A DNA stretch of 64,000 bases, taken from an uncultured Paracoccaceae bacterium (GTDB lineage Bacteria; Pseudomonadota; Alphaproteobacteria; Rhodobacterales; Rhodobacteraceae). Under the pieces are notes generated by a model. It searched no databases and was not told the DNA's origin. It saw nothing but the letters and a program-made list of their open reading frames with translations. The translations under genes and the position numbers were made by a program. Every line of letters begins with the position of its first letter. Position 1 is the first letter of the stretch. Of this stretch, positions 1-64,000 are shown piece after piece. The stretch is taken from positions 461,420 through 525,419 of the forward strand of contig OY288160.1 in the NCBI GenBank assembly GCA_958439195.1, read 5' to 3'.

Positions 1-1027
1 ACGAAAAGACCGGCATCGGGCAGGCGGGGGTGGTGGGGGACAGCGGCGTCATCAGCGCGCGGGCCGAGGCGATGACGCTGGCATCCGGTTCGCTGAACTT
101 GTTGGCCAGGCCGTTGACATGTAGGTGATCCGCCCCGGCCAGACGCCAGAGCGTGGACCAAGCGGGATAGTCGAAACCGAGGGCCGGATGCCGGGACAGA
201 TAGCCCCAGCCGTTGCGGTGGATGTGCAGCGGCAGTTGCGCGTGGCGGCGCAGGGCGAGCATTCCGGTCAGGCCGATGGAATTGGCGCTGGCCATGACGC
301 AGGTGCCGCCCAGGGATTGCACAAGGTCGTGGCGGGCGCGCATCTCATCCACCTCGCCCGTCAGGTTGAAGGCATACATGACCTTTTTGCCGGTCTTTTC
401 GGCATGGGTGTTGATGACCGCCATCACGGCGCGGGCGCGGGCGTCAAAGGGGCAGTGGCTGCCATCGGCCTGTAGTTCATCATCCTTGATGAAGTCGATG
501 CCAGCGGCACAGAGCGTGGCGACCATTTCGGCGGTTTCATCAGGGGACAGCCCGATGGAGGGTTTGATGATGGTGCCGATGAGCGGACGGTCGTTGACCC
601 CGGACAATGCCCGTGTGCCTGCGGTGCCGAAGGCGGGGCCGGGGCAGGCGGCCACCAGTTCGGGTGGAAAGCGCAGGGCGGTCAGGCGCAGGGCGGCGAC
701 GCAGTTCAGTTCAAACAGGTTGCCCGCCACCGTGGCCAGGATGTTGGGCAGGCTGGGTCCGGTATTGGCGAGCGGCCAGGACAGGGTGATGCGGGCGCGG
801 CGGTGCGGGGCATCGGGTGTGGCGGCGCCCGGCAGGGCGGGGCCGGGGATGGGGCCAAGGTCGGTGATCACCTCGACCCGCGCGGCGGAGCGGGCCTTGA
901 GTTCCGCGGTTTCGCCCGGCACGGGGCGGAAGGTGCCTGAGGATTGTTCGCCGGCAATCGTGGCTGCGGCCTGTTCCAGCGCGACGGGGGTTTCGAGCAG
1001 ATAGTCGGCCTCGAAGCGGGGGGACAT
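1..1027 (-). CDS. RuBisCO-like protein, 3-oxo-isoapionate-4-phosphate decarboxylase/transcarboxylase (partial)
   Basis: The reading frame begins at ATG 1027 behind AAAGGAACGCC and is still open at the window edge, so the C-terminus is missing (342 codons seen). It is a RuBisCO large-subunit homologue: residues 150-160 read IGTIIKPSIGL and 181-184 are KDDE, the carbamylated-lysine metal site. The second lysine of the RuBisCO KPK motif is serine here, as expected for a RuBisCO-like protein rather than a carbon-fixing enzyme. Next to apnL, apnO and oiaK, such proteins act on 3-oxo-isoapionate-4-phosphate, either decarboxylating it (OiaX) or acting as transcarboxylase/hydrolase (OiaT). I cannot decide between the two, so no symbol is given. 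Confidence 0.85.
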   Translation of the reverse strand, partial: MSPRFEADYLLETPVALEQAAATIAGEQSSGTFRPVPGETAELKARSAARVEVITDLGPIPGPALPGAATPDAPHRRARITLSWPLANTGPSLPNILATVAGNLFELNCVAALRLTALRFPPELVAACPGPAFGTAGTRALSGVNDRPLIGTIIKPSIGLSPDETAEMVATLCAAGIDFIKDDELQADGSHCPFDARARAVMAVINTHAEKTGKKVMYAFNLTGEVDEMRARHDLVQSLGGTCVMASANSIGLTGMLALRRHAQLPLHIHRNGWGYLSRHPALGFDYPAWSTLWRLAGADHLHVNGLANKFSEPDASVIASARALMTPLSPTTPACPMPVFS

Positions 1028-1056
1028 GGCGTTCCTTTCAGGCGGTGGTGGGGGGA

Positions 1057-2703
1057 TCACATCGTCCAGGCGGTGGCGCAGTCGGGTGCCAGGGCGGGCA
1101 GGCCGGGATGGGGAGGCGGGGCGGGATCGGGCGTGCAATTGGCGGCCAGACCACCGCGATGCGAGCTGAGGGTGAAGCGGCCCGCGTCTTCGGTGATGGA
1201 CACCTCTGCCCCGCCAAGGAGATGGGCCACGCGCAGGATGGCGACGAGCGGACCGTCGGGGCCGAGGGGGCCGTCGGTCATCGCCAGAGCAAGGCTTTTC
1301 ACCCCGGCGCGGGCGGCATGGGCCAGGATGGCCACGGCATAGGCGGCGGCGAAGGGGGTGGGCTGGCGGGGGTCGGCCATCGCCATTGGCAGGCGCAGGC
1401 CATCCGGGTTGGGAGCCGTGGCATCGCCGTAGGGGTTGGAGCGCATGCCGATGGAGAAGAGGCCGAGGTGTAGGGGTTTACCCGCCGCGATGGCCTGCGC
1501 GGAGGTGAAGATTTCGGGCAATGCCTCCAGCGTTTGGCGCACCGAAACGTCATCGGCGGCATGGACGATGGCGGTGTTGCCGAAGGTGACGAAATCCACT
1601 TGTGCGGGGTTGGGGCGGTGGCGGTTCAATTCGGTGAAGTTCGTCAGGCTGCCACCGCCGACCAATGCCTTTGGGAAGGCTGCACGCAGGAGGGGGAGGG
1701 CGTCTGCGGGCTGTGCGCCTGTGGGCCAGATGGCATCGGGTTGGTAGCTTTTCAGGAACGGGCGGGGCAGGGCGGTGACACGGATGGGGATCATGCCGAC
1801 GGCCCCGGCGCGCGCGATCTGATGCGACAGGTCGGGAAGATCGTCGAAGATGATCTCTAACGCGAGGGTGGGGACGCGTGCTGCGGCCAGAATGTCGGTT
1901 GTGGGCGTTTCGGCGGTGAGGCGGAACAGGATGGGCAGGCCGTGGCCTTGTGCAAGGCCCGCAACCGAGGTGAGGCCGTGTTCATGGGCCAGCAGAACCT
2001 GTGGCAGGCGGGCTGTGGCTGTGCTGGGGCGGCGTGTGGCGCTGGTGGGCTTGCTGGTTTCGGCCAGATTCAGGGTAAGGCTTTGACGGATCACCGCATC
2101 TTTGGCGACGGCATAGGGATAGGGAAGTGACAGGGGGCGGCAGTAGGTCTTGAACGAGGCGTCGGACCAGTTGCGTTGATCCTCCATCTCGAACACGTCG
2201 CCTTGCAGGGCGATCTCGACGGTGGTGCCGTTCACGCTGTGGGTCAGTCCCGCGATGCTGCGGGCGGGTTGTGCGGGGCTGATGAGGGCGGGAAAGGTGG
2301 TGACGGTCGTGCTGCCATCGGGGTGGTGGATGGTCAGGGGCTGACCCGCAACGCCTTTGATCGGGTGAAGGAGGGTGAAACCTGCGCGGTTGATTTCTGT
2401 GGCGCGGTGGAAGGTGAAGGTGACGTCGGCCACAAGGTCGTTGGGCGACGTCAGGCGGGCGCGGAAGGTGCCGCTGAAGCTGCCATCAGGGTCGGTGAAG
2501 TGGCGGGTATAGGTGGTGGGGGTGATGTCCTGTCCGGTCGTGCGGGTAAGGCAGGTGCCCCAGTCGCGGTTGCGGACGGGATAGGTGAGGGCGCGAAGCA
2601 CCTCGATCCCGTTGCAAGTGAGGTTGCGCAGGCCGCCATCCTGCACCTGCACGGTGATCGGGCCGTGGTGAAGGGTGGCAGGGTCAGCCATGCGCCGCCC
2701 CAT
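1057..2703 (-). CDS. apnL: D-apionate lactonase
   Basis: The product is about 548 residues and resembles D-apionate lactonase, which opens D-apionolactone to D-apionate. Family hallmarks are the N-terminal stretch EVLRALTYPVRNRDWGT and the central block EDQRNWSDASFKTYCRPL; the same block occurs in the second copy at 24621-26558. The gene lies 29 bases upstream of the RuBisCO-like gene in the same direction. Two starts are possible, ATG 2703 and ATG 2691; neither has a strong ribosome-binding site. The 2691 start overlaps a stop codon of the preceding ORF within ATGGCTGA, which would suit translational coupling. Confidence 0.82.
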   Translation of the reverse strand: MGRRMADPATLHHGPITVQVQDGGLRNLTCNGIEVLRALTYPVRNRDWGTCLTRTTGQDITPTTYTRHFTDPDGSFSGTFRARLTSPNDLVADVTFTFHRATEINRAGFTLLHPIKGVAGQPLTIHHPDGSTTVTTFPALISPAQPARSIAGLTHSVNGTTVEIALQGDVFEMEDQRNWSDASFKTYCRPLSLPYPYAVAKDAVIRQSLTLNLAETSKPTSATRRPSTATARLPQVLLAHEHGLTSVAGLAQGHGLPILFRLTAETPTTDILAAARVPTLALEIIFDDLPDLSHQIARAGAVGMIPIRVTALPRPFLKSYQPDAIWPTGAQPADALPLLRAAFPKALVGGGSLTNFTELNRHRPNPAQVDFVTFGNTAIVHAADDVSVRQTLEALPEIFTSAQAIAAGKPLHLGLFSIGMRSNPYGDATAPNPDGLRLPMAMADPRQPTPFAAAYAVAILAHAARAGVKSLALAMTDGPLGPDGPLVAILRVAHLLGGAEVSITEDAGRFTLSSHRGGLAANCTPDPAPPPHPGLPALAPDCATAWTM

Positions 2704-3213
2704 CAGGCTGGAGGTGACTGGCCATCAGTTTGCGTCCGGCGCAGAACGAGGGGGGGCAGAGGGTGGGCGGGGCGACCGCGCCCTTGGCAGGGCCGCCCTT
2801 GTAGGCGGTGGCCATGCCGCACCTGGGAACGGTGAACCAGATCGCGCCAGCGGGGGCGGATTTCTGGTCTGTGGGGAATTCAGGCGCTGGTGTTGATGGC
2901 GGTTGGCCGTTGTGGTGGCTGCCTGTTCCCCGCTTTTGGCGGGTTTGAACAGAGCGTGGGCGAGGAAGCGGCCCGGCCTGCCCAGCCCGTGGCCCGTTGC
3001 GAACCGCGGAGGGTGGCGGAAGGGGCTGACAGGGCCGGAGGCCTTTTTCTGGCGCGGGATGCGGGTGTGGGAACATGCAACGTGGGGGCAGGCGGGGACA
3101 AAGGCCCGGCCTGCGGGCCAGCGGTCCGCGTGATGGCCTGTGCCGACAGGGGTGTTGGTCAGGATGATCGCGTGGACGCGGTCATCGGTCCCGTTGAACC
3201 AATGGGTGATCAT
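2684..3213 (-). pseudogene. Unidentified ORF upstream of apnL, possibly frameshifted
   Basis: No family is recognised. From ATG 3213 one frame reads MITHWFNGTDDRVHAIILTN with strong G/C preference at third codon positions. After about base 2890 that preference moves to another minus-strand frame, which ends (CAGRKLMASHLQPDGAAHG, stop 2684-2686) overlapping the apnL start region. Together the two frames would give about 175 residues. This suggests one gene broken by a single frameshift near 2870-2900, natural or a sequencing error. The predicted protein is rich in H, P and A, so a non-coding stretch between apnO and apnL remains possible. Confidence 0.3.
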
Positions 3214-3245
3214 TGCCGCCTCTCCCGCTTTGTCCCGCTGCCCGA

Positions 3246-4076
3246 TCAGGTGATGCGCTTGATCGAGTCGGTGATTTCATCCCAGTCGAAAACACGCTTC
3301 CAATCATCCTTCATCAGGACAGGGATGCCGAACTGGATGGCCTTGTTGCAGGCATCGGAAAAGACGCCGACGCGTTCTTCGAAGATCACCGCGCCAAGGA
3401 TGTTCATATGGCCCAGAAGAAAATCGCGGGCGCATTCGTGGCTGACGCCAGAACGGCGGACGCATTCATCCATCGCTTCGCGCATGACCGTCATCAGCGA
3501 GGCGCAGACGGTTTCCGACAGGCCGGGTTCCAGCATGGCCATTTGGGCGACCGTCACCTCGTGGCTGCGCATGACGGGGGCATAGATGGCGCGGGCGATG
3601 CGATCACCCATGTCATAATGTTCGCGCGGGCCTTGCATCAGGGCGTTGACGATGGCCTGTTTGGCCGCCACGCCGCCGAAATGGTCGGCCTTTGCTTCGG
3701 GCGTCACTTCATCATTGTAGATGGGGGGGTGGCAGGGATGCGAGATGAAATATGTAATGTCGGCGCGTTCGGGCAGGTGGCCCGCATAGGGGGCGGCGGC
3801 GTCCAGAATGACGATGATGGTGCCGGGGGCGACGATCGGCACGACCTCGGACGCGACGCGGCCGATATGGGTATCCGGCACGGCAAGGATAACGGCGGTG
3901 GCGCCGTCCAACGCCTGTGCGGCGGGGACGCAATCAAGGCCGGTCGCATTTTTCAGGCGGGCGCGGCCTGGCTCGCTTACCTCGACCGGGGCGGTGATGA
4001 AATCGGTGCGGAGGAGATTGGTGGCGCAGCGGACGCCCATCTTTCCACCGGCACCAAAGAGGGCGATCTTGGTCAT
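3246..4076 (-). CDS. apnO: D-apionate oxidoisomerase
   Basis: This 276-residue NAD-dependent protein starts at ATG 4076, chosen because AAGGA lies six bases upstream; a longer version from 4187 lacks this support. Residues 1-14 (MTKIALFGAGGKMG) form the Rossmann nucleotide loop. The rest, including ISHPCHPPIYNDEVTPEAKA and GHMNILGAVIFEER, fits the ApnO family. ApnO converts D-apionate to 3-oxo-isoapionate by coupled oxidation and rearrangement. It supplies the substrate of the divergently transcribed kinase at 4160 and lies in the same direction as apnL and the RuBisCO-like gene. Confidence 0.82.
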   Translation of the reverse strand: MTKIALFGAGGKMGVRCATNLLRTDFITAPVEVSEPGRARLKNATGLDCVPAAQALDGATAVILAVPDTHIGRVASEVVPIVAPGTIIVILDAAAPYAGHLPERADITYFISHPCHPPIYNDEVTPEAKADHFGGVAAKQAIVNALMQGPREHYDMGDRIARAIYAPVMRSHEVTVAQMAMLEPGLSETVCASLMTVMREAMDECVRRSGVSHECARDFLLGHMNILGAVIFEERVGVFSDACNKAIQFGIPVLMKDDWKRVFDWDEITDSIKRIT

Positions 4077-4159
4077 GGGCGATCCTTGGCTGAATTCAGA
4101 TGGCAACTGGTATGACATGTTGATAAGTGGGGCGTCAAGCGACGGGTGGGGGGAACGGG
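4077..4159. promoter_or_regulatory. Divergent promoter region apnO / oiaK with GGTAT element
   Basis: This 83-base gap separates the two divergent arms of the apionate locus and must hold both promoters. It contains CTGGTATGACATGTTGATA near 4109. GGTAT-type elements also occur upstream of the GntR gene (GGTATA near 6276 and ATACC near 6362). NanR-like regulators bind GGTATA repeats, so these are candidate operators; the match is short and untested. Confidence 0.35.
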
Positions 4160-5518
4160 ATGGTGGATGGCAGTCCTTGGGTGACATGGATCGGGGATGA
4201 CTTCACCGGATCGGCGGCTGTGATGGAGGTGATGGCCTTTGCGGGTCTGCCCGCAGTGCTGTTCACCGATCTGCCGGATGCGGCGTTGGCGCGGCGGTTT
4301 GCCGGGGTGCGGGGGATAGGGATTGCGACCACCCTGCGCAGCCAATCGCCCGATGCGATGCGAGCGGCGTTGCCGCCGCTTGTGGGCTGGCTTGGGGCGC
4401 GGGGTGCGCCCTTGCTGCATTACAAGATCTGTTCGACCTTTGATTCTGCGCCAGAGGTGGGCAGCATCGGCTGTGCCATCGAGACGCTGCTGGCCTGCCG
4501 CCCGTCGCGCGCTGTGGCGATGCTGACGGCGGCACCTGTGATGCGGCGGTATCAGGCGTTTGGGCATCTGTTTGCGGGGCTGCCAGAGGGGGTGTTCCGG
4601 TTGGACCGGCATCCGGTGATGGCGCATCACCCGGTGACGCCGATGACGGAGGCCGATCTGTTGCGGCATCTGGCGGGGCAAACGGGTTTGCCGGGTGGCC
4701 TGATCTCTTTGGAAGATCTGATGGCGGGTGGGCAGGCGCGGTTGGAGGCGCTGGTGGCGGCGGGGGCAAAGGTGCTGTCGGTGGATAGCGTGGACGCGGT
4801 GAGCGAGGCGGCGGCGGGGCGGCTGATCTGGGAGAACCGGGGGGAGATGGGCGTGGTCGTGGGCAGCCAAGGCGTGGAATATGCGCTGGTGCGGCATTGG
4901 CAAGCGGCCGGAAAGATCGGGCCTGCGCCGGCGGTGGGATCGGCGGGGGCGGTGGCACAGATGGCGGCGGTGTCGGGGTCGGTGTCGCCGGTGACGGCGG
5001 GGCAATTGACCTGGGCCGGGGCGAATGGGTTTGCGCGGATCGGGTTCGAGGCGGCGGCGGTGTGCGGGCCGGGCGATGCGCTGGCGGTTGAGGAGGCGCG
5101 GGTGGTGGATATGGCGGTGGCGGCGGCTTCAGAAGGGCTTAGTCCCTTGGTGCATTCGGCGGCGGGGCTGGATGATCCTGCCGTGGCGCGGTTTCGTGCG
5201 GCGCTGTCGGGCAGCGGGTTGACGGCGGGCGAAGCGAACCGGCGGATCGGGGCGGCGCTGGGGCGGGTGCTGGACCGGGTGTTGCAGGCGACGGGGTTGC
5301 GCCGGGCGGTGATTTCGGGGGGGGATACATCGGGGCATGGGATGCAGGCGCTGGGCTTGCAGGCGTTGGTGGCGCTGGCCCCTACGGTGCCGGGGGCGGC
5401 GCTGTGCCGGGCCTATGGGACCGGGCCGCATGATGGGTTGGAGATTGCGCTGAAGGGCGGGCAGATGGGATCGGAGGATTATTTCGGCTGGATCCGTGCA
5501 GGCGGCGGGCCGCGCTAA
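4160..5518 (+). CDS. oiaK: 3-oxo-isoapionate kinase, four-carbon acid sugar kinase family (DUF1537)
   Basis: Start ATG 4160 (MVDGSPWVTWIGDDFTGSA) follows GGGGGAA; the product is 452 residues. N-terminal DUF1537 motifs are IGDDFTGSAAVMEVMAFAG and HYKICSTFDSAPEVGSIG. The C-terminal nucleotide-binding part shows ISGGDTSGHGMQALG and ends in a GGQMGSEDYF segment typical of the family. Placement beside apnO and the RuBisCO-like gene points to 3-oxo-isoapionate as substrate, giving the 4-phosphate. The two DUF1537 kinases in the island (34887 and 47944) are clearly different sequences. The gene ends four bases into the convergent GntR gene. Confidence 0.8.
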   Translation: MVDGSPWVTWIGDDFTGSAAVMEVMAFAGLPAVLFTDLPDAALARRFAGVRGIGIATTLRSQSPDAMRAALPPLVGWLGARGAPLLHYKICSTFDSAPEVGSIGCAIETLLACRPSRAVAMLTAAPVMRRYQAFGHLFAGLPEGVFRLDRHPVMAHHPVTPMTEADLLRHLAGQTGLPGGLISLEDLMAGGQARLEALVAAGAKVLSVDSVDAVSEAAAGRLIWENRGEMGVVVGSQGVEYALVRHWQAAGKIGPAPAVGSAGAVAQMAAVSGSVSPVTAGQLTWAGANGFARIGFEAAAVCGPGDALAVEEARVVDMAVAAASEGLSPLVHSAAGLDDPAVARFRAALSGSGLTAGEANRRIGAALGRVLDRVLQATGLRRAVISGGDTSGHGMQALGLQALVALAPTVPGAALCRAYGTGPHDGLEIALKGGQMGSEDYFGWIRAGGGPR

Positions 5519-6246
5519 AGCGGCATGGCGTAGCGGTCGCGCGAGCGGTTCAGGTGGGCGCGCATGACTTCGACCGCGGCATCGGCGTCATGGGCTTCGA
5601 TGGCATCGACGATGGCGGTGTGTTCGGACAGCGTCACCTCTTCATACCCGGACCAGTGCAAAAGGGCGGTGTGCGTTTCAAACAGCCAGCGCAGCATGGC
5701 CTGGGATGCGGCGGCGATGATGGGATTGGCCGATATTTCGGCAAGCCGGATGTGAAAGGCCATATCCGCCTGGATGAACGGCAGCGGATCGCCACCTTGC
5801 TGGGCGGCCTGATGCGCGATGGCGGCGCGCAGGGTGGCGATGTCATCCGGCGTGGCGCGGTCGGCGGCAATACGGGTGATGCCGAGTTCAAACATCTGGC
5901 GCACCTCTTTCAGGTGCTGAAGGTTCGCGGGCGCGGTGTTCAGGACAAGGCGGGCGATTTCATTGCTTTGGTCAAAGAATGTGCCGGCGTCGATGGCGTT
6001 GACGCGGGTGCGTTCGCCCTGACAGATCGAGATCAGGCCCGTCTGATGCAGGGTTTGCAGCGCCTCGCGCACGGCGGGGCGACCCACGCCGAAGCGTTCC
6101 ATCAGCGCGCGTTCGGACGGGAGGTGATCGCCGGGTTTGTATTCACCGGCACGGATCATGTCGCGCAGGCGATCAAGCACCTGATCGGACAGCTTGCGCC
6201 GCACGATCCGATCCGGGTTCTGCTGTTCTTCCCGTTGGAAATTCAC
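5515..6246 (-). CDS. GntR-family (FadR/NanR-type) transcriptional regulator
   Basis: This 243-residue regulator is read from GTG 6246 behind GGTGGGGGAACAG; the upstream extension to 6591 looks non-coding. A winged-helix DNA-binding domain (LPSERALMERFGVGRPAVRE) is followed by an FCD ligand-binding domain containing MAFHIRLAEISANP and LSEHTAIVDAIEAHDADAA. The DNA-binding part resembles NanR. Its position at the end of the apionate locus suggests it represses apn/oia expression and responds to a pathway sugar acid; that role is inferred from context only. Confidence 0.83.
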   Translation of the reverse strand: MNFQREEQQNPDRIVRRKLSDQVLDRLRDMIRAGEYKPGDHLPSERALMERFGVGRPAVREALQTLHQTGLISICQGERTRVNAIDAGTFFDQSNEIARLVLNTAPANLQHLKEVRQMFELGITRIAADRATPDDIATLRAAIAHQAAQQGGDPLPFIQADMAFHIRLAEISANPIIAAASQAMLRWLFETHTALLHWSGYEEVTLSEHTAIVDAIEAHDADAAVEVMRAHLNRSRDRYAMPL

Positions 6247-6430
6247 CTGTTCCCCCACCGGCCGCCTGTTGCATCGGTATAGCACGACGCAAGTTGCGAC
6301 AACTAGCTGCTGTGGCCGTCCCAGGCGCGGGCGCAAGCTGCAGGATGAATTCACCTGATTGATACCAAACAGTTGCGTGGCCGTCACCACGTTGCGCCAT
6401 CTTGCCATCAAGCGACGCAGGAGGCGAAGC
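6247..6430. promoter_or_regulatory. Divergent intergenic region between gntR and plcP
   Basis: The 184-base gap carries the promoters of the regulator (leftward) and of the lipid operon (rightward). It holds GGTATA near 6276 and TTGATACCAA, a near-palindrome, near 6360; both are candidate self-regulatory sites for the GntR protein. I looked for a clear PhoB box (two 7-mers 11 bases apart, CTGTCAT-like) and did not find a convincing one. Confidence 0.3.
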
Positions 6431-7270
6431 ATGACGGTCGAGGCGGGACGGGTGGCTCCAGACGTGCATCGGACGATGTTCCTGTCGGACCTGCATCTGG
6501 GGGCGCATGGCTGCCGGGCGGATGCGATCCTTGACTTTCTGATGCGCAATGATGCGGAAACCATCTTTCTGGTGGGTGACATCTTTGACATCTGGGATCC
6601 CCTGATCCTGCATTGGGGCGCGCGGCACGACCGGATTGTCGAGATCTTGCGGGCGCGGGCGGCGGCGGGGCGGCGGCTGGTCTATCTGGTGGGCAACCAC
6701 GACCGGGCATTAGTGGGATTGGCGGTTGAGGATTGGCCTGCACGGGCGCGGCTGGGCATCGGCGTGCATCGGCAGGTCGAACACCGCGCCGCAGACGGGA
6801 TGCGCTATCTGGTGCTGCATGGCGATGTCTGCGACGCGCGCCTTTTGCGGTTTCACATTTGCACACGGGTGGGCAGCCGGATCGACGGGCTGTTGCGGTT
6901 ATTGGACTGCGGGTTGCGTGCGCTGCGGCTGCGTTTTGGGCGTGAGGCGCGGGGACCGATCGAAATGCTGCTGCGGGCGTTGAATACGGTGCTGTATCGC
7001 AGCCACAGCCATGAACGGCGGCTGGTCGCGCTGGCCGAGGCGGCGGGCTGCGACGGAATCATCTGCGGGCATTTCCATCTGGCCGCGCTGCATGACGATC
7101 ATCGGCGGCGCTATGTAAATTGCGGCGACTGGACGGATAATTGCACCGCCATCGTAGAAGGGTGGGACGGGCGGCTGCGGCTGCTGTCCTTGGGCGGCGA
7201 GGGGGCCTTGGCAGTTCCCGAAAGCATCGGGGCGCCGGGCCTGTCTGCCGCAAGCGCGGAGGTGGCCTAG
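6431..7270 (+). CDS. plcP: PlcP-like calcineurin-type phosphoesterase (COG2908, LpxH-like)
   Basis: Start ATG 6431 follows AGGAGG at six bases; product 279 residues. All metallophosphoesterase motifs are present in order: SDLHLG, GDIFDIWD, GNHDRA, LHGD and ICGHFH, for a two-metal centre. Annotation pipelines often call this group UDP-2,3-diacylglucosamine diphosphatase. A gene directly followed by a GT21 glycolipid synthase in alphaproteobacteria is better read as PlcP. PlcP releases diacylglycerol from phospholipids for conversion to glycolipids during phosphate limitation. A true LpxH role cannot be excluded from sequence alone. Confidence 0.65.
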   Translation: MTVEAGRVAPDVHRTMFLSDLHLGAHGCRADAILDFLMRNDAETIFLVGDIFDIWDPLILHWGARHDRIVEILRARAAAGRRLVYLVGNHDRALVGLAVEDWPARARLGIGVHRQVEHRAADGMRYLVLHGDVCDARLLRFHICTRVGSRIDGLLRLLDCGLRALRLRFGREARGPIEMLLRALNTVLYRSHSHERRLVALAEAAGCDGIICGHFHLAALHDDHRRRYVNCGDWTDNCTAIVEGWDGRLRLLSLGGEGALAVPESIGAPGLSAASAEVA

Positions 7271-7271
7271 G

Positions 7272-8375
7272 ATGGATGTGGTGTTCATCGGTCTTTCGCT
7301 GGGGCTGCTGGCGCTGCATCTGGCGTCTTGTGCCGTGGTGGGATGGCGGTTGCGCGGCAGGGAACCGGCGCGGCCTGCGCAAGCCCCTTTCATCACGCTG
7401 CTGCGTCCGGTTTGCGGGTTGGACCCGCTGGATGCAGAGACGCTGGGTTCCAGCTTTGGCCTTGATTATCCGCGGTTCGAGGTGCTGTTCTGCGTGGCGG
7501 ATGGGAATGATCCGGTGGTGGGGGTGGTGCAGGCTTTGATCGCCGCGCACCCAGAGATTTCGGCGCGTCTTCTGGTGGGCGAGGACCGGGTGAGCGCCAA
7601 CCCCAAGCTGAACAATCTGGAAAAGGGCTGGCAGGCTGCGCGCGGCGAGGTGATCGTGATGGCGGACAGCAACCTGCTGTTGCCGCGCGATTATTTGTGG
7701 CGGCTGCTGGTGGTGCGGGGTTCGCAGGTGGGGCTGGTGTCATCGCCGCCGGTTGGCATTCGGCCTGATGGGGCCTGGGCAGAGCTGGAATGCGCCTTTC
7801 TGAACAGCAATCAGGCGCGGGTGCAGCTTTTGGCCGATGCCTTGGGGTTCGGCTTTGCACAGGGCAAGACCTTGATGTGGGAGCGCGGCTTTCTGGAGGC
7901 GCGGGGCGGTTTGGCGGCGCTGGGGCAGCGGCTGGCCGAGGATGTGGCGGCAACGCGGCTGGTGCGGGGGGCGGGCAAGCGGGTTGCCCTGTCGCGGCGG
8001 CCGTTCGGGCAGCCCATCGGGCGGCGATCCTTGCGCCAGGTCTGGGCGCGGCAACTGCGCTGGGCCAAGGTGCGTCGTGAAGGCTTTCCGGGATTGTTCG
8101 CAGGGGAAATCCTGAACGGGTCAGTCGTGGCGCTTTTGGCGGCAGGGTTTGGCGGTGGGCCTGTCCTTTTGGCTGGCGTGGCGTTGGTCTGGTATGGGGC
8201 CGAGGCGGGGCTGGCGCTGGGCTGTGGGTGGTTGCGACCGGGCCGGGCGCTTTTGATGCTGCCGCTGCGCGATCTGATGCTGCCGGTGGTGTGGGTGGCA
8301 AGTTATGGCAACACACGGATCGAATGGCGCGGCCATGCGATGGCACCGGGTGCCTTGCAAAAGATATCGGGCTGA
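7272..8375 (+). CDS. agt: GT21-family (ceramide glucosyltransferase-like) diacylglycerol glycosyltransferase
   Basis: The gene starts one base after the plcP stop, so the two are co-transcribed; product 367 residues. An N-terminal membrane segment (FIGLSLGLLALHLASCAVVG) is followed by a GT-A domain with VADGNDP and MADSN (D1 and D2) and a QLRW sequence matching the (Q/R)xxRW motif. Two hydrophobic C-terminal segments follow. Alphaproteobacterial GT21 enzymes such as those of Agrobacterium and Mesorhizobium make glucosyl- and glucuronosyl-diacylglycerols. With plcP this would replace phospholipids by glycolipids. The exact sugar donor is unknown. Confidence 0.65.
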   Translation: MDVVFIGLSLGLLALHLASCAVVGWRLRGREPARPAQAPFITLLRPVCGLDPLDAETLGSSFGLDYPRFEVLFCVADGNDPVVGVVQALIAAHPEISARLLVGEDRVSANPKLNNLEKGWQAARGEVIVMADSNLLLPRDYLWRLLVVRGSQVGLVSSPPVGIRPDGAWAELECAFLNSNQARVQLLADALGFGFAQGKTLMWERGFLEARGGLAALGQRLAEDVAATRLVRGAGKRVALSRRPFGQPIGRRSLRQVWARQLRWAKVRREGFPGLFAGEILNGSVVALLAAGFGGGPVLLAGVALVWYGAEAGLALGCGWLRPGRALLMLPLRDLMLPVVWVASYGNTRIEWRGHAMAPGALQKISG

Positions 8376-8379
8376 CGCG

Positions 8380-8940
8380 ATGGAGGCAGAGGCAATCCGG
8401 GCGCTGTTGCAGGATCAGGGACTGGCATTCCTGTTCGTGCTGGACTTGATCGAGGGGCCGATTGTGACTGTGGTTGCCGGGGCTTTGGCCGGCGCGGGGG
8501 TCTTTGCGCCGCTGGCCGTGCTGGCCGTGGCCGTGGCGGGCGACATCCTTGGGGATGTGCTGCTGTATGGGGTGGGGCGGTATTGCCCAAAGCTGGCCGC
8601 GCGGCTGTTTGGCAAGGATCTGGCACGGGATACGGGGGGGCTGCGGCAGAAATTCCTGCGCCGTGGCGGGCTGCTGTTGTTTCTGGGCAAGCTGACACAT
8701 GTGGCGGGGTTTGCGGTGATTGTGACGGCGGGCTTTGTCCGGATGCCGATTGTCCCGTTCGTCTGGATTTCAGTTGCGGCAAGTCTGCCCAAGGTGGGCG
8801 CTTTGGTGGCGGCGGGGTGGGTGTTCGGCCTGTCGCTGGGGGCTGGCAACCTGGTGTTCGTCTTGGGGGTGTTGGTGGCGATCTGCGGCGCGGTGGTTGT
8901 GTGTCTGGCGCTATGGGGGCGAAAATGCGTGTCAGCGTAA
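8380..8940 (+). CDS. DedA-family (VTT domain) membrane protein
   Basis: The start is ATG 8380, four bases after the glycosyltransferase stop; product 186 residues. It shows the DedA/VTT layout: an N-terminal re-entrant hydrophobic stretch with E-G-P (LIEGPIVTVVAGALAGAG), a glycine-rich GDILGDVLLYGVGRY segment, then FLRRGGLLLFLGKLTHVAGF and two further transmembrane helices. DedA proteins transport or flip lipids such as undecaprenyl phosphate and phosphatidylethanolamine. In an operon of lipid-modifying enzymes, a role in moving lipid substrate across the inner membrane is plausible. Confidence 0.75.
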   Translation: MEAEAIRALLQDQGLAFLFVLDLIEGPIVTVVAGALAGAGVFAPLAVLAVAVAGDILGDVLLYGVGRYCPKLAARLFGKDLARDTGGLRQKFLRRGGLLLFLGKLTHVAGFAVIVTAGFVRMPIVPFVWISVAASLPKVGALVAAGWVFGLSLGAGNLVFVLGVLVAICGAVVVCLALWGRKCVSA

Positions 8941-9638
8941 GTTGCATCATTCCCGCCTGGAACGAGGCGGCCCGCCTGCCCTCTGTGCTGGCGGCCGTGG
9001 TCGGGCATCCGGCGATTGACGAGGTGATCGTCGTGGATGACGGGTCACAGGATGGCAGCGCCGCGGTGGCCGAAGCGGCGGGGGCGCAGGTGGTGCGACT
9101 GGTGCGCAATCGGGGAAAATCGGGGGCTGTCGCGGCCGGGATTGCGCGGGCACGGGGGGATGTGATCCTGATGCTGGATGCGGACCTGATCGGGGTGACA
9201 GCGAAGGGTGTGCTGGATCTGCTGATGCCCGTGCGGTCGGGGCGGGCCGATGTGGCAATCAGCCTGCGGCAGAACGCGCCGTGGGTATGGCGGCGGATCG
9301 GGTTAGATTACATCTCGGGCGAGCGGGTGATGCGGCGCGAGACGGTGCTGCCCTATCTGGACCGGATGGCTGGACTGAAGGGGTTCGGGTTGGAGGTGTT
9401 CCTGAACCGGCTGTGGATCACCGAAAAAGCGCGCGTGGCGGTGGTGCCTTTGGCGGCAACAAGCCCGTCGAAAGCTGCCAAGCGGGGGCTGTTGCGCGGC
9501 ATCGCAGCCGATATCGGGATGATGTGGGATATCTTTGGCACCATCGGGCCTGTGGCGGCGCTGCGCCAGATCATCGCCCTGCGCGGATTGCAGGGAACGC
9601 CCGCTGCGCGCACATTCACCCCGGCCGCCGGACAATAG
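8925..9638 (+). CDS. Glycosyltransferase family 2 protein
   Basis: The start ATG 8925 (MRVSVSCIIPAWNEAARLPS) overlaps the DedA stop; ATG 8913 is an alternative four codons longer. The product is 237 residues. It has the GT2 GT-A signature: SCIIPAWNEA, EVIVVDDGSQDGS, NRGKSGAVAAGI and MLDADL. It lacks obvious transmembrane helices, unlike dolichyl-phosphate-mannose synthases. It is the last gene of the plcP operon, and before island insertion it lay next to tRNA-Asn. It probably adds another sugar in the same glycolipid pathway, although the acceptor is unknown. Confidence 0.78.
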   Translation: MRVSVSCIIPAWNEAARLPSVLAAVVGHPAIDEVIVVDDGSQDGSAAVAEAAGAQVVRLVRNRGKSGAVAAGIARARGDVILMLDADLIGVTAKGVLDLLMPVRSGRADVAISLRQNAPWVWRRIGLDYISGERVMRRETVLPYLDRMAGLKGFGLEVFLNRLWITEKARVAVVPLAATSPSKAAKRGLLRGIAADIGMMWDIFGTIGPVAALRQIIALRGLQGTPAARTFTPAAGQ

Positions 9639-9743
9639 CGGACCCACGCCGCCTGGCACATGGTGGAACCGGATGGTTCCGACTCATTGTGCGCAGCAAA
9701 AATAGCGACGTTAGGCACAGAGGGCGGGTAAGCGGAAATAAAG

Positions 9744-9759
9744 AGCGGCGTCAGCCGCT
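9744..9759 (-). terminator. Probable original terminator of tRNA-Asn, now stranded
   Basis: AGCGGC and GCCGCT flank a four-base loop. On the minus strand the hairpin is followed by CTTTATTT. It lies just left of the island's left repeat, so before insertion it stood about 30 bases downstream of tRNA-Asn. It is now nearly 40 kb from the tRNA. Confidence 0.4.
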
Positions 9760-9788
9760 GATCATTGATTTCCCGTCAGATTTTTTGA

Positions 9789-9834
9789 TTGGCTCCGGCG
9801 GTAGGGATCGAACCTACGACCAATTGATTAACAG
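9789..9834. repeat. attL: 46-bp duplicate of tRNA-Asn 3' end
   Basis: The sequence matches 49571-49616 base for base and diverges after position 9834 (ACGG here, TCAA in the tRNA). It covers the acceptor 3' strand with CCA, the T-arm, the variable loop and part of the anticodon stem, on the minus strand. Confidence 0.87.
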
Positions 9835-9864
9835 ACGGTTTTTTGACCCCTTCCAACCCCTTGA

Positions 9865-10009
9865 AACAGTGACAAATAGCTTTTGGGGTGGCCGATAAGA
9901 CACTGACATATATTGACAAATACCTATGACTAACTGACAGTTGATGACACTGGTTGCCATTCGATACAGTGACAAACAGTGACAAACAGTGACAAATCCG
10001 GTGACAAGC
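9865..10009. repeat. TGACA-rich repeat array, putative integrase arm-binding region
   Basis: AGTGACAAA-type sequences recur at about 9868, 9913 (TTGACAAA), 9968, 9978 and 9988; the last three are spaced exactly 10 bases apart. GTGACAAG follows at 10001. The 23 bases at 9987-10009 recur exactly at 49486-49508 near the other island end. Position between the core site and the integrase gene suits arm-type binding sites; autoregulation of int is also possible. Confidence 0.5.
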
Positions 10010-10061
10010 GCGATGACCAACGCGCAATTGATGAACCGGCAGGCCAGTCATAGGGGGAAGC

Positions 10062-11360
10062 ATGGCAACGCTGAGTGACGGAAGGGCCGGGAGCATCGCC
10101 AAGTCCGAGACGCCTGCCAAGGGGCAGCGCCTTGTATTTGATGATCACCGGGACGCGCCGCGTGGGTTTGGCCTGCGGATCACTGCGGCAGGCGGGAAGG
10201 CCTTCATAATCCGCTACACCATCGACGGGCGCCAACGGCTCAAGACCATCGGCGACTGGCCGACATGGGGGCTGGAACAAGCCCGGATTGAGGCGCGACG
10301 GCTGATGCGGCAAATCCAGACCGGCCGTGATCCTTTGGAAGCCAAGCGCAAGCGGAAGGCCGAACCGACCATTGCCGAACTTGCGACGGATTGGCTGGAC
10401 CGTCACGCAACCGGCCTGAAATCCGAAACAGGCATTCGGGCGCTGATCGGCGGCGATCTGGTGAAGGCGCTGGGGCGCAGCAAGGTATCCGACATTCGCA
10501 GGCGGGACGTGATCGAGGTGGTGGAAGCCAAGGCGGCAACCGCCCCGCGTCAGGCAGCGATCCTGCTGGCCTATGCGCGCAAGATGATGGACTTCGCGGT
10601 TGATCGTGACTTTATCCCTGCCAACCCGCTTGCGGGGCTGAAACCGGGATCTATCACGGTGAAGGGGAAGCGCGACCCGCTGCGCCAAGTGGCGCGGGGC
10701 CGCATCCTTGATCATGATGAAATCCGCACCTTCTGGACCAATGCCGAGACATGCGGCCTGCACCGGCTGACCGCCCTTGCGCTGAAACTGGTGCTGGTGA
10801 CGGGCCAGCGCCCCGGCGAGGTGGCGGGGATGCACGAAAGGGAGATTGACGGGGATATCTGGACCATACCCGCCGCGCGCCGGGGAAAGACCGATACGGC
10901 GCATAGCGTCCATCTGACTGCCACTGCGAAGGCGGTCATTGCCGAGGCGAAGGCCGAGATTGAGAGGCTTTCCGCGCGCCGGATCTTGCCAGCGACGGGC
11001 CACATCTTTGAGGCATGGCCGGGGAAGTCGGTGAACAATGCTGCGCTGGCGCGGGCGGTTGACCGGGCAGCGCAGGCGCTGGGGGCCAAGGAAGTGCAGC
11101 CATGGGGCAGGTGGACGCCCCACGATCTGCGCCGCACGATGCGCACGGGGCTTTCGGCTTGCCGCATCCGGCCTGACATCGCGGAAATGACCATTGGTCA
11201 CGCCAAGCGCGGAATCGTCGCGGTCTATGATCAGCACGAATTCGACGCGGAACGGCGCGCGGCGCTGGAGGCTTGGGAGTCGCGCTTGCTGCGGACTGTG
11301 GCATGCCACGAGCCGGACACTGCGCAGGCTGACAACGTGGTGAAGCTTCGCGATGCATAG
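10062..11360 (+). CDS. int: Tyrosine-type site-specific integrase, P4 family
   Basis: The product is 432 residues, starting at ATG 10062 behind GGGGAAGC. An N-terminal DUF4102-type arm-binding domain (GFGLRITAAGGKAFIIRY, GDWPTWGLEQARIEARRLM) precedes a core-binding domain. The catalytic domain shows Arg250 (VTGQRPGEV), His354-Arg357 (HDLRRT), His380 (IGHAKRG) and nucleophile Tyr389. All catalytic residues are present, so the enzyme looks intact. It lies just inside the left att site and would integrate and excise the island at tRNA-Asn. Confidence 0.93.
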   Translation: MATLSDGRAGSIAKSETPAKGQRLVFDDHRDAPRGFGLRITAAGGKAFIIRYTIDGRQRLKTIGDWPTWGLEQARIEARRLMRQIQTGRDPLEAKRKRKAEPTIAELATDWLDRHATGLKSETGIRALIGGDLVKALGRSKVSDIRRRDVIEVVEAKAATAPRQAAILLAYARKMMDFAVDRDFIPANPLAGLKPGSITVKGKRDPLRQVARGRILDHDEIRTFWTNAETCGLHRLTALALKLVLVTGQRPGEVAGMHEREIDGDIWTIPAARRGKTDTAHSVHLTATAKAVIAEAKAEIERLSARRILPATGHIFEAWPGKSVNNAALARAVDRAAQALGAKEVQPWGRWTPHDLRRTMRTGLSACRIRPDIAEMTIGHAKRGIVAVYDQHEFDAERRAALEAWESRLLRTVACHEPDTAQADNVVKLRDA

Positions 11361-12021
11361 GCATGAGCGCATCGCCAAAATCATGCTCAGCTTGCCGCTG
11401 GTGCCGGGCGCCGAAGCGGCGATCGTGAACCATGCGGACTACATTGCGACCTTTTACGATCTACACGCAATCGCCGGCCGGGCCCGACCTCAGCGCGCGG
11501 GCATCAAGTCCGAACGCCCGGCGAGTCTTAAGGGGCCATTGGAACGGGACGCTCTCGAGCGTGCGGTTGACCTGGCCACGGCAATCCGCGACATGCGTCG
11601 GGCGCTGGCCAATGCGGGGCTGGAGCTGGAAATGGCGCTACGGCACGAGCTGGGGGACAGCGGGTTTGTCGACCTTGGGCGATATCTGAAAGCGATCGAG
11701 CCGAGGATTTTCGCGGCGCACGACCGGATTGAGCAAGCGCCGCCCGTTCCACTCCCGAAAGGTCGACGACCGAACGTCTTGGCGGCAGCGATAACCGACC
11801 TAGCCGCCGAAAGCTTCGAGACGTTGACCGGAATTAGAGCAACTGTTGGAACGGATTGGGATTCGAAGGTAAAATACGGACCTTTCTTGAATTTCTTGAA
11901 GGAGATATTCGAGGCCTTGGGAGTTGTCGCTGCACCTGTTGCGCAGATAAATGCGATGATTAAGCGGCGCAATATTGATGGTATTGAACCTCAGAAAATT
12001 GGTGCAAGTTTCACCTTTTAA
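11353..12021 (+). CDS. Hypothetical protein of the island module
   Basis: The 222-residue product overlaps the integrase end by eight bases and is probably co-expressed with it. The N-terminal half is mostly helical with charged segments (LERAVDLATAIRDMRRALANAG). The C-terminal part is distinctly AT-richer at DNA level (from about 11800) and reads FLNFLKEIFEALGVVAAPVAQINAMIKRR. No catalytic motif or known domain is recognised. A helical protein next to int in an element like this could be an accessory or regulatory factor, but nothing shows this. Confidence 0.6.
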   Translation: MHRHERIAKIMLSLPLVPGAEAAIVNHADYIATFYDLHAIAGRARPQRAGIKSERPASLKGPLERDALERAVDLATAIRDMRRALANAGLELEMALRHELGDSGFVDLGRYLKAIEPRIFAAHDRIEQAPPVPLPKGRRPNVLAAAITDLAAESFETLTGIRATVGTDWDSKVKYGPFLNFLKEIFEALGVVAAPVAQINAMIKRRNIDGIEPQKIGASFTF

Positions 12022-12153
12022 CTGTTTTGGACCGCCCCCGCGACTTTGCGCGACACTAGCCCCACGCCAACGCAACCTGCGCGACGTGAGGTGAAACAAT
12101 CCACGATTTGGCGGATGTTGCCTCGCTGCGTTCAACGCAAAGTGAGGTAAGAA

Positions 12154-12351
12154 ATGACCTTTCAAGACCTTCAGACCGAAGCCGAGTATGCCATGCATCG
12201 CGGTGTTTCGGTTCGCACAGTGCAGCGCGAGCGCGCCCTGCGCAAAGGCCCCCCTTTCATCAAACTGGGCAAATCCATCTTCTATCGCCCCGCCGCTATC
12301 GAGGCCTGGCTTCTGTCCCAAGAGCAGACCCCGGCCGGAAAGGCGACCTAG
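12154..12351 (+). CDS. AlpA/excisionase-like helix-turn-helix protein
   Basis: This is a 65-residue MerR/AlpA-type winged-helix protein. The sequence YAMHRGVSVRTVQRERALRK is the recognition helix region, followed by GPPFIKLGKSIFYRPAAIEAWL, the typical phage regulator or Xis ending. Such proteins activate integrase expression or direct excision in P4-like elements. It is the first gene of a tightly packed run up to the RepA-like ATPase. Confidence 0.8.
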   Translation: MTFQDLQTEAEYAMHRGVSVRTVQRERALRKGPPFIKLGKSIFYRPAAIEAWLLSQEQTPAGKAT

Positions 12352-12352
12352 C

Positions 12353-12658
12353 ATGGGGCGAAAGGAAAACCCCGGCGCGCTGGGGAGCGCAACCGGGGCG
12401 GGTCTTGTGCAGACGGGTGTAGTAAATGAATACCCTGAGCGGCGCTGCGAGGCAAGTCCTTCGGTCTATTTCCCGCCGCCTGGCGCCTATGTCTCTGTCC
12501 GCTTGATGCCCGATGGGTGGGCCGCAGTCGTGGCCCAAAGCGCAGTCGTTTTGGCGATGACCCCAACCTATTCCGACCGATCGGAGGCGTTCCGGCAGGC
12601 GATCAAGAAAGCCGAGAGCGCGGGTTTGCCGTGCCTGGTGCGGAGGGCGGCAGGATGA
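12353..12658 (+). CDS. Hypothetical protein
   Basis: ATG 12353 follows the AlpA-like stop by one base; product 101 residues. The middle reads YFPPPGAYVSVRLMPDGWAAVVAQ and the end PTYSDRSEAFRQAIKKAESAGLPCLVRR. No family is recognised. Its ATGA overlap with the next gene marks it as a real member of the operon. Confidence 0.6.
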   Translation: MGRKENPGALGSATGAGLVQTGVVNEYPERRCEASPSVYFPPPGAYVSVRLMPDGWAAVVAQSAVVLAMTPTYSDRSEAFRQAIKKAESAGLPCLVRRAAG

Positions 12659-13539
12659 TTGGAGTTTATCAGGCTAGCCCGATAAAGCGCCGCCGAGCCA
12701 CAAATGACGAGATGGCTGTGCGTGCAGAATTCCTAGTGTCTTATGCCGAGGAATTCGCGCCGGTGACCGTCCGTCAGTTGTTCTATGCCGCCACGGTGGC
12801 GGGGCTTGTGGGGATTGACAAGACCGAACAGGGCTACGCGAAGGTGCAGAGCCAAGTCCTGGCCCTTCGCCGCGAGGGTAGGCTTTCTTACGCGCACATC
12901 GCAGATGCTACCCGCTACATGCGCAAGCCGACGGCCTATGACGGTTGGCAGGAGGCCCTACGGGAGACCGCACATTTCTATCGCAAGAGCCTTTGGCCGG
13001 GCCGAGATGTTGCGGTGGAAATCTGGCTTGAGAAGGGCGCACTGGCCGGAGTTCTGGAGCCTGTAACCAGTGAATACGACGTTCCCCTCATGCCGACTGG
13101 CGGCTACACCTCCGAGACATTCGCCCACGGCGCCGTGGATGCGCTGAGGGGAACAGGGCGCAAGCTGATCATCTATTCGCTCTATGACTTCGACCGATCC
13201 GGCAAAGATGCGGAGGCATCACTGCAGGAGAATGTCACGCGTTTCGGTCGCGAGTATGATGTGCCGGTGGAGTTTCACTCGCTGGGCCTGTCATTCGACC
13301 AGGTGCATGACTTTGGCCTTCCAACCAGGCCCGCCAAGTCGCGGACTGTGGCCGACCAAAGATGGCCATATCCCTATGCGGCCGAGCTTGACGCAATCCC
13401 CCCGGACATTCTACGCGTCATGGTTCGAAGGGCGATTGAGGAGAATATCTCGACTTCGCAACTAGAGGCGCTGCGGTCCACCGAGGAATGGGAACGCAAC
13501 ACCCTTCTGCAGATTCTCAACATGGTGGGGCCGCAATGA
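12655..13539 (+). CDS. Toprim-domain protein resembling Spo11/topoisomerase VI A subunit
   Basis: Start ATG 12655 overlaps the preceding stop; product 294 residues. The N-terminus is a helical domain (YAEEFAPVTVRQLFYAATVA). The central part fits a Toprim fold: VEIWLEKGALAGVL carries the acidic residue of the first strand, MPTGGYTSETFA the glycine turn, and LIIYSLYDFDRSGKDAE the D-x-D pair followed by SG. This order (E...GG.S...DxDxSG) matches the Toprim half of TopoVI-A/Spo11 rather than DnaG. A 5Y-CAP domain with the catalytic tyrosine is not obvious. Role unknown; DNA handling during element replication is a reasonable guess. Confidence 0.55.
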   Translation: MIGVYQASPIKRRRATNDEMAVRAEFLVSYAEEFAPVTVRQLFYAATVAGLVGIDKTEQGYAKVQSQVLALRREGRLSYAHIADATRYMRKPTAYDGWQEALRETAHFYRKSLWPGRDVAVEIWLEKGALAGVLEPVTSEYDVPLMPTGGYTSETFAHGAVDALRGTGRKLIIYSLYDFDRSGKDAEASLQENVTRFGREYDVPVEFHSLGLSFDQVHDFGLPTRPAKSRTVADQRWPYPYAAELDAIPPDILRVMVRRAIEENISTSQLEALRSTEEWERNTLLQILNMVGPQ

Positions 13540-13868
13540 CCGATGCCCTCACCCTTGCCCTTGGCGGCGCGCTGGTAGGCGCAAACGGGGCTGATGTCGC
13601 GACTGGCAGAACGCAGTTTCACCGCTCGCATGACAAGCTGGCAGCCCGGCACCACAGCGCTGCCCGGATGCTGCGGATCGCCCTGACCCTTGGCGCGCAC
13701 CGCTTCAGCGAAGAAAGTAGGCTCGGGGCGTGGTGTGACTTCGCCAACGTAATCTTCCACCGGCTGACAGAGGAAGAGCGGATCATGCTCGCCTATTGGT
13801 CGCTGCGGACCCTTGAGCCTGGCAATCGGTTGAAGATCGCCCAGGCCGCATTGTGGGGGGCAAGATGA
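13536..13868 (+). CDS. Hypothetical protein
   Basis: ATG 13536 overlaps the Toprim gene stop (ATGA); product 110 residues. Segments include HHSAARMLRIALTLGAHRF and FHRLTEEERIMLAYWSLRTLEP. No family is recognised. Position and coupling indicate a genuine small gene of the replication module. Confidence 0.6.
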   Translation: MTDALTLALGGALVGANGADVATGRTQFHRSHDKLAARHHSAARMLRIALTLGAHRFSEESRLGAWCDFANVIFHRLTEEERIMLAYWSLRTLEPGNRLKIAQAALWGAR

Positions 13869-14134
13869 CATTCGACCTCAAAACATATCGCAGAAAGTGG
13901 CCTCGCGTCGTGGACCGCGCCGAAACCGAATGGGCGCGCCTGTTTGCGGCCGACATATTTCTCAAGCTCAAACGCGACGACTTCCAGCCGACACCGCGCC
14001 AGCTCGAGAACATGGAGAAGCTGCTGATAGCACACAAAGCAGACACACCCTTGGAGGGGGAGGAGTTGCGCGGCGGAGACGGCATTTTGCGCCGCTTCTG
14101 TAGACACAACGGCTGGGTGGTGTTGCACGAATGA
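13865..14134 (+). CDS. Hypothetical small protein
   Basis: ATG 13865 overlaps the previous stop, and its own stop overlaps the ATPase start at 14131. The 89-residue product is charged and mainly helical (FDLKTYRRKWPRVVDRAETE, TPRQLENMEKLLIAHKA). No known domain is seen. The unbroken chain of four-base overlaps supports it as a translated gene. Confidence 0.6.
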   Translation: MTFDLKTYRRKWPRVVDRAETEWARLFAADIFLKLKRDDFQPTPRQLENMEKLLIAHKADTPLEGEELRGGDGILRRFCRHNGWVVLHE

Positions 14135-15198
14135 GCACAGTCATTCCCAACCCGTTCAAGCTGGTGCGGATCTCCGACATGGAGGCCAAAGAACCGGATT
14201 ACCTAGTCGATGGGCTTCTGGAGAGTCAGCTGATGGCGGTCGCCTTCGGAGATCCCGGTGCGGGCAAGAGCTTCTTGACCATTGACCTGTCAGCCCGCAT
14301 CGCCACCGGAACCCCATTCCACGGCCGAGAGACCAAGCAAGGAACCGTTATCTACATTGCCGGCGAAGGCCATGGGGGCATCGCCCGCCGCCGCGCCGCG
14401 TGGGAATTAGAGACACGCGTAAGCCTAAAAGGTGCCCCCTTTTTCGTCAGCACGGTTGCGGGAAACTTCCTCGATCAGGTCACAACCGAAGCCGTCATAA
14501 AGGCAATCGAGGCCATCGCGCGCATCTCTGGCCCGCCCGCCCTGATCGTGGTGGATACGCTCGCCCGAAACTTCGGTGCTGGGGATGAAAACAGCGCACA
14601 AGACATGAACCGCTTCATAGCGGCGATTGATGACATCAAGGCGCGCTGGCCCGGCTGCACTGCCCTTATCGTCCACCACACGGGCCACGGCAGCAAGGAT
14701 CGAGGCCGGGGAAGTATAGCCCTCAAGGGTGGCACCGATGCCGAGTATTGCGTCAAGAAAGAGGGCATGATCATGACACTCGAATGCACCAAGATGAAAG
14801 ACGGGCCACCACCGGCGCGCATCTCCTTTGACCTGGTGGAGGTCATCTTAGGGCAAAGCCGCAAGGGTAAGCCCATCACAAGCCTTGCGCTGAGGCTTGG
14901 TGCAGCCGCCCCACTCTCGAAGCGCAAAAGGGCTTCAGGAAAGCCCGCAGTTGCCATGCAAGCGCTGTCCGAGGCGATCCTCGAAAAAGGCAGCAAACTT
15001 ACCGGGCCAAACTATCCCGCTCGACCGATCGTCTCGCTCGACGCTTGGAAGGCAATGTGCATTCGCCATGGGCTGACGGACAGTGACAACCCCGAAACCA
15101 TCAAGAAGGCTTTCCAAAGGGCAAAGGATTCCCTCATCGGTGACGGCCTTGTGAGGCAATTCGACAGCTATGTGTGGACGGTTACCGATGACGCATAA
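14131..15198 (+). CDS. RepA-like RecA-fold helicase ATPase
   Basis: This 355-residue protein has a RecA/DnaB-type core. Walker A is GDPGAGKS (residues 40-47), the Walker B region is PALIVVDTLARNFG, and a downstream HHTGHGSKDRGRGSIALKGG segment is typical of RepA-like hexameric helicases (AAA_25). A winged-helix-like C-terminal part ends in LVRQFDSYVWTV. Such proteins drive replication of plasmids and phage satellites. It closes the run of overlapping genes that starts at the AlpA-like regulator and is followed at once by GGGACA repeats. Confidence 0.82.
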   Translation: MSTVIPNPFKLVRISDMEAKEPDYLVDGLLESQLMAVAFGDPGAGKSFLTIDLSARIATGTPFHGRETKQGTVIYIAGEGHGGIARRRAAWELETRVSLKGAPFFVSTVAGNFLDQVTTEAVIKAIEAIARISGPPALIVVDTLARNFGAGDENSAQDMNRFIAAIDDIKARWPGCTALIVHHTGHGSKDRGRGSIALKGGTDAEYCVKKEGMIMTLECTKMKDGPPPARISFDLVEVILGQSRKGKPITSLALRLGAAAPLSKRKRASGKPAVAMQALSEAILEKGSKLTGPNYPARPIVSLDAWKAMCIRHGLTDSDNPETIKKAFQRAKDSLIGDGLVRQFDSYVWTVTDDA

Positions 15199-15305
15199 CC
15201 GGGGACAGACAGGGACAAGTCGGGGACAAGTCCCCTTCTGTCCCGGCACACCCAACCGGGGACAGACAGGGACACACTTCTATAGGAAGTGTCCCCTGTC
15301 CCTGA
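15199..15305. repeat. GGGACA direct and inverted repeats behind the RepA-like gene, possible origin
   Basis: AACCGGGGACAGACAGGGAC occurs twice (about 15197 and 15252). Between and after the copies lie GGGGACAAGTCCCC-type palindromes and GGGACACACTTC...GAAGTGTCCC. The cluster directly follows the replication ATPase gene. Iteron-like origin, operator or terminator are all possible; it is not coding in any convincing frame. Confidence 0.5.
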
Positions 15306-15799
15306 GTGCTGCTGGTGGCTTTCTTCACAGAAACGGCAAGGTTTCGTTTCCGCTAAATTCAATCAAAAGAAGATCCTCATGACAGACGCCGACACCCTGA
15401 CCGACGCCTCAGACGTGATTGGCGTTCGTGTCAAAAGCGAGCAGGGCGCGCTGGCCGCTGCCCCAAGCGCGAGCTGCACCGCGACTGGTCCGAGTGACGG
15501 CTGTGCGGCGGGGGGTGGGGGGAGCCGATCCGGCTGGCCCCGTCCACAATTGACGTGCTGACCGATCAGGACGCGCGCGAGATACTGGCGCACAACACGT
15601 TTGGGCGTGGGCGGGGGTGCTGGTAAACCCGCACGGGATTAGCCTTGCAATGGCGGGTAGGCGGGTTTTTCTTGTGCAACATCGGATGCGGGTTGTTGTC
15701 CAACATCGGCAGCTGGTTGTTGCACAGGTACGCCCTGCACGGTGGCCGATCTGGTCGTGAGAACGGAGCGCAGCATCAGGCCGTGAGGGGTGGAGCCCG
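15306..15799. other. Low-coding stretch with a 24-bp tandem repeat
   Basis: No convincing gene is seen. From 15379 a short frame (MTDADTLTDASDVIGVRVKS) looks protein-like but soon loses codon bias, which suggests a decayed gene. At 15674-15721 two 24-base units repeat with about 20 matches. On the minus strand they fall in a 45-residue ORF (15640-15777) with the peptide repeat QQPAADVG / QQPASDVA, but that ORF has no clear ribosome-binding site. Confidence 0.35.
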
Positions 15800-16462
15800 T
15801 CACCCAGCTGCAGCCATCAGTTTATCATATCGAGCACGGATGAAACCGGTCTCAAGAATTCGATCGCGGAGATAGGACTTCTGCATTGGCCCTACGGCCC
15901 ATTTCAGGCTTGTAAGGCGCTCGTGTGCCAGCCGCGCCCCTTCAACAGCTTCCCTTAGATCGCGCTCTCTCCAAACTGAGATATCGATCGTGTCTAAAAA
16001 GGCCTGTGCAGCGCTGCCGGTCGCCGCTAACCTTGCAAACTCAACGTCGTATTTCACAGCGCTCTCCATCTTCATCAGCAGCCATGCGTCTGGAATTGCG
16101 CTAAGGACGCCCCAGATACCGTGACAAAATCTATTGCGAACCTTCTGGGACGGCTTGAACTCTTGCAGGGTCGCCTTAATGAGGCATGCGTCATGCTCTG
16201 GTAAGACCTGCGCTGCCACTTCTTCTATGGCAGTCTGCCTCAGGCTCAGACTCTTCTTGTCGTCATAGATCGTTCCTACATCGATGGCTAAATCTTCTCT
16301 GGAAATCGCGCACAGCATAGATGCGAGGTTCATGTCGATCTGAGACCAGAGGTTTACTACATGAAACACAGCATCGGAAACGATCTGGTGACTGGGTTGT
16401 CCTGGCTGGCCCAACGAAATTCCCATCCTCTTCTGTGCTCGGGTCAAGGGCTGTGGGGGCAT
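15800..16462 (-). CDS. Hypothetical protein with HEPN-like RNxxxH motif
   Basis: Start ATG 16462 has AAAGGA seven bases upstream; product 220 residues. The protein looks largely helical (VFHVVNLWSQIDMNLASMLC, ALRQTAIEEVAAQVL-like helices). Residues in KPSQKVRNRFCHGIWG match the RNxxxH (Rx4H) signature of HEPN RNases, preceded by an acidic helical region. HEPN proteins often act in toxin-antitoxin or abortive-infection systems, but no partner antitoxin is evident. The gene is transcribed against the replication module, like typical accessory cargo. The HEPN assignment rests on one short motif. Confidence 0.45.
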   Translation of the reverse strand: MPPQPLTRAQKRMGISLGQPGQPSHQIVSDAVFHVVNLWSQIDMNLASMLCAISREDLAIDVGTIYDDKKSLSLRQTAIEEVAAQVLPEHDACLIKATLQEFKPSQKVRNRFCHGIWGVLSAIPDAWLLMKMESAVKYDVEFARLAATGSAAQAFLDTIDISVWRERDLREAVEGARLAHERLTSLKWAVGPMQKSYLRDRILETGFIRARYDKLMAAAG

Positions 16463-16508
16463 AACACAATCCTTTCGATGGGTTATGGTTCTATATGAGG
16501 TCAAGGTT

Positions 16509-16532
16509 CTGCCGGCAGCGTACTGCCGGCAG
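16509..16532. repeat. Duplicated palindrome CTGCCGGCAG
   Basis: Two perfect copies of the self-complementary CTGCCGGCAG are separated by CGTA. They lie between the small ORF at 16538 and the HEPN-like gene, both read leftward. A strong hairpin could end transcription of the small ORF or be a regulator site; no U-tract follows. Confidence 0.5.
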
Positions 16533-16537
16533 ATTTC

Positions 16538-16678
16538 TTACGCAGGAACCAAGATCGGCCAAGCACGCTTGCCGAAAGATCGGGCCCAAAGCCGCTGACC
16601 GGTCACAGGACAAGTCCGCCATGGGCGGTAAATGTACTTGAAGCCGGGAGGCGGCGGGGGAAGACGGTGTTTCACCAT
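16538..16678 (-). CDS. Small conserved-looking protein, 46 residues
   Basis: ATG 16678 is preceded by AAGGAGAGAGGAG, an excellent ribosome-binding site. The product is basic and aromatic (MVKHRLPPPPPGFKYIYRPW, then GQRLWARSFGKRAWPILVPA). The composition, with conserved-looking W, Y and R residues and a final PILVPA, argues for a genuine short protein. No function is known. Confidence 0.55.
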   Translation of the reverse strand: MVKHRLPPPPPGFKYIYRPWRTCPVTGQRLWARSFGKRAWPILVPA

Positions 16679-17196
16679 CTCCTCTCTCCTTCTCGTAGGC
16701 ACGCCGCCCGACGATCTGTCGTTGACGGTCTTTCTGTCTCGTGGCAGAAAAACCTAGCGTAGGTGACATGAACGCGGACGACGCAGTTTCAGGGAACCAA
16801 GGGCGGGTCGTGGTGGTCCAACACTCGACCTGCCCGCTAAACTGGAACACCACATTTTGTGTAGCATAGCCACACTTCGTCAAACTGTCGAAACGGGCGG
16901 GGCGGATCAATGGGAATATTTACACTCTTGGGGCGATTTTTTTCTTGACGATTTTCCTGCAACAGGCGCGCAAGGTCTTGCTGTTCAATGAAAAACCGCC
17001 AGTTGTAAAGAATAGTCTTCAGGCGCACGTTTGATTATCGACGGTTACAGTTCCCGGTTCACACCGAATCGCGCCGTGTCTCATTCGAAACCTGCTTTTG
17101 CCGTACAAACCGGCTGTAAAAGTGAAACCTCTGGCCACCTGCCTTTTCGTCTGTGCAGAACGCTTCCAGAACAGATTTCTCGAATCGGACACCCGT
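16679..17196. other. Gap without recognised genes
   Basis: No frame shows convincing coding bias. An inverted repeat TTTCTGTC...GGCAGAAA lies near 16729-16749, upstream of the small gene at 16678. Several short minus-strand frames overlap here but look random. Confidence 0.4.
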
Positions 17197-17364
17197 ATGC
17201 CCCACTGGCCCCAAACCATCCCGCCCGACCTCCGCCGTCGCCTGGAGAACGTCACCGGCTACCGACAGTTCGGGCCGCAAGACCTCTGGGGCGAGATAGG
17301 GGAATGGCTGGAGAAGCATCAGGTCGAGGTGCCGGACGGCTTGCCCGTTGATCCGAGCAGTTGA
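17197..17364 (+). CDS. Small hypothetical protein, 55 residues
   Basis: From ATG 17197 the frame reads MPHWPQTIPPDLRRRLENVT, then FGPQDLWGEIGEWLEKHQV. It is protein-like with a plausible amphipathic helix. No ribosome-binding site stands out. It is likely a small island gene or the remnant of one. Confidence 0.4.
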   Translation: MPHWPQTIPPDLRRRLENVTGYRQFGPQDLWGEIGEWLEKHQVEVPDGLPVDPSS

Positions 17365-17759
17365 AAGAGCCACTTCTTGCGTGGCTTGCTGCGAAGCTCC
17401 GGGCGCGCGACATAGTCCTAAAAAGTTGTTCCGGGCGGCAACCTGTTGAAGTAAGCATCGACTTCGTACATCTTCCGCAACCTGTTGATCCCCGGTAACT
17501 GTCGTGTTGTCGCCTGACGCTGTTGCGCTCCGGGTGGCCCTACAATGCAGAGGTCTTCCGAGCCACGCCGACAACCCGATGGCCGGGATGCCAGTGCGGG
17601 GCTGGACCTATTGAATGGTCGCGGGTCCTTCCCGGCGCAAAGCTATGCGGGTTGGCCGGTGGCTCGATGGGTTTCTAGCGACAGAAAATATGTCAAGGGG
17701 TATGCGGCAATATTTTCAATAACTTAGCCGATTTCTCATAGCATGGAGCATCGTCCAGG
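17365..17759. other. Gap without recognised genes
   Basis: No credible gene is seen. GCAACCTGTTGA occurs twice (about 17439 and 17476) in direct orientation. The stretch separates the element module from the terminase-like fragment. Confidence 0.4.
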
Positions 17760-17906
17760 ATGGCCTCTAGAGCAGACTTCGCCACCCACATCGGCGTGAC
17801 TAAACCAAAAGTGGATGACCTCATTCACCGCGGAATAATCAAGGAGCACAAAGCCTTAGGTGGAACTGATCTTGATGAGACGCAGTTGGCGACCTCCAGT
17901 TTTTAA
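17760..17906 (+). pseudogene. Fragment resembling phage terminase small subunit (Nu1-like)
   Basis: A 48-codon frame starts MASRADFATHIGVTKPKVDD, then LIHRGIIKEH, and later LDETQLATSSF. The first half matches the winged helix-turn-helix start of Nu1-type DNA packaging proteins, which are normally about 150-180 residues. The frame stops early, so it looks truncated. If correct it links the island to a phage or phage satellite that used cos packaging. Confidence 0.4.
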
Positions 17907-18109
17907 TCAACCGGCATCTTGACGTGATGGCGCCTGAAGAACTCGACGCGACGATTTACCTTGCCACAGTCGCATTTGCCGATCGCAAGGGCTTCAAGGC
18001 CACAGTACCCAAAGCCGTGCTAACTGCCGATTGATCATTCTAGTACCCCATCTTGTGTATCCTTAGTTATCGGACAATCATTCTAGTGATGGGAAGCGGA
18101 GTGGACGCC

Positions 18110-18364
18110 ATGCATATTCTTATCACAGGCGACGCGGGGATGTTGGGGTGTAAGCTGGCCGAACGGCTGGCGCAGGACCGTGGGCTTGGAGGACATGAAA
18201 TATCGCGCATGATGCTAGCCGATCTGGTTCTGCCCGAGGCGCCGAAACATTTGCCATCTGGTTTCGATGCGCGCAGCGCGTGTGATCTCGGTTTTGTTGC
18301 CGAGAATGATTTTGAGCAGATCATCCGCGCCCATATTGAGGACGAATTGGAGGACCGCACATGA
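18110..18364 (+). pseudogene. denD remnant with a large internal deletion
   Basis: From ATG 18110 the first ~45 codons (MHILITGDAGMLGCKLAERL, then ISRMMLADLVLPEAP) match the Rossmann N-terminus of the full DenD at 23639-24619. The frame then jumps to CDLGFVAENDFEQIIRAHIE, which corresponds to the last 30 residues of DenD (RDLGFNAETSFHEIIQVYVD). About 240 codons are missing, but the join is in frame and the stop overlaps the next gene's ATG. The 84-residue product cannot be a working dehydrogenase, although it may still couple translation of the downstream gene. Confidence 0.7.
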
Positions 18365-19230
18365 TCGCCTTTCTTGGCACTGGCCTGATGGGCGCGCCGA
18401 TGGTGCGCCGTCTGCTGGCGGCAGGCCATGACGTAACCGTGTGGAACCGCACGGTCGTCAAAGCAGAGGCGCTGGCCGCCGACGGTGCGCTTGTCGCGTC
18501 CAGCCCCGCCGAGGCCGTGCGGGATGCCACAACGGTCTTCACCATGCTTTCCGACGGACCTGCGGTTGAAAAACTGCTGTTTTCAGAGGGCGTGGCTGAT
18601 GCAATGACCGCGGGCGCAATCCTGATCGACTGCTCGTCCATTCCACCAGAGGCTGCGCGGGATCATGCAGCGCGGCTTGCGGAACGGGGCGTTCTGCATG
18701 TCGACTGTCCAGTTTCCGGCGGTGTCCCTGGTGCGCGCGAGGGTTCGCTGGCGCTGATGGCCGGGGGAGAGGATGTGGTGATCGACCGCATCGCGTCGCT
18801 GATGGCCCCGCTTGGGCGACTGACCCATGTTGGTCCCTGTGGAGCGGGGCAGGTTTGCAAGCTTGCCAATCAGCAGATCGTCGCCATTACCATCGGCGCT
18901 GTCGCCGAGGCGATGGTGCTGGTCACAGCCGGTGGCGCCGACCGGTCGCGGTTCCGCGACGCCATCCGCGGCGGCTTTGCCGAAAGCCGCATCTTGGATT
19001 TGCATGGTGGCCGTATGCTGGCTCGCGACTTTGCGCCGGGCGGGCCTTCAAAGCTACAACTGAAGGACCTCGACACAGTCGCCGCGCTTGCCGATGCAGA
19101 GGGCCTAATTCTGCCTCTTACCGAGGCTGTCCGCGCAGAGTTCCGTGATTTTGTCGAAAGCGGTCACGGGGATATCGATCATAGTGGAATTTTGCTGCAC
19201 CTCGAAGCAACCAACCCCCGCAAGCCTTGA
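18361..19230 (+). CDS. 3-hydroxyisobutyrate dehydrogenase-family oxidoreductase
   Basis: The product is 289 residues. The N-terminal Rossmann loop is IAFLGTGLMGAPMVRRLLAAG. The family signature DCPVSGGVPGAREGSLALMAGG carries the substrate-binding residues, and GQVCKLANQQIV holds the catalytic lysine. The family includes tartronate-semialdehyde reductase, 3-hydroxyisobutyrate dehydrogenase and L-threonate dehydrogenase. It differs from the LtnD-like gene at 33752. The start overlaps the collapsed denD stop, so both once formed one operon. A four-carbon sugar acid or tartronate semialdehyde is the likely substrate. Confidence 0.8.
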   Translation: MIAFLGTGLMGAPMVRRLLAAGHDVTVWNRTVVKAEALAADGALVASSPAEAVRDATTVFTMLSDGPAVEKLLFSEGVADAMTAGAILIDCSSIPPEAARDHAARLAERGVLHVDCPVSGGVPGAREGSLALMAGGEDVVIDRIASLMAPLGRLTHVGPCGAGQVCKLANQQIVAITIGAVAEAMVLVTAGGADRSRFRDAIRGGFAESRILDLHGGRMLARDFAPGGPSKLQLKDLDTVAALADAEGLILPLTEAVRAEFRDFVESGHGDIDHSGILLHLEATNPRKP

Positions 19231-19354
19231 AACCGAATCGCCTTAGGGGCGAAGGCAAGAGCACAAGGAGTTCGCGCTCGGCCACCAATCGCATATGGTC
19301 CGGAGGAATCGGTCCACGCGCGCTTCATTGATGTGCACGCAGCCATGTCCCCAA

Positions 19355-19563
19355 TCTTGGAATGGCGGTGCGCGATTTTTGCGGCAGGTTGCGGAACAAT
19401 CGGGAAAGGTATCATGGGCCGCAGCACAGGCACGATTTACCAGCGCGGGCGTGTCAACCGAGACGTAGTTAGCACCGCCATATGCCGACTGGCTGAAGAA
19501 CCGCGCTTCGGTCGCGATATCCTGGCTTGCAATCAGATGGTTACCGTGGAGCAAGTGAACCAT
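19355..19563 (-). pseudogene. N-terminal remnant of an aldehyde dehydrogenase (alpha-ketoglutarate-semialdehyde dehydrogenase-like)
   Basis: On the minus strand a ~70-codon stretch containing LLHGNHLIASQDIATEARFF and SVDTPALVNRACAAAHDTFP resembles the start of NADP-type 2,5-dioxovalerate dehydrogenases (G-N-x-L-I...A-F-G-G-A...V-x-x-A-C-x-x-A-x-x-A-F). After about 19360 the similarity is lost and over 400 codons are absent. Such an enzyme would complete a Weimberg-type pentose pathway with the dehydratase and SDR at 20611 and 22678. Confidence 0.45.
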
Positions 19564-19810
19564 ATGACCACCTTCTTTGCGCAAGCTGCGCGGAGTCCCT
19601 GTTGCGGCGCCAGCTGCAAAGACTTCAGGCAGGCGCTAGGACTGGAAGTCATAATCCTAGACAGTTTCGTCAGTTTCTGCCCGCAGTTGTAAAAGATCGG
19701 TTCTGAAGGTCGCATAACGGGACGGCATCATACGTGGAACCGGTCAGCAGGGCGCTTATGCGGTGGGAGCGCATAGTTCGGCGTTCGTCGATGCTGCCCA
19801 GTTTGTGAGT

Positions 19811-20525
19811 TCAGTCAAAAAGCTGGATGCTGAGTCCCACCCGTTCGGCCGATTGCAGCATATGCGCCCGCATCGCCGCATCGCCGCTCGCGCTTCGCGC
19901 GCGTCGTCGGCCTTGATTGCAGCACTTAGTGCACAGTGTTCGCGATCCACATCCGGCGCGAAATCTTCGGGACGTGTCCTGACGCGCGAGTCGATGACCG
20001 TATGCAATAGCCGTTCAGAAATCGCGCCCTGGAACTGGACGAAGTAAGAATTGCCCGAAGTTGTGGCAATGACGCGGTTAAAATCAAGATCAGCCTGTAT
20101 CTTCTTGTCCTTTGCAGCATCGGTCTACCGGGTCAAAGCGTCGTCAATCTGAGCCAGATGCTCGACATTGCGATTGAGCGCGGCCAATCCCGCCGCCTCG
20201 ATCTCCAGAGGCATGCGGAGCTGGAACAGATCGCGGAACGCATGCGGGGCCATCGCGCGTGCGTCGTTCAACCGGATATGGTTGGCCTCGCGCTGAATGA
20301 CGAAAGCGCCCGCGCCCTGTCGCGTCTGATCAGCCCCTCGTTGCGAAGTTGGCAGATCGCCTCACGCACGACTGTGCGGCTGACGGTGAAGCTGCGTGTC
20401 AGCGCAAGTTCGGCAGGCAGCCGGCCACCCGGTTTCAATGCGCCAACGGCGATCTGAGCAGTCAACACACCGGCGATACGGGCAGGCAGATGTTGCGGTC
20501 GGGACCAGGGGGTAGAGTCGGCCAC
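19811..20525 (-). pseudogene. GntR (FadR-type) regulator, multiply disrupted
   Basis: The minus strand starts with a winged-helix domain (RIAGVLTAQIAVGALKPGGR, LTRSFTVSRTVVREAICQLR). It shifts frame near 20310 into AGAFVIQREANHIRLNDARA and FRDLFQLRMPLEIEAAGLAA, hits an in-frame TAG near 20130, continues as ADLDFNRVIATTSGNSYFVQ and RTRPEDFAPDVDREHCALSA, and shifts frame again near 19870 before LQSAERVGLSIQLFD. Two frameshifts and one stop make it a pseudogene. It is divergent from the dehydratase gene and was probably its regulator. Confidence 0.75.
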
Positions 20526-20610
20526 GGCATCACTATTATTTGGTCATGCCGGACGTGGAAGGTTTGGCTTGCTGTTCAAAATTTATCAGACAATCTTACA
20601 AGGAGTTACT

Positions 20611-22401
20611 ATGAGAAGTACCATGACTGAAGAAAGTCCCCGCCGCCTGCGATCCCAGGAGTGGTTCGATAACCCGGACCATGCCGACATGACCGCGCTC
20701 TATCTTGAGCGGTTCATGAATTACGGTATCACACCCGAAGAATTGCGTTCCGGTCGACCGATCATCGGCATCGCACAATCTGGCAGTGATCTGAATCCCT
20801 GTAATCGCCACCATCTTGAGCTGGCGCGCAGGGTACGCGACGGCATCCGCGATGCGGGCGGAATTGCGATCGAATTCCCGAGCCACCCTCTATTCGAGAA
20901 TTGCAAGCGCCCCACCGCGGCACTGGACCGAAACCTGGCCTACATGGGGTTGGTTGAACTGCTCTACGGCTATCCGTTCGACGGGGTGGTGCTGACCACG
21001 GGTTGCGACAAGACCACCCCTGCCGCCATAATGGCTGCGGCAACGGTGGACATTCCTGCCATTGTCCTGTCGGGCGGGCCGATGCTGGACGGCTGGCACG
21101 AGGGCAAGCTGGTCGGCTCGGGGACAATCATTTGGCAGTCGCGGCGGAAATATGCCGTCGGGGAAATCACCAGAGACGAGTTTCTTCAATCCGCACTAGA
21201 TAGTGCGCCCTCGGCTGGCCATTGCAACACAATGGGTACCGCGCTGACCATGAACGCCGTCGCAGAAGCACTTGGCATGTCGCTGACCGGCTGCGCTGCA
21301 ATACCGGCGGCTTATCGCGAACGGGGGCAGATTGCCTATCGCACCGGCTTGCGCGCGGTCGAGATCGTGCGCGAGGATTTGCGCCCATCCCACATACTTA
21401 CGCGAGAGGCGTTCCTGAACGCGATCCGGCTGATCTCAGCCATTGGCGGATCCACCAATGCACAGCCTCACTTAATGGCGATGGCCCAGCATGCGGGCGT
21501 TACCGTAAAGGCGTCGGATTGGCAGACGTATGGCTATGACATTCCCCTACTGGCTAACGTCCAGCCCGCCGGTGCCTATCTGGGGGAACGGTTCCACCGC
21601 GCAGGCGGAGTGCCGGCGATAATGTGGGAGCTTCTGAAGGCCGGCAAGCTTGGCGGCGACTGCATAACGGTCAGCGGTCGCAGCATGGCCGAAAATCTGG
21701 AAGGCCGCGAAGCGACCGATCGAGAGGTCATCCTGCCCTTCGAGGCGCCGATAATGGAACGGGCGGGCTTCCTCGTTCTTAAGGGCAACCTGTTCGATTT
21801 CGCGATCATGAAAACCAGCGTCATTTCGAACGAGTTCCGCGCGCGGTATCTGTGCCGACCGGGCCATGAGGGTATCTTTGAGGGCACGGCTTTCGTCTTT
21901 GACGGTTCGGGCGATTACCATGATCGCATCAACAACCCGAATCTGGCCATCGACGAGAACTCGATCCTCGTGATCAGGGGGGCGGGTCCGCTTGGCTGGC
22001 CGGGTTCGGCCGAAGTGGTGAATATGCAGCCGCCCGACCGCCTCATTAAAAAGGGCATCCTCACCTTGCCCACCATCGGAGACGGGCGGCAATCGGGGAC
22101 TGCCGACAGCCCTTCGATCCTTAACGCCTCACCGGAAAGCGCAGCTGGGGGTGGCCTTGCCTGGCTACGAACCGGCGACCGGATACGTATCGATATGAAT
22201 GAGGGGCGCTGCGACATGCTGGTGGACCCGGCTGAGATCGCCCGCCGTAAGACCGAGGGGCTGCCACCCGTGCCTGCCTCGGCCACCCCTTGGCAGCAGC
22301 TTTACCGCAAGACGGTTACCCAGCTTGATGAGGGTGCCACCATCCGCGGAGCGGAGGAGTTCCGTCAAATCTCGCAGACGCCACCGCGCCACAACCACTG
22401 A
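20611..22401 (+). CDS. IlvD/Edd-family sugar-acid dehydratase
   Basis: ATG 20611 stands behind AAGGAGTTACT; product about 597 residues, normal for the family. Iron-sulfur cysteines are in SDLNPCNRHH (about Cys64), TTGCDKTTPA (about Cys132) and AGHCNTMGTA (about Cys205). The sequence is closer to pentonate dehydratases (D-xylonate, L-arabinonate) than to IlvD, as judged by SGGPMLDGWHEGK and GHEGIFEGTAFVFDG. It would dehydrate an aldonate to a 2-keto-3-deoxy acid. With the SDR at 22678 and the broken semialdehyde dehydrogenase at 19355 it suggests an oxidative pentose pathway. The adjacent regulator is dead, so expression may be constitutive or lost. Confidence 0.82.
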   Translation: MRSTMTEESPRRLRSQEWFDNPDHADMTALYLERFMNYGITPEELRSGRPIIGIAQSGSDLNPCNRHHLELARRVRDGIRDAGGIAIEFPSHPLFENCKRPTAALDRNLAYMGLVELLYGYPFDGVVLTTGCDKTTPAAIMAAATVDIPAIVLSGGPMLDGWHEGKLVGSGTIIWQSRRKYAVGEITRDEFLQSALDSAPSAGHCNTMGTALTMNAVAEALGMSLTGCAAIPAAYRERGQIAYRTGLRAVEIVREDLRPSHILTREAFLNAIRLISAIGGSTNAQPHLMAMAQHAGVTVKASDWQTYGYDIPLLANVQPAGAYLGERFHRAGGVPAIMWELLKAGKLGGDCITVSGRSMAENLEGREATDREVILPFEAPIMERAGFLVLKGNLFDFAIMKTSVISNEFRARYLCRPGHEGIFEGTAFVFDGSGDYHDRINNPNLAIDENSILVIRGAGPLGWPGSAEVVNMQPPDRLIKKGILTLPTIGDGRQSGTADSPSILNASPESAAGGGLAWLRTGDRIRIDMNEGRCDMLVDPAEIARRKTEGLPPVPASATPWQQLYRKTVTQLDEGATIRGAEEFRQISQTPPRHNH

Positions 22402-22677
22402 CTTGACACTGCTCCGGGGTTCGCAATGGTTAGGCCAATCTTTCGGCGTCACCTAGCGTCTGCGAGGAGACTGAATGGTGGGCAACTTGTCTTGGCTGAG
22501 CTGGGCCCTCATGCTCTCCTCCACCGTATGACTACAATGCACGCCTTGCAGATGACGGCGAAAAAGAGAAGTTTTGGCCAGGTCTCGATAGGCAGGAGTA
22601 GCCACGATGCACTGGCTTCCGAGACATCGTCTAACGTGGTTACTCGAAAATCTCTACTATTGCAGAAGGACACTTGA

Positions 22678-23433
22678 ATGTCTGAAAATTTCGCTCGCCA
22701 CCCCAGCCTCGCCGGCAAGGTCGTCTATGTGACCGGAGGCGCTTCCGGGATCGGTGCTGAGATCGTCACCGCTTTTGCCGAGCAAGGTGCACAGGTTGGT
22801 TTCGTCGACAACGACGCGGCGGCCAGCGTGGCGATGACCGGCGCCCATCCCAATGTTACACACGAACTCTGTGACCTGCGTGACATCGAAGCGCTGCATG
22901 CGGCTTTTGCCCGCCTGAAATCGAAGATCGGACCAGCCCAGATCCTTGTGAACAATGCCGCGCGGGACGACCGCCATACCTGGACAGAAGTCACGCCCAA
23001 CTATTGGGATGACAGGATGAACACAAACCTGCGCCACATGTTCTTTACCATCCAGTCAGTCGCACCCGACATGATCGCGGCAGGCGGCGGGTCGATTATC
23101 AATATGGGATCGAACAGCTGGTTCGAGGCTGGCGGCGGCTTTCCCGCCTATGCCACGGCGAAGGCTGCGGTGCATGGCCTGACGCGGACCATGGCGCGCG
23201 ACCTCGGCCAGCACCGCATCCGCGTGAACGCAGTCGTCCCCGGCTGGGTCATGACTGAACGGCAAAAAACGCTCTGGGCCAAGCCTGACGCCATCGCCGC
23301 GCATCTAAAGCGCCAGTGCCTGCCCGATCTGATCGATCCGATCTACATCGCCCGCATGGTGCTCTTCCTCGCATCGGACGATGCGGCGATGTGCACGGCC
23401 AACAGCTACATGGTCGAGGCAGGGTCGATCTGA
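22678..23433 (+). CDS. SDR oxidoreductase, D-xylose 1-dehydrogenase-like
   Basis: The product is 251 residues: cofactor loop TGGASGIG at 19-26, LVNNAARDDRH, catalytic serine region INMGSNSWFEAG and YATAK. The segments NNAxxDDRH, NYWDDRMNTNLRHMFF and VVPGWVMTERQKTLW are characteristic of D-xylose dehydrogenase of the Caulobacter type, which forms D-xylonolactone with NAD. It lies 276 bases after the dehydratase; the gap holds no gene I can recognise. Other aldoses (D-apiose, L-arabinose) are possible substrates. Confidence 0.75.
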   Translation: MSENFARHPSLAGKVVYVTGGASGIGAEIVTAFAEQGAQVGFVDNDAAASVAMTGAHPNVTHELCDLRDIEALHAAFARLKSKIGPAQILVNNAARDDRHTWTEVTPNYWDDRMNTNLRHMFFTIQSVAPDMIAAGGGSIINMGSNSWFEAGGGFPAYATAKAAVHGLTRTMARDLGQHRIRVNAVVPGWVMTERQKTLWAKPDAIAAHLKRQCLPDLIDPIYIARMVLFLASDDAAMCTANSYMVEAGSI

Positions 23434-23638
23434 CCCTCCCGCATTGATGGCCTGCGGAGCCGTGCGGCAGATCATCAGCATAACACAAGCACATGGAGCT
23501 TGACCCGCCTGATACCCACAACTGATCAAGAGTTCAGTCAGAAAAGCGGGTCAATTCTCGATCGATAACTGGGTCATCCCTCAGCAGAAACCCACGCGCC
23601 ACGGCCTGTCTGGAGGCCCGCCGAGGGCATATCATGCG

Positions 23639-24619
23639 TCAAAATGGAAGCCTCCCACCCAGTTCTTCGTCCACATAGACCTGGATGATCTCGTGGAACG
23701 AGGTCTCGGCATTGAAGCCCAGGTCCCGTGCGCGAGCAGCTTCGAAGTCGCGGGCCCAACCAGAGACGATGCGATGAATGGTTTCATCCGGCTCTCGACG
23801 GATGAGCGCTACCGCCTTTTCACCCGCTATGTCGCGGAGTGCCGCGATCTGATCTCCGACGGTCGCGCTAACACCCGGCATTGTCAGGTTGCGACGATGC
23901 CCCATCAGGCGGGTGTCCAGCCCCGCCGCATGGTCAATGAAACCCACTGCGGCGCGCGGACTGGCATGCCAGTGGCGGATCGTGTCGGGGACTGGCAGGA
24001 TGGCGGGCAGGCCGTTCAGCGGTTCGCGCAAGATACCGGAGAAGAAACCCGAGGCTGCGGCATTCGGCTTGCCAGGACGGATGCAGATCGTGGGAAACCG
24101 AATTCCAACTCCATCAAGAAAACCGCGTCGCGAGTAATCGTCCAGAAGCAATTCGCCAATGGCCTTTTGCGTGCCGTAACTGGTCAGCGGCGTGAGGTGG
24201 AATTCATCCCCAATTTGCTCAGGGAACGGCGCGCCGAAAACGGCCAGGGAAGAGGCGTAGACGAGGCGCGGGACGTAGCCGTCAATCGCACGGATTGCGT
24301 CCAACAGAGAGCGAGTGCCGTCGAGGTTAATCGCATAGCCCTTGTCGAAATTGGCTTCGGCCTCGCCCGACACGATGGCCGCCAGATGCACAATCACATC
24401 GGGCCTGCCTTCGATCAGACGTTCCGCCGTACCCGAGCTCGAAAGATCCGCTACGATCGAATGCCGCTCGCCCTTGAAGTTGGTTGCGACCTTTGGCTCG
24501 CTTACGTCGGCGAGCGTGAGCCTGGTGACCGTCCGTCCGCCGATGGTCCCTTTGCCACACACATTATCAGCAAGTTTTCTGCCAATCATGCCGGCTGCGC
24601 CGATGATGAGAAGGTGCAT
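23639..24619 (-). CDS. denD: D-erythronate 2-dehydrogenase
   Basis: The product is 326 residues from ATG 24619, one base after the lactonase stop. It is an extended SDR: MHLLIIGAAGMIGRKLAD at the N-terminus, VIVHLAAIVSGEAEANFD, YASSLAVFGAPFP and the catalytic SYGTQKAIGELLLDDYSRRG. The motif VGIRFPTICIRPGKPNAAAS is typical of DenD. The enzyme oxidises D-erythronate at C2 to 2-oxo-tetronate, the substrate of OtnI encoded at 32975. It is last in an operon with a sugar ABC importer and a lactonase. Confidence 0.8.
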   Translation of the reverse strand: MHLLIIGAAGMIGRKLADNVCGKGTIGGRTVTRLTLADVSEPKVATNFKGERHSIVADLSSSGTAERLIEGRPDVIVHLAAIVSGEAEANFDKGYAINLDGTRSLLDAIRAIDGYVPRLVYASSLAVFGAPFPEQIGDEFHLTPLTSYGTQKAIGELLLDDYSRRGFLDGVGIRFPTICIRPGKPNAAASGFFSGILREPLNGLPAILPVPDTIRHWHASPRAAVGFIDHAAGLDTRLMGHRRNLTMPGVSATVGDQIAALRDIAGEKAVALIRREPDETIHRIVSGWARDFEAARARDLGFNAETSFHEIIQVYVDEELGGRLPF

Positions 24620-24620
24620 T

Positions 24621-26558
24621 TCAGGTCTCCATTCGGATGCGTGCGACAGCAAAGGCATCAAGGCCAGTTGTTCCGTCGAAGGGGGTTGTATGATCCATGT
24701 GGTCCGGGGCCTGTGTTGCGGTGGCGAAATTGTTGGCATCAAGTATCGCGATGCTGCTGCCACCGGGCACATCAATCGTCACTTGTTCGGGCCCGGCATT
24801 TCCTATCCAGAGTTCACGGCCCGCAGTTCCCTGCGCTGCAAAGGCGACAACCTGCGCGCAGGATGCTATGTCGAGCGAGACCATTGGGGCACCGCGAAGC
24901 CTCGCAAGGCCGCGAAGCACGTGGAATACCGGATAGACGCCTCCATGACACTCGAACCACGGCCTTGGAAATTCAGCGGATGCAGAAATCGCGCCGAATG
25001 GGCCGGTGCCGCCCCCGAGTGTCACGAAGGCCGAACCGCCGCGTGCGAAGGCTGCAAAATAACCCAGAGCCCAGACAGCGCCGAAAAGGCCACGCTGCCG
25101 AGGATCGTTAAGATTCATTGCCTGACGGATGTTCTGCGGATTGGCCTTTGCCGCCGCACCATAGGGATTGTCACGCATGCCGATGGCGGAGGGGCCGACA
25201 CCCCAAGGCGTTTTATCTGCAATAGCAGCGACCGACTTCACGATGGCAGGATAGGCTTCCCGCGTTTCCATCACCGAGCGGTCGTCTCCTGCATGGACCA
25301 GCGGCGAGGTGGTGAACGTCACCAGATCAAGTAGGTCCGCAGGCGGTCGCTTCCTGTTCAGCTCAGTGAAATAACTGAACATTCCGCCCGCTATACGTGC
25401 CTTCGGGAATGCCGCCCGCGCAGTATCGTAGAGAGCGCTTGCCTCTGGCGCATCCGGCCACGGCGATCCCGGCAAGGTGCATTTAAGATCGGGCGCTGGC
25501 GAGACAAGAACTGTTGGAAACGGGTCGCCCAGATCCCTCGCCGTAGCGCCGAGCGCGATCACCTCGGCCTGCGCCCCTGCATTATCCGTACGCTCGATCA
25601 CTGCTTCCAGCCAAGGCTCCGCCCCAATATCGCGCACGACCTTCAGCATGCAGGAAAGCGTTTCAAGCCGATGCCCGGCCCGTGGATCGTGGTGCAGCAT
25701 CACATGGGCCGGTCCCAGGTCGCGAAGAAGGTCAGCCGCACCCGCATTCGTTGCGGCGTCCTCGGGGCGCATCCCGATCCCCAGCGGCGGCACAACGCCA
25801 ATCTCCCCTCCCAGATTTAGCGTGATGGCCCGCTGCACCGCATGTTCCGGCCTGCCGCCAGAGACCTTGACGGTGATCTTCTGGTCCACGCCCTCACCAG
25901 CAGGGATCAGGTAAGGCCAAGGCTTCGCTAGCGGTCGCACATAGGTCTTGTAGGAGGCATCGGTCCAGTTTCGCTGATCCTCCATCTCGTAAGTGTCGCC
26001 TTCCATCAGGGTGACCACCCTTGCACCGCCGGATGTATGATGGGTCAAAGCTCGCAGGTTCATCATCGGCTGCACAGGATCGATTATATCAGGAAAGCGG
26101 TGCTCGATTGTACAACCATCCGTATGCTCGATCGTCACCGGCACACCCGCTATGCCGTCTATCGGATGCAGTATGACGAAGCCAGTCCGGTTGGTCAGGA
26201 AGCCGCCATCCGTCTTCCCCTTGCCGGCGAAGGTCAGCCATCCTCCAGCGCTGCCTTCAATCACGGCTTCGTAGGCGAAAGACTGAACCGCGTCGGCAGC
26301 CACGGCATGGAAGGTCACCCGGAACCTGTTCTCCGTTTCGCTGACATCTAGACGGGAAATCGTCGGGTTGTAGGTCCCCCAATCCTTGTCGCGCACGATG
26401 AAGGAGACGGCGCGCAGCACCTCCTCGCCGTCCCAGCGAATGTAGCGCAGGTTGCCGGCTTCCAGTTCCGCGGAGAGCTTGCCTGCCCTTAACACGCGGT
26501 GAGGCACGACTGTTTCTTCTGTACCGTAGAGTGCAATAGCGCGGGATGGGTTCTGCAT
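24621..26558 (-). CDS. ApnL-family lactonase, second copy
   Basis: ATG 26558 (MQNPSRAIALYGTEETVV) was chosen over TTG 26573 because GAAGG sits just upstream; product 645 residues, about 100 longer than the chromosomal apnL. Shared family blocks are EEVLRAVSFIVRDKDWGTY, TGFVILHPIDGIAGVPVTIE and EDQRNWTDASYKTYVRPL. It begins 11 bases after the permease stop and is followed by denD. The family opens D-apionolactone. Here, with denD and the Otn genes but no apnO or oiaK nearby, it may act on another lactone such as erythronolactone; that is inference. Confidence 0.75.
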   Translation of the reverse strand: MQNPSRAIALYGTEETVVPHRVLRAGKLSAELEAGNLRYIRWDGEEVLRAVSFIVRDKDWGTYNPTISRLDVSETENRFRVTFHAVAADAVQSFAYEAVIEGSAGGWLTFAGKGKTDGGFLTNRTGFVILHPIDGIAGVPVTIEHTDGCTIEHRFPDIIDPVQPMMNLRALTHHTSGGARVVTLMEGDTYEMEDQRNWTDASYKTYVRPLAKPWPYLIPAGEGVDQKITVKVSGGRPEHAVQRAITLNLGGEIGVVPPLGIGMRPEDAATNAGAADLLRDLGPAHVMLHHDPRAGHRLETLSCMLKVVRDIGAEPWLEAVIERTDNAGAQAEVIALGATARDLGDPFPTVLVSPAPDLKCTLPGSPWPDAPEASALYDTARAAFPKARIAGGMFSYFTELNRKRPPADLLDLVTFTTSPLVHAGDDRSVMETREAYPAIVKSVAAIADKTPWGVGPSAIGMRDNPYGAAAKANPQNIRQAMNLNDPRQRGLFGAVWALGYFAAFARGGSAFVTLGGGTGPFGAISASAEFPRPWFECHGGVYPVFHVLRGLARLRGAPMVSLDIASCAQVVAFAAQGTAGRELWIGNAGPEQVTIDVPGGSSIAILDANNFATATQAPDHMDHTTPFDGTTGLDAFAVARIRMET

Positions 26559-26569
26559 TTGTGCCTTCG

Positions 26570-27544
26570 TCAAGTGCGGGTCGATCGCCAGGTGATCAGC
26601 CGTTCGGCCAGGAGCGCAATAATGATGATCGAGCCGATGGCCGTGCCCTGCCAGAACGGCGACACGCCCATCAGGTTCAGGCCGTTACGTATCATCACCA
26701 TGATCAGCACGCCCATCAGGGTACCGATGATCGAACCGCGCCCACCATAGAGACTGGCCCCGCCGATGACGACTGCGGCGATAGCATCAAGTTCAAGACC
26801 ACTGCCCGCCATCGGATCGGCCGACATCACCTGGGCCAAGCTAAAGGTCACAGCTACCGAGGCAAGCGCGCTGGATACCACATAGGGCAGGACGGAATAA
26901 GTCGCCACAGAAAGGCCCGCAGCCCGCGCCGCTTCACGGTTTGACCCAACGGCATATATCGTTCGTCCGCCCTTCGTATAGGTTAGATATCCCCAGGCAG
27001 AAAGATAGAGGACAATCAGGAAAAGCACATTGGCAGGGATGCCGAGAAGGCTGGAATATACGATGTTCTCCAACTCGGGAGGCAACCCGGAAATGCTGCG
27101 TTGACCCGAGAAGATGAACGAAAGGCTACGACCGATCGCCATGACGCCAAGCGTCACGACGAAGGGTGCCAACCCTATGAGCGCGATCAGAACTCCAGAG
27201 AAGAGACCGATCGCGGCCCCCGAGAGAACCGCAATGGGAATTGCCGCAGAGATAGGCATAGTCTGAAGGAGTTGCGCAAGAATTATGCCCGTCAGACCGA
27301 ACACTGCCCCCACCGAAAGGTCTATGCCACCTATTAAGATCACGAAGGTCATGCCAACCGCAACGATACCGACCACGACCGACTGGTCGAGGATATTGAA
27401 GATGTTGCGCTCGGTCAGAAATACCGGTGAAGAAAAGGATAAGATGACCGCCAGCGCGAGCGCAAGGCAGAACATCCGAAACTCCAGGCTGTGCAAGATC
27501 TTGAATATGGATCCTGGTCCACGGGAAGCTGCTGCGTCGGTCAT
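26570..27544 (-). CDS. Ribose-type ABC transporter permease
   Basis: The product is 324 residues with 8-10 hydrophobic segments and the RbsC-family signatures GMTFVILIGGIDLSVGAVFG, AVGSNREAARAAGL and AIAAVVIGGASLYGGRGSIIG. It overlaps the ATPase stop by four bases. One permease gene is present, so the channel is probably a homodimer. It works with the ATPase (27541) and binding protein (29491) to import a monosaccharide or small sugar derivative. Confidence 0.9.
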   Translation of the reverse strand: MTDAAASRGPGSIFKILHSLEFRMFCLALALAVILSFSSPVFLTERNIFNILDQSVVVGIVAVGMTFVILIGGIDLSVGAVFGLTGIILAQLLQTMPISAAIPIAVLSGAAIGLFSGVLIALIGLAPFVVTLGVMAIGRSLSFIFSGQRSISGLPPELENIVYSSLLGIPANVLFLIVLYLSAWGYLTYTKGGRTIYAVGSNREAARAAGLSVATYSVLPYVVSSALASVAVTFSLAQVMSADPMAGSGLELDAIAAVVIGGASLYGGRGSIIGTLMGVLIMVMIRNGLNLMGVSPFWQGTAIGSIIIIALLAERLITWRSTRT

Positions 27545-29436
27545 TTGTCCTCCTCTCCGGCGCGCAGGAGGGCCTGCACCCGCGCCTCTATCTCATCTGG
27601 CGACGGCGCCGATGCATTGCCTGCCAAAGTAACTCCGATCCATCCAAGGTCGTGTCCACGTTTGTCCGTCATCTGGACCAGCATGGTCTGGTGAGTGTCG
27701 TCGCTCTCCTTGACGAATTCATTGCGCCGTGCGGCTAAAGCGATCGGGATACGTGTCTCGTCAAACCGCAACGCCTCGCCAGGCGCGAGACCGGCCAAAG
27801 TCCGGCCCGCCTGAGCAAGACAAATCAGATCATCTCGGTCCAGAAGCGTCCAGAATGCATCGGCTTCAAACTCCTGCGCGAAGGCTTTAAGGAGGGCCTG
27901 ATTGCGCGCAGTCGAGGTTCGCGGCGCCGCCAACAGCGTCAGCTTTTCCTCTGTAAGGCGCGCGGCCGGAAGGTCCGCGATCGTGTAGCCGTCACTAACG
28001 ACCACGATCCGCTCTGCTAGCCCCAACAATTCCTCGAAGTCGGATGAAATCACGATAACGGCCATGCCGGCATCAGCGGCGCCCTGAAGGATTCGATAGA
28101 TGGACGAGCGCGTTCCTATGTCCACTCCTTTGGTTGGCTCGTCGAGGATCAAGACCTCTGGGTCGGTTAGCAACCAGCGGGCTATGATGATCTTTTGCTG
28201 CATGCCGCCAGAGAAGTTGAGGAGACTCGAGTCCAACCGATCCGCCGGCAATCCCAAGTCCTTGATCAATTCCGCGATGCGTGTTGTGCACTTGCCATAG
28301 CCACGACCGAAGCCGCGATGCAGGCCCAGATGCGCCAGCAACAGGTTCTCGCGCACCGACATATCGGGGACGATGTTCTGTGCGCGCCTGTCTTCGGCCA
28401 CGAACCCCAGACCTGCGCGAACGGCGTCGGCGGGTTTGCGGAACGTGACGGGTCTTCCCCGCACAAGGATCTCACCATCCTGATGCGGTCGGAGGCCCCA
28501 GATGGCTTCGGCGGCTTCCGACCGACCGGCCCCGACTAAACCGCCGAGGCCCAGAATCTCGCCCTTGTGGACAGCAAAGCTTACATCCCGCACCCAAGGC
28601 GCTGACTTGAGATGGCGAACCTCAAACACCACCTCGTTCGTCTTGGGACGCGACGCGCTGCGGGCCGAATAGATTGCACCGATGTCCCGACCGACCATAT
28701 GCTGGATAACATCGCCTTGCGTTAGGCTTGATGTCTCCACATCTTCGACAACCGACTGCCCCTCGCGCAGGATTGTCACGCGATCCGTGATGGCGAAAAC
28801 CTCCTCCAGCCGGTGCGACACGAAGGCCAAAGCGCGGCCGCCGTCGCGCAAGCGCGCCATGATATCGAACAGGCGGCTGACCTCTGTGGCAGACAAAGAT
28901 GCCGTCGGCTCGTCGAAGATCACCAGCCTAGCATCCAGCGCCAGCGCTTTGGCGATTTCCACCAGCTGCCTCTGCGCGGCGGACAAGAGCCTCACTTCCG
29001 CATCCAAGGGCAAGACGTGTTCGTGGCCGAGACCGGAAAGCAGCGTGCTGGCCTTGCTGCGCATCGCCTTGAAGGACAGGCGCCCTGGTGTTGCGAGATC
29101 GGGAAGAAAAATGTTCTCCAGAACTGTCAGATCAGGAGCCAGCGATGTCTCCTGTGCGACCAGCGCGATTCCCTGCTGCAATGCATTGCGCGTCGATGTC
29201 AGGACCAAAGGAGCGCCGTTCAGAGTGATGTCGCCCCCCGAGGGCTGGATATGTCCGGAAATGATTCTTGAAAGCGTGGACTTTCCCGCTCCATTTGCAC
29301 CCAGCAAGCCCACGACTTCACCCGGCCGCAGTGTCAGCGCGGCGTCGGTCAGAGCCTGAGTCTTGCCGAACGCCTTGGACACGCCGCGAGCGGTAAGCAA
29401 TGGTTCGGTGCGGGTCTGGGACTTGAGCGTGTTCAT
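27541..29436 (-). CDS. Ribose-type ABC transporter ATPase with C-terminal extension
   Basis: This RbsA-like tandem ATPase has Walker A GANGAGKST (46-54), first-half RQLVEIAKALALDARLVIFD, and second-half LNFSGGMQQKIIIARWLL and LILDEPTKGVDIGTRS. Family members usually end near residue 500-515, but this one runs to 631. The extra ~120 residues (AFWTLLDRDDLICLAQAGRT ... HDLGWIGVTLAGNAS ... IEARVQALLRAGEE) look like a folded alpha/beta domain, not a random tail. A sensory or regulatory domain is possible. It is overlapped by the permease gene. Confidence 0.88.
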   Translation of the reverse strand: MNTLKSQTRTEPLLTARGVSKAFGKTQALTDAALTLRPGEVVGLLGANGAGKSTLSRIISGHIQPSGGDITLNGAPLVLTSTRNALQQGIALVAQETSLAPDLTVLENIFLPDLATPGRLSFKAMRSKASTLLSGLGHEHVLPLDAEVRLLSAAQRQLVEIAKALALDARLVIFDEPTASLSATEVSRLFDIMARLRDGGRALAFVSHRLEEVFAITDRVTILREGQSVVEDVETSSLTQGDVIQHMVGRDIGAIYSARSASRPKTNEVVFEVRHLKSAPWVRDVSFAVHKGEILGLGGLVGAGRSEAAEAIWGLRPHQDGEILVRGRPVTFRKPADAVRAGLGFVAEDRRAQNIVPDMSVRENLLLAHLGLHRGFGRGYGKCTTRIAELIKDLGLPADRLDSSLLNFSGGMQQKIIIARWLLTDPEVLILDEPTKGVDIGTRSSIYRILQGAADAGMAVIVISSDFEELLGLAERIVVVSDGYTIADLPAARLTEEKLTLLAAPRTSTARNQALLKAFAQEFEADAFWTLLDRDDLICLAQAGRTLAGLAPGEALRFDETRIPIALAARRNEFVKESDDTHQTMLVQMTDKRGHDLGWIGVTLAGNASAPSPDEIEARVQALLRAGEEDK

Positions 29437-29452
29437 CTGGATATGGAAAAAG

Positions 29453-29480
29453 TGCCAGGGTGACCGTGGTCACCCTGGCA
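29453..29480 (-). terminator. Intercistronic hairpin with T-tract after the binding-protein gene
   Basis: TGCCAGGGTGACC and GGTCACCCTGGCA pair perfectly over 13 bases around a 2-base centre. On the minus strand CTTTTTCC follows. Placed between the binding-protein and ATPase genes, it would act as a partial terminator or RNA-stabilising stem giving excess binding protein over the membrane parts. Confidence 0.75.
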
Positions 29481-29490
29481 TCAAGTGGGT

Positions 29491-30474
29491 TTACTGCATC
29501 TCGTTCGCGAAGACGGTCTCCCGGATCGTCGGCAGCATCTCCTCGATATTGCTGGATGTGACAATCAAGATCGGAACCGTGATTTCCTTCTCCGGGGTGC
29601 CGCCATTAAGATGTTCAACCATGGCTTCCGCAGAGCGCACCCCCATCAGATAGGGCTGCTGCATACCCGACACGACCAGTTCGCCGGACTGAAGCAGGGG
29701 GACAAATTCGGGGATGCCATCAAAGGCTCCAACGAGGACCTCGCCGTCCATCCGCGCGGCCTTGATCGCGCGCAATGCACCCAACGTCGGGCCGTCCGTC
29801 TGGACGAACATGCCCGTCATGTTCGGGTTCGCCGTGATCATATCCTGCGTGAACTTGAACGTCTCGTCGGCGGTGTAGGACTGCATCTGCTGCAACCCGG
29901 CGTCGCCGGTAATGCCTGCCGCAGTGACGGCGTCCTTGAAGCCTTTCGTGCGGGCCTGCCCATTCAGGCGTGCCTGGCTGATGCCGACAATACCGATGCT
30001 GCCGCCTTCCTTGCCCGCCGCCTTCATCGCCTCGGCCAATGCCTCGCCAACCCCAGACGCTCCCTCGTAGTTGTTCGAGCCAATGACAGATACGTATTCA
30101 CCCGAATCCGTGCCGATGTCCGCGATTACGACTGGGATCCCCGCGTCCGCCGCCAGCGACAGGACGGCGGGGGCTGTGCTGCTGTCGGTCGGCGACATGA
30201 TGATGCCCGCGACACCACGTGCGATGGCGTCCTGCGCATTCTGGAGCTGCGTCTGCGGGTCGTTGGTGCTGTCGAGAGCTGCAAAGCCGTAGCCCTGCGC
30301 CTCTGCCACCGATTTCACGCCTTCGGAAACATACCGCCAGAAGGCAAGGTCGAGGCCGGGCGTTATGTAGACCAGTTCCCCCTTGTCTTGCGCCAGCACG
30401 GGTGCGCCAAGGCCCAAGGTCAGGGCCATAGCGCTGGATGCTGCCACTGCGGCTAATGTTCTGCGAGTAATCAT
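29491..30474 (-). CDS. Sugar ABC transporter periplasmic binding protein (RbsB type)
   Basis: The product is 327 residues. A signal peptide (MITRRTLAAVAASSAMALTL, cleavage after APVLAQ) precedes a Peripla_BP_4 fold with IIMSPTDSSTAPAVLSLAAD, IGIVGISQARLNGQARTKGF and VGAFDGIPEFVPLLQSG. It overlaps the GntR stop by four bases (ATGA). It delivers substrate to the permease at 26570. The ligand is not known; the operon also encodes a lactonase and erythronate dehydrogenase. Confidence 0.9.
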   Translation of the reverse strand: MITRRTLAAVAASSAMALTLGLGAPVLAQDKGELVYITPGLDLAFWRYVSEGVKSVAEAQGYGFAALDSTNDPQTQLQNAQDAIARGVAGIIMSPTDSSTAPAVLSLAADAGIPVVIADIGTDSGEYVSVIGSNNYEGASGVGEALAEAMKAAGKEGGSIGIVGISQARLNGQARTKGFKDAVTAAGITGDAGLQQMQSYTADETFKFTQDMITANPNMTGMFVQTDGPTLGALRAIKAARMDGEVLVGAFDGIPEFVPLLQSGELVVSGMQQPYLMGVRSAEAMVEHLNGGTPEKEITVPILIVTSSNIEEMLPTIRETVFANEMQ

Positions 30475-31247
30475 AAGTTTCTTCCTCCTCTGTTTATGCT
30501 CTGTCCCACCAGGCCCTCTCTGGACATGATCTGGTGGGTCGTCTCGTAGATGCGCCGCTCGTGAACCTTGAAGGCTGCTGCGGCAGCATTTCCGTCACGC
30601 AACACCAACGCGTCGAAGATCGCGCGATGGTCCGAGATGCTCACGTCGATCGCTCCGGGGCGCGCCACGACCCGGCGGCGATGATCCATCAGGTAAGCGT
30701 AGAGCGTGGTCGCGACGTCGGCGAGGACCCGGTTGGCCCCCGCGGAATAGATCACAGTGTGAAATTCACGGTCCGATATGAGGAAACTTAACGGGTCTTC
30801 CTTGGCCGCCTCCTGCGCCGCGATGAGATCTTGCAACCGTTTCAAGGACGCCGCATCGATCAGCTCTGCCGCCCGTCGCGCTAAAGCCTCCTCCACGACC
30901 AAACGCGTCCCGTGCACATCCTCCAAACTGTAGGCTTTCACATCCCTATACGGCATCTCCGCCAAAGCCAGTTCGCCAACGTTGGCGGAAATCACCATCG
31001 TCCGCGCACCCTGAACGACCGACAGGATCCCCCGTGTCGACAGTATCAGCAGCGCACCACGGATGGTTTCGCGACTAACGCGCATGGCAGACGCAAGGTC
31101 ACGTTCAGAGGGAAGCTCATCTCCAACAGATATCGCGCCTGAGGCGATCAGGGTGGCCAGCTTTTCGGCGATCGTGTTCTTCATGGGCCGGCGCGACACT
31201 TGAACCGCGCCAGATGCAGCCTCAAACAAAAGCGTCATTGCATCCAT
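30471..31247 (-). CDS. GntR-family (FadR-type) regulator of the ABC-lactonase operon
   Basis: ATG 31247 with AAAGG upstream gives 258 residues. The winged helix (GDELPSERDLASAMRVSRET) is followed by an FCD domain (SFLISDREFHTVIYSAGANR, SISDHRAIFDALVLRDGNAA). The gene is first in its operon and overlaps the binding-protein start, so the regulator most likely controls its own promoter. Upstream DNA contains a spaced inverted repeat at 31291-31318. Confidence 0.85.
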   Translation of the reverse strand: MDAMTLLFEAASGAVQVSRRPMKNTIAEKLATLIASGAISVGDELPSERDLASAMRVSRETIRGALLILSTRGILSVVQGARTMVISANVGELALAEMPYRDVKAYSLEDVHGTRLVVEEALARRAAELIDAASLKRLQDLIAAQEAAKEDPLSFLISDREFHTVIYSAGANRVLADVATTLYAYLMDHRRRVVARPGAIDVSISDHRAIFDALVLRDGNAAAAAFKVHERRIYETTHQIMSREGLVGQSINRGGRNL

Positions 31248-31290
31248 CGCCAGCCTTTCTATAGCGTTTCGTCGGGGAACAATTTCTGCA

Positions 31291-31318
31291 CTACTGGTCG
31301 GAACAATGTACCAGTTAG
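31291..31318. promoter_or_regulatory. Candidate operator of the GntR regulator
   Basis: CTACTGGT and ACCAGTTAG form a spaced inverted repeat about 45 bases upstream of the regulator start. GTCGGGGAACAAT (31271) and GTCGGAACAAT (31298) also form a direct repeat overlapping it. FadR-type regulators typically recognise TGGT...ACCA dyads, though usually with a shorter spacer than seen here. Confidence 0.4.
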
Positions 31319-31694
31319 AATGTTGAGTCAACGAGATCGTGAAGACCTTGCCCACTAGTTCCGCGTCCCTAGAAGGCTGCTGAAGATGGCGGCGACGTCC
31401 GGCAGTTTACTTTCCCTGCAGCTTGCGGCCTTTAGCATTAGGTCGTTCGGCGCAGAAGGTATGTGTGCCTTACTCGGCGTCTCAACGTCAGATGGTCGGA
31501 AGCTGGGGCAGGGGCACAAGACCAAGCACTGCCTACTATGCGGGGTGCGGGTGGAACTACCCAATCGGGTCTGGTGTGCCGCCATCTCCTATCTGCCGAT
31601 TTGCCTGGACTGACCGGTTGAAACGGGTCGGCACCTGTTCAAGGATCGGGTAGAAGCTCACAAGTTCTTCTGACACTGCCACATTTCGCTGAAA
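31319..31694. other. Gap between gntR and pdxA2 without a recognised gene
   Basis: No intact gene is visible. The minus strand near 31600-31690 has a short protein-like stretch (VAVSEELVSFYPILEQVPTR) that could be the tail of a lost gene; nothing identifies it. Confidence 0.35.
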
Positions 31695-32747
31695 TCAGAA
31701 AACCACCCCATCTGTAGCGGAGGTGCCTTTGGGGGCGGCAAGTTGCAAGGCATAATCTATCGCCTCGATCAGGCTGGTCGCGTCTGCGATGCCCTGGCCG
31801 GCGATGTCGAAGGCCGTCCCGTGATCGACGGACGTTCGGATGACTGGAAGTCCCAAGGTCACATTCACGCCGCTGAGCGCTAGCCAACGCCCGGTTGCTG
31901 GATCCACTGAGAAACCCAGCAGTTTCACAGGGATATGCCCTTGATCGTGATACATGGCGACAACCGCGTCGTAATCGCCCGCGCGGAGTTTGACGAATAC
32001 AGTGTCGCCCGGGACCGGCCCAGCCACGCGTTCGCCCTGTGCGACATACTGTTTGACCAGCGGTTCCGTTACGTCAATGTCGTGGCGGCCGAAGATGCCG
32101 CCCTCGCCCGCGTGAGGATTGAGAGCCGCCACTGCAATGCGCGGGTGATCAATGCCCATCTTGCGCAGAGTTGCCAGCGTCAGGTCAATCACGCGGGCAA
32201 TTCTTTGCGCCGTCGCCTTGCCTGGTACTTCCTCCAGAGCGCAATGCGTCGTGACGTGGCTTACGCGGAACGGTCCGTGTGCCAGCATCATCACACTGCC
32301 AGTCATTCCTGTCAGGGAGGCAAGAAGTTCGGTGTGGCCAGCGAAATCATGGCCAGCAAGATGCAATGCTTCCTTGTTCAGCGGTGCGGTCACGATGCCT
32401 GTGATCTGGCCTTCCAGCGCCATACGCGTTGCAATGGCCACGGCCTGATAGGCCTGTTCTCCGGCTGCAGCGCTCAACTCGCCCCACCGGATTTCGGAGC
32501 CGGGCGGCGGTGTGGATAGAACAGCAGCACCGGCAAGGCCAGGGATGTCAGCCTCTGCTATGACTGGCGGAGGGACCAGGTCGAGTGCGGCCCCGGCACG
32601 GGCGAGCACTCCTGGATCACCAACGAGAAGCAGCGCCAGTTCCTTTGCGGCGAGCCGGCCCTTCATTTGGGCAACTGCCTTGAGTGCTATTTCGGGTCCG
32701 ATGCCTGCCGGATCGCCAAGTGTTATGGCGAGAACTGGATGCGTCAC
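31695..32747 (-). CDS. pdxA2: PdxA2-type 4-phospho-D-threonate / D-erythronate dehydrogenase
   Basis: The product is 350 residues from GTG 32747. It belongs to the PdxA family: ITLGDPAGIGPEIALKA, metal-ligand histidines in VSHVTTHCALEEVPGKA and AMYHDQGHIPVKLLGF, and ending SVDHGTAFDIAGQGIADATS. Within a tetronate cluster, PdxA2 oxidises and decarboxylates 4-phospho-D-threonate or -erythronate to DHAP; true PdxA would sit with vitamin B6 genes. Its partner kinase is probably the DtnK-like gene at 47944, unusually far away. Confidence 0.8.
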   Translation of the reverse strand: MTHPVLAITLGDPAGIGPEIALKAVAQMKGRLAAKELALLLVGDPGVLARAGAALDLVPPPVIAEADIPGLAGAAVLSTPPPGSEIRWGELSAAAGEQAYQAVAIATRMALEGQITGIVTAPLNKEALHLAGHDFAGHTELLASLTGMTGSVMMLAHGPFRVSHVTTHCALEEVPGKATAQRIARVIDLTLATLRKMGIDHPRIAVAALNPHAGEGGIFGRHDIDVTEPLVKQYVAQGERVAGPVPGDTVFVKLRAGDYDAVVAMYHDQGHIPVKLLGFSVDPATGRWLALSGVNVTLGLPVIRTSVDHGTAFDIAGQGIADATSLIEAIDYALQLAAPKGTSATDGVVF

Positions 32748-32860
32748 AGCGGCCTCATTTGAATTTGGATTTTCTGGAATGCATTGCCGCCATTTCCGCA
32801 GTTGATCACCAGTCTGAACGGCATATCCTTGAACACTGGGCTGAACGTACTGTCCGTCAT
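32744..32860 (-). CDS. Small ORF coupled to pdxA2, 38 residues
   Basis: ATG 32860 has GGAGG six bases upstream. The frame (MTDSTFSPVFKDMPFRLVIN, then CGNGGNAFQKIQIQMRPL) ends with a TGA that overlaps the GTG start of pdxA2. This suggests a leader or truncated gene that couples translation. No family is recognised. Confidence 0.45.
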   Translation of the reverse strand: MTDSTFSPVFKDMPFRLVINCGNGGNAFQKIQIQMRPL

Positions 32861-32974
32861 GGCTATCCTCCGTTGCCTTAAAACGGTCGTGTCGTCGTGT
32901 TTACGAAACCTTTGGCAAGCCAATTATGGTCTGACCAAGCACACCGGAGTTCTGCACAATTTTCGGAATCGACG

Positions 32975-33748
32975 TCAGTCGCGCCAACTTGACAGCCAGC
33001 CCAGTCCCGAAGATGTCGATCCGGCGGGGCGATACTCGCACCCGACAAAGCCATCGTAGCCCAAAGCGTCCAGTTCGCGCAGGATGCGCCTATCATCCAA
33101 TTCGCCGCTGCACGGTTCGTGACGGAGAGGCACTGCGGCTATCTGGATGTGGCCAATGATCGGCATCATCTGTCGCAAGCCCATCGTAACATCGCCATGC
33201 AAGATCTGACGGTGGTAAATGTCGAATTGCAGTTTGAGGTTCGGCAGGCTCAGTTCGGCGATGAGATCGGCCGCTTGGTTGAAGTCGTTCAGGTAATAGC
33301 CCGGCATATCGCGTTTGTTGATCGGCTCGATCACGATATCCAACCCGGCTTGCCCGGCATGTTCGCAGGCATAGGACAAGGCCTGCCGATAGGCGGTGGC
33401 GGCGCCGGGATCCGACCTGTCCGCAAGGCCCGCCATCATGTGCAGGCGACGCACACCGGTGGCCTGAGCATAAAGCAGTGCCGTGGCAACGGAGGAGCGA
33501 AAATCTGCGCCCCGGCCTGGCAGGGCGGCAAGACCGCGTTCCCCGGCGGCCCAATCGCCCGGTGGAAGGTTGAACAAGGCTTGCGTCAAGCCATTCTTGG
33601 AAAGGGCCTCTGCGACCTCGCTCGGTTCATGATCATAGGGAAAGAGATACTCCACCGCATCGAACCCGGCCTGTGCGGCCGCAGCGAAGCGATCAAGAAA
33701 GGGTACTTCGTTGAACATCATCGTCAGATTGGCGGCAAAGCGTGGCAT
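32975..33748 (-). CDS. otnI: 2-oxo-tetronate isomerase
   Basis: The product is 257 residues of the hydroxypyruvate isomerase family (TIM barrel). The N-terminus MPRFAANLTMMFNEVPFLDR is diagnostic. Metal- and substrate-binding segments are VIEPINKRDMPGYYL, LKLQFDIYHRQI and HIQIAAVPLRHEPCSGELDD, with the final GYDGFVGCEYRPAG. In the tetronate pathway OtnI interconverts 2-oxo- and 3-oxo-tetronate. It begins three bases after the ltnD stop. Confidence 0.87.
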   Translation of the reverse strand: MPRFAANLTMMFNEVPFLDRFAAAAQAGFDAVEYLFPYDHEPSEVAEALSKNGLTQALFNLPPGDWAAGERGLAALPGRGADFRSSVATALLYAQATGVRRLHMMAGLADRSDPGAATAYRQALSYACEHAGQAGLDIVIEPINKRDMPGYYLNDFNQAADLIAELSLPNLKLQFDIYHRQILHGDVTMGLRQMMPIIGHIQIAAVPLRHEPCSGELDDRRILRELDALGYDGFVGCEYRPAGSTSSGLGWLSSWRD

Positions 33749-33751
33749 GGA

Positions 33752-34675
33752 TCATGCGTCCTTTGCGGGCAAGCCGGGCAAGTCCAGCCCCGCCAGCGTG
33801 GCAATCATGCGCGCGACGGACGCATCATCATCGCGCCCCATTCCTGCAGCGGCGGTCATCACGAACATCTGCAGGGCCATCGACGCGATCGGAGTGGGGA
33901 ATTTCAATCCGCGCCCGATATCCGACACGATCCCGAGATCCTTGGTGAAGATGTCGACTGCGCTTTTGGGCGCGTAATCGCCTTCAAGGATGTGGGGCAC
34001 ACGGTTTTCAAACATCCATGAATTGCCGGCGGATGCGGTGATCACCTCGTAAACCCTCGCGATGTCCAGGTTCATCGCCTTTGCAAAGGTAATCGCTTCG
34101 CAGGCAGCGGCGATATGGACGCCCGCAAGCAATTGATTGACGATCTTGAAGGCGGCCCCTGTGCCCGCATCGGGGCCAAGTTCATAGACCTTGGCGGCGA
34201 TGCAATCCAGAACCGGGCGGGCCCGCAGGAAGGCCGTTGGAGAACCCGATGCCATGACCGTGAGGTCGCCCGCAGCCGCACGGACCGCGCCGCCGCTGAT
34301 GGGAGCGTCGAGATAGCCCAGATCCAACGCCGCCGCACGGGCCGCGAAATCATGCGCCGCGTCGGGCGACATGGTGGCGCAAGACATCAGAACGGCGCCC
34401 TTGGCTGCCGTGGCAGCCGCGCCCTGAGGACCGAACAGCACCGACTCTGTCTGCGTCGCGTTAACCACGACACAGAGGACGACATCGGCATTGTCGGCTG
34501 CTTCGGCCGGACTTGCCGCAGTTTGCCCACCCTTTTCGGCGAGGCTGGACATGGTATCGGGGTTCACGTCGAACCCTGTCACCGAAAAACCGCCGCGCAG
34601 CAGTGATGCGGCCATTCCAAATCCCATGGAACCAAGGCCGATCACGCAAACCTTCAGGGGTGTTGGGGTGGTCAT
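33752..34675 (-). CDS. ltnD: L-threonate 2-dehydrogenase
   Basis: The product is 307 residues with AAAGG upstream of ATG 34675. It is a 3-hydroxyisobutyrate dehydrogenase relative with nucleotide loop VIGLGSMGFGMAASLLRGG, DAPISGGAVRAAAGDLTVMA, catalytic lysine in GAAFKIVNQLLAGVHIAAA and IFTKDLGIVSDIGRGLKFP. This pattern, followed directly by otnI, is that of LtnD, which oxidises L-threonate to 2-oxo-tetronate. It diverges from otnK across a 211-base region. Confidence 0.85.
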   Translation of the reverse strand: MTTPTPLKVCVIGLGSMGFGMAASLLRGGFSVTGFDVNPDTMSSLAEKGGQTAASPAEAADNADVVLCVVVNATQTESVLFGPQGAAATAAKGAVLMSCATMSPDAAHDFAARAAALDLGYLDAPISGGAVRAAAGDLTVMASGSPTAFLRARPVLDCIAAKVYELGPDAGTGAAFKIVNQLLAGVHIAAACEAITFAKAMNLDIARVYEVITASAGNSWMFENRVPHILEGDYAPKSAVDIFTKDLGIVSDIGRGLKFPTPIASMALQMFVMTAAAGMGRDDDASVARMIATLAGLDLPGLPAKDA

Positions 34676-34750
34676 GCGCGTGGCCTTTGCAGTTTGGTGT
34701 GATGGGCAAAGCGCGCAGAAAAAGTGCGTTCACCTTGACTTTCGGCGAGT

Positions 34751-34762
34751 GGTAACGTTCCC
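34751..34762. promoter_or_regulatory. Candidate LacI-type operator between ltnD and otnK
   Basis: GGTAACGTTCCC is, read on the other strand, GGGAACGTTACC. It shares GGGAACGTT with both copies of the tandem operator at 36985-37010, and both are followed by CATAAG-like sequence on one side. TTGACT just upstream (about 34736) could be a -35 element of the otnK promoter. Confidence 0.4.
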
Positions 34763-34886
34763 ATAAGCTGGTTAGCGCAGGATTGGCGTCGAACGCAAGC
34801 CTTTCCTCTGCCGGTTGGCATGGCCCGGACAGGCCGTTCCGGCTGTGTAAAACGGGGGCGTGGATGCCCTATAGAAAGGAACGCCA

Positions 34887-36158
34887 ATGCGGTTGGGCGC
34901 AGTAGCAGATGACATCACCGGTGCGACGGATCTATGCCTCATGCTGTCGCGCGGCGGGCTCAGGACGGTGCAGATCATGGGCCTGCCCAGCGGTCCATTT
35001 CCCGATGCCGATGCGGTGGTGATCGCGCTGAAGTCGCGTTCTATTCCGGCCGAGCGAGCGGTCGAGCAATCGGTGGCAGCGGCACAAGCCTTGCGGGCCG
35101 CAGGGGCGGAGCAGGTCTTGTTCAAGTATTGTTCGACCTTTGACAGCACGGACGACGGAAACATCGGGCCTGTCGCGGAGGCGCTGATGCATGTCATGGG
35201 AGGCGACCTGACGATTGCCTGCCCGTCCTTTCCCGAGGCGGGGCGGACCACCTATCGGGGCCATCTTTTTGTCGGTGACCTGTTGTTGTCCGACAGCCCG
35301 CTCAAGGACCATCCCTTGAACCCGATGCATGATGCAAATCTGGTCCGGGTGCTGGGACGTCAAACCGACCTTCCCATCGGCCTTGTCCCGATCGGCGTGA
35401 TCCGGAAGGGCGCGGCAGCCATTCGCACCCACTTTGCCAAAGAGCGGGCAGACGGCAAGCGCATCCTTATCGTCGACACTCTGGAAAACGAGGATCTGCA
35501 TGTGATCGCGGCGGCTTGCGCGGACATGCCGCTCGTGACTGGTGGCTCTGGCATAGCCATGGGCCTTGCCGCAAACTTTACAGCGTCGGGCAAGGTCGTG
35601 CCCCGGCCCGCCCCGCGCAGCATGGTTGCCCGCGCTGGGCGGTCGGTTGTTCTGGCGGGATCGTGTTCATCGGCGACACGTGGGCAGATCGCAGCGGCCA
35701 AGGCGGCGGGCCTGCCTGCGATGGCGCTTGATGTGTCGGCATTGGCCGAAGGGAGGCAGTCGGTCAAGGATCTGACCGACTGGATCATTGCGCAGCCGGA
35801 GAACAGCATTCCCGTCCTGTATTCCAGTGCGGATCCCGAGGTGCTCGCCTTGGTGCAGGCAAGTTTGGGCCAGCACGAATCCGGCCGCATCGTGGAAAAC
35901 GCCCTGGCCGATGTTGCACAGGGGCTGTTGGCCCACGGGTTTTGCAGATTCATCGTGGCGGGGGGCGAGACTTCCGGTGCAGTCGTGGCTGCGCTCGGGG
36001 TCACGATGTTGGAAATCGGACCGGAAATTGCTGCAGGGGTGCCGTGGACGCGCAGCGTTGGCGGTCCTGATATCGCCCTGGCGTTGAAATCCGGCAATTT
36101 CGGCGGGCCGGATTTTTTCCTGACCGCGTGGTCCCTGCTGGAGCCTGCCAATGTCTGA
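34887..36158 (+). CDS. otnK: 3-oxo-tetronate kinase
   Basis: AAAGGAACGCC precedes ATG 34887; product 423 residues. DUF1537 motifs are VADDITGATDLCLMLSRGG, FKYCSTFDSTDDGNIGPV and CPSFPEAGRTTYRGHLFVG. The C-terminal nucleotide part has VAGGETSGAVVAALGV and ALKSGNFGGPDFF. OtnK phosphorylates 3-oxo-tetronate at O4. The gene overlaps otnC by eight bases, which makes the assignment firm. Confidence 0.9.
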   Translation: MRLGAVADDITGATDLCLMLSRGGLRTVQIMGLPSGPFPDADAVVIALKSRSIPAERAVEQSVAAAQALRAAGAEQVLFKYCSTFDSTDDGNIGPVAEALMHVMGGDLTIACPSFPEAGRTTYRGHLFVGDLLLSDSPLKDHPLNPMHDANLVRVLGRQTDLPIGLVPIGVIRKGAAAIRTHFAKERADGKRILIVDTLENEDLHVIAAACADMPLVTGGSGIAMGLAANFTASGKVVPRPAPRSMVARAGRSVVLAGSCSSATRGQIAAAKAAGLPAMALDVSALAEGRQSVKDLTDWIIAQPENSIPVLYSSADPEVLALVQASLGQHESGRIVENALADVAQGLLAHGFCRFIVAGGETSGAVVAALGVTMLEIGPEIAAGVPWTRSVGGPDIALALKSGNFGGPDFFLTAWSLLEPANV

Positions 36159-36792
36159 CGAAACTAGAGCGCGAGACGAAATATGTCGTGTCGGTGCGTC
36201 CCTTTTCGACCGGGGTCTCACTGCAGGATCAAGCGGCAATATATCGGTGCGGTTGCCAGATGGTGGTTGGCTCATGACACCCACCAATGCCTCGCTTGGT
36301 GCACTGGAGCCGACGCGCCTTTCGCGGTTTGACGCTGATGGGCGGCTGATTTCCGGGGATGCCCCGACCAAAGAGGCGTTCCTGCATTTTTCAATGTATG
36401 GCGAGCGGGCCGATGCGGCGGCTGTCGTGCATCTCCATTCCAGCCATGCAACGGCTGTCAGCATCTTGCGCGATGTGGACCCGAATGATGTGCTGCCGGC
36501 CCTGACCGCCTATTATGTGATGCGGGTCGGGCGGTTGCCTCTGGTGCCCTATTTCGCGCCTGGGGATGCCGACCTTGCCCATGCCGTACGGGCCTTGGCC
36601 AGCCAGCATCATGCCGTGCTTCTGGCCAATCACGGGCCGGTGGTCGCGGGCACGTCGTTGGCCAATGCACAATATGCGACGGAAGAACTGGAAGAAACCG
36701 CAAAGCTGTTCCTGATGCTGCAAAACCATGCCTTGCGGACGCTGACCCCCGAACAGGTGGGTGACCTGCGAAAGCGATTCAATCTCGCCTGA
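36151..36792 (+). CDS. otnC: 3-oxo-tetronate 4-phosphate decarboxylase
   Basis: The product is 213 residues of the class II aldolase/adducin fold. Zinc ligands are in VVHLHSSHATAVS (two histidines) and LLANHGPVVAG, and the substrate loop is GLTAGSSGNISVRLPDGGW. OtnC decarboxylates 3-oxo-tetronate 4-phosphate to DHAP, ending the L-threonate and D-erythronate route. It is translated from a start inside the otnK end. Confidence 0.9.
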   Translation: MSDETRARDEICRVGASLFDRGLTAGSSGNISVRLPDGGWLMTPTNASLGALEPTRLSRFDADGRLISGDAPTKEAFLHFSMYGERADAAAVVHLHSSHATAVSILRDVDPNDVLPALTAYYVMRVGRLPLVPYFAPGDADLAHAVRALASQHHAVLLANHGPVVAGTSLANAQYATEELEETAKLFLMLQNHALRTLTPEQVGDLRKRFNLA

Positions 36793-36984
36793 CCGGGCGG
36801 CTGTTTTTTGAGGTGTCACCCAGCACTGGGAACCTTGGATTGGGGGCCAGTGTTTCGGCCTTTGGTTGGGTAGGAAACCAGCGCTGGCCAGACTTCTGAT
36901 CTTGCAAAGGAATCTTCCGACACGCCAATCGAGGGCGTGTTGTACGAGAAAGATGTTGACGGGTCAGGTTAGATATGCACTTTT

Positions 36985-37010
36985 GGGAACGTTCTCAGGG
37001 AACGTTCTCA
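36985..37010. promoter_or_regulatory. Tandem LacI-type operator upstream of the second sugar ABC operon
   Basis: GGGAACGTTCTCA occurs twice back to back (36985-36997 and 36998-37010), 39 bases before the ATPase start. Each copy is a near-palindrome around a central CG (GRGAACGTTCYC), the usual form of LacI-family sites. The LacI gene at 42002 in the same operon is the obvious binder. Confidence 0.7.
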
Positions 37011-37048
37011 TAAGCGAACCGACCCTGAGTGCATGGGAGGAGACCACA

Positions 37049-38602
37049 ATGTTAGGTGCGAGGCACGACGCTGCGCGAGCAGTCGGCGAAGCGCATTCTG
37101 TCGCCCTTTTGGCCGAAGGCCTGCGTAAGGCCTATGGCGCGACGGTGGCGCTGGAGCATGCCGACATTTCGCTTGCTGCGGGCAAAGTCCATGCTCTTCT
37201 GGGCGAAAATGGCGCGGGGAAGTCGACGCTTGTTCGTATCCTGACAGGGGCGGTTCGCCCGGATGCGGGAACCCTTGAACTGAACGGCTCTTACTATGCG
37301 CCACAGACCTTGATCGAGGCGCGAAGCTATGGCGTGGCGACAGCCTTTCAGGAACTGAGCCTGGTTCCGAACCTGACGGTGGCGCAAAATCTGCTGCTGC
37401 CCGATATGCCCCGAGGGCCGCTCGGGCTGGTCTCATTCCGGCGTGTTTTGGAGATGGGCAGCGACATCCTTGCCCGCCACGGCCTGCAGCGGATTGATCC
37501 TGCGACGCAGGTCGCGCTTTTGCCTTTGGCCGAACGGCAACGGATCGAGATTGTTCGCGCGATGGAAAACGCCTCATCGCTGTTGATTCTGGATGAACCC
37601 ACTGCAGCCTTGGCGGAAACCGACTGGCTGTTTGACCGCATCAGGATGATGACGGCACGGAATGTTGCGGTGCTTTATATTTCGCACCGATTGGCCGAGG
37701 TGCGCGAAATTTGTTCTGACGCCACGGTTCTGCGAAACGGACGGTCTATCGCATCTGTCGGGCTGGCGGAAGCATCGGATGACGATATCTTTGAAATGAT
37801 GGTGGGGCGCCGGGTGGACCACACGGCCCGCAATCGTGCGGCCTCGCGTCTAAGCGATGCGGCGCCGCGCCTTTCGGTCAAGGGGCTGAGCGGGCACGGG
37901 CTGAAGGATATTTCATTCGAGCTGCGCCCCGGCGAAGTTCTGGGTATCGCGGCCTTGGAAGGGCAGGGGCAGCGTGGCCTGTTCCGGATGCTTGCAGGGC
38001 TGACCGTGCCAGAGCGCGGTGCCGTGCAGATTGACGGACTCCCCACCACCCTGAGCAGCCCGCGTCAGGCATTGCGGGCAGCGAGCGGCATCGCCTACCT
38101 GCCAGAGGAACGCAAGACGGAAGGTATCCTTGCCGGTCTCACCGCCGCAACGAATGTGGTGCTGCCCGTTCTACCTGGCGCGGCCTATGCCGCGATGATC
38201 ACTCCGCAGGCCGAGCTGCGCGCGGCTGGACCGTCGGCGACCAAAGTCGACATGAGCCCGCGCTATCTTGATTTTGCGATCGGTGATCTTTCCGGCGGCA
38301 ATCAGCAAAAGGCCCTTGTCGCCCGCACCTTGGCGACCGGGGCAAAGACACTGTTGCTGTTCGACCCGACACGTGGCGTCGATGTCGGGACCAAGCAGTC
38401 CATCTATGCCGCCATTCGCGCCTTTGCCGAACAGGGGGGATCGGTGATCTTTTATTCCTCGGAATTGCCCGAGGTGGTTCAACTCGCAGATCGCTGCCTT
38501 GCGCTTTATGACGGGCGGGTTTTCCAGGCCTTTGAGGGTGACGCCATTGCCGAACAGGCGTTGGTTGCGGCCATTCATGGCCATGCCGGGGGTCATCACT
38601 GA
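37049..38602 (+). CDS. Ribose-type ABC transporter ATPase (second system)
   Basis: ATG 37049 has GGGAGGAG upstream; product 517 residues, standard for tandem RbsA-type ATPases. The first half has Walker A GENGAGKST and LPLAERQRIEIVRAMENASS. The second half has the degenerate nucleotide loop EGQGQRGL plus DLSGGNQQKALVARTLATG and FDPTRGVDVGTKQS. It lacks the C-terminal extension of the other ATPase (27541). It is the first gene of the LacI-controlled operon. Confidence 0.9.
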   Translation: MLGARHDAARAVGEAHSVALLAEGLRKAYGATVALEHADISLAAGKVHALLGENGAGKSTLVRILTGAVRPDAGTLELNGSYYAPQTLIEARSYGVATAFQELSLVPNLTVAQNLLLPDMPRGPLGLVSFRRVLEMGSDILARHGLQRIDPATQVALLPLAERQRIEIVRAMENASSLLILDEPTAALAETDWLFDRIRMMTARNVAVLYISHRLAEVREICSDATVLRNGRSIASVGLAEASDDDIFEMMVGRRVDHTARNRAASRLSDAAPRLSVKGLSGHGLKDISFELRPGEVLGIAALEGQGQRGLFRMLAGLTVPERGAVQIDGLPTTLSSPRQALRAASGIAYLPEERKTEGILAGLTAATNVVLPVLPGAAYAAMITPQAELRAAGPSATKVDMSPRYLDFAIGDLSGGNQQKALVARTLATGAKTLLLFDPTRGVDVGTKQSIYAAIRAFAEQGGSVIFYSSELPEVVQLADRCLALYDGRVFQAFEGDAIAEQALVAAIHGHAGGHH

Positions 38603-39591
38603 TGGCGTTGGCCCAGTTCGAAGTTCAAACCGTGCCGGCGTGGAAAACCCTGTTGATCAAGTCAACGCGCGGTGCTGCCCTGATCGTCGGGATTTATCTG
38701 ATCCTCTATGCCTTCTACGCCTATCAGCAACCAAGGGCCCTATCGGCGTCGTCATTTGCGTCGCTGATGAACAACACGGCCCCGCTTGCCTTGGCTGCGG
38801 CGGGGCAGGCGCTTGTCGTGATCAGTCGCGGCTTTGATCTTTCGGTCGCAGGGGTGATTTCCATCTGCAACGTGACGCTTGCCGTCTATCCGTTGGAGGG
38901 ACCGGGCGGTGCCCTTATGTCGGCTTTGCTGTGCATGGCTATTGGGCTGACCGTCGGCGCCGTGAATGGCGTACTGGTGGCAGTGCTGCGGCTGCAATCC
39001 ATTGCCGCGACGCTGGCGACGATGATCATCTGTCAGGGGATTGCCCTTGTCATTCTGAAAGCACCCGGCGGATCCGTGGCGAACTGGATCGCGGATGAGA
39101 TGACTGGCCGTCTGGCAGGCGTGATCCCGGTGTCGGGCCTGGTGGTCGCGCTTGTGATCGGGACTTGGCTTTTGCTTCGGCGCAGCAATTTCGGCCTGTC
39201 GCTGTATGCGATCGGGGCGGATGAGCATTCTGCTGCGCTATCCGGGATCAACACCCGGCGTGTGCGGTTCCTGACCTTTGTCATAGCGGGGGCAATCTAT
39301 GGGCTGGCCGGGTTCATGTTGAGCGCGCAGACCGCGACCGGCAACCCAACTGCGGGCACGCCACTTCTGATGCTGTCCTTCGCGGCGGTGGCCTTGGGGG
39401 GCACCTCACTTTCTGGTGGGAAGGGTGGGTTGTTTGCCGCAGTGATGGGGGCCGCGGTGTTGATGCTTTTGCAGAAGGTGCTGTTCTCGTTCGGGATTTC
39501 GTCATTTTACACTGGCATGTTTCAGGGCGTCGCGTTGATTTGCGCCGTGGTGTTCAGCGGCCTTCTCACGCGGTTGGGAGAGGTGAAATGA
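38602..39591 (+). CDS. Ribose-type ABC transporter permease 1 (second system)
   Basis: The product is 329 residues, overlapping the ATPase stop by one base. Multiple hydrophobic helices and RbsC motifs are present: AAGQALVVISRGFDLSVAG, YAIGADEHSAALSGI and AAVALGGTSLSGGKGG. It pairs with a second, different permease encoded next, so the channel is likely a heterodimer. Confidence 0.9.
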   Translation: MALAQFEVQTVPAWKTLLIKSTRGAALIVGIYLILYAFYAYQQPRALSASSFASLMNNTAPLALAAAGQALVVISRGFDLSVAGVISICNVTLAVYPLEGPGGALMSALLCMAIGLTVGAVNGVLVAVLRLQSIAATLATMIICQGIALVILKAPGGSVANWIADEMTGRLAGVIPVSGLVVALVIGTWLLLRRSNFGLSLYAIGADEHSAALSGINTRRVRFLTFVIAGAIYGLAGFMLSAQTATGNPTAGTPLLMLSFAAVALGGTSLSGGKGGLFAAVMGAAVLMLLQKVLFSFGISSFYTGMFQGVALICAVVFSGLLTRLGEVK

Positions 39592-40601
39592 CGCAAACCC
39601 CTGAACCGACACCCTTTACCCAAGCAGGTGACACCAGGACCAGCGCGAAGATAAGCCGCGATACGATCAGTGCGGTATCAGTCGCCGTGCTGTGCGTGCT
39701 GCTGCTTTTGAGCGCGCGTCTGGTCAGTCCGGCGCTGGGATCTTGGACACAGGTGGAAACCGTTCTTGTGCTGGGCTTCTTTCTGGTCGTCCTGTCTTAC
39801 GGTCAGGGCCTGGTGATTCTGTCCGGTGGGCTGGATCTTTCGCTGCCCGCCACGATCACGCTTGGCGGCATTCTGGCGACAAGCTGGGTGGGCGCGAATG
39901 ACCCGAATGCCTGGTATTTGCTGCCGGTGGTTCTGATGATCTGTGGACTTGTCGGTCTGATGTCCGGGATCGGTGTGGTCTGGTTGAAAGTGCCGCCGTT
40001 CATCATGACGATGGCCATGTCGATCATCGTCGCCTCGGCCCTGCTGGGATACACCAACGGCACACCGCGCGGGGCAGCGCCTACGGCAGCGGTCGCATTG
40101 ATGAAAACCGAACTGCTGGGTCTGCCGACGCCGGTGATCGTGCTGGTGGCCTTTGTCGCCATGGGCTGGCTGTTTCAAAGCCGGTCGATTTATGGCCGAT
40201 ACCTTTACGCCATTGGAACCAATCTGGACGCGGCCCGCATTGCAGGGGTGCCGGTCACCATGATGCAGATCCTGCCCTATGTCATCAGCGCCATGTGCGC
40301 CGGTTTCGTGGGCATTGCGCTGGTGGGCTATTCGAGCGGCGCCACTCTTCGCATGGGGGATGACTACCTTTTGCCATCCATCGCGGCAGTGGTGATTGGC
40401 GGGTCGTCCATTCTGGGTGGGCGCGGCACCAACCTTGGCACCGTTGGCGGCGCGATTCTGCTGACAACACTGGGCACGATCATTTCGGCTCTTGGCATGG
40501 AGTTTGGCCTTCGGACGGTCATCGAAGGTTCGATCGTACTCTTCGCACTTCTTCTGCTGCGCGAAGAGCTTTTTCAAAAACTGCGCAATCTTTGGCGCTG
40601 A
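39588..40601 (+). CDS. Ribose-type ABC transporter permease 2 (second system)
   Basis: ATG 39588 overlaps the preceding stop (ATGA); product 337 residues. Motifs are SYGQGLVILSGGLDLSLPAT, YAIGTNLDAARIAGV and AAVVIGGSSILGGRGTNLG. The N-terminal 25 residues are polar and precede the first helix. The glutamine/serine-rich start distinguishes it from permease 1. Confidence 0.9.
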   Translation: MTQTPEPTPFTQAGDTRTSAKISRDTISAVSVAVLCVLLLLSARLVSPALGSWTQVETVLVLGFFLVVLSYGQGLVILSGGLDLSLPATITLGGILATSWVGANDPNAWYLLPVVLMICGLVGLMSGIGVVWLKVPPFIMTMAMSIIVASALLGYTNGTPRGAAPTAAVALMKTELLGLPTPVIVLVAFVAMGWLFQSRSIYGRYLYAIGTNLDAARIAGVPVTMMQILPYVISAMCAGFVGIALVGYSSGATLRMGDDYLLPSIAAVVIGGSSILGGRGTNLGTVGGAILLTTLGTIISALGMEFGLRTVIEGSIVLFALLLLREELFQKLRNLWR

Positions 40602-40643
40602 CCAGAACGACACAAGACGATCATCACGGAGGAGGAGACCACG

Positions 40644-41864
40644 ATGAACATCAACCGCATGAAGACATCAGTCGCGACCGCAGCCCTTGCTGCGGCAAGC
40701 CTGACCTGGGCCGCGCAGGCGCAGGCGCAGGATGGCGAAAAGTTCAAAATCTATCTGAGCCTCAGCTATTCCGGCAACGCATGGCAGTCCGAGGCTGCGA
40801 ATATCGTCAAGGCGCTGGCTGCGACCCCGCCCTATGACACGCAGGTCGAACTGATCGAGAACATCTCGGGCACTGACCCACAGGCGCAGATCGCGGCCTA
40901 TGAGAGCATGATCGACGATGGGGCTGATGCGATCATCAGCTTTCCGATTTCGTCCACCGCGCTGAACCGCACCATCCGTCGCGGGTGCGATGAGGGTGTG
41001 CTGTTCTTCATGTATGACGGCACAGTGACCGAAGATTGCGCCTATAACGTCAGCTTCCTGTCGGCGGGTTTCGGCGAGAATACGGCGCAGGCGCTGGTGA
41101 ATGAACTGGGTGGCAAGGGCAAGATCTTCCTGTCGCGCGGCGTTCCCGGCAACTCGGTCGATCAGCGGCATACGGATGGCGCGATGAGCGTGTTCAGCAA
41201 GTATCCGGGCATCGAGATCGTGGCAGAATACTATTCCTTCTGGGATGACCGGACGACCCAGCAGGAAACCGCAAAGGCGCTGGCCGCCCATCCGCAGGTT
41301 GATGGTGTCTGGGCCCAGGCTGGGGAATATGGTGTCATTCAGGCGCTTCTGGATGCGGGCCGCCCTCTGGTGCCGATGACGGGCGAGAACTCGGCCGGCT
41401 TCCGCCGTGCGCTTGCCGATCCGGAAATGCAGGCCAAGGGTCTGCGGGGGGTGTCTTCGGGATCGGGTCCGGCACAGTCGGGCTATGCGTTCAAACTGGC
41501 GATGGAAATCTTGACCGGTCAGCGCGAACTTGAACCGCAGAACATCGAATACCCGCTGCCCTGGGTGCCTGCGGCCGAGGTGAAGATCTGTGAAGGCGAC
41601 AGCTATACCGACGGGTGCAACGTGTTCCCCGAAAGCAAGGTGCCGTCTTCTTTCGTGAGTGAGGTGCTGAACCCTGTGCTGCTGCCCGAAATCAACGTCG
41701 AGTCCGCGTTGAACGGGACGCCGGTTCCGGGTGCCACGATCCAGCCGCTGCCTGCAGATGTGGTGGTGACCGCCAATAACGAGCCGGGCATCAACTGCGA
41801 CCCGTGCGAGGCAGCACCGGATCTGTACAAGCTGACCAAGGTTGAAGCGACGGTTCAGCCGTAA
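40644..41864 (+). CDS. Sugar ABC transporter periplasmic binding protein (second system)
   Basis: GGAGGAGACCACG precedes ATG 40644; product 406 residues, larger than RbsB. The signal peptide ends at AQAQAQ. The body shows DDGADAIISFPISSTALNRT, FLSRGVPGNSVDQRHTDGAM and VWAQAGEYGVIQALLDAG. The C-terminal region has four cysteines (KICEGDSYTDGCN, INCDPCEAAPD) that could form disulfides in the periplasm. A strong terminator follows, so this gene ends the transporter transcript at least in part. Confidence 0.88.
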   Translation: MNINRMKTSVATAALAAASLTWAAQAQAQDGEKFKIYLSLSYSGNAWQSEAANIVKALAATPPYDTQVELIENISGTDPQAQIAAYESMIDDGADAIISFPISSTALNRTIRRGCDEGVLFFMYDGTVTEDCAYNVSFLSAGFGENTAQALVNELGGKGKIFLSRGVPGNSVDQRHTDGAMSVFSKYPGIEIVAEYYSFWDDRTTQQETAKALAAHPQVDGVWAQAGEYGVIQALLDAGRPLVPMTGENSAGFRRALADPEMQAKGLRGVSSGSGPAQSGYAFKLAMEILTGQRELEPQNIEYPLPWVPAAEVKICEGDSYTDGCNVFPESKVPSSFVSEVLNPVLLPEINVESALNGTPVPGATIQPLPADVVVTANNEPGINCDPCEAAPDLYKLTKVEATVQP

Positions 41865-41875
41865 CCCACCAAACA

Positions 41876-41912
41876 GGGCTGCCCGGCTGTCAGATTGACA
41901 GTCGGGCAGCCC
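41876..41912 (+). terminator. Strong hairpin terminator after the binding-protein gene
   Basis: GGGCTGCCCGGCTGTCA pairs with TGACAGTCGGGCAGCCC (16 of 17 bases, one G-T) around GAT. It lies 11 bases after the binding-protein stop. The run after it is CTTCG with only a weak T-tract, so read-through into lacI is possible. Confidence 0.75.
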
Positions 41913-42001
41913 CTTCGCCGCGCATGGATTGTGATGGACAGCCGTTGTGCAAAATCGCGGATATGAGGATGGAGCCTCTTATTCCGTTGGAGTACGCCAA
42001 G

Positions 42002-43048
42002 ATGGATCAGATCAAGCCGGGTTCAAGAAATCGCGTCACGGTCAAGGACCTTGCGCGTGATCTGGGAATGTCCGTTTCCACCGTGTCGCGTGCATTCTAC
42101 CCCGATGCGGTAATCGCGGTTGAGACGCGCAAGGTGGTGTTGGACCATGCAGCAAAGATCGGTTATCGGCCCAATCCTTTTGCCCAAAGTCTGATCACAA
42201 AGAAAACCAAGATTGCCGGGATGGTGGTTTCCGGCCTTACCAACCCGTTCTATCCCGAGGTCATGACCCGGCTGACAGCCCTGTTGCAGCAGGCCGGGGT
42301 CAATCTGATGTTGGCGGCCGCCGAAGAGCCCGAAAAGATCGACGAGGCAGTCGAACTGCTGCTGACCTATCAGCCCGATCTGATGATCGTATTGGCAACC
42401 AATCTGGACTCGCGCGCGCGCGAGAAATGCGAAGCGGCGGGGGCGCCTGTCATCTTTTTCAACCGTCTGTCAGCCGACGGCCTTGGCTATGGCGTTTCTT
42501 GTGACAACGTCGAAGGCGGACGAATCGCTGCGGATCATCTGATCGACCTTGGGCATCGGGAATTGGCTTATGTTTCCGCATTCCCTGGCGCATCCACCAA
42601 TGTGGAACGGCAACGCGGGTTTTGCGACCGCGCCGTGGAGCGGGGACTTGCTCCGCCGCAAGTGATAGATGCGGGCATCTTTTCCTATGAAGCAGGCTAT
42701 GCCGTAGGACTGCGTCTGAACGATCTACCACGCCGCCCAGAGGGCGTATTGTGCGCCAATGATATTGTCGCGATCGGTTTCATCGAAGCCTTGCAGGAAG
42801 GGCTTGGGATCCACGTTCCCAAAGATGTTTCGGTGATCGGCTATGACGACATCGCCATGGCAGGGTGGCCGTCGCACCGGTTGACCACTGTCGCCCAACC
42901 TTTGGACGAGATGATGGCCGCGACGGTGCTCTTGGCGCGTGAACTTGCCGCCGAGCGACAGATACCGCAACGGATCCTTCGCATTCCGCCAGGTCCGCTG
43001 GTTGAACGAAGTACCGTGCAGGATCGCCGAAAAGGAGAGGGGAAATGA
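42002..43048 (+). CDS. LacI-family transcriptional regulator
   Basis: From ATG 42002 the product is 348 residues; earlier in-frame starts at 41924 and 41963 exist. The helix-turn-helix VTVKDLARDLGMSVSTVSRA is typical, followed by GYRPNPFAQSLITKKT hinge helix and a periplasmic-binding-like ligand domain (GMVVSGLTNPFYPEVMTRL, SVIGYDDIAMAGWPSHRLTT). The tandem operator at 36985-37010, and perhaps the site at 34751, are its likely targets. It overlaps the next gene by four bases, tying it to the catabolic genes. Confidence 0.9.
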   Translation: MDQIKPGSRNRVTVKDLARDLGMSVSTVSRAFYPDAVIAVETRKVVLDHAAKIGYRPNPFAQSLITKKTKIAGMVVSGLTNPFYPEVMTRLTALLQQAGVNLMLAAAEEPEKIDEAVELLLTYQPDLMIVLATNLDSRAREKCEAAGAPVIFFNRLSADGLGYGVSCDNVEGGRIAADHLIDLGHRELAYVSAFPGASTNVERQRGFCDRAVERGLAPPQVIDAGIFSYEAGYAVGLRLNDLPRRPEGVLCANDIVAIGFIEALQEGLGIHVPKDVSVIGYDDIAMAGWPSHRLTTVAQPLDEMMAATVLLARELAAERQIPQRILRIPPGPLVERSTVQDRRKGEGK

Positions 43049-43593
43049 CCGAACCCGACCTGTTCACGCGTCTGGCAGCCACGCACAAGCCTGACTGTCT
43101 GTTGTCGCTGGATGGTCCCCTTCCCGAAGCCGTGCCCGACCCCGAAGAGCTTGGCCGCACGCTAGGGTCTGATGCTGTGGCCGCTTATGCAGGGGCTTGT
43201 CGTACGATTTACGAAGACCTGCGCCGCGTGATCGGGCAGCTATCGGGGCTGTTGATCCTTGCGCGGCTGACAAACAAAACAGAAATGGGCGACTTGCCGG
43301 AAATGGCGCAATGCCGCGCCCGTTGGAATGAGGCGGGGCAGAGGCTGGCCGCGCTGTTCCCCCCGGCCGGGTTGCAGCGCCACAAGGCGCAACTGAACGG
43401 GGCGCATGTCTTCAGCGGTCATGTCATCGCTGCCGCACGCGATCTGCGCAGAGGGTCTGACATGGACGCACAGCTTGACCTGATGACGGTGCAGATCAAG
43501 CGCGCCTATGCCCATCTGGAGGCTGCAAGCGCCCCGAAGGCAGGACTGCAGATGGTTGATTTCACACATGCTTGCTGTGCCTGCGCGCATTGA
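43045..43593 (+). CDS. Protein of unknown function with Cys/His-rich C-terminus
   Basis: The product is 182 residues and overlaps the lacI stop (ATGA). It is mainly helical (CRTIYEDLRRVIGQLSGLLI, ARWNEAGQRLAALFPPAG, DLMTVQIKRAYAHLEAAS) and ends in HACCACAH, four residues of which are cysteine or histidine pairs suited to metal binding. No family is recognised. Its place between regulator and lactonase-like gene suggests a dedicated role in this pathway. Confidence 0.6.
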   Translation: MTEPDLFTRLAATHKPDCLLSLDGPLPEAVPDPEELGRTLGSDAVAAYAGACRTIYEDLRRVIGQLSGLLILARLTNKTEMGDLPEMAQCRARWNEAGQRLAALFPPAGLQRHKAQLNGAHVFSGHVIAAARDLRRGSDMDAQLDLMTVQIKRAYAHLEAASAPKAGLQMVDFTHACCACAH

Positions 43594-43627
43594 CCGCGCA
43601 GGACGAAGAACACGGAGGGAGGATACG

Positions 43628-44515
43628 ATGGCGGACTATTCGATCTGGGTGCTGGAATACTGCTATGTCAGCAAATACCACAAAAGTGGCGTCCTGTATG
43701 GCGCCCATAATCAGGGTTATGTGAAGCTTCCTTACTGCTATGTGGTGATCAAGGGTCGCGATCATGTGGCGATGGTGGATGTCGGCTATAACGACAAGGC
43801 CTATGGCAAGGTGCTGGGCGACCGGTTCGGTGTGGAAAACTGGCGTGATCCGAAGGCGGTTCTGGCCGAGATCGGCCTTTCGCCGGCGGATGTGGATACC
43901 TGTTTCATCAGTCACGCCCATTTTGACCATTTCGGCAACGTGGAGGATTTCCCCAAGGCGAAGTTCTACATCCAGGAACGCGAGATTTCGAAATGGGTCT
44001 GGGCGATGTCGCTGCCAGATCGGATGCGGTGGATGATGGTGGCCGTTGATCCAGGTGACATCGTTCGCGGCGTGGGACTTGCGGCAGAAAAGCGGTTGGT
44101 CACAGTTGACGGTGCGATGGAGGATGTACTTCCCGGCATCGACCTGCATTCGGCACCGGACAGCCACACATGGGGTTCGATGTGGGTGACCGTCCGCAAT
44201 GATGGGCAAAAGCAATCGCAGGACGCATGGGTGTTGGCCGGTGATCTTGTCTACCAGTTCGACAACCTGAAAAGCTCCGGTGCGGTGGTGGACGTCGATA
44301 CGATGTACACCCCGGTTGGCCTGGCCGTTGGCAGCCAGACCAACCTGATTCTTGCGACCGAAGAGATGATGTCGCAGGTCGGTTATGAGGCGCGCCGCGT
44401 GATCCCGATCCATGAGGAGGGCCTGCGAGATGCCTTCCCGTCGCGTATCAGCAAGGATGGCCTGCGTGTCACCGAAATCTGCCTCGCCGATGGCGAGAAC
44501 TCGAAGGTGGCCTGA
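43628..44515 (+). CDS. Metallo-beta-lactamase-fold hydrolase, lactonase-like (AttM/AHL lactonase family)
   Basis: ATG 43628 follows GGAGGGAGGATACG; product 295 residues. The zinc motif HAHFDH lies at 96-101, with further ligands in HSAPDSHTWGSMW, LAGDLVYQFDN and the final PIHEEGL. Relatives hydrolyse N-acyl-homoserine lactones, gamma-butyrolactone or 4-pyridoxolactone. In a sugar operon it more likely opens a sugar lactone. Its stop overlaps the next start by one base. Confidence 0.75.
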   Translation: MADYSIWVLEYCYVSKYHKSGVLYGAHNQGYVKLPYCYVVIKGRDHVAMVDVGYNDKAYGKVLGDRFGVENWRDPKAVLAEIGLSPADVDTCFISHAHFDHFGNVEDFPKAKFYIQEREISKWVWAMSLPDRMRWMMVAVDPGDIVRGVGLAAEKRLVTVDGAMEDVLPGIDLHSAPDSHTWGSMWVTVRNDGQKQSQDAWVLAGDLVYQFDNLKSSGAVVDVDTMYTPVGLAVGSQTNLILATEEMMSQVGYEARRVIPIHEEGLRDAFPSRISKDGLRVTEICLADGENSKVA

Positions 44516-45456
44516 TGACCGATCAGCGTCCGGTTGCCATTGTCGGAGCAGGGCTGGTCGGCTCGGGCTGGGCGCTGGTTTTTGCGCGCGCGGGGTATCA
44601 CGTTGCAGTCTATGACCCTTCGCCCGACATTCGGGCGGGGGTTGTGCCATGGGCGCGACAGAGCCTTGCCGAGTTGACCCACGCGGGATTGGTGGATGCG
44701 CCAGATGAGATCGTCGCCCGGATCACCCTGCATGATACATTGCAGGCAGCTTTGGCTGGCGCGTTCTACGTGCAGGAGTCGGTCTATGAAACCGTTGCGG
44801 CCAAGACGGAGGTCAGCCTTGCGATCGACGCGTTGATGGATGCAGATGCGGTGGTGGGGTCGTCATCATCGGGGATACCGGCGTCGAAATTCACCGCAGA
44901 CTGTGCCAATCGCGAACGGTTCCTGATAGCGCACCCCGTCAATCCGCCCCATCTGGTTCCGGTTGTGGAACTGGTTCCCGCACCTTGGACATCGCCCGCA
45001 GCGGTGGATCTGGTGGCCGACCTCATGAAGACGGTGAAACAGGTGCCTGTGCGCCTGACGCGCGAAATTGACGGTTTTGTCCTGAACCGCTTGCAGGGTG
45101 TTCTGCTGAACGAGGCTTGGGCACTCTATGAGGACGGCATCGCCAGCCTTGCGGATATTGACGCCACCATAGCCTATGGTCTTGGTCTGCGCTGGTCCTT
45201 CATGGGGCCGTTCGAGACGATTGACCTGAACGCTCCTGGCGGGATCGAGGATTACGCCACCCGCTTGCGCGGGCTTTACGCCGGAATGGTGCGGACGCCT
45301 CCGCCCGGACCGTGGCCCGATGCGGTGGTAGCAAAGGCCACTGCAGAACGTCGCGCCGCCCTTCCGGTGGATGCGCTGGCCGAACGGCGGGCCTGGCGGG
45401 ACGGTGTTCTGGGGCGGCTTTTAGCCTTCAAGAAATCCAACTGTCTTGCGGATTGA
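44515..45456 (+). CDS. 3-hydroxyacyl-CoA dehydrogenase-family oxidoreductase, L-gulonate 3-dehydrogenase-like
   Basis: The product is 313 residues. The NAD loop [21 protein letters not shown] is followed by [16 protein letters not shown], the catalytic [11 protein letters not shown] and [17 protein letters not shown], and C-terminal [18 protein letters not shown]. This is the lambda-crystallin / L-gulonate 3-dehydrogenase branch, not fatty-acid HAD. It would oxidise a sugar acid at C3 and so follows naturally after a lactonase. Confidence 0.8.
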
Positions 45457-45506
45457 TGACAGCGATCCCGCCGGACAAGACCCACAGAGTTTGCAAGGAA
45501 GAGAAA

Positions 45507-46817
45507 ATGACCGTCACCTACCTGAAAAACAGCAAGTCCGACGATGCACGGTCAGAAGATGACGCCGCAGTTCGAGCATCTGTCGAAGCCATTCTCAGTG
45601 ACATCGAAGCCCGTGGAGATGCCGCGGTTCGCGACCTTTCGGAAAAGTTCGATAAATACTCGCCCCCTGCCTTTCGTCTGACAGACGGCGACGTCGAGGC
45701 GTTGATGAATCGTGTCAGCCCACGCGACATGGAAGATATCAAATTCGCCCAGGAGCAGGTTCGCAACTTTGCACGGGCACAGCGCGCATCCATGCGAGAT
45801 ATCGAGATCGAGACGATGCCGGGCGTGATCTTGGGGCATCGCAATATTCCGGTTCAATCGGTGGGTTGTTATGTGCCCGGCGGCAAGTTCCCGATGGTAG
45901 CTTCGGCGCACATGTCTGTGGCCACTGCATCGGTTGCCGGCGTGCCCCGCATCATCGCGGCGACGCCGCCCTTCAAGGGCGAACCAAACCCGGCGGTGAT
46001 TGCTGCCATCAAGCTGGGTGGCGCGCATGAGATCTATGTCATGGGCGGAATTCAGGCCGTGGGCGCGATGGCCATCGGCACCCAGACGATCAAGCCTGTC
46101 GACATGTTGGTCGGTCCGGGCAATGCCTATGTCGCCGAAGCCAAGCGCCAGCTTTATGGCCGTGTCGGGATTGACCTGTTCGCCGGCCCGACAGAGACGA
46201 TGGTGATCGCGGATGACACTGTGGATGCAGAACTCTGTGCAACAGATCTTCTGGGCCAGGCCGAGCACGGCTACAACTCGCCCGCCGTACTCCTGACGAA
46301 CAGTCACAAACTGGCTGTCGCGACGATGGTGGAAATTGACCGCTTGCTGGAAATCCTGCCCACAGCCGACACCGCCCGGAAGAGCTGGCAAGACTATGGT
46401 GAGGTTATCGTCTGCGACACGCATGACGAGATGTTGGCCGTTGCAAACGACATCGCGTCCGAACACGTTCAGGTCATGACCGACAGGGATGACTGGTATC
46501 TGGAACATATGCACAGCTACGGCGCGCTGTTTCTGGGGGCCCGGACCAATGTCGCCAATGGGGACAAGGTGATCGGCACCAATCACACATTGCCTACCAA
46601 GAGGGCCGGGCGCTATACGGGCGGGCTGTGGGTGGGCAAGTTCCTGAAAACCCACAGCTATCAGCGCATTACCACGGACGAGGCGGCGGCGATGATCGGG
46701 GCCTATGGGTCGCGTCTGTGCATGTTGGAAGGTTTTGTCGGCCACGCCGAACAATGCAACATTCGCGTTCGTCGTTATGGCAAGCGCAACGTAGCCTATG
46801 GCACAGCGGCCGAATGA
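45507..46817 (+). CDS. Histidinol-dehydrogenase-family NAD dehydrogenase (HpsN-like)
   Basis: AAGGAAGAGAAA precedes ATG 45507; product 436 residues. HisD-type features are [51 protein letters not shown] and zinc/catalytic residues in [18 protein letters not shown] and [17 protein letters not shown]. No other histidine genes are near. HisD paralogues of this kind oxidise primary alcohols to acids in two steps, for example HpsN on 2,3-dihydroxypropane-1-sulfonate. The true substrate here is unknown; a sugar alcohol or diol is likely. Confidence 0.8.
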
Positions 46818-47575
46818 CAGCCGCCGCCCCCAACTTTAGGCTGGATGGAAAGCGGGCACTCGTCACAGGGGCATCACGGGGTATCGGGCTTGCCATCGCA
46901 CAGGCATATGCAGCGGCAGGTGCCGACGTGACCCTTTGCGCGCGTACCGCAGCCGAAGTTGAACGCGCCGCGGACGAACTGTCGGCTTCAGGTCTGTTGG
47001 CCAGAGCGATGGTCGCCGATGTGACCGACATCGCGGCCTTTGCTGACTTGATTGCGACAGAGCCTGCCTATGATGTTTTCGTCAATAACGCTGGGACCAA
47101 TCGACCAAAGCCTCTGAGGGAGGTCACTGAGGATGACTATGACACAGTCTTGAACCTGAACCTCCGCGCAGCGCTTTTTGCAGCGAAAGCCGTCAGTAGA
47201 GGCATGGTGCTTGAGGGCAGAGGTGGATCAATCATCAACATGTCATCACAAATGGGCCATGTCGGAGCGGCCAATCGCACGCTCTATTGCGCGTCGAAGT
47301 GGGCGATCGAAGGCTTCACCAAGGCTCTGGCTATTGAGCTTGGCCAGCATCACATCCGGGTCAACACGATATGCCCCACCTTCATCGAAACGCCAATGAC
47401 ACAGGGTTACTTTGAAGATACGGCATTTCGCACGGCAGTTCTTTCGAAGATAAAGTTGGGGCGCCTTGGGACGGTCGAAGATGTGACGGGAGGGGCAATA
47501 TTCCTTGCCTCGGACGCATCAAGCCTGATGACGGGGAGCGCCCTCATGCTTGATGGCGGCTGGACCGCAGATTGA
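46814..47575 (+). CDS. SDR oxidoreductase
   Basis: ATG 46814 overlaps the preceding stop (ATGA); product 253 residues. Cofactor loop [35 protein letters not shown], serine region [14 protein letters not shown] and YCASK are all intact. The lysine/arginine pattern RTAAE after strand 2 leaves NAD versus NADP open. It ends the LacI-linked operon and may act on the same polyol or sugar as the HisD-like enzyme. Confidence 0.82.
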
Positions 47576-47727
47576 TCATTTCTACGTCGGGCTCGGGCGG
47601 CACACCTTTGCCATCCAGTTTCGCGACACGCCGGTGCGAACGGCGCTCAGGTATCTGCGAGCAAGCGAAAGATTGTCTGTGATCACAACCCAGTTCTACC
47701 GGACGATTGGGACGGGAACCTGCACGT

Positions 47728-47835
47728 CAATCGAGTTAGCGAAAATCAGGCGTGAGGTATTGACGGCGGCGGACGGCGTTGTGTTGCTGGCCGATAGCTC
47801 CAAGATCTTCAGACGCGCCTTCTGCAACTTCAGGC
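47728..47835 (+). pseudogene. DeoR-family regulator remnant
   Basis: In one frame REVLTAADGVVLLADSSKIF followed by RRAFCNF matches the C-terminal effector domain of DeoR regulators (VLLADSSKxGRxAF). Before and after it the frame is lost. The 368-base gap between the SDR and the kinase is otherwise without a gene. Confidence 0.45.
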
Positions 47836-47943
47836 CCAGTCGAGTACCGCCCCGCACGTCAAAGATGACCACCTTTCATCAGGGGACAGGGCTTACTTGT
47901 GGGACGCCGCTGTAATGCTTGAGATCGTTTATGAGGCCGACGC

Positions 47944-49005
47944 ATGATTTATTCCGGTGGACCCGTCCGCATCGTTGCAGATGATCTGACCGGTGCGCTT
48001 GATGCCGCCGCTCCGTTTGCAAGCTCGGACCATCCGGTTGGACTGGTTCTGGACGCCAAACAACTTCCAGACCGCCTAAACCTGACAATCAGCACTGATA
48101 GCCGCGACAGTTCCCCTGACGAAGCCGCGGCAGCGACCGTCCGCGCTTGCAACGTGCTACGCCAAGCACATCCTGGTATTCCGGCTCTTTGGTTCCACAA
48201 GGTGGACAGTGTTCTTCGTGGTCAACCGTTTGCAGCGACCGCCGCCATGATGAAGCGTCTCGGGTTGGAACGCTGCTTATTTGCTCCCGCGTTCCCAGCG
48301 ATGGGGCGCATAACGCGGGGCGGGCAGCACTTGGTGCTGACTGGGGCTGATTGGCGACCGGTTGCCAAGGCAGACATCATGCAGGGGTTGCGGTCAGCGG
48401 GATTGACACCGGCGAGCGAGGATAGGAGTCTATTTGACCGCACAAACGCCATTGTTGTGGACGCTGAAACTCAAGGTGACCTTGACCGTGCTGCTGCACG
48501 GCACGTTGACCCGCGCATCTTGTGGGTCGGTAGCCGCGCTTTAGCCGAGTCTTTGGTGGGACATGTTTCGCCGGTCCTCTGTCCTCCCTTTGCCATCGTT
48601 CTGGTTGGTACTGCTCACCCTATAACCCGCGCACAGGTTGCGTTCGCCGCAACGCGCTTTGCTATGGCTCCTGTGACGGGACCGATCAAGCCAGCCGCTG
48701 ATGAGTGCGTGCTCATCGACCCTGTAAGCGAGAGCGCGGATCCAGATCTAACGCAGGTGGCGGTCATTCAGGCGGTGCGGCGGATGGATCCTGATGGGTT
48801 CAAAGGACGAAGTCTGTTCGTCACAGGTGGTGAAACGCTGTCGATCGTTCTGAATGCGGCAGAGGCGAGAAGTGTGGATTGTATAGGCGAGGTTGCCCCA
48901 GGATTGCCGATTTCCGCCGTGCGCGGCGGGCGGCTTGATGGCATCATGATTGTTACAAAGTCGGGCGGGTTCGGAACGCCTGACCTACTGATCCGCAACT
49001 GCTGA
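47944..49005 (+). CDS. dtnK: Four-carbon acid sugar kinase, D-threonate kinase-like
   Basis: The product is 353 residues, shorter than OtnK or OiaK (420-450). DUF1537 motifs are VRIVADDLTGALDAAAPFAS, WFHKVDSVLRGQPFAAT and FAPAFPAMGRITRGGQHL. The C-terminal nucleotide part keeps LFVTGGETLSIVLN and VTKSGGFGTPDLL. The VDSVLRG form is that of D-threonate/D-erythronate kinases acting with PdxA2. It lies 15 kb from pdxA2, next to decayed sequence at the island's right end. Confidence 0.7.
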   Translation: MIYSGGPVRIVADDLTGALDAAAPFASSDHPVGLVLDAKQLPDRLNLTISTDSRDSSPDEAAAATVRACNVLRQAHPGIPALWFHKVDSVLRGQPFAATAAMMKRLGLERCLFAPAFPAMGRITRGGQHLVLTGADWRPVAKADIMQGLRSAGLTPASEDRSLFDRTNAIVVDAETQGDLDRAAARHVDPRILWVGSRALAESLVGHVSPVLCPPFAIVLVGTAHPITRAQVAFAATRFAMAPVTGPIKPAADECVLIDPVSESADPDLTQVAVIQAVRRMDPDGFKGRSLFVTGGETLSIVLNAAEARSVDCIGEVAPGLPISAVRGGRLDGIMIVTKSGGFGTPDLLIRNC

Positions 49006-49570
49006 TTTCCGATGTGCGGTAGTTCTGTTGCACAAATCTCGTGAGGGGCTCATTTTGTGAAGCCAGCGTGGTATCTGGAGGGCATCAACAAACCTACGCT
49101 TTCCGCCAACAAGATCATAAATTGACCCGCTTACCAGCAAACGCTGAAGCGCGGTGGCTCGCGGGTGATCTAGTTTGATCCCACCATGACCTAAGAGGTC
49201 GCACCGACGGGCTTAACACCTATCGGATGCAATGAAGCAGCAAAAGGCATCGTGAACGTCGCCGGACAAGTAAGCTGCTCAACGCTGGATGCTCAACGGC
49301 AGGCGAATGCCCGCTTCGCCGAGGCCTCCGTCGTGCAGCGTCTTGCCGAGGAATCGACCGACGCCGCCGAAGATTGGGAACGCAAAGAAGAGCGCGCCCG
49401 GATCAAGGCGGCCGGGCTTGAACCCACCTGACTCGGATTCGCCATGGCACGATCTGGCCCCGCCATCGCGCGAGGCTTTCTTTGGCAGTGACAAATCCGG
49501 TGACAAGCCAAAAGCGAGGCTTAATCAGGCTTTCGCCTGTCTGCCTAACCGCTTGTTTTTCTTGGGATTT
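49006..49570. other. Right-end island sequence with a probable gene fragment
   Basis: No intact gene is seen. At 49252-49431 (+) a 59-codon frame (ANARFAEASVVQRLAEESTD, then WERKEERARIKAAGLEPT) looks like the genuine C-terminus of a lost helical protein. GTTCTGTTGCACAAATC near 49021 resembles the ends of some IS elements, but no transposase or matching end was found. The integrase-type repeat follows at 49486. Confidence 0.35.
49486..49508. repeat. Right-arm copy of the TGACA repeat
   Basis: These 23 bases (starting CAGTGACAAATCCGG) match 9987-10009 exactly and in the same orientation. They lie 63 bases inside the right att repeat. In the excised circle they would flank the core site opposite to the left-end array, as integrase arm sites do. 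Confidence 0.6.
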
Positions 49571-49616
49571 TTGGCTCCGGCGGTAGGGATCGAACCTACG
49601 ACCAATTGATTAACAG
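49571..49616. repeat. attR: tRNA-Asn 3' end at the right island border
   Basis: This is the partner of 9789-9834, 46 bases identical, and lies within the intact tRNA-Asn gene. The element is therefore on the 3' side of the tRNA, and the tRNA was restored on insertion. Confidence 0.87.
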
Positions 49617-49646
49617 TCAACTGCTCTACCGCTGAGCTACGCCGGA
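49572..49646 (-). tRNA. tRNA-Asn (anticodon GTT)
   Basis: The minus strand folds as a 75-base cloverleaf. The acceptor TCCGGCG pairs with CGCCGGA, followed by discriminator G and encoded CCA. The D-arm is GCTCAGCGGTAGAGC, the anticodon loop CTGTTAA and the T-loop GGTTCGATCCC. It is the insertion target of the island. Confidence 0.95.
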
Positions 49647-49716
49647 ACACGTGGGCCGTATAGCAAGGGTGTTTGGGGGCGGCAAGGGGATAACGGCAGA
49701 AAATCATCTGGTAGCG

Positions 49717-50619
49717 TCAGATCAGCTTAAAGTGGCTGTTGTGGGATAGTGTGGGGTTGCCGATGACGCGGTTTTTCTCTTGCAGATCAATAAGGTGGGC
49801 GAGGATGTTTTGCCTTGCTGCAGGAAGGAGCTGGACCGGGATATCGTTGTAGAGGCAGCGCGAAAGGGTATCGGGATCGGCTGGGCCATCGGCAAGCGCG
49901 GCGAGGATTTGCGCTTCGCGGGTGCGGCGGTGCGTGATCAGGGCGCGGATGCGCTCTTGCGGGTTTGTGATGTCTGCGCCGTGTCCAGGCAGGAATTGCG
50001 TCCACCCTGGGTGATCAAGCTGTTCAAGGGCTTCGATATAGGCCCGCATGTCGCCATCGGGCGGGGAGATGACAGAGCTGCTCCATCCCATCACGTGATC
50101 GCCGGAAAACAGCCACGGCCCGATGGCAAAGCACAGATGGCTGCCCAGGTGGCCAGGGGTATGAAGAGCGGTGATCTGCCAATCCGCCCCCTGCACGGTT
50201 TCGGCATGGGCAAGCCGGATGTCAGGGCGGAAGCCGTGATCCAGCCCGTCGCCCCCTGCCGCCCCACCTGCCGCCATGCCGCTTGCGGCAAGGACCTGCA
50301 TGATCGGGGATCGGCCATCGGTTGCGGTGCCGTAGCCCAGAATCGGCGCGCCGGTCGCGGCCGCAAGCGCGGGGGCAAGGGCGGAATGATCGCGGTGGGG
50401 GTGGGTCACGAGGATATGGCTGATCTCTTCACCCGGTTCGAGGGCCGCAAGGATGGCCGCCAGATGGTTGGGGTTGTCGGGGCCGGGATCGATCACGGCG
50501 ACCTGCCCGGAGCCGAGGATATAGGTGTTGGTGCCCTGATGGGTGAGGGGGGATGGGTTGGGGGCAAGACGGCGACGCAGGCGGGGCTGGCTGCCATCGG
50601 CCCGGTCGAACTGTGGCAT
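49717..50619 (-). CDS. Metallo-beta-lactamase-fold hydrolase (LACTB2/glyoxalase II-like)
   Basis: The product is about 300 residues from ATG 50619; a TTG start at 50646 is possible. It shows NTYILGSGQVAVIDPGPDNP, zinc motif THPHRDHSAL, LHTPGHLGSHLCF and SGDHVMGWSSSVISPPDGDM, then a C-terminal winged-helix-like part (LSRCLYNDIPVQLLPAARQN). This architecture matches LACTB2-type endoribonuclease/hydrolases widespread in Rhodobacterales. Its substrate is uncertain. It is divergent from the histidine kinase gene. Confidence 0.8.
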   Translation of the reverse strand: MPQFDRADGSQPRLRRRLAPNPSPLTHQGTNTYILGSGQVAVIDPGPDNPNHLAAILAALEPGEEISHILVTHPHRDHSALAPALAAATGAPILGYGTATDGRSPIMQVLAASGMAAGGAAGGDGLDHGFRPDIRLAHAETVQGADWQITALHTPGHLGSHLCFAIGPWLFSGDHVMGWSSSVISPPDGDMRAYIEALEQLDHPGWTQFLPGHGADITNPQERIRALITHRRTREAQILAALADGPADPDTLSRCLYNDIPVQLLPAARQNILAHLIDLQEKNRVIGNPTLSHNSHFKLI

Positions 50620-50669
50620 CCTCGGCGGCCTCTTTCCTATGGTCAAAGGGCAGGCTAGGCTGATGGTCC

Positions 50670-51986
50670 ATGGCCCGCAAGTCCTTCCTTCCCCGTGGTC
50701 TTTATGGCCGCGCCGCGTTGATCCTGATCGTGCCGATTGTCACGATCCAGCTGGTCGTGTCCGTGACCTTTATCCAGCGGCATTTCGAACGGGTGACGCA
50801 ACAGTTGACCGGCGGGGTGGCGGCGGAGTTGCGCCTGCTTTTGAACGTGGCGGCGGTGGCTGAAGATCAGGCCGCGGCGGTTGCCGAGTTGCGGGCGCTG
50901 AGCGCGCCACTGGATCTGAGGGTGATGCTGCCGTCGCAGGGCCCGGTCCCGGCGGCGGACCGGACCGAATGGCTTGATCTTTCCGGGCGGGTGGTCATCC
51001 GCACTTTGCGGGACGAATTTCCCGCGCTGGCCCCGGTAGATCTGGTCGAAGGAGGAAATCTGGTTCGGTTGCACCATCCGACGCGGTGGGGCGATCTGGC
51101 GGTGACGGTGAACCGGGCGCGGATGTCGGCGACCAATCCGCATCAGTTGCTGGTGCTTATGATTGCCACGTCGGTGTTGATGACGATCATCGCGTATCTG
51201 TTTCTATCCAACCAGTTGCGCCCGATTGAACGGTTGTCGCGGGTGGCAGAGGCCTTTGGCAAGGGGCAGGTGATCCCCTATTCGCCGCGCGGGGCGATCG
51301 AGGTTCGGGCGGCGGGGCATGCCTTTCTTGATATGCGGGCGCGCATCGAACGGCAGATCGAACAGCGCACCCTGATGCTGTCGGGTGTCAGTCACGACCT
51401 GCGCACGCCGCTGACACGGCTGCGGCTGGGTCTTGCGATGTTGCCGGAGGACGAGGAAACAAAGGCGCTGCTGGGTGATGTGGCCGAGATGGAGCGGCTG
51501 GTGGATGAGTTCCTGTCCTTTGCGCGCGGCGACGCGACAGAGGCTGTGGAACCGGTTGATCCGGCGGCCCTGGCCCGGCGTGTGGTCGAGAATGCAGCGC
51601 GGATCGGGCGGCAGGCCGAGTTTCGCCAGCCGGGCCGTGTGGACCCCGTGCCTTTGCGCCCACAGGCCGTGACGCGGGCGTTGGAGAACCTGGTCAACAA
51701 CGCCCTGCGCTATGGCAAGCGCGCGGTGGTGACGCTGGAGATGGGGGCGAACTGGCTTCGCTTCACGGTCGAGGATGATGGGCCGGGCATCCCCGATGCG
51801 CGGCGGGCCGAGGCGGTGCTGCCCTTCAGCAGGCTGGATGCGGCGCGCGATCCGAACCGCGGCGGCGGGGTCGGCTTGGGCCTGTCTATCGCCGCCGATA
51901 TTGCTCGCAGCCACGGCGGGGAATTGCGGCTGGGCCGAAGCGAGGCTTTGGGTGGGTTGAAGGCAGAGCTGCTGTTGGCGCGGTGA
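50670..51986 (+). CDS. EnvZ-like sensor histidine kinase
   Basis: The product is 438 residues. An N-terminal membrane helix (AALILIVPIVTIQLVVSVTF), a periplasmic region of about 120 residues and a second helix (LLVLMIATSVLMTIIAYLFL) lead to HAMP. The phospho-acceptor is His242 in SGVSHDLRTPLTRLRL, the EnvZ form. The ATP domain has NLVNNALRYGKR (N box), VEDDGPGIP (G1) and GGGVGLGLSIA (G2). No adjacent ompR-type regulator is visible: the left neighbour is an MBL hydrolase and the right one a CAP protein. Confidence 0.87.
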   Translation: MARKSFLPRGLYGRAALILIVPIVTIQLVVSVTFIQRHFERVTQQLTGGVAAELRLLLNVAAVAEDQAAAVAELRALSAPLDLRVMLPSQGPVPAADRTEWLDLSGRVVIRTLRDEFPALAPVDLVEGGNLVRLHHPTRWGDLAVTVNRARMSATNPHQLLVLMIATSVLMTIIAYLFLSNQLRPIERLSRVAEAFGKGQVIPYSPRGAIEVRAAGHAFLDMRARIERQIEQRTLMLSGVSHDLRTPLTRLRLGLAMLPEDEETKALLGDVAEMERLVDEFLSFARGDATEAVEPVDPAALARRVVENAARIGRQAEFRQPGRVDPVPLRPQAVTRALENLVNNALRYGKRAVVTLEMGANWLRFTVEDDGPGIPDARRAEAVLPFSRLDAARDPNRGGGVGLGLSIAADIARSHGGELRLGRSEALGGLKAELLLAR

Positions 51987-52001
51987 CCGGCGCGGCCTTG
52001 G

Positions 52002-52110
52002 CATTTCATCTTGGCAGAAATACCCATTCAACGCGGATGCGGGGCGCGACCTTTGGCTTTGGCGTGCGGGTCTGATGCCGGATTTGGGTATTTGGACCAA
52101 GGTGATATGG
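52002..52110. repeat. Inverted pair of a short intergenic repeat between convergent genes
   Basis: 52002-52027 (CATTTCATCTTGGCAGAAAT, then ACCCAT) is repeated with one mismatch at 58328-58353. A diverged inverted copy (GGGTATTTGGACCAAGGTGA, then TATGG) lies at 52086-52110. Between the kinase (+) and the CAP gene (-) the pair could fold as a bidirectional end signal. Confidence 0.55.
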
Positions 52111-52121
52111 GCTTGGTTCCG

Positions 52122-52592
52122 TCAGCGCGCAGCCCCAAGGTTCAAGACCCAATGCAGCGCGCCATCACGCCCCAGCGCAAGGCCGATGCCGGCGTCGCGG
52201 GCATTGCGGGAAAGGATGTTCTTGCGGTGGCCGGTCGATCCCATCCAGCCCTGCACCACGGAGGCGGGGCCGGGATAGCCAAGTGCGACGTTTTCCGCGA
52301 TGTTGCGAAAGTTGTAGCCTTCGCGGTGCACCCGGTCGGCAAGGGTGCTGCCATCGCTGCCCTGATGGCCCATTCGGTTGCGCGCGGCGCTGTCGCAGGC
52401 ATGGGCGGTGGCGGCGGACGTCAGCCGGCGGTCGGCGGCAAGGGGGGCCATGCTGCGCTGGCTGCGTTCTGCGTTGATGGCCGTGAGGGTGGCGATGGCC
52501 ATTGCCGCGGCCTCTTTCGGCTGTGCGCAGGCGGCGGCTTGCAGTGGTGCAAGCGTCAGCAGCAGGGTCAGGATCAGGGCGATACGGGGCAT
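52122..52592 (-). CDS. CAP-domain (SCP/PR1-like) secreted protein
   Basis: The product is 156 residues. A signal peptide (MPRIALILTLLLTLAPLQAA) precedes the CAP fold: INAERSQRSMAPLAADRRLT, AHACDSAARNRMGHQGSDG, IAENVALGYPGPASVVQGWM and GHRKNILSRNARDAGIGLA. The tetrad histidines and glutamate are present. Bacterial CAP proteins are extracytoplasmic; function is not established. Confidence 0.85.
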   Translation of the reverse strand: MPRIALILTLLLTLAPLQAAACAQPKEAAAMAIATLTAINAERSQRSMAPLAADRRLTSAATAHACDSAARNRMGHQGSDGSTLADRVHREGYNFRNIAENVALGYPGPASVVQGWMGSTGHRKNILSRNARDAGIGLALGRDGALHWVLNLGAAR

Positions 52593-52661
52593 GGGGGGGC
52601 CTTTGGGGTGATGGCTGATCCAGATTAGCGCGGGGCGTTCGGATTTGGCAGAGGGGAGCCG

Positions 52662-53315
52662 TTACGGCAGCAGGGCTTTGCCGAGCGGGTTAAGCACTGG
52701 GCCACCCGCGGCGCGGGCGTCATCGCTGTCATGGGTGATGAGCAATGTCGGGATGCCCGCCTGCGCGGCGCGGTCAAAGACGAAGCTGCGAAACTGGGCG
52801 CGCAGATCGGTGTCGAGCCGCGAGAAAGGTTCATCCAGAAGAAGCGCGCAAGGTTCGGCCAGAAGGGTGCGCAACAGCGCGACGCGGGCCTTTTGGCCAC
52901 CCGACAAGGTAGCCGGGTCACGGGGGGCAAATCCCGACAACCCCGCCGAGGTCAGCGCCTGATCGACCCGCGCCTGACGTGCAACGCGGCCCCGGATGTG
53001 GGGGGGCAGGCCGAAGGCGAGGTTGTGACCAACCGACAGATGCGGGAACAGGACGGCGTCCTGAAACATCAGCCCGATGTTGCGGGCGCGGGTGGGCAGG
53101 GCGGTTATATCCTTTCCGTTCATAAGGATACGGCCCGACATGCGAAAACCCGGTGCCAGCGTGCCTGTCAGTGCGGCCAGCGCGGTGGACTTGCCGGAAC
53201 CGGACGGACCCATGATCGTGACGATCTGGCCTGCGGGGATGGTGATGGTCAGGTCGACCAGCGTGCGGTCGCCCAACGTGATCTTAAGCCCTTGCATTTC
53301 CAGCGTGCCGGTCAT
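52662..53315 (-). CDS. ynjD: ABC transporter ATPase, YnjD family
   Basis: ATG 53315 overlaps the permease stop by four bases; product 217 residues. It has Walker A MGPSGSGKST, Q-loop LMFQDAVLFPHL, signature LSGGQKARVALLRTLLAEP, Walker B ALLLDEPFSRLD and switch ITHDSDDA. Together with an unusually long permease and a YnjB-like binding protein it forms a YnjBCD system. The substrate of this system is not known; thiamine and metal-complex transporters are distant relatives. Confidence 0.83.
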   Translation of the reverse strand: MTGTLEMQGLKITLGDRTLVDLTITIPAGQIVTIMGPSGSGKSTALAALTGTLAPGFRMSGRILMNGKDITALPTRARNIGLMFQDAVLFPHLSVGHNLAFGLPPHIRGRVARQARVDQALTSAGLSGFAPRDPATLSGGQKARVALLRTLLAEPCALLLDEPFSRLDTDLRAQFRSFVFDRAAQAGIPTLLITHDSDDARAAGGPVLNPLGKALLP

Positions 53316-54994
53316 GCCAGCCCCCGCATCGCGCGCCGGTTGCGCCACAGAAGGGCGGGCAGCGCCAGTGCCGCGCCAAAGGCCATCGCGGGCAAGGCCA
53401 GTTGCAGCATGGCATAGGCCCCGATCAGGCGGCGATTGCCACCCGAGGACAAGGCCACCGCTTCGGTCGTGAGTGTTTCGATGCGGCCCCCGCCGATCAG
53501 CAGGGTCGGCAAGTATTGGCCCACGGAAACCGACAGACCCACGGCGGCGGCCGTCAGCACGGGGGCCAGCAGCATGGGCAGGCGCAGGCGCCAGAAGATG
53601 CGCGTGGGCGAGGCGCCAAGGGTGGCGGCGCTGATGGCGATGCGATTGTCCCAGGCGCGAAACGGACCGGCCAGCGACAGAAAGACATAGGGCAGCACAA
53701 AGATCAGGTGGCTGGCGGCGACTGCGGCGGCGGTGCCTTCGATCCCGGTGGAAAAGGCAAGGACTTGTAGACCTGGCAGGAAGGCCACCTGCGGCACAAG
53801 AAGCGGCAGATACAATAGCGTCAGCGCGCGCGAGGTTGGGGTCAGGCGCAACTGCGCCTCGGCCTGGAGGCAGGCGAGGGTCAGGGCGAGGGCGGCGAGG
53901 GTTGCCAGCGTTGCGATGGCAAGGGTGGTGGTCAGCGTCGCGGTGAGCGAGGGCCAGGCAGTCATCCAGGTGCGGAGGGTCAGGCCCGTGGGCAGCGCGT
54001 TGGGGAATTGCCAAAGGCCCGCGAAGGACCACAGAGCAAGCCCGGCGAGGCCAAGGGTCAGGCTGCCTGCGGTGACGACTGTGGCGGTCAGGGCAAGGGT
54101 GGCGGCGGGGCGGTCAAGTCGCGTGCGGCGCTGGCCGTGGAAGGCGAGAGCAACAAGGGCGCGTCGGGCGGCCATTTCCATCAACCGCCAGCACCCAAGC
54201 GCGGCCAGGACCAGCGCAAGTTGCAGCAGTGCGGCGGCGGCGGCAGTGTCGCGCTGCATCAGGCTGGCTTCGGCCATCCACAGCACGATCTGGGTGGACA
54301 GGGTGGGCGGCAGGCTGGGGCCAAGGATCATCGCCATGTCGACGACGGTCATCCCGTAGGCAAGCACGGCATAGACTGGCAGGCGCAACTGGGCATAAAG
54401 CGCGGGCAAGGTGGTCAGGCAAAAGCCTGCGATGCGGCCATATCCAAGGGTGGCGGCGGCGGTAAGGCGGCGGTCCGCGTCAATCTGCGGCAGGGCGGCG
54501 AGGGCCATGAGAAGGAGGAACGGCAGTTCCTTGGCGATGAGGCCAAGGGTCAGGGACAGGCCGTAAGGATCGTTCAGGATCAACAGGTTGGGTGGCTGAT
54601 CCCACCCGGTGAGCCAAGGAGAGAGGGCGCGGGCGATCCAGCCGGAGGGCGCGATCAGAAAGGCAAGGCCCAAGGCCGCGGCGGCATGGGGGACGGACAG
54701 GAGCGGCGCGATCATCCGGCGGATGCGGGCAAAGGTCGGGGTGCCCGCGAAGGCCGCAAGGATCAGGATGGTGAGCAGCAGCGACAGCGCGGTTGCGGCA
54801 AGGCCGGTGCCAAGCGATAAGGCTGCGGCGCGCGGCAGGCCGGGCCATTGGGCAAGCGTGGCAAAGGCGGCGGCGCCGTCGCGTAAGGCGGGAAGCGCGG
54901 TTCCCGCCACCCCCGCCAACACGGGTGCCGCCATCAAGCCAAGCGTCAGAGGCGGGGCCAGCCGGAGCAGGCCCCGCGATCGCCGTTCCGTCAC
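53312..54994 (-). CDS. ynjC: ABC transporter permease, YnjC family (fused double permease)
   Basis: GTG 54994 overlaps the binding-protein stop; product 560 residues with about 12 transmembrane segments. Two BPD_transp_1 modules lie in tandem; the EAA loops are around AAATLGYGRIAGFCLTTLPA and AATLGASPTRIFWRLRLPML. A fused double permease is typical of YnjC. The alanine- and leucine-rich sequence gives long false frames on the other strand. Confidence 0.83.
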   Translation of the reverse strand: MTERRSRGLLRLAPPLTLGLMAAPVLAGVAGTALPALRDGAAAFATLAQWPGLPRAAALSLGTGLAATALSLLLTILILAAFAGTPTFARIRRMIAPLLSVPHAAAALGLAFLIAPSGWIARALSPWLTGWDQPPNLLILNDPYGLSLTLGLIAKELPFLLLMALAALPQIDADRRLTAAATLGYGRIAGFCLTTLPALYAQLRLPVYAVLAYGMTVVDMAMILGPSLPPTLSTQIVLWMAEASLMQRDTAAAAALLQLALVLAALGCWRLMEMAARRALVALAFHGQRRTRLDRPAATLALTATVVTAGSLTLGLAGLALWSFAGLWQFPNALPTGLTLRTWMTAWPSLTATLTTTLAIATLATLAALALTLACLQAEAQLRLTPTSRALTLLYLPLLVPQVAFLPGLQVLAFSTGIEGTAAAVAASHLIFVLPYVFLSLAGPFRAWDNRIAISAATLGASPTRIFWRLRLPMLLAPVLTAAAVGLSVSVGQYLPTLLIGGGRIETLTTEAVALSSGGNRRLIGAYAMLQLALPAMAFGAALALPALLWRNRRAMRGLA

Positions 54995-56202
54995 TGCGCA
55001 ACCCCGTAGCGGGACGCCCAATCCTGCGCGATACGGGTCATCCAGCTTGCATGCGGTTCCAGCAGGACGGGGCCAAGATCTGCGGGCGACAGGGTGGCAA
55101 TGCCCAGGTCCAGCGCATCGAACCTTGCCCGATCGGCGGCGGGCAAGGCGGGGATGTTCAGCACGGTCTGAAAGCCAAGGATGGCGGGGTCCTGGGCGCG
55201 TGCCTGAACCTCGGGGTCGAGAAGCAGGTTGCCGATGACCTTGGCGCCCGCCTGATGTGCGGCGTTGAAAGGAATGGCCACGAATGACGCGTTCCCTATG
55301 GTGCCGCCTTGCAAGACAAAGGTGCGGACCGTATCGGGCAGCGTTCCGGCGGCGATTTCGGCGCTGGCGCGCCCAGGGTTGAAGGCGAAGGCGATGTCCA
55401 CCTCGGCATCGGCAAGCAGCTGGCCCAGGGCTGGTTCGTTTTGTGGGAAAGCCTTGGCTTCGCGCCATAGGGTGGGGTGCAGCGCATCAAGAAAGGCCCA
55501 GAGCGGCGCGGTCTGCGCGTCATAGGCCGCCTCATCCACCGGGGATTGCAGCAGGGCGGGGTTTTCCATCACGCCATAAAGCACCTGTTTCAGGAAGGTG
55601 GTGCCAAGGTAATCGGGCGGCTGCGGATAGGTAAAGCGGCCGGGATTGGCGGCAGACCATTCGGCAAGCGCGGCAAGGGTTTGCGGCGGGTTCTGAAGGC
55701 GCGCGGTATCGTATTCGAACACCAGTTGCGCCATCGCCCAGGGCGATTCAAAGCCTTCGGTCGGCAGGGTGAAATCGGTCACGGTGGCGGGTTTGCCTGT
55801 GATGTCGACCAGCGGCCAATTCGGCAACGCCTCGGCAAAGGGGCCGTGCAGCAGACCCTGCGCCTTCATCGCGGCGAAATTTTCGCCGTTGATCCAGATA
55901 AGATCGACCGCGCCACCTGTGGTTTGCCCGGCCTGCTGTTCGGCCAGGACGCGGGCGACGGCATCGGCGGTAGAGGCGAGTTTGACATGTTCAAGGGTGA
56001 CTCCATACCGCTCCTGTGCCTTTTCGCCGACCCAGGTTATGAAATCGTTGATCTTGGGATCGCCGCCCCAGGCGTGCCAGTAAACGGTTTGGCCCCGTGC
56101 TTCGGTCAGGGTGTTATCCCATTCCGCGGCAAGGGCTTTTGTCGACCATCCGGCCAATGCGGGAAAGGCGGCAAGAAGGCGGAGGGCGTCGCGTCTGTGC
56201 AT
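54991..56202 (-). CDS. ynjB: ABC transporter substrate-binding protein, YnjB family
   Basis: ATG 56202 with AGGA upstream; product 403 residues. The start MHRRDALRLLAAFPALAGWS is a twin-Arg-like or plain signal peptide. Family features are VYWHAWGGDPKINDFITWVG, DLIWINGENFAAMKAQGLLH, GFESPWAMAQLVFEYD and FVAIPFNAAHQAGAKVIGNLLL. It is first in the ynjBCD operon, which is coupled by four-base overlaps. Confidence 0.85.
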   Translation of the reverse strand: MHRRDALRLLAAFPALAGWSTKALAAEWDNTLTEARGQTVYWHAWGGDPKINDFITWVGEKAQERYGVTLEHVKLASTADAVARVLAEQQAGQTTGGAVDLIWINGENFAAMKAQGLLHGPFAEALPNWPLVDITGKPATVTDFTLPTEGFESPWAMAQLVFEYDTARLQNPPQTLAALAEWSAANPGRFTYPQPPDYLGTTFLKQVLYGVMENPALLQSPVDEAAYDAQTAPLWAFLDALHPTLWREAKAFPQNEPALGQLLADAEVDIAFAFNPGRASAEIAAGTLPDTVRTFVLQGGTIGNASFVAIPFNAAHQAGAKVIGNLLLDPEVQARAQDPAILGFQTVLNIPALPAADRARFDALDLGIATLSPADLGPVLLEPHASWMTRIAQDWASRYGVAQ

Positions 56203-56309
56203 GGGAAATCCTGTGGCTGGTGCTTGTCGGCGGTCGTCTGACGGGGATAGCTAGGGCGGGGGATGGCTGGCAACAAAGATGTGCCAGTGCAAACGGAAAG
56301 GTGACCGCG

Positions 56310-56918
56310 ATGCTGGACGGAAAGATGCGGCGGTTGATTGATCCGCCGCTGAATCGTGTTGGGAAAAGACTTGCAGCGCAGGGGGTTACGGCGAATGGCG
56401 TGACGCTGGCGGGGCTTGCGTTGGGGCTGCTGGCGGCGGGGATTATTGCAATGGGTGGGCCGGGTTGGGCGGCGCTGTTGCCGCTGCTGGCGGGGCGGGT
56501 GGCGGATGGGCTGGACGGGGCGGTTGCGCGGGCCACGGTCAAGACGGATTTCGGTGGATACCTTGATATTGTTGCGGATTTTCTGTTCTACGCCGCCATT
56601 TCATTGGCCTTTGTGTTGCGCGATCCTGGGCAAAACGGGGTGGCGGGGGCGTTTCTGCTGGCGTCCTTTTATGTGAACGGGGCCAGTTTTCTGGGCTATG
56701 CGGTGCTGGCCGAAAAGCGGGGAATGCAGACGCGGTCGCGGGGAGAGAAGTCGCTGTATTTCACCGCTGGTCTGCTGGAAGGCACGGAAACGATTGGGTT
56801 TTTTGTTCTGCTGTGCCTTTGGCCCGCGGGCTTTGCGCCGATGGCATGGGTGTTCGGTGCCTTGTGCTTTGTAACGGCCGGGGCGCGGGTCGGGCTGGCG
56901 GCGCGGACCTTTGGGTGA
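56310..56918 (+). CDS. CDP-alcohol phosphatidyltransferase family protein
   Basis: ATG 56310 behind AAAGGTG gives 202 residues. The catalytic motif DGLDGAVAR, eight residues, then GYLDIVAD fits DG(x)2AR(x)8G(x)3D(x)3D. Five to six membrane helices surround it. Members transfer a phosphatidyl or similar group to an alcohol. The acceptor cannot be read from sequence and no lipid gene adjoins it. Confidence 0.8.
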   Translation: MLDGKMRRLIDPPLNRVGKRLAAQGVTANGVTLAGLALGLLAAGIIAMGGPGWAALLPLLAGRVADGLDGAVARATVKTDFGGYLDIVADFLFYAAISLAFVLRDPGQNGVAGAFLLASFYVNGASFLGYAVLAEKRGMQTRSRGEKSLYFTAGLLEGTETIGFFVLLCLWPAGFAPMAWVFGALCFVTAGARVGLAARTFG

Positions 56919-57036
56919 CGGTGCAGCAGAGGGTGCAGACGCGCAGTGCAGCAAAGTGTATGCACGGGGCGGGCGGGGTGTTCAGCGCGGGTTAAGGGTA
57001 ACGCCGCAGCTTTGGTGAAATGCGCCTGGCGGGTTT

Positions 57037-58227
57037 TCAACTGGCCATCACAGCCTCTCGAAACCGAAAGAAACCGTGGGTGGCATGTGGCCATGCTTCG
57101 GCGTCATGCATGCGCAGCAGGCGGGCAAGACGGATGCCACGGGCATCGAGAAGCGGGGCCAGCCGTTGCAAGGCGGCGGCGGTGGGACCGATCGGGGCGT
57201 AGGGTGTGGCAAGCTGCGCGAACCCTTGCGCGGCCAAGTGATCGGCAAGCGGTTCCAAACTGGCGTCGGTAAAGCGGGGCGCATCGGGTTGGGCCAGTCG
57301 GTGGGCGGTATCGTTCAGCGCCTGTTCCACGAAATCGGTGACCAACGGGTTGATGGCAAGGGTGGACCGGCGGGGCGTTGTGACCAGAAACATCAGGGGC
57401 GTGTCCTTTGGCAGATCGGGAAAGCCGTCCCCTGCCAGATCCTCTTCGTGCAGCATGAGGGCCGTGGGAAGGCCGGGATACAGTGCATCGCTCTGCGGCA
57501 TCGCGCGCGGGGCAGGGTGGGGCGGCATCGGCAAAGGCGGGCAACTGCGTGCAAGGCCGGTGGGGTGAAAGCGGCCGTTGGTGTTTCTGGCGATGTTGTC
57601 CGCCGTCGCGGCATAGGTCTTGCCGGGCGTGTGCAGACCACCGACCCAGCGCCAGGACAGGGTGTTCGAGGCGGGATCGCCGTCTATCAGGTGGCGCAGG
57701 AAGAAATCCGCCCCCAATTCCCAGGGCAGGCGCAAGGTGAAGATCCAGATCGAGGCAAACCACATCCGCGCGTGGTTGTGCAAATAGCCCGTAGCGACCA
57801 GTTCTTGTGCCCAATGGTCAAAGCCGTCGATGCCGGTGGTCCCTTCGCAGGCGGCCTGCCATTGTTGCCGCAGCCCGGATTCGGTTTGCACGCGGTTCAA
57901 GGCGGCCGTCAGGCCCAAGCGGTAGGCCGACCAGATGCCGGGGCGGCGTTCCAGCCAGCCCTTCCAATAGGTTCGCCACCACACCTCGGCCAGGAATTTT
58001 TCGGCCCCTTGCGGATGGGCGCGCAGGGTGGCGTCGATCACCTCGGCCTCGGTCAGCAGGCGGTGGCGCAGATAGGGCGACAGGCCCGACACATGCGGAT
58101 GCCCCGGCAAGTCTTCATTACGGCGCGCGGCATAGGCAAGGCCCGCGCGGGGCAGGAAGGCGGCAAGCCGTGCGGTGGCCGCGGTTCGGGTGGCGGGCAG
58201 GGGAAGCGGAAGGAACGGACCGGTCAT
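57037..58227 (-). CDS. Photolyase/cryptochrome-like FAD protein with atypical domain order
   Basis: ATG 58227 gives 396 residues. After a short leader the protein enters at once the helical FAD domain of photolyases: [78 protein letters not shown] and [19 protein letters not shown]. The usual N-terminal antenna domain (about 130 residues) is absent. Instead about 140 residues follow ([20 protein letters not shown] ... [20 protein letters not shown] ... HGFFRF), which may be an alpha/beta domain. Function as a photolyase or light sensor is open. Confidence 0.75.
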
Positions 58228-58327
58228 GCTGCGCAAGCTAGGGGCGCGGGCCAAACGGGCAAGGAACAGATCACGATGGCGATCACGATGGCCGGCAGGG
58301 TGCGGCCCAAGGTCATCGCTACTTTGC

Positions 58328-58353
58328 CATTTCATCTTGGCAAAAATACCCAT
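58328..58353. repeat. Second copy of the intergenic repeat
   Basis: Matches 52002-52027 at 25 of 26 positions. With flanking bases it forms TTTGCCA...TGGCAAA around an 8-base loop. It lies in the divergent region upstream of clpP. Confidence 0.6.
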
Positions 58354-58494
58354 GCGACGGCCACCAAGCAGGCCGACGGCAAAGGGGAGAGCTGGCAATC
58401 GTCGGGGCTGCCCTTGCAGCCCCCCGCCCACGCAACTAAGACTCTGGCAAGACATAGCCGTTATGACCCTTGTGAGAAGAAGAGGCAGCCCGCG

Positions 58495-59127
58495 ATGCGC
58501 GATCCCGTCGATCACTACATGAACACCCTTGTCCCGATGGTTGTTGAACAGACCAGCCGGGGCGAACGTGCCTATGACATTTTCTCGCGCATGTTGAAGG
58601 AGCGGATCATCTTTCTGTCCGGCCCGGTGCATGACGGCATGTCATCGCTGATCTGTGCGCAGCTTTTGTTCCTTGAGGCGGAGAATCCGTCCAAGGAAAT
58701 CAGCATGTATATCAACAGCCCCGGCGGCGTTGTGACCAGCGGGCTGTCGATCTATGACACGATGCAATACATCAAGCCCAAGGTTTCTACGCTGGTGATC
58801 GGGCAGGCGGCATCGATGGGGTCGCTGTTGCTGACGGCGGGGGAAAAGGGGATGCGGTTCTCGCTGCCCAATTCCCGCGTGATGGTTCACCAGCCAAGCG
58901 GTGGCTATCAGGGCCAGGCCACGGATATCATGATCCACGCGCGTGAGACCGAAAAGCTGAAGCGGCGCCTGAACGAGATTTACGTCAAGCATACCGGCAA
59001 TGACTATGACACGGTCGAAGCGGCGCTGGAGCGGGACAATTTCATGTCGGCCGAAGATGCGAAGGCCTGGGGATTGATCGACGAGATTGTCACGGACCGT
59101 GGCAAGGCGGACGACACATCAAAGTGA
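58495..59127 (+). CDS. clpP: ATP-dependent Clp protease proteolytic subunit
   Basis: The product is 210 residues from ATG 58495. The catalytic serine is in [15 protein letters not shown] and the histidine in [17 protein letters not shown]; the N-terminal loop [20 protein letters not shown] is typical. ClpP forms a tetradecameric peptidase fed by ClpX, encoded next. A terminator lies between them, so clpX may also have its own promoter. Confidence 0.96.
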
Positions 59128-59133
59128 GAGTGC

Positions 59134-59167
59134 GCCCCCGCCGATGCGGTTTTGGCGGGGGCTTTTT
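59134..59167 (+). terminator. Rho-independent terminator after clpP
   Basis: GCCCCCGCC and GGCGGGGGC pair over nine bases and are followed by TTTTT. The hairpin begins seven bases after the clpP stop. Confidence 0.85.
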
Positions 59168-59249
59168 GGCATTGTGGGGGCGCGGGCCTTGGCCTAGACT
59201 TCCACGCTGAGACCGGCCGCAGGGCCGGGTTGTGGCAGAGGACGACCGA

Positions 59250-60518
59250 ATGGCGAACAACTCCGGCAGCGACAGCAAGAATACGCTTTACTGCTCGTTC
59301 TGTGGCAAGAGCCAGCATGAGGTGCGCAAGCTGATTGCAGGGCCGACCGTGTTCATCTGCGACGAATGCGTCGAGCTGTGCATGGATATCATCCGGGAAG
59401 AGACGAAGACGACCGGGCTGAAATCCAGCGAAGGGGTGCCGACACCGCGCGAGATATGCAAGGTGCTGGATGATTATGTGATCGGCCAGATCCATGCCAA
59501 GCGCGTGCTGTCAGTGGCGGTGCATAACCACTATAAACGGCTGAACAATTCGTCGAAAACGGATATCGAGCTGTCGAAGTCGAATATCCTGCTGATCGGG
59601 CCGACGGGCTGTGGCAAGACGCTGCTGGCGCAGACGCTGGCGCGTATTCTGGATGTGCCGTTCACAATGGCGGATGCGACGACGCTGACGGAAGCGGGTT
59701 ACGTTGGCGAGGATGTGGAGAACATCATCCTAAAACTGTTGCAGGCCAGTGAATACAACGTGGAACGGGCGCAGCGCGGGATCGTCTATATCGACGAGGT
59801 CGACAAGATCACCCGCAAGTCGGACAATCCGTCGATCACCCGCGACGTTTCGGGCGAAGGCGTGCAGCAGGCGCTCTTGAAGATCATGGAAGGCACCGTG
59901 GCATCGGTGCCGCCGCAGGGTGGGCGCAAGCATCCGCAGCAGGAATTCCTGCAGGTGGATACGACGAACATCCTGTTCATCTGTGGCGGGGCTTTTGCGG
60001 GGCTGGAAAAGATCATCGCGCAGCGGAACAAGGGATCGGGCATCGGCTTTGGTGCCGATGTGAAAGACCCGGATGCGCGTGGCGTGGGCGAGTTGTTCAA
60101 GGAGCTGGAGCCGGAGGATCTGTTGAAGTTCGGGTTGATCCCGGAATTCGTGGGCCGTCTGCCGGTGATTGCCACGCTGAACGATCTGGACGAGGGGGCG
60201 CTGGTCACCATCCTGACCGAACCGAAGAACGCGCTGGTGAAACAGTATCAGCGCCTGTTCGAGATTGAAGGCACGAAGCTGACCTTTACCCCGGATGCGC
60301 TGTCGGCGATTGCCAAGCGCGCGATCAAGCGCAAGACGGGTGCGCGCGGTCTGCGGTCGATCATGGAAGACATCCTGCTGGATACCATGTTCGAATTGCC
60401 GGGCATGGACAGTGTCGAAGAGGTGGTGGTGAACGAAGAGGCGGTCAATTCGCCCGAGGCGAAGCCGATGCTGGTTTACACCGAAACGAAAAAGAAAGAG
60501 CCGGCGACGGCGGGCTGA
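59250..60518 (+). CDS. clpX: ATP-dependent Clp protease ATP-binding subunit
   Basis: The start ATG 59250 ([20 protein letters not shown]) is preferred to GTG 59232 because it matches the family N-terminus; product 422 residues. The zinc domain uses CSFC...CDEC, then Walker [18 protein letters not shown] (Walker B), the pore segment [10 protein letters not shown] and sensor region [13 protein letters not shown]. ClpX unfolds substrates for ClpP. Confidence 0.96.
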
Positions 60519-60542
60519 GCCGGGTCGAGCGGAAAGAATTAG

Positions 60543-60568
60543 GGGCGGACCGGTGGGTTCGCCCTTTT
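60543..60568 (+). terminator. Rho-independent terminator after clpX
   Basis: GGGCGGACC pairs with GGTTCGCCC (one mismatch) around GGTG and is followed by TTTTC, 25 bases after the clpX stop. Confidence 0.7.
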
Positions 60569-60624
60569 CGTTTCTCAGGGGCGAAGGCATCCAAGGGATG
60601 GGGCCGTTGTTTCCGGCTTTGTTC

Positions 60625-61138
60625 ATGCGCGGCGTGGCCAAGCGGGGAAAGAGGGAGATGAAGGCCAGCCCGCCTGCGACTGTGGCATAGCTGAGCCAGG
60701 TCACCTGGGACGGGTCAAGTTCGTGCCGTTGCGCCATGAAGATCGGGATGGGCTTCGTGTTCACGAAGCCGGTCATCACGGACTTCGAGACATAGCATAC
60801 TACAAAGCCGAACCGGGCCAGACCCATGCCGATGTGCCGCAGGCCCGCAAGCAGCGTGGTGGCCAGCAGGGATTGCAGCCCGTGATCCTTGACCGCGCTT
60901 ACCGTCCGCACGGCGGTGGCGGTGGTAGCGGCCGGGATCATGCCGGGGTGTCCGCCCGCGATGGCGGTGATGACGGCGATGGAGCAGGCGGCGTTGAGGC
61001 CGACCTTTGGATCGACGCCTGCGATGATGGAATAGACGATTGTTTCGGCGATCAGGGCAAGGGCCACGGCCAAGCCAGAGAGCAGGCCGCCCGGATGTTG
61101 CCCAGCCATTGCTGGCGATAGATGGCGAAGGAACACAT
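60625..61138 (-). pseudogene. SulP-family anion transporter, truncated and frameshifted
   Basis: Read leftward from ATG 61138, MCSFAIYRQQWLGNIR matches the start of SulP proteins. A one-base loss near 61092 is needed to continue as GLLSGLAVALALIAETIVYS, IAGVDPKVGL, ITAIAGGHPGMIPAATTATA and YVSKSVMTGFVN. Homology stops after about 165 codons near LAFISLFPRL; the remaining transport domain and the STAS domain are gone. Decay is recent enough that the sequence is easily recognised. Confidence 0.75.
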
Positions 61139-61413
61139 GAAAAATCCGTCCTTGATCGAAGCGGCGCAAGGGCCGGGTCGATATGTGTCTTGTTCAGGTC
61201 TGACGGTTGTCCGGCGGATTGGCGGCCGGAAGAGCCACCCAGGATCCTTGTGCGCCGGGCGTGGCGTGTGGGAGGGCGGCAGGATTGCAAAGCCTTTGGT
61301 GGCCGGATCGGGGGATGTGCCGGGTGGTCACTTTCCCGCTGTTATCGCGGCTTGCCGCTGGACCTTTTTGCGGCCTTCGGCCATATCAGGGCAACGATTT
61401 CCCGGAGGGTGTT

Positions 61414-61788
61414 ATGGATTTCCTCAAGCGACTTGCGACATGGTGGCATGGTCAGACCCTTGGCACGCAGCTTTATACCTCGCGCAAGGGGGTGAAGGTG
61501 GGTGAGGATAATCAGGGCAATATCTATTACGAGACGCGGGATCGGAAGCGGCGCTGGGTGATTTTCAACGGCGAGGCCGAGGCAAGCCGGGTGAATGCCG
61601 ATTGGCATGGCTGGTTGCACCATACGTGGGATGAGCCGCCGACAAAAGCACCGCTGAAGCACCGCGCCTGGGAAAAGCCGCATCAGGAGAACCTGACGGG
61701 GACAGAGGCGGCCTATGCCCCGACCGGGTCGATCCGGCGGAGCGCGCCTGTGGCGCGGCAGGATTACGAGGCGTGGCAGCCCGAGTGA
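61414..61788 (+). CDS. NDUFA12-family protein (complex I accessory subunit)
   Basis: CGGAGGGTGTT precedes ATG 61414; product 124 residues. The motif [20 protein letters not shown] and [17 protein letters not shown] are characteristic of NDUFA12/B17.2, conserved in alphaproteobacterial respiratory complex I. The basic, proline-rich tail is normal. It is followed by mlaD after 30 bases, a common order in Rhodobacterales. Confidence 0.92.
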
Positions 61789-61818
61789 TGGCCGCCGATC
61801 TGATGGACACCTGATCTG

Positions 61819-62295
61819 ATGGAAAATCGTGCGGAAGTTTTGGCCGGGGCTGCGGTGTTGGCGGCGGCAATCGGGTTCTTGATCTATGCCGGTCAAGAGA
61901 CGGGTGCCACGTCGCGTGCGGCGGGCAGTTACGAACTGATGGCATCTTTCCGGTCGGTTGAGGGTATCCGCGTCGGCACGGATGTGCGGCTGGCGGGGGT
62001 TAAGGTTGGCACGGTGACCGGGTTGGCGCTGAATCCCGAAAGTTTTTTTGCGGATGCGCGGCTGAGTGTTCAGGATACGGTGCTGCTGCCTGATGACTCG
62101 GCGGCGCTGATTTCCTCTGAAGGGCTGCTGGGCGGGAATTTCGTGGAGCTGGTGCCGGGCGGATCGCTGGACAATCTGGCGCCGGGGGCCGAGATCGAGG
62201 ACACGCAGGGTGCGGTGTCGGTGATTTCGCTGATGATGAAATTTGCGGGCGGTGGCGGGGATGAACCCGCGCCGGAGGCCGGAGCGGTGGAATGA
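61819..62295 (+). CDS. mlaD: Outer-membrane lipid asymmetry protein MlaD
   Basis: The product is 158 residues. A single N-terminal helix (VLAGAAVLAAAIGFLIYAGQ) anchors an MCE domain (YELMASFRSVEGIRVGTDVR, VKVGTVTGLALNP, LLGGNFVELVPGG). MlaD is the periplasmic hexameric lipid carrier of the MlaFEDB retrograde phospholipid transporter. The other mla genes are not nearby. Confidence 0.9.
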   Translation: MENRAEVLAGAAVLAAAIGFLIYAGQETGATSRAAGSYELMASFRSVEGIRVGTDVRLAGVKVGTVTGLALNPESFFADARLSVQDTVLLPDDSAALISSEGLLGGNFVELVPGGSLDNLAPGAEIEDTQGAVSVISLMMKFAGGGGDEPAPEAGAVE

Positions 62296-62708
62296 TCCGC
62301 CCGGCGTTCAGGGCGCTGGCGCTGCTGGGCGTTATGGCCGGGCCTGCGGCGGCACAGGGCTTTGCCGAAAGCGATGCGGGCATTCTGCGGTGGTTGGACA
62401 AGCTGACCGGGGAAACGGCAGATATTGAATTGGCGCTGGGGCAAGAGGCGGTATCGGGGCGGCTGTCGATCCGGCTGGACGCCTGCCGTTATCCGGCCGA
62501 CAACCCGGCATCCGATGCCCAGGCGCATCTGACGATCCGGGATGCGGGGATCGAGACGCCAGTGTTCGAGGGGTGGATGGTGGCGTCATCGCCCGCGCTG
62601 TCGGCGCTGGATCATCCGCGCTATGACGTTTGGGTGTTGCGCTGCGATTACCCGGAGACGGCGCCCGAAGCCGCCGATGACGCGACATCCGAAGGTGCGG
62701 GCGAATAG
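62292..62708 (+). CDS. DUF2155 domain-containing periplasmic protein
   Basis: ATG 62292 overlaps the mlaD stop; product 138 residues. A signal peptide ends at GPAAAQG. The core IRWLDKLTGE-like segment, RLSIRLDACRYPADNPASDA, VFEGWMVASSPALSALDHP and DVWVLRCDYP is DUF2155. Two conserved cysteines could pair. Its 3' end overlaps the convergent aat gene by about 60 bases. Confidence 0.88.
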   Translation: MIRPAFRALALLGVMAGPAAAQGFAESDAGILRWLDKLTGETADIELALGQEAVSGRLSIRLDACRYPADNPASDAQAHLTIRDAGIETPVFEGWMVASSPALSALDHPRYDVWVLRCDYPETAPEAADDATSEGAGE

Positions 62709-63301
62709 CCTGCGGGGTGAAAGCGTGCCTGCCCGTCCAGGGCATGGGCGAGGCGGCGGCGATAATCCCCGCGCGGGATTTCCAGACCACCAAGGCTGGC
62801 CAGATGCGGGGTCAGGAATTGCGTGTCAAACAGGGTGAAACCGCCTTGGTTCAGGCGATGCACGGTGTGGGCCAGCGCCACCTTGGAGGCATCGGTGCGC
62901 CGTGAAAACATGCTTTCGCCAAAGAACGCGCGGCCAATGGCAACGCCATAGGCGCCACCTATGAGTTCGTTATCCTCCCATACCTCAATGGAATGGGCGT
63001 GGCCAGAGCGGTGGAGATCGACGTAAAGGGTGAAGATCGTGGCATTGATCCAGGTTTCCGCCCGGTCGGCACAGGCCCGGACTGTGGCGGCGAAATCGGT
63101 GTCAGCGGTCACGCGCCACGGGCTGCGCAAGATGCGGCGTCGTAACGAGCGCGAGATGTGAAAGCCGTCCAGCGGCAAGATCCCCCTGCGGCGCGGGTCG
63201 ATCCAGTGAATTTCGGGGTCATCGCGGCCTTCGGCCATCGGAAAGATTCCCGCCGCATAGGCGCGCAGCAGGATGTCCGGTGTGATGGCATTCAGGGGCA
63301 T
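62648..63301 (-). CDS. aat: Leucyl/phenylalanyl-tRNA-protein transferase
   Basis: The product is 217 residues from ATG 63301. Family landmarks are ITPDILLRAYAAGIFPMAEG, IHWIDPRRRGILPLDGFHIS, AHSIEVWEDNELIGGAYGVA, FFGESMFSRRTDASKVAL and FDTQFLTPHLASLGGLEIPR. It adds Leu or Phe to N-terminal Arg/Lys for the N-end rule, feeding ClpAP. The ribosome-binding site is weak and sits within an inverted repeat. Confidence 0.95.
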   Translation of the reverse strand: MPLNAITPDILLRAYAAGIFPMAEGRDDPEIHWIDPRRRGILPLDGFHISRSLRRRILRSPWRVTADTDFAATVRACADRAETWINATIFTLYVDLHRSGHAHSIEVWEDNELIGGAYGVAIGRAFFGESMFSRRTDASKVALAHTVHRLNQGGFTLFDTQFLTPHLASLGGLEIPRGDYRRRLAHALDGQARFHPAGYSPAPSDVASSAASGAVSG

Positions 63302-63302
63302 G

Positions 63303-63383
63303 GCAAAATTCTTTAAGGAAGAATTTTGCAAATTCCTTGCTTAAGGAATTTGCGGCGACGTCCCCCGGATGGGGGACGCCGCG
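63303..63383 (-). promoter_or_regulatory. Three hairpins between accC and aat
   Basis: GCAAAATTCTT/AAGAATTTTGC (63303-63329) and GCAAATTCCTT/AAGGAATTTGC (63328-63353) are two perfect 11-base dyads sharing two bases. A GC-rich stem GCGGCG..GTCCCCC/GGGGGAC..GCCGC follows to 63383. Read leftward, the GC stem comes first after accC and the AT-rich stems abut the aat start, so termination and masking of the aat ribosome-binding site are both possible. Confidence 0.6.
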
Positions 63384-63392
63384 CGGGTCACG

Positions 63393-64000
63393 TCATTCGC
63401 CGAACTGGGCGGCGAGCCATTTTTCCAACCAGTGGATGTTATATTCCCCGGATTGCACATCAGGTTCGGCCAGCAGGGCGTGGAACAGTGGGACGGTGGT
63501 GTCGATGCCATCGACGATCAATTCCCCCAGCGCACGCTTGAGCCGGGCCAGCGCCTCGGGGCGGTCGCGGCCGTGGACGATCAGCTTGCCGATCAGGCTG
63601 TCGTAATAGGGCGGGATGGAGTAGCCGCCGTAAAGCGCGCTGTCCATGCGCACGCCAAGGCCGCCGGGTGCATGGAACACCCGCACCTTGCCGGGGCAGG
63701 GGGCGAAGTTCGGCAGCTTTTCGGCGTTGATCCGCACTTCGATGGCGTGGCCGTTGATTTCCAACTCTTCCTGCTTGAACGACATGGGCAGGCCGGCGGC
63801 CACGCGGATCTGTTCGCGGACCAGATCAACGCCAAAGATCGCCTCGGTCACCGGATGTTCGACCTGAAGCCGGGTGTTCATTTCGATGAAATAGAACTTG
63901 CCGTCTTCATACAGGAACTCGACCGTGCCCGCGCCGATATAGTTGATCTTGGCCACCGCCTCGGCGCAAATCTGGCCGATTTCCGCGCGCATCTTCGGGG
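63393..64000 (-). CDS. accC: Acetyl-CoA carboxylase biotin carboxylase subunit (partial, C-terminal part)
   Basis: The frame is open at the window edge, so only the last ~202 residues are seen. They contain YEDGKFYFIEMNTRLQVEHP, the catalytic/ATP-site hallmark, then VTEAIFGVDLVREQIRVAAG and the C-terminal domain GYSIPPYYDSLIGKLIVHGR. It catalyses ATP-dependent carboxylation of biotin in fatty-acid synthesis. accB is expected beyond the edge. Confidence 0.95.
   Translation of the reverse strand, partial: PKMRAEIGQICAEAVAKINYIGAGTVEFLYEDGKFYFIEMNTRLQVEHPVTEAIFGVDLVREQIRVAAGLPMSFKQEELEINGHAIEVRINAEKLPNFAPCPGKVRVFHAPGGLGVRMDSALYGGYSIPPYYDSLIGKLIVHGRDRPEALARLKRALGELIVDGIDTTVPLFHALLAEPDVQSGEYNIHWLEKWLAAQFGE

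Follow-up and report, generated by a model that had tools for sequence, protein, structure and literature searches.

In the window (the whole stretch of 64,000 nucleotides that was analysed), ten co-directional genes occupy positions 37049-47575 of the + strand and are preceded by a tandem palindromic operator. The first-pass annotation had described nine genes running in one direction with overlaps from 42002 on. The common direction was confirmed, and the named genes and their families were recovered with Pfam and NCBIfam on the + strand, but the genes are ten and only three of the five junctions from 42002 on overlap (LacI/CC-tail protein, -4; MBL/3HCDH, -1; HisD/SDR, -4), the others being gaps of +34 (CC-tail protein/MBL) and +50 (3HCDH/HisD).

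Importer, regulator and operator

The genes of an ABC importer come first and encode an RbsA-like ATPase (37049..38602, +; PF00005 in two stretches), two permeases (38602..39591 and 39588..40601, both + and PF02653) and a periplasmic binding protein of the CUT2/ribose type (40644..41864, +; PF13407). A LacI-family regulator (42002..43048, +; PF00356 and PF13377) follows. The operator (GGAACGTTCTCAGGGAACGTTCTC; 36986..37009, +) lies 40 bp upstream of the first gene and is a probable LacI site; position 36985, where the system had been proposed to begin, coincides with this palindrome. The operator pattern was matched once in the 64-kb window and never in 100 shuffles, and in the own genome (G000) it occurs in a single place at up to 3 mismatches, the control with the backwards-read pattern giving 0 forward and 1 reverse matches in that genome. 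Elsewhere it was found in one place in G862 and in two places in the Pararhizobium gei plasmid, and searches of G783 and G784 gave none. The tandem operator is common to five loci, in the same place (the window, L001, L002, L008 and L123); in L002 one half is degenerate.

The importer, LacI, CC-tail protein, MBL and HisD genes were found together in the window, L001, L002, L008, L123, L009, L066 and L139. The truncated contig L003 carries the genes for the binding protein, LacI, the CC-tail protein, the MBL and part of the 3HCDH; in L066 the sequence stops inside an ABC gene, so that a 3HCDH gene may lie beyond its coverage. The claim that this gene set had no assigned substrate stood, as none was found in the open-licence PMC literature, in which few subscription journals are covered. 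An operon with its own switch that imports and oxidizes a small sugar alcohol or sugar acid is probable. That the ten genes belong to a single catabolic operon under LacI control, in which import, oxidation, lactone opening, transfer of a tetronate to the four-carbon pathways nearby and a partner role of the CC-tail protein are all combined, has a probability of about 0.5.

Oxidoreductases of the cluster

The 3HCDH-family dehydrogenase (44515..45456, +) scored 396.7 bits with PRK06129 (cut-off, 347), and its best PDB match was the lambda-crystallin 3ado (E 6.5e-61, residues 7-307). This full-length relation places it among the L-gulonate 3-dehydrogenase/lambda-crystallin proteins, and a sugar acid is its predicted substrate. 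The following gene (45507..46817, +; PF00815) encodes a HisD/HpsN-family alcohol-to-acid dehydrogenase paralogue. A biosynthetic HisD was considered and rejected, a second Histidinol_dh gene at C15:101695 scoring higher (553.8 vs 447.5 bits); no other histidine gene was seen among the identified neighbours of the HisD-like gene. The last gene of the ten encodes an accessory SDR oxidoreductase (46814..47575, +; PF13561). Of the enzyme set first proposed, HisD and MBL recur, whereas the SDR lies outside the conserved core and is absent beside the cluster in L001, L009, L066 and L139. HisD chemistry needs no lactone intermediate, which counts against a lactone step.

The HisD-like enzyme and the SDR had also been likened to the sulfopropanediol system. 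In such a sulfonate route the former would act as a dehydrogenase of DHPS (sulfopropanediol), with the SDR as its stereochemical counterpart, and the closest solved relatives of the HisD-like enzyme are indeed DHPS 3-dehydrogenases (best PDB match 8v35, sulfopropanediol 3-dehydrogenase, E 4.5e-112). According to passages of the HpsN report (PMC11382572), that enzyme has catalytic Glu318/His319 and the zinc ligands Gln248, His251, Asp352 and His411, and His126 of CpHpsN recognizes the sulfonate. The fold is alike here, and the corresponding residues E319, H320, Q251, H254, D353 and H413, as well as a lysine beside the zinc aspartate, are kept in 11/11 relatives, so that a four-electron alcohol oxidation is expected. 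However, the sulfonate-recognizing histidine is replaced by Met130 (GKFPM vs GRYAH), and this position is Met in 10/11 and Leu in 1/11 aligned relatives. The likeness does not hold at the residue that recognizes DHPS, and a sulfonate route is very unlikely.

The MBL hydrolase and its probable partner, the CC-tail protein

The MBL-fold hydrolase (43628..44515, +) is over the cut-off of PF00753 and carries HxHxDH together with a third His (H180), the bridging Asp (D206), Y209 and a fourth His (H262). The metal ligands are invariant in 22/22 and in 28/28 aligned relatives; the structure model has a mean pLDDT of 33. The HxHxDH-H-D-H site and the D-x-x-Y motif are shared with AiiA, AttM, 4-pyridoxolactonase and PDB 8x78, and the protein is a probable lactonase. 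It is about 30% identical to 8x78 over nearly the full length (E 1.5e-39); nothing on the function of 8x78 was found in the open-licence PMC literature. In contrast to these MBL-fold lactonases and to 8x78, the window MBL falls into a subfamily of its own, for which a partner gene upstream is obligate.

Two more specific assignments were considered. Relatives of the MBL are annotated in PLSDB as quorum-quenching N-acyl homoserine lactonases, and the D206-x-x-Y209 spacing presumably matches the catalytic Tyr of AiiA; however, the protein reached at most 30.8 bits with the NCBIfam models of these lactonases (cut-offs 360-475), far under the curated cut-offs of AiiA, AttM, AidB, AhlS and YtnP, and the MBL genes sit within sugar-type operons; this activity is very improbable. 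In a heterocycle route like that of vitamin B6 degradation, the SDR, the MBL lactonase and the 3HCDH would act on a ring hydroxymethyl/aldehyde/lactone series. Among the NCBIfam models, 4-pyridoxolactonase ranks first for the MBL and the FHMPC dehydrogenase of the B6 pathway ranks third for the 3HCDH, but both scores are far below the cut-offs (40.8 vs 325 and 156.2 vs 500 bits, respectively), the importer is of the sugar type, a LacI regulator is present, and the neighbours include an acid-sugar kinase and a PdxA-like gene; such a route is highly improbable. A sugar lactonase is preferred as the probable function; no papers on MBL lactonases acting on tetronolactones were found in the open-licence PMC literature.

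The gene directly ahead of the MBL encodes the CC-tail protein (HP; 43045..43593, +), 182 residues long. It had been described as a protein of no known family, and indeed no Pfam or NCBIfam model matched it, but it is not an isolated unknown, as it belongs to a paired family. The neighbourhood analysis that had been suggested for its homologues placed an HP gene directly upstream of 29/29 MBLs of the subfamily (at least 40% identical to the window MBL) and of 0/39 more distant MBLs examined, when no identity or E filter was applied, each distinct place was taken once and matches of 100 or fewer residues were excluded; an earlier pairing test had left out MBL matches of less than 28% identity with E above 1e-40. 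The 29 pairs include near-identical ones (L016, L047, L110). The MBL gene W12:159516, counted once among the 29, is divided between two frames, and its second piece appears as a 30th row at 38%. Separate HMM searches of 16 genomes or records, selected as pair-bearing, gave 24 genes each for HP and for the subfamily MBL, every HP gene adjoining an MBL gene, 19 of the 24 HPs being already in the search profile and 5 not; an HP match at E 0.0098 (noise) and the MBL G776:C25 (E 4.8e-69, other subfamily) were left out of this count. Held-out MBLs fitted the pairing in 7/7 cases. The subfamily-A clade was recovered in the tree (28/28) with a support of 0.225. The distant MBLs have identical metal ligands and lack a partner gene, which counts against a need for HP.

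Among 394 genomes of the window's family, HP was found in the own genome, along with one weak match with three in-frame stops. The MBL model located subfamily A in at least one of 385 class genomes (the own genome) among the candidates scored, and at least three of 398 phylum genomes had matches at E<=1e-60; both are lower bounds, as scoring was limited to 6 candidates from each genome in most of the rows shown. The viral contigs scanned for MBL and HP contained no relatives.

An orphan or spurious open reading frame was ruled out for the CC-tail gene, which encodes a real protein because its dN/dS is 0.14-0.17 against three relatives. HPs constitute an undescribed, fast-evolving family whose gene lies directly ahead of one lactonase-like MBL type, with identities to the window protein as low as 17%. 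None of 22 members matched Pfam at E 0.01, and the one NCBIfam match among them (flagellin, E 0.0013) was taken as chance. The HP gene of L016 is missing from its annotation. A four-helix bundle with a disordered tail is predicted (pLDDT 75, tail below 50, in a model built on 4 sequences), and a Foldseek search of this model in the PDB gave 319 matches at E<=10 and 0 at E<=0.001. The tail comprises residues 164-182 (43534..43590, +), with Cys177-Cys178 at 43573-43578. A vicinal Cys-Cys near the C-terminus is present in 29/29 HPs, and the motif was found in 22/22 aligned members against a mean of 0.70 and a maximum of 4 in shuffles. In L116 the pair is positioned 46 residues ahead of the stop, and L010 has a shifted motif (SCACC).

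A histidine cluster lies at residues 108-122 (43366..43410, +), at the start of helix 3, and in the predicted bundle it is at the same end as the Cys-Cys tail. At least two His are present in 19/22 aligned HPs, two HPs have one and that of L065 has none. The mean density was 2.82 His per 15 residues in the 22 members (shuffled, 0.63, with 1.18 as the largest in 2000), and more tail Cys went with fewer His (Spearman -0.73, 15 non-redundant members), both tests having been picked after inspection of the sequences of related proteins.

Several roles of the CC-tail protein were weighed. A subunit of the adjoining oxidoreductase was rejected because the oxidoreductase family changes among loci and the MBL does not. 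A role as precursor of a cofactor-like modified peptide made on the ribosome, with the tail as core, would account for the short conserved C-terminal motif and the tail disorder, but no known peptide-modifying enzyme adjoins it in the annotated loci and the helical part is more variable than the tail, unlike usual leader peptides, so that little credence is given to it. A thiol carrier or redox relay, with an aldehyde or acyl group held on Cys and released by the MBL as a glyoxalase-II-type thioesterase, would suit the vicinal Cys on a flexible tail, the fold common to the MBL and glyoxalase II and the several unrelated families of neighbouring oxidoreductases; HisD-type enzymes, however, make the acid without a thiol, and the His cluster with its inverse relation to the tail Cys number favours a metal, which leaves the thiol carrier unlikely.

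The CC-tail protein would rather assist the MBL as a dedicated partner, its likeliest task being to handle a metal ion (or an intermediate bound to a thiol) by means of the flexible Cys-Cys tail and the His cluster. Cys tails for metal relay or metallochaperone function are known in Cox17 (CCxC) and in MerA (C-terminal Cys pair). The flexible vicinal-Cys tail is alike in HP, but no sequence or significant fold similarity to these metallochaperones was found, and HP differs in being a helical bundle of a family without a Pfam or meaningful NCBIfam model; no papers on MBL metallochaperones were found in the open-licence PMC literature. More tentatively, with somewhat less than even odds, HPs may be a new class of MBL-lactonase partner, namely helical-bundle metallochaperones or metal/thiol-relay subunits in which the Cys-Cys tail and the His cluster together make up a single site. 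The subfamily would then comprise the first two-gene MBL lactonases, and the pair would have been re-used in sugar-acid pathways of the HisD, GMC, aldo/keto-reductase and PrpD types. MBL-fold enzymes are not generally known to need a helper, and an obligate, fast-evolving Cys-Cys partner would, if true, introduce a new principle into a very large hydrolase fold, to which lactonases and beta-lactamases belong. The CC-tail designation gives a name to a family of unannotated genes.

Neighbouring tetronate genes and proposed pathway

A short DUF1537-family acid-sugar kinase (47944..49005, +; PF07005 and PF17042) lies downstream of the ten genes. It scored 121.6 bits with the D-threonate kinase (DtnK) model (cut-off, 450), and the short DUF1537 kinases of other loci are divergent, 32-43% identical to the window copy. 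Upstream, a PdxA-family dehydrogenase (31695..32747, -; TIGR00557, 347 bits, over the cut-off) would be PdxA2, acting on tetronate 4-phosphate, rather than PdxA. Between 32975 and 36792 are the genes for 2-oxo-tetronate isomerase (OtnI, -), L-threonate dehydrogenase (LtnD, -), 3-oxo-tetronate kinase (OtnK, +) and 3-oxo-tetronate-4-phosphate decarboxylase (OtnC, +), and a D-erythronate dehydrogenase is encoded at 23639..24775 (-; NF043036, 354.8 bits, cut-off 325); all five exceed the NCBIfam equivalog cut-offs.

A short DUF1537 gene and a PdxA-like gene lie close to the cluster in the window as well as in 5/7 other loci, a PdxA homologue adjoining the short DUF1537 gene in L001, L137, L138, L066 and L139, and in G783 and G784 both genes are in the same gene run as the cluster. 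In six whole genomes, 7/16 DUF1537 genes are no more than about 10 kb away from the cluster, with about 0.1 expected if evenly spread. Neither gene was seen within the 20-29 kb examined in L002 and L008, and the P. gei plasmid lacks DUF1537 altogether. Because DUF1537 kinase and PdxA-like genes are nearby, a substrate leading to a four-carbon acid (tetronate) and dihydroxyacetone phosphate as the end product are proposed.

A branched C5 route would instead assign the operon to D-apiose, apionate or a relative, with HP-MBL as an apionolactonase-type unit. An ApnL-like gene with its importer at 24621-30474 and a RuBisCO-like gene in 7/7 AKR-type HP-MBL loci, two of them annotated oiaX (3-oxo-isoapionate-4-phosphate decarboxylase), point to it. 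The ApnL-like protein, however, already provides a lactonase of its own (score 618.9 bits, under the cut-off of 750), and the HisD-type clusters have PdxA-like genes and no RuBisCO-like gene in their annotations; a C5 substrate is distinctly unlikely.

In the four-carbon pathway preferred here, the importer would take up a small molecule, be it a polyol, an aldose or a sugar acid, for which four carbons are most likely, the HisD-like enzyme would convert a primary alcohol into a carboxylate with removal of four electrons, the SDR also oxidizing in some strains, and the MBL hydrolase would open a lactone, the resulting tetronate passing to the nearby four-carbon pathways. In one branch it would be phosphorylated by the short DUF1537 kinase and converted by oxidative decarboxylation with PdxA2 into dihydroxyacetone phosphate; in the other, C3 oxidation by the 3HCDH would give 3-oxo-tetronate, from which OtnK and OtnC would form the same product. 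An importer-plus-oxidation operon with alcohol or aldose oxidation, lactone opening and C3 oxidation, as outlined in the first-pass annotation, is consistent with this scheme. HisD-like dehydrogenases, often annotated as sulfonate or histidine enzymes, would thereby gain a link to acid-sugar catabolism and a substrate class open to testing.

The PDB relatives of the binding protein 40644 are 4pe6 (E 1e-25) and, more distantly, 4rs3, 5hko and 4rsm (E about 2-3e-19), the last three of which we take to be polyol-binding proteins. This distant relation connects it with the Mycobacterium smegmatis system for D-threitol, L-threitol and erythritol utilization, reportedly described by Huang and co-workers in 2015 (a reference in PMC5445326). 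To our knowledge, that system uses other enzymes and has no HP-MBL pair. Tetronate catabolism proceeds through LtnD/OtnI/OtnK/OtnC or through PdxA2 together with a DUF1537 kinase (Zhang et al. 2016, a reference in PMC9997740 and PMC12540250). The neighbourhood and the kinase and PdxA families are alike here, and dihydroxyacetone phosphate is likely the common end product; the known routes begin at free tetronates, whereas an importer, the HisD-like enzyme, the 3HCDH, the MBL and the CC-tail protein precede them in the window. Between the SDR and kinase genes is a DeoR-family remnant (47550..47915, +) with only the C-terminal part (a match to DeoRC residues 56-96 at E 6.9e-5, which does not reach the Pfam cut-off), and an intact DeoR gene adjoins the DUF1537 gene in L001, L123/L137 and L138.

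Pairing of the CC-tail protein with a lactonase-like hydrolase

The gene at 43045-43593 encodes a 182-residue protein with a CC tail and is followed by the gene of an MBL-fold hydrolase, probably a lactonase (43628-44515). MBL homologues with 40-100% identity were gathered from plasmids, public genomes and further genomes, and each distinct place was inspected for an ORF of at least 120 residues that ends between -60 and +100 bp from the MBL start and carries CC in its last 60 residues. Such an ORF was located upstream of all 29 MBLs of this subfamily (at least 40% identical to the window MBL), with gaps of -29 to +47 bp, and of none of the 39 distinct MBLs below 32% identity. Separate HMM searches of 16 genomes or records yielded 24 genes for each protein, all adjacent and on one strand, five of these CC-tail proteins being outside the search profile. 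The pairs outside the alignments (L109-L113, L115, L116) also fit (7/7). An obligate CC-tail partner of a lactonase-like enzyme is the surprising point of this analysis.

The enzymes encoded around the pair were HisD in nine cases (plus the truncated locus L003), GMC oxidoreductase in seven, aldo/keto reductases with a RuBisCO-like gene in seven, PrpD with SDR in three, SDR with a RuBisCO-like gene and a kinase in one, and a Sodalis context in one. As these contexts vary and the MBL is always there, the constant partner of the CC-tail protein is the MBL. In 9 of the 29 places the CC-tail gene extends 29 bp into the MBL frame, so that its very last residues are dictated by the overlap, a coupling that fits partner proteins. 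The MBL residues HxHxDH, H180, D206, H262 and Y209 were invariant both in 22 and in 28 members, which indicates an intact hydrolase site; we take the D-x-x-Y element to match that of AiiA. Since distant MBLs have the same ligands without the partner, the MBL fold as such does not need it. The dN/dS ratios were 0.14-0.17 for the faster evolving CC-tail protein versus 0.018-0.055 for the MBL.

The pair is sparse. The CC-tail protein search in 394 genomes of the family returned only the genome itself and one weak match with stops. With the MBL, only the own genome was found among the matches listed for 385 genomes of the class, and at least three genomes at E<=1e-60 among 398 of the phylum. In one small order the pair was present in 3 of the 17 genomes, one of which has four copies, and many Rhizobiaceae plasmids carry it as well. 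Genome G783 has four pairs (L060, L063-L065, L066, L068-L070), each with a different enzyme set: HisD, kinase and PdxA; GMC (two); SDR, RuBisCO-like and kinase. A CC-tail ORF at 9523-10029 of L016 is absent from the annotation of that record, and in L122 (W12:C1:159516-160464) the subfamily MBL gene is split over two reading frames, either as a broken copy or by a sequencing error. The MBLs of L018, L019, L050, L051, L114 and L117 belong to a second subfamily with 25-31% identity to the window MBL; their genes come directly after the gene of an RbsC-type permease within ABC operons and have no CC-tail gene before them.

Predicted fold and candidate site of the CC-tail protein

None of 22 CC-tail proteins matched Pfam, and the one NCBIfam match among members was at chance level; identity to the window protein falls as low as 17%. 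The AlphaFold model, built from four sequences, contains helices at 43-76, 85-103, 108-133 and 140-162 (pLDDT 75 overall) and a tail (164-182) with pLDDT under 50, and retrieved no PDB fold at E<=0.001. Most members share the tail motif G-[FLM]-x-x-[VI]-D-[FL]-x-x-[AS]-C-C. CC was present in the last 45 residues of 22/22 proteins (shuffles: mean 0.70, maximum 4) and of 15/15 at 60% non-redundancy. In post hoc tests on related sequences, a 15-residue stretch at the start of helix 3 held 2.82 histidines on average (0.63 in shuffles, at most 1.18), with at least two in 19/22, and the number of these histidines was inversely related to that of tail cysteines (Spearman -0.62, n=22; -0.73, n=15). 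The protein of L065 lacks histidine there and has a CCCC tail. From the topology of the antiparallel bundle, the histidine end of helix 3 would lie opposite the helix 4 terminus from which the tail exits. The histidine cluster and the cysteine tail fit one composite metal site, the main alternative being that the protein acts as a thiol carrier.

Operon layout, operator and conservation of the cluster

Ten genes, and not nine as counted in the first-pass annotation, run in one direction on the + strand (37049-47575): RbsA-like ATPase, two permeases, CUT2-type binding protein (40644-41864), LacI (42002-43048), the CC-tail protein, the MBL, a lambda-crystallin/L-gulonate-dehydrogenase-like 3HCDH (44515-45456), a HisD-family enzyme (45507-46817) and an SDR (46814-47575). 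The gaps are, in order, -1, -4, 42, 137, -4, 34, -1, 50 and -4 bp; the overlaps previously described from 42002 on hold for three of the last five junctions (-4, -1 and -4 bp), and the other two are gapped (34 and 50 bp). The first gene is preceded, at a distance of 40 bp, by a tandem operator, GGAACGTTCTCAGGGAACGTTCTC (36986-37009), whose two palindromes are 13 bp apart. Its pattern matched once in the window versus 0 in 100 shuffles and, with up to 3 mismatches, at a single place in the whole genome; the control pattern, read backwards, had one match in that genome, on the reverse strand. The ATPase genes of L001, L002, L008 and L123 have the same operator in front of them, with one half degenerate in L002; a pattern search of genomes G783 and G784 did not find it. 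The ten genes probably form one operon under one switch, and the operator is presumably bound by LacI. In Pararhizobium gei a second tandem copy (L142, NZ_CP119410.1 160412-160435) lies directly 5' of a divergent methyl-accepting chemotaxis gene, from which the operon substrate may be a chemoattractant.

Importer, LacI, CC-tail protein, MBL and HisD occur together in the window and in L001, L002, L008, L123, L009, L066 and L139, and the 3.9-kb contig L003 holds binding protein, LacI, CC-tail protein, MBL and part of 3HCDH. The 3HCDH gene was also present in L001, L002, L008, L123, L009 and L139 (in the latter before the ATPase, cut by the end of the fetched stretch); the stretch of L066 is too short to decide. 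The SDR gene was found in the window, L002, L008 and L123, and in L001, L009, L066 and L139 the cluster has no SDR gene next to it. The operon plausibly encodes an undescribed acid-sugar/polyol route, though one known in kind.

Elsewhere in the window, 24621-30474 is a probable apionate-type cluster, with an ApnL-like protein (618.9 bits, below the cut-off of 750) adjoining a separate ABC importer and a GntR-type regulator. An integrase-like ORF (10062-11360) lies upstream of the catabolic region and a tRNA-Asn gene (49572-49646) downstream.

Proposed lower pathway, candidate substrate and HisD-like enzyme

A short, divergent DUF1537 kinase gene and a PdxA-family gene adjoin the cluster in L001, L123/L137 and L009/L138, and in L066 and L139 both are within one run of genes with the pair. 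In the window the kinase gene (47944-49005) starts 368 bp 3' of the SDR gene, a remnant (47550-47915) of a DeoR-family regulator that is intact in relatives lies between them, and the PdxA-family gene is at 31695-32747. Neither gene was found within the fetched stretches of L002 and L008, nor DUF1537 on the P. gei plasmid. Six whole genomes together have 16 DUF1537 genes, seven of which are no more than about 10 kb away from the cluster, about 0.1 being expected by our own arithmetic if evenly spread. The window also encodes D-erythronate dehydrogenase, 2-oxo-tetronate isomerase, L-threonate dehydrogenase, 3-oxo-tetronate kinase and 3-oxo-tetronate-4-P decarboxylase, all above NCBIfam cut-offs. 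The chemistry of the tetronate pathway is treated in PMC12540250, and PMC9997740 describes PdxA2 as a paralogue acting in organic-acid catabolism. The 3HCDH, a beta-hydroxyacid dehydrogenase, would yield 3-oxo-tetronate, the substrate of OtnK, if it acts on a tetronate at C3. PdxA2 carries out C3 oxidation once the acid is phosphorylated. Because of these tetronate genes, the DUF1537/PdxA neighbours and this C3 chemistry, a four-carbon substrate is the best guess. Solved relatives of the binding protein include 4rs3, 5hko and 4rsm, presumably polyol-binding proteins.

The best solved relatives of the HisD-like enzyme are the sulfopropanediol (DHPS) 3-dehydrogenases (E 4.5e-112). According to PMC11382572, the sulfonate is recognised by His126 of CpHpsN, whereas the window enzyme has Met130 (motif GKFPM) at that position, which is Met in 10 and Leu in 1 of 11 aligned relatives. 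The catalytic Glu319/His320 and the zinc ligands Gln251, His254, Asp353 and His413 were conserved in 11/11. Together, these residues suggest a reaction like that of HpsN, from alcohol to acid, and by its defining residue the enzyme is not, as judged from the alignment, an HpsN member. A second HisD gene elsewhere in the genome scores higher than that of the window. Relatives with 79-88% identity occur widely on plasmids, in contexts other than this one; on a Paracoccus alcaliphilus plasmid (L057) a HisD-like gene 81% identical to that of the window runs with a Ugp-type importer, an SDR, LacI and several genes annotated as ester cyclase, without the pair.
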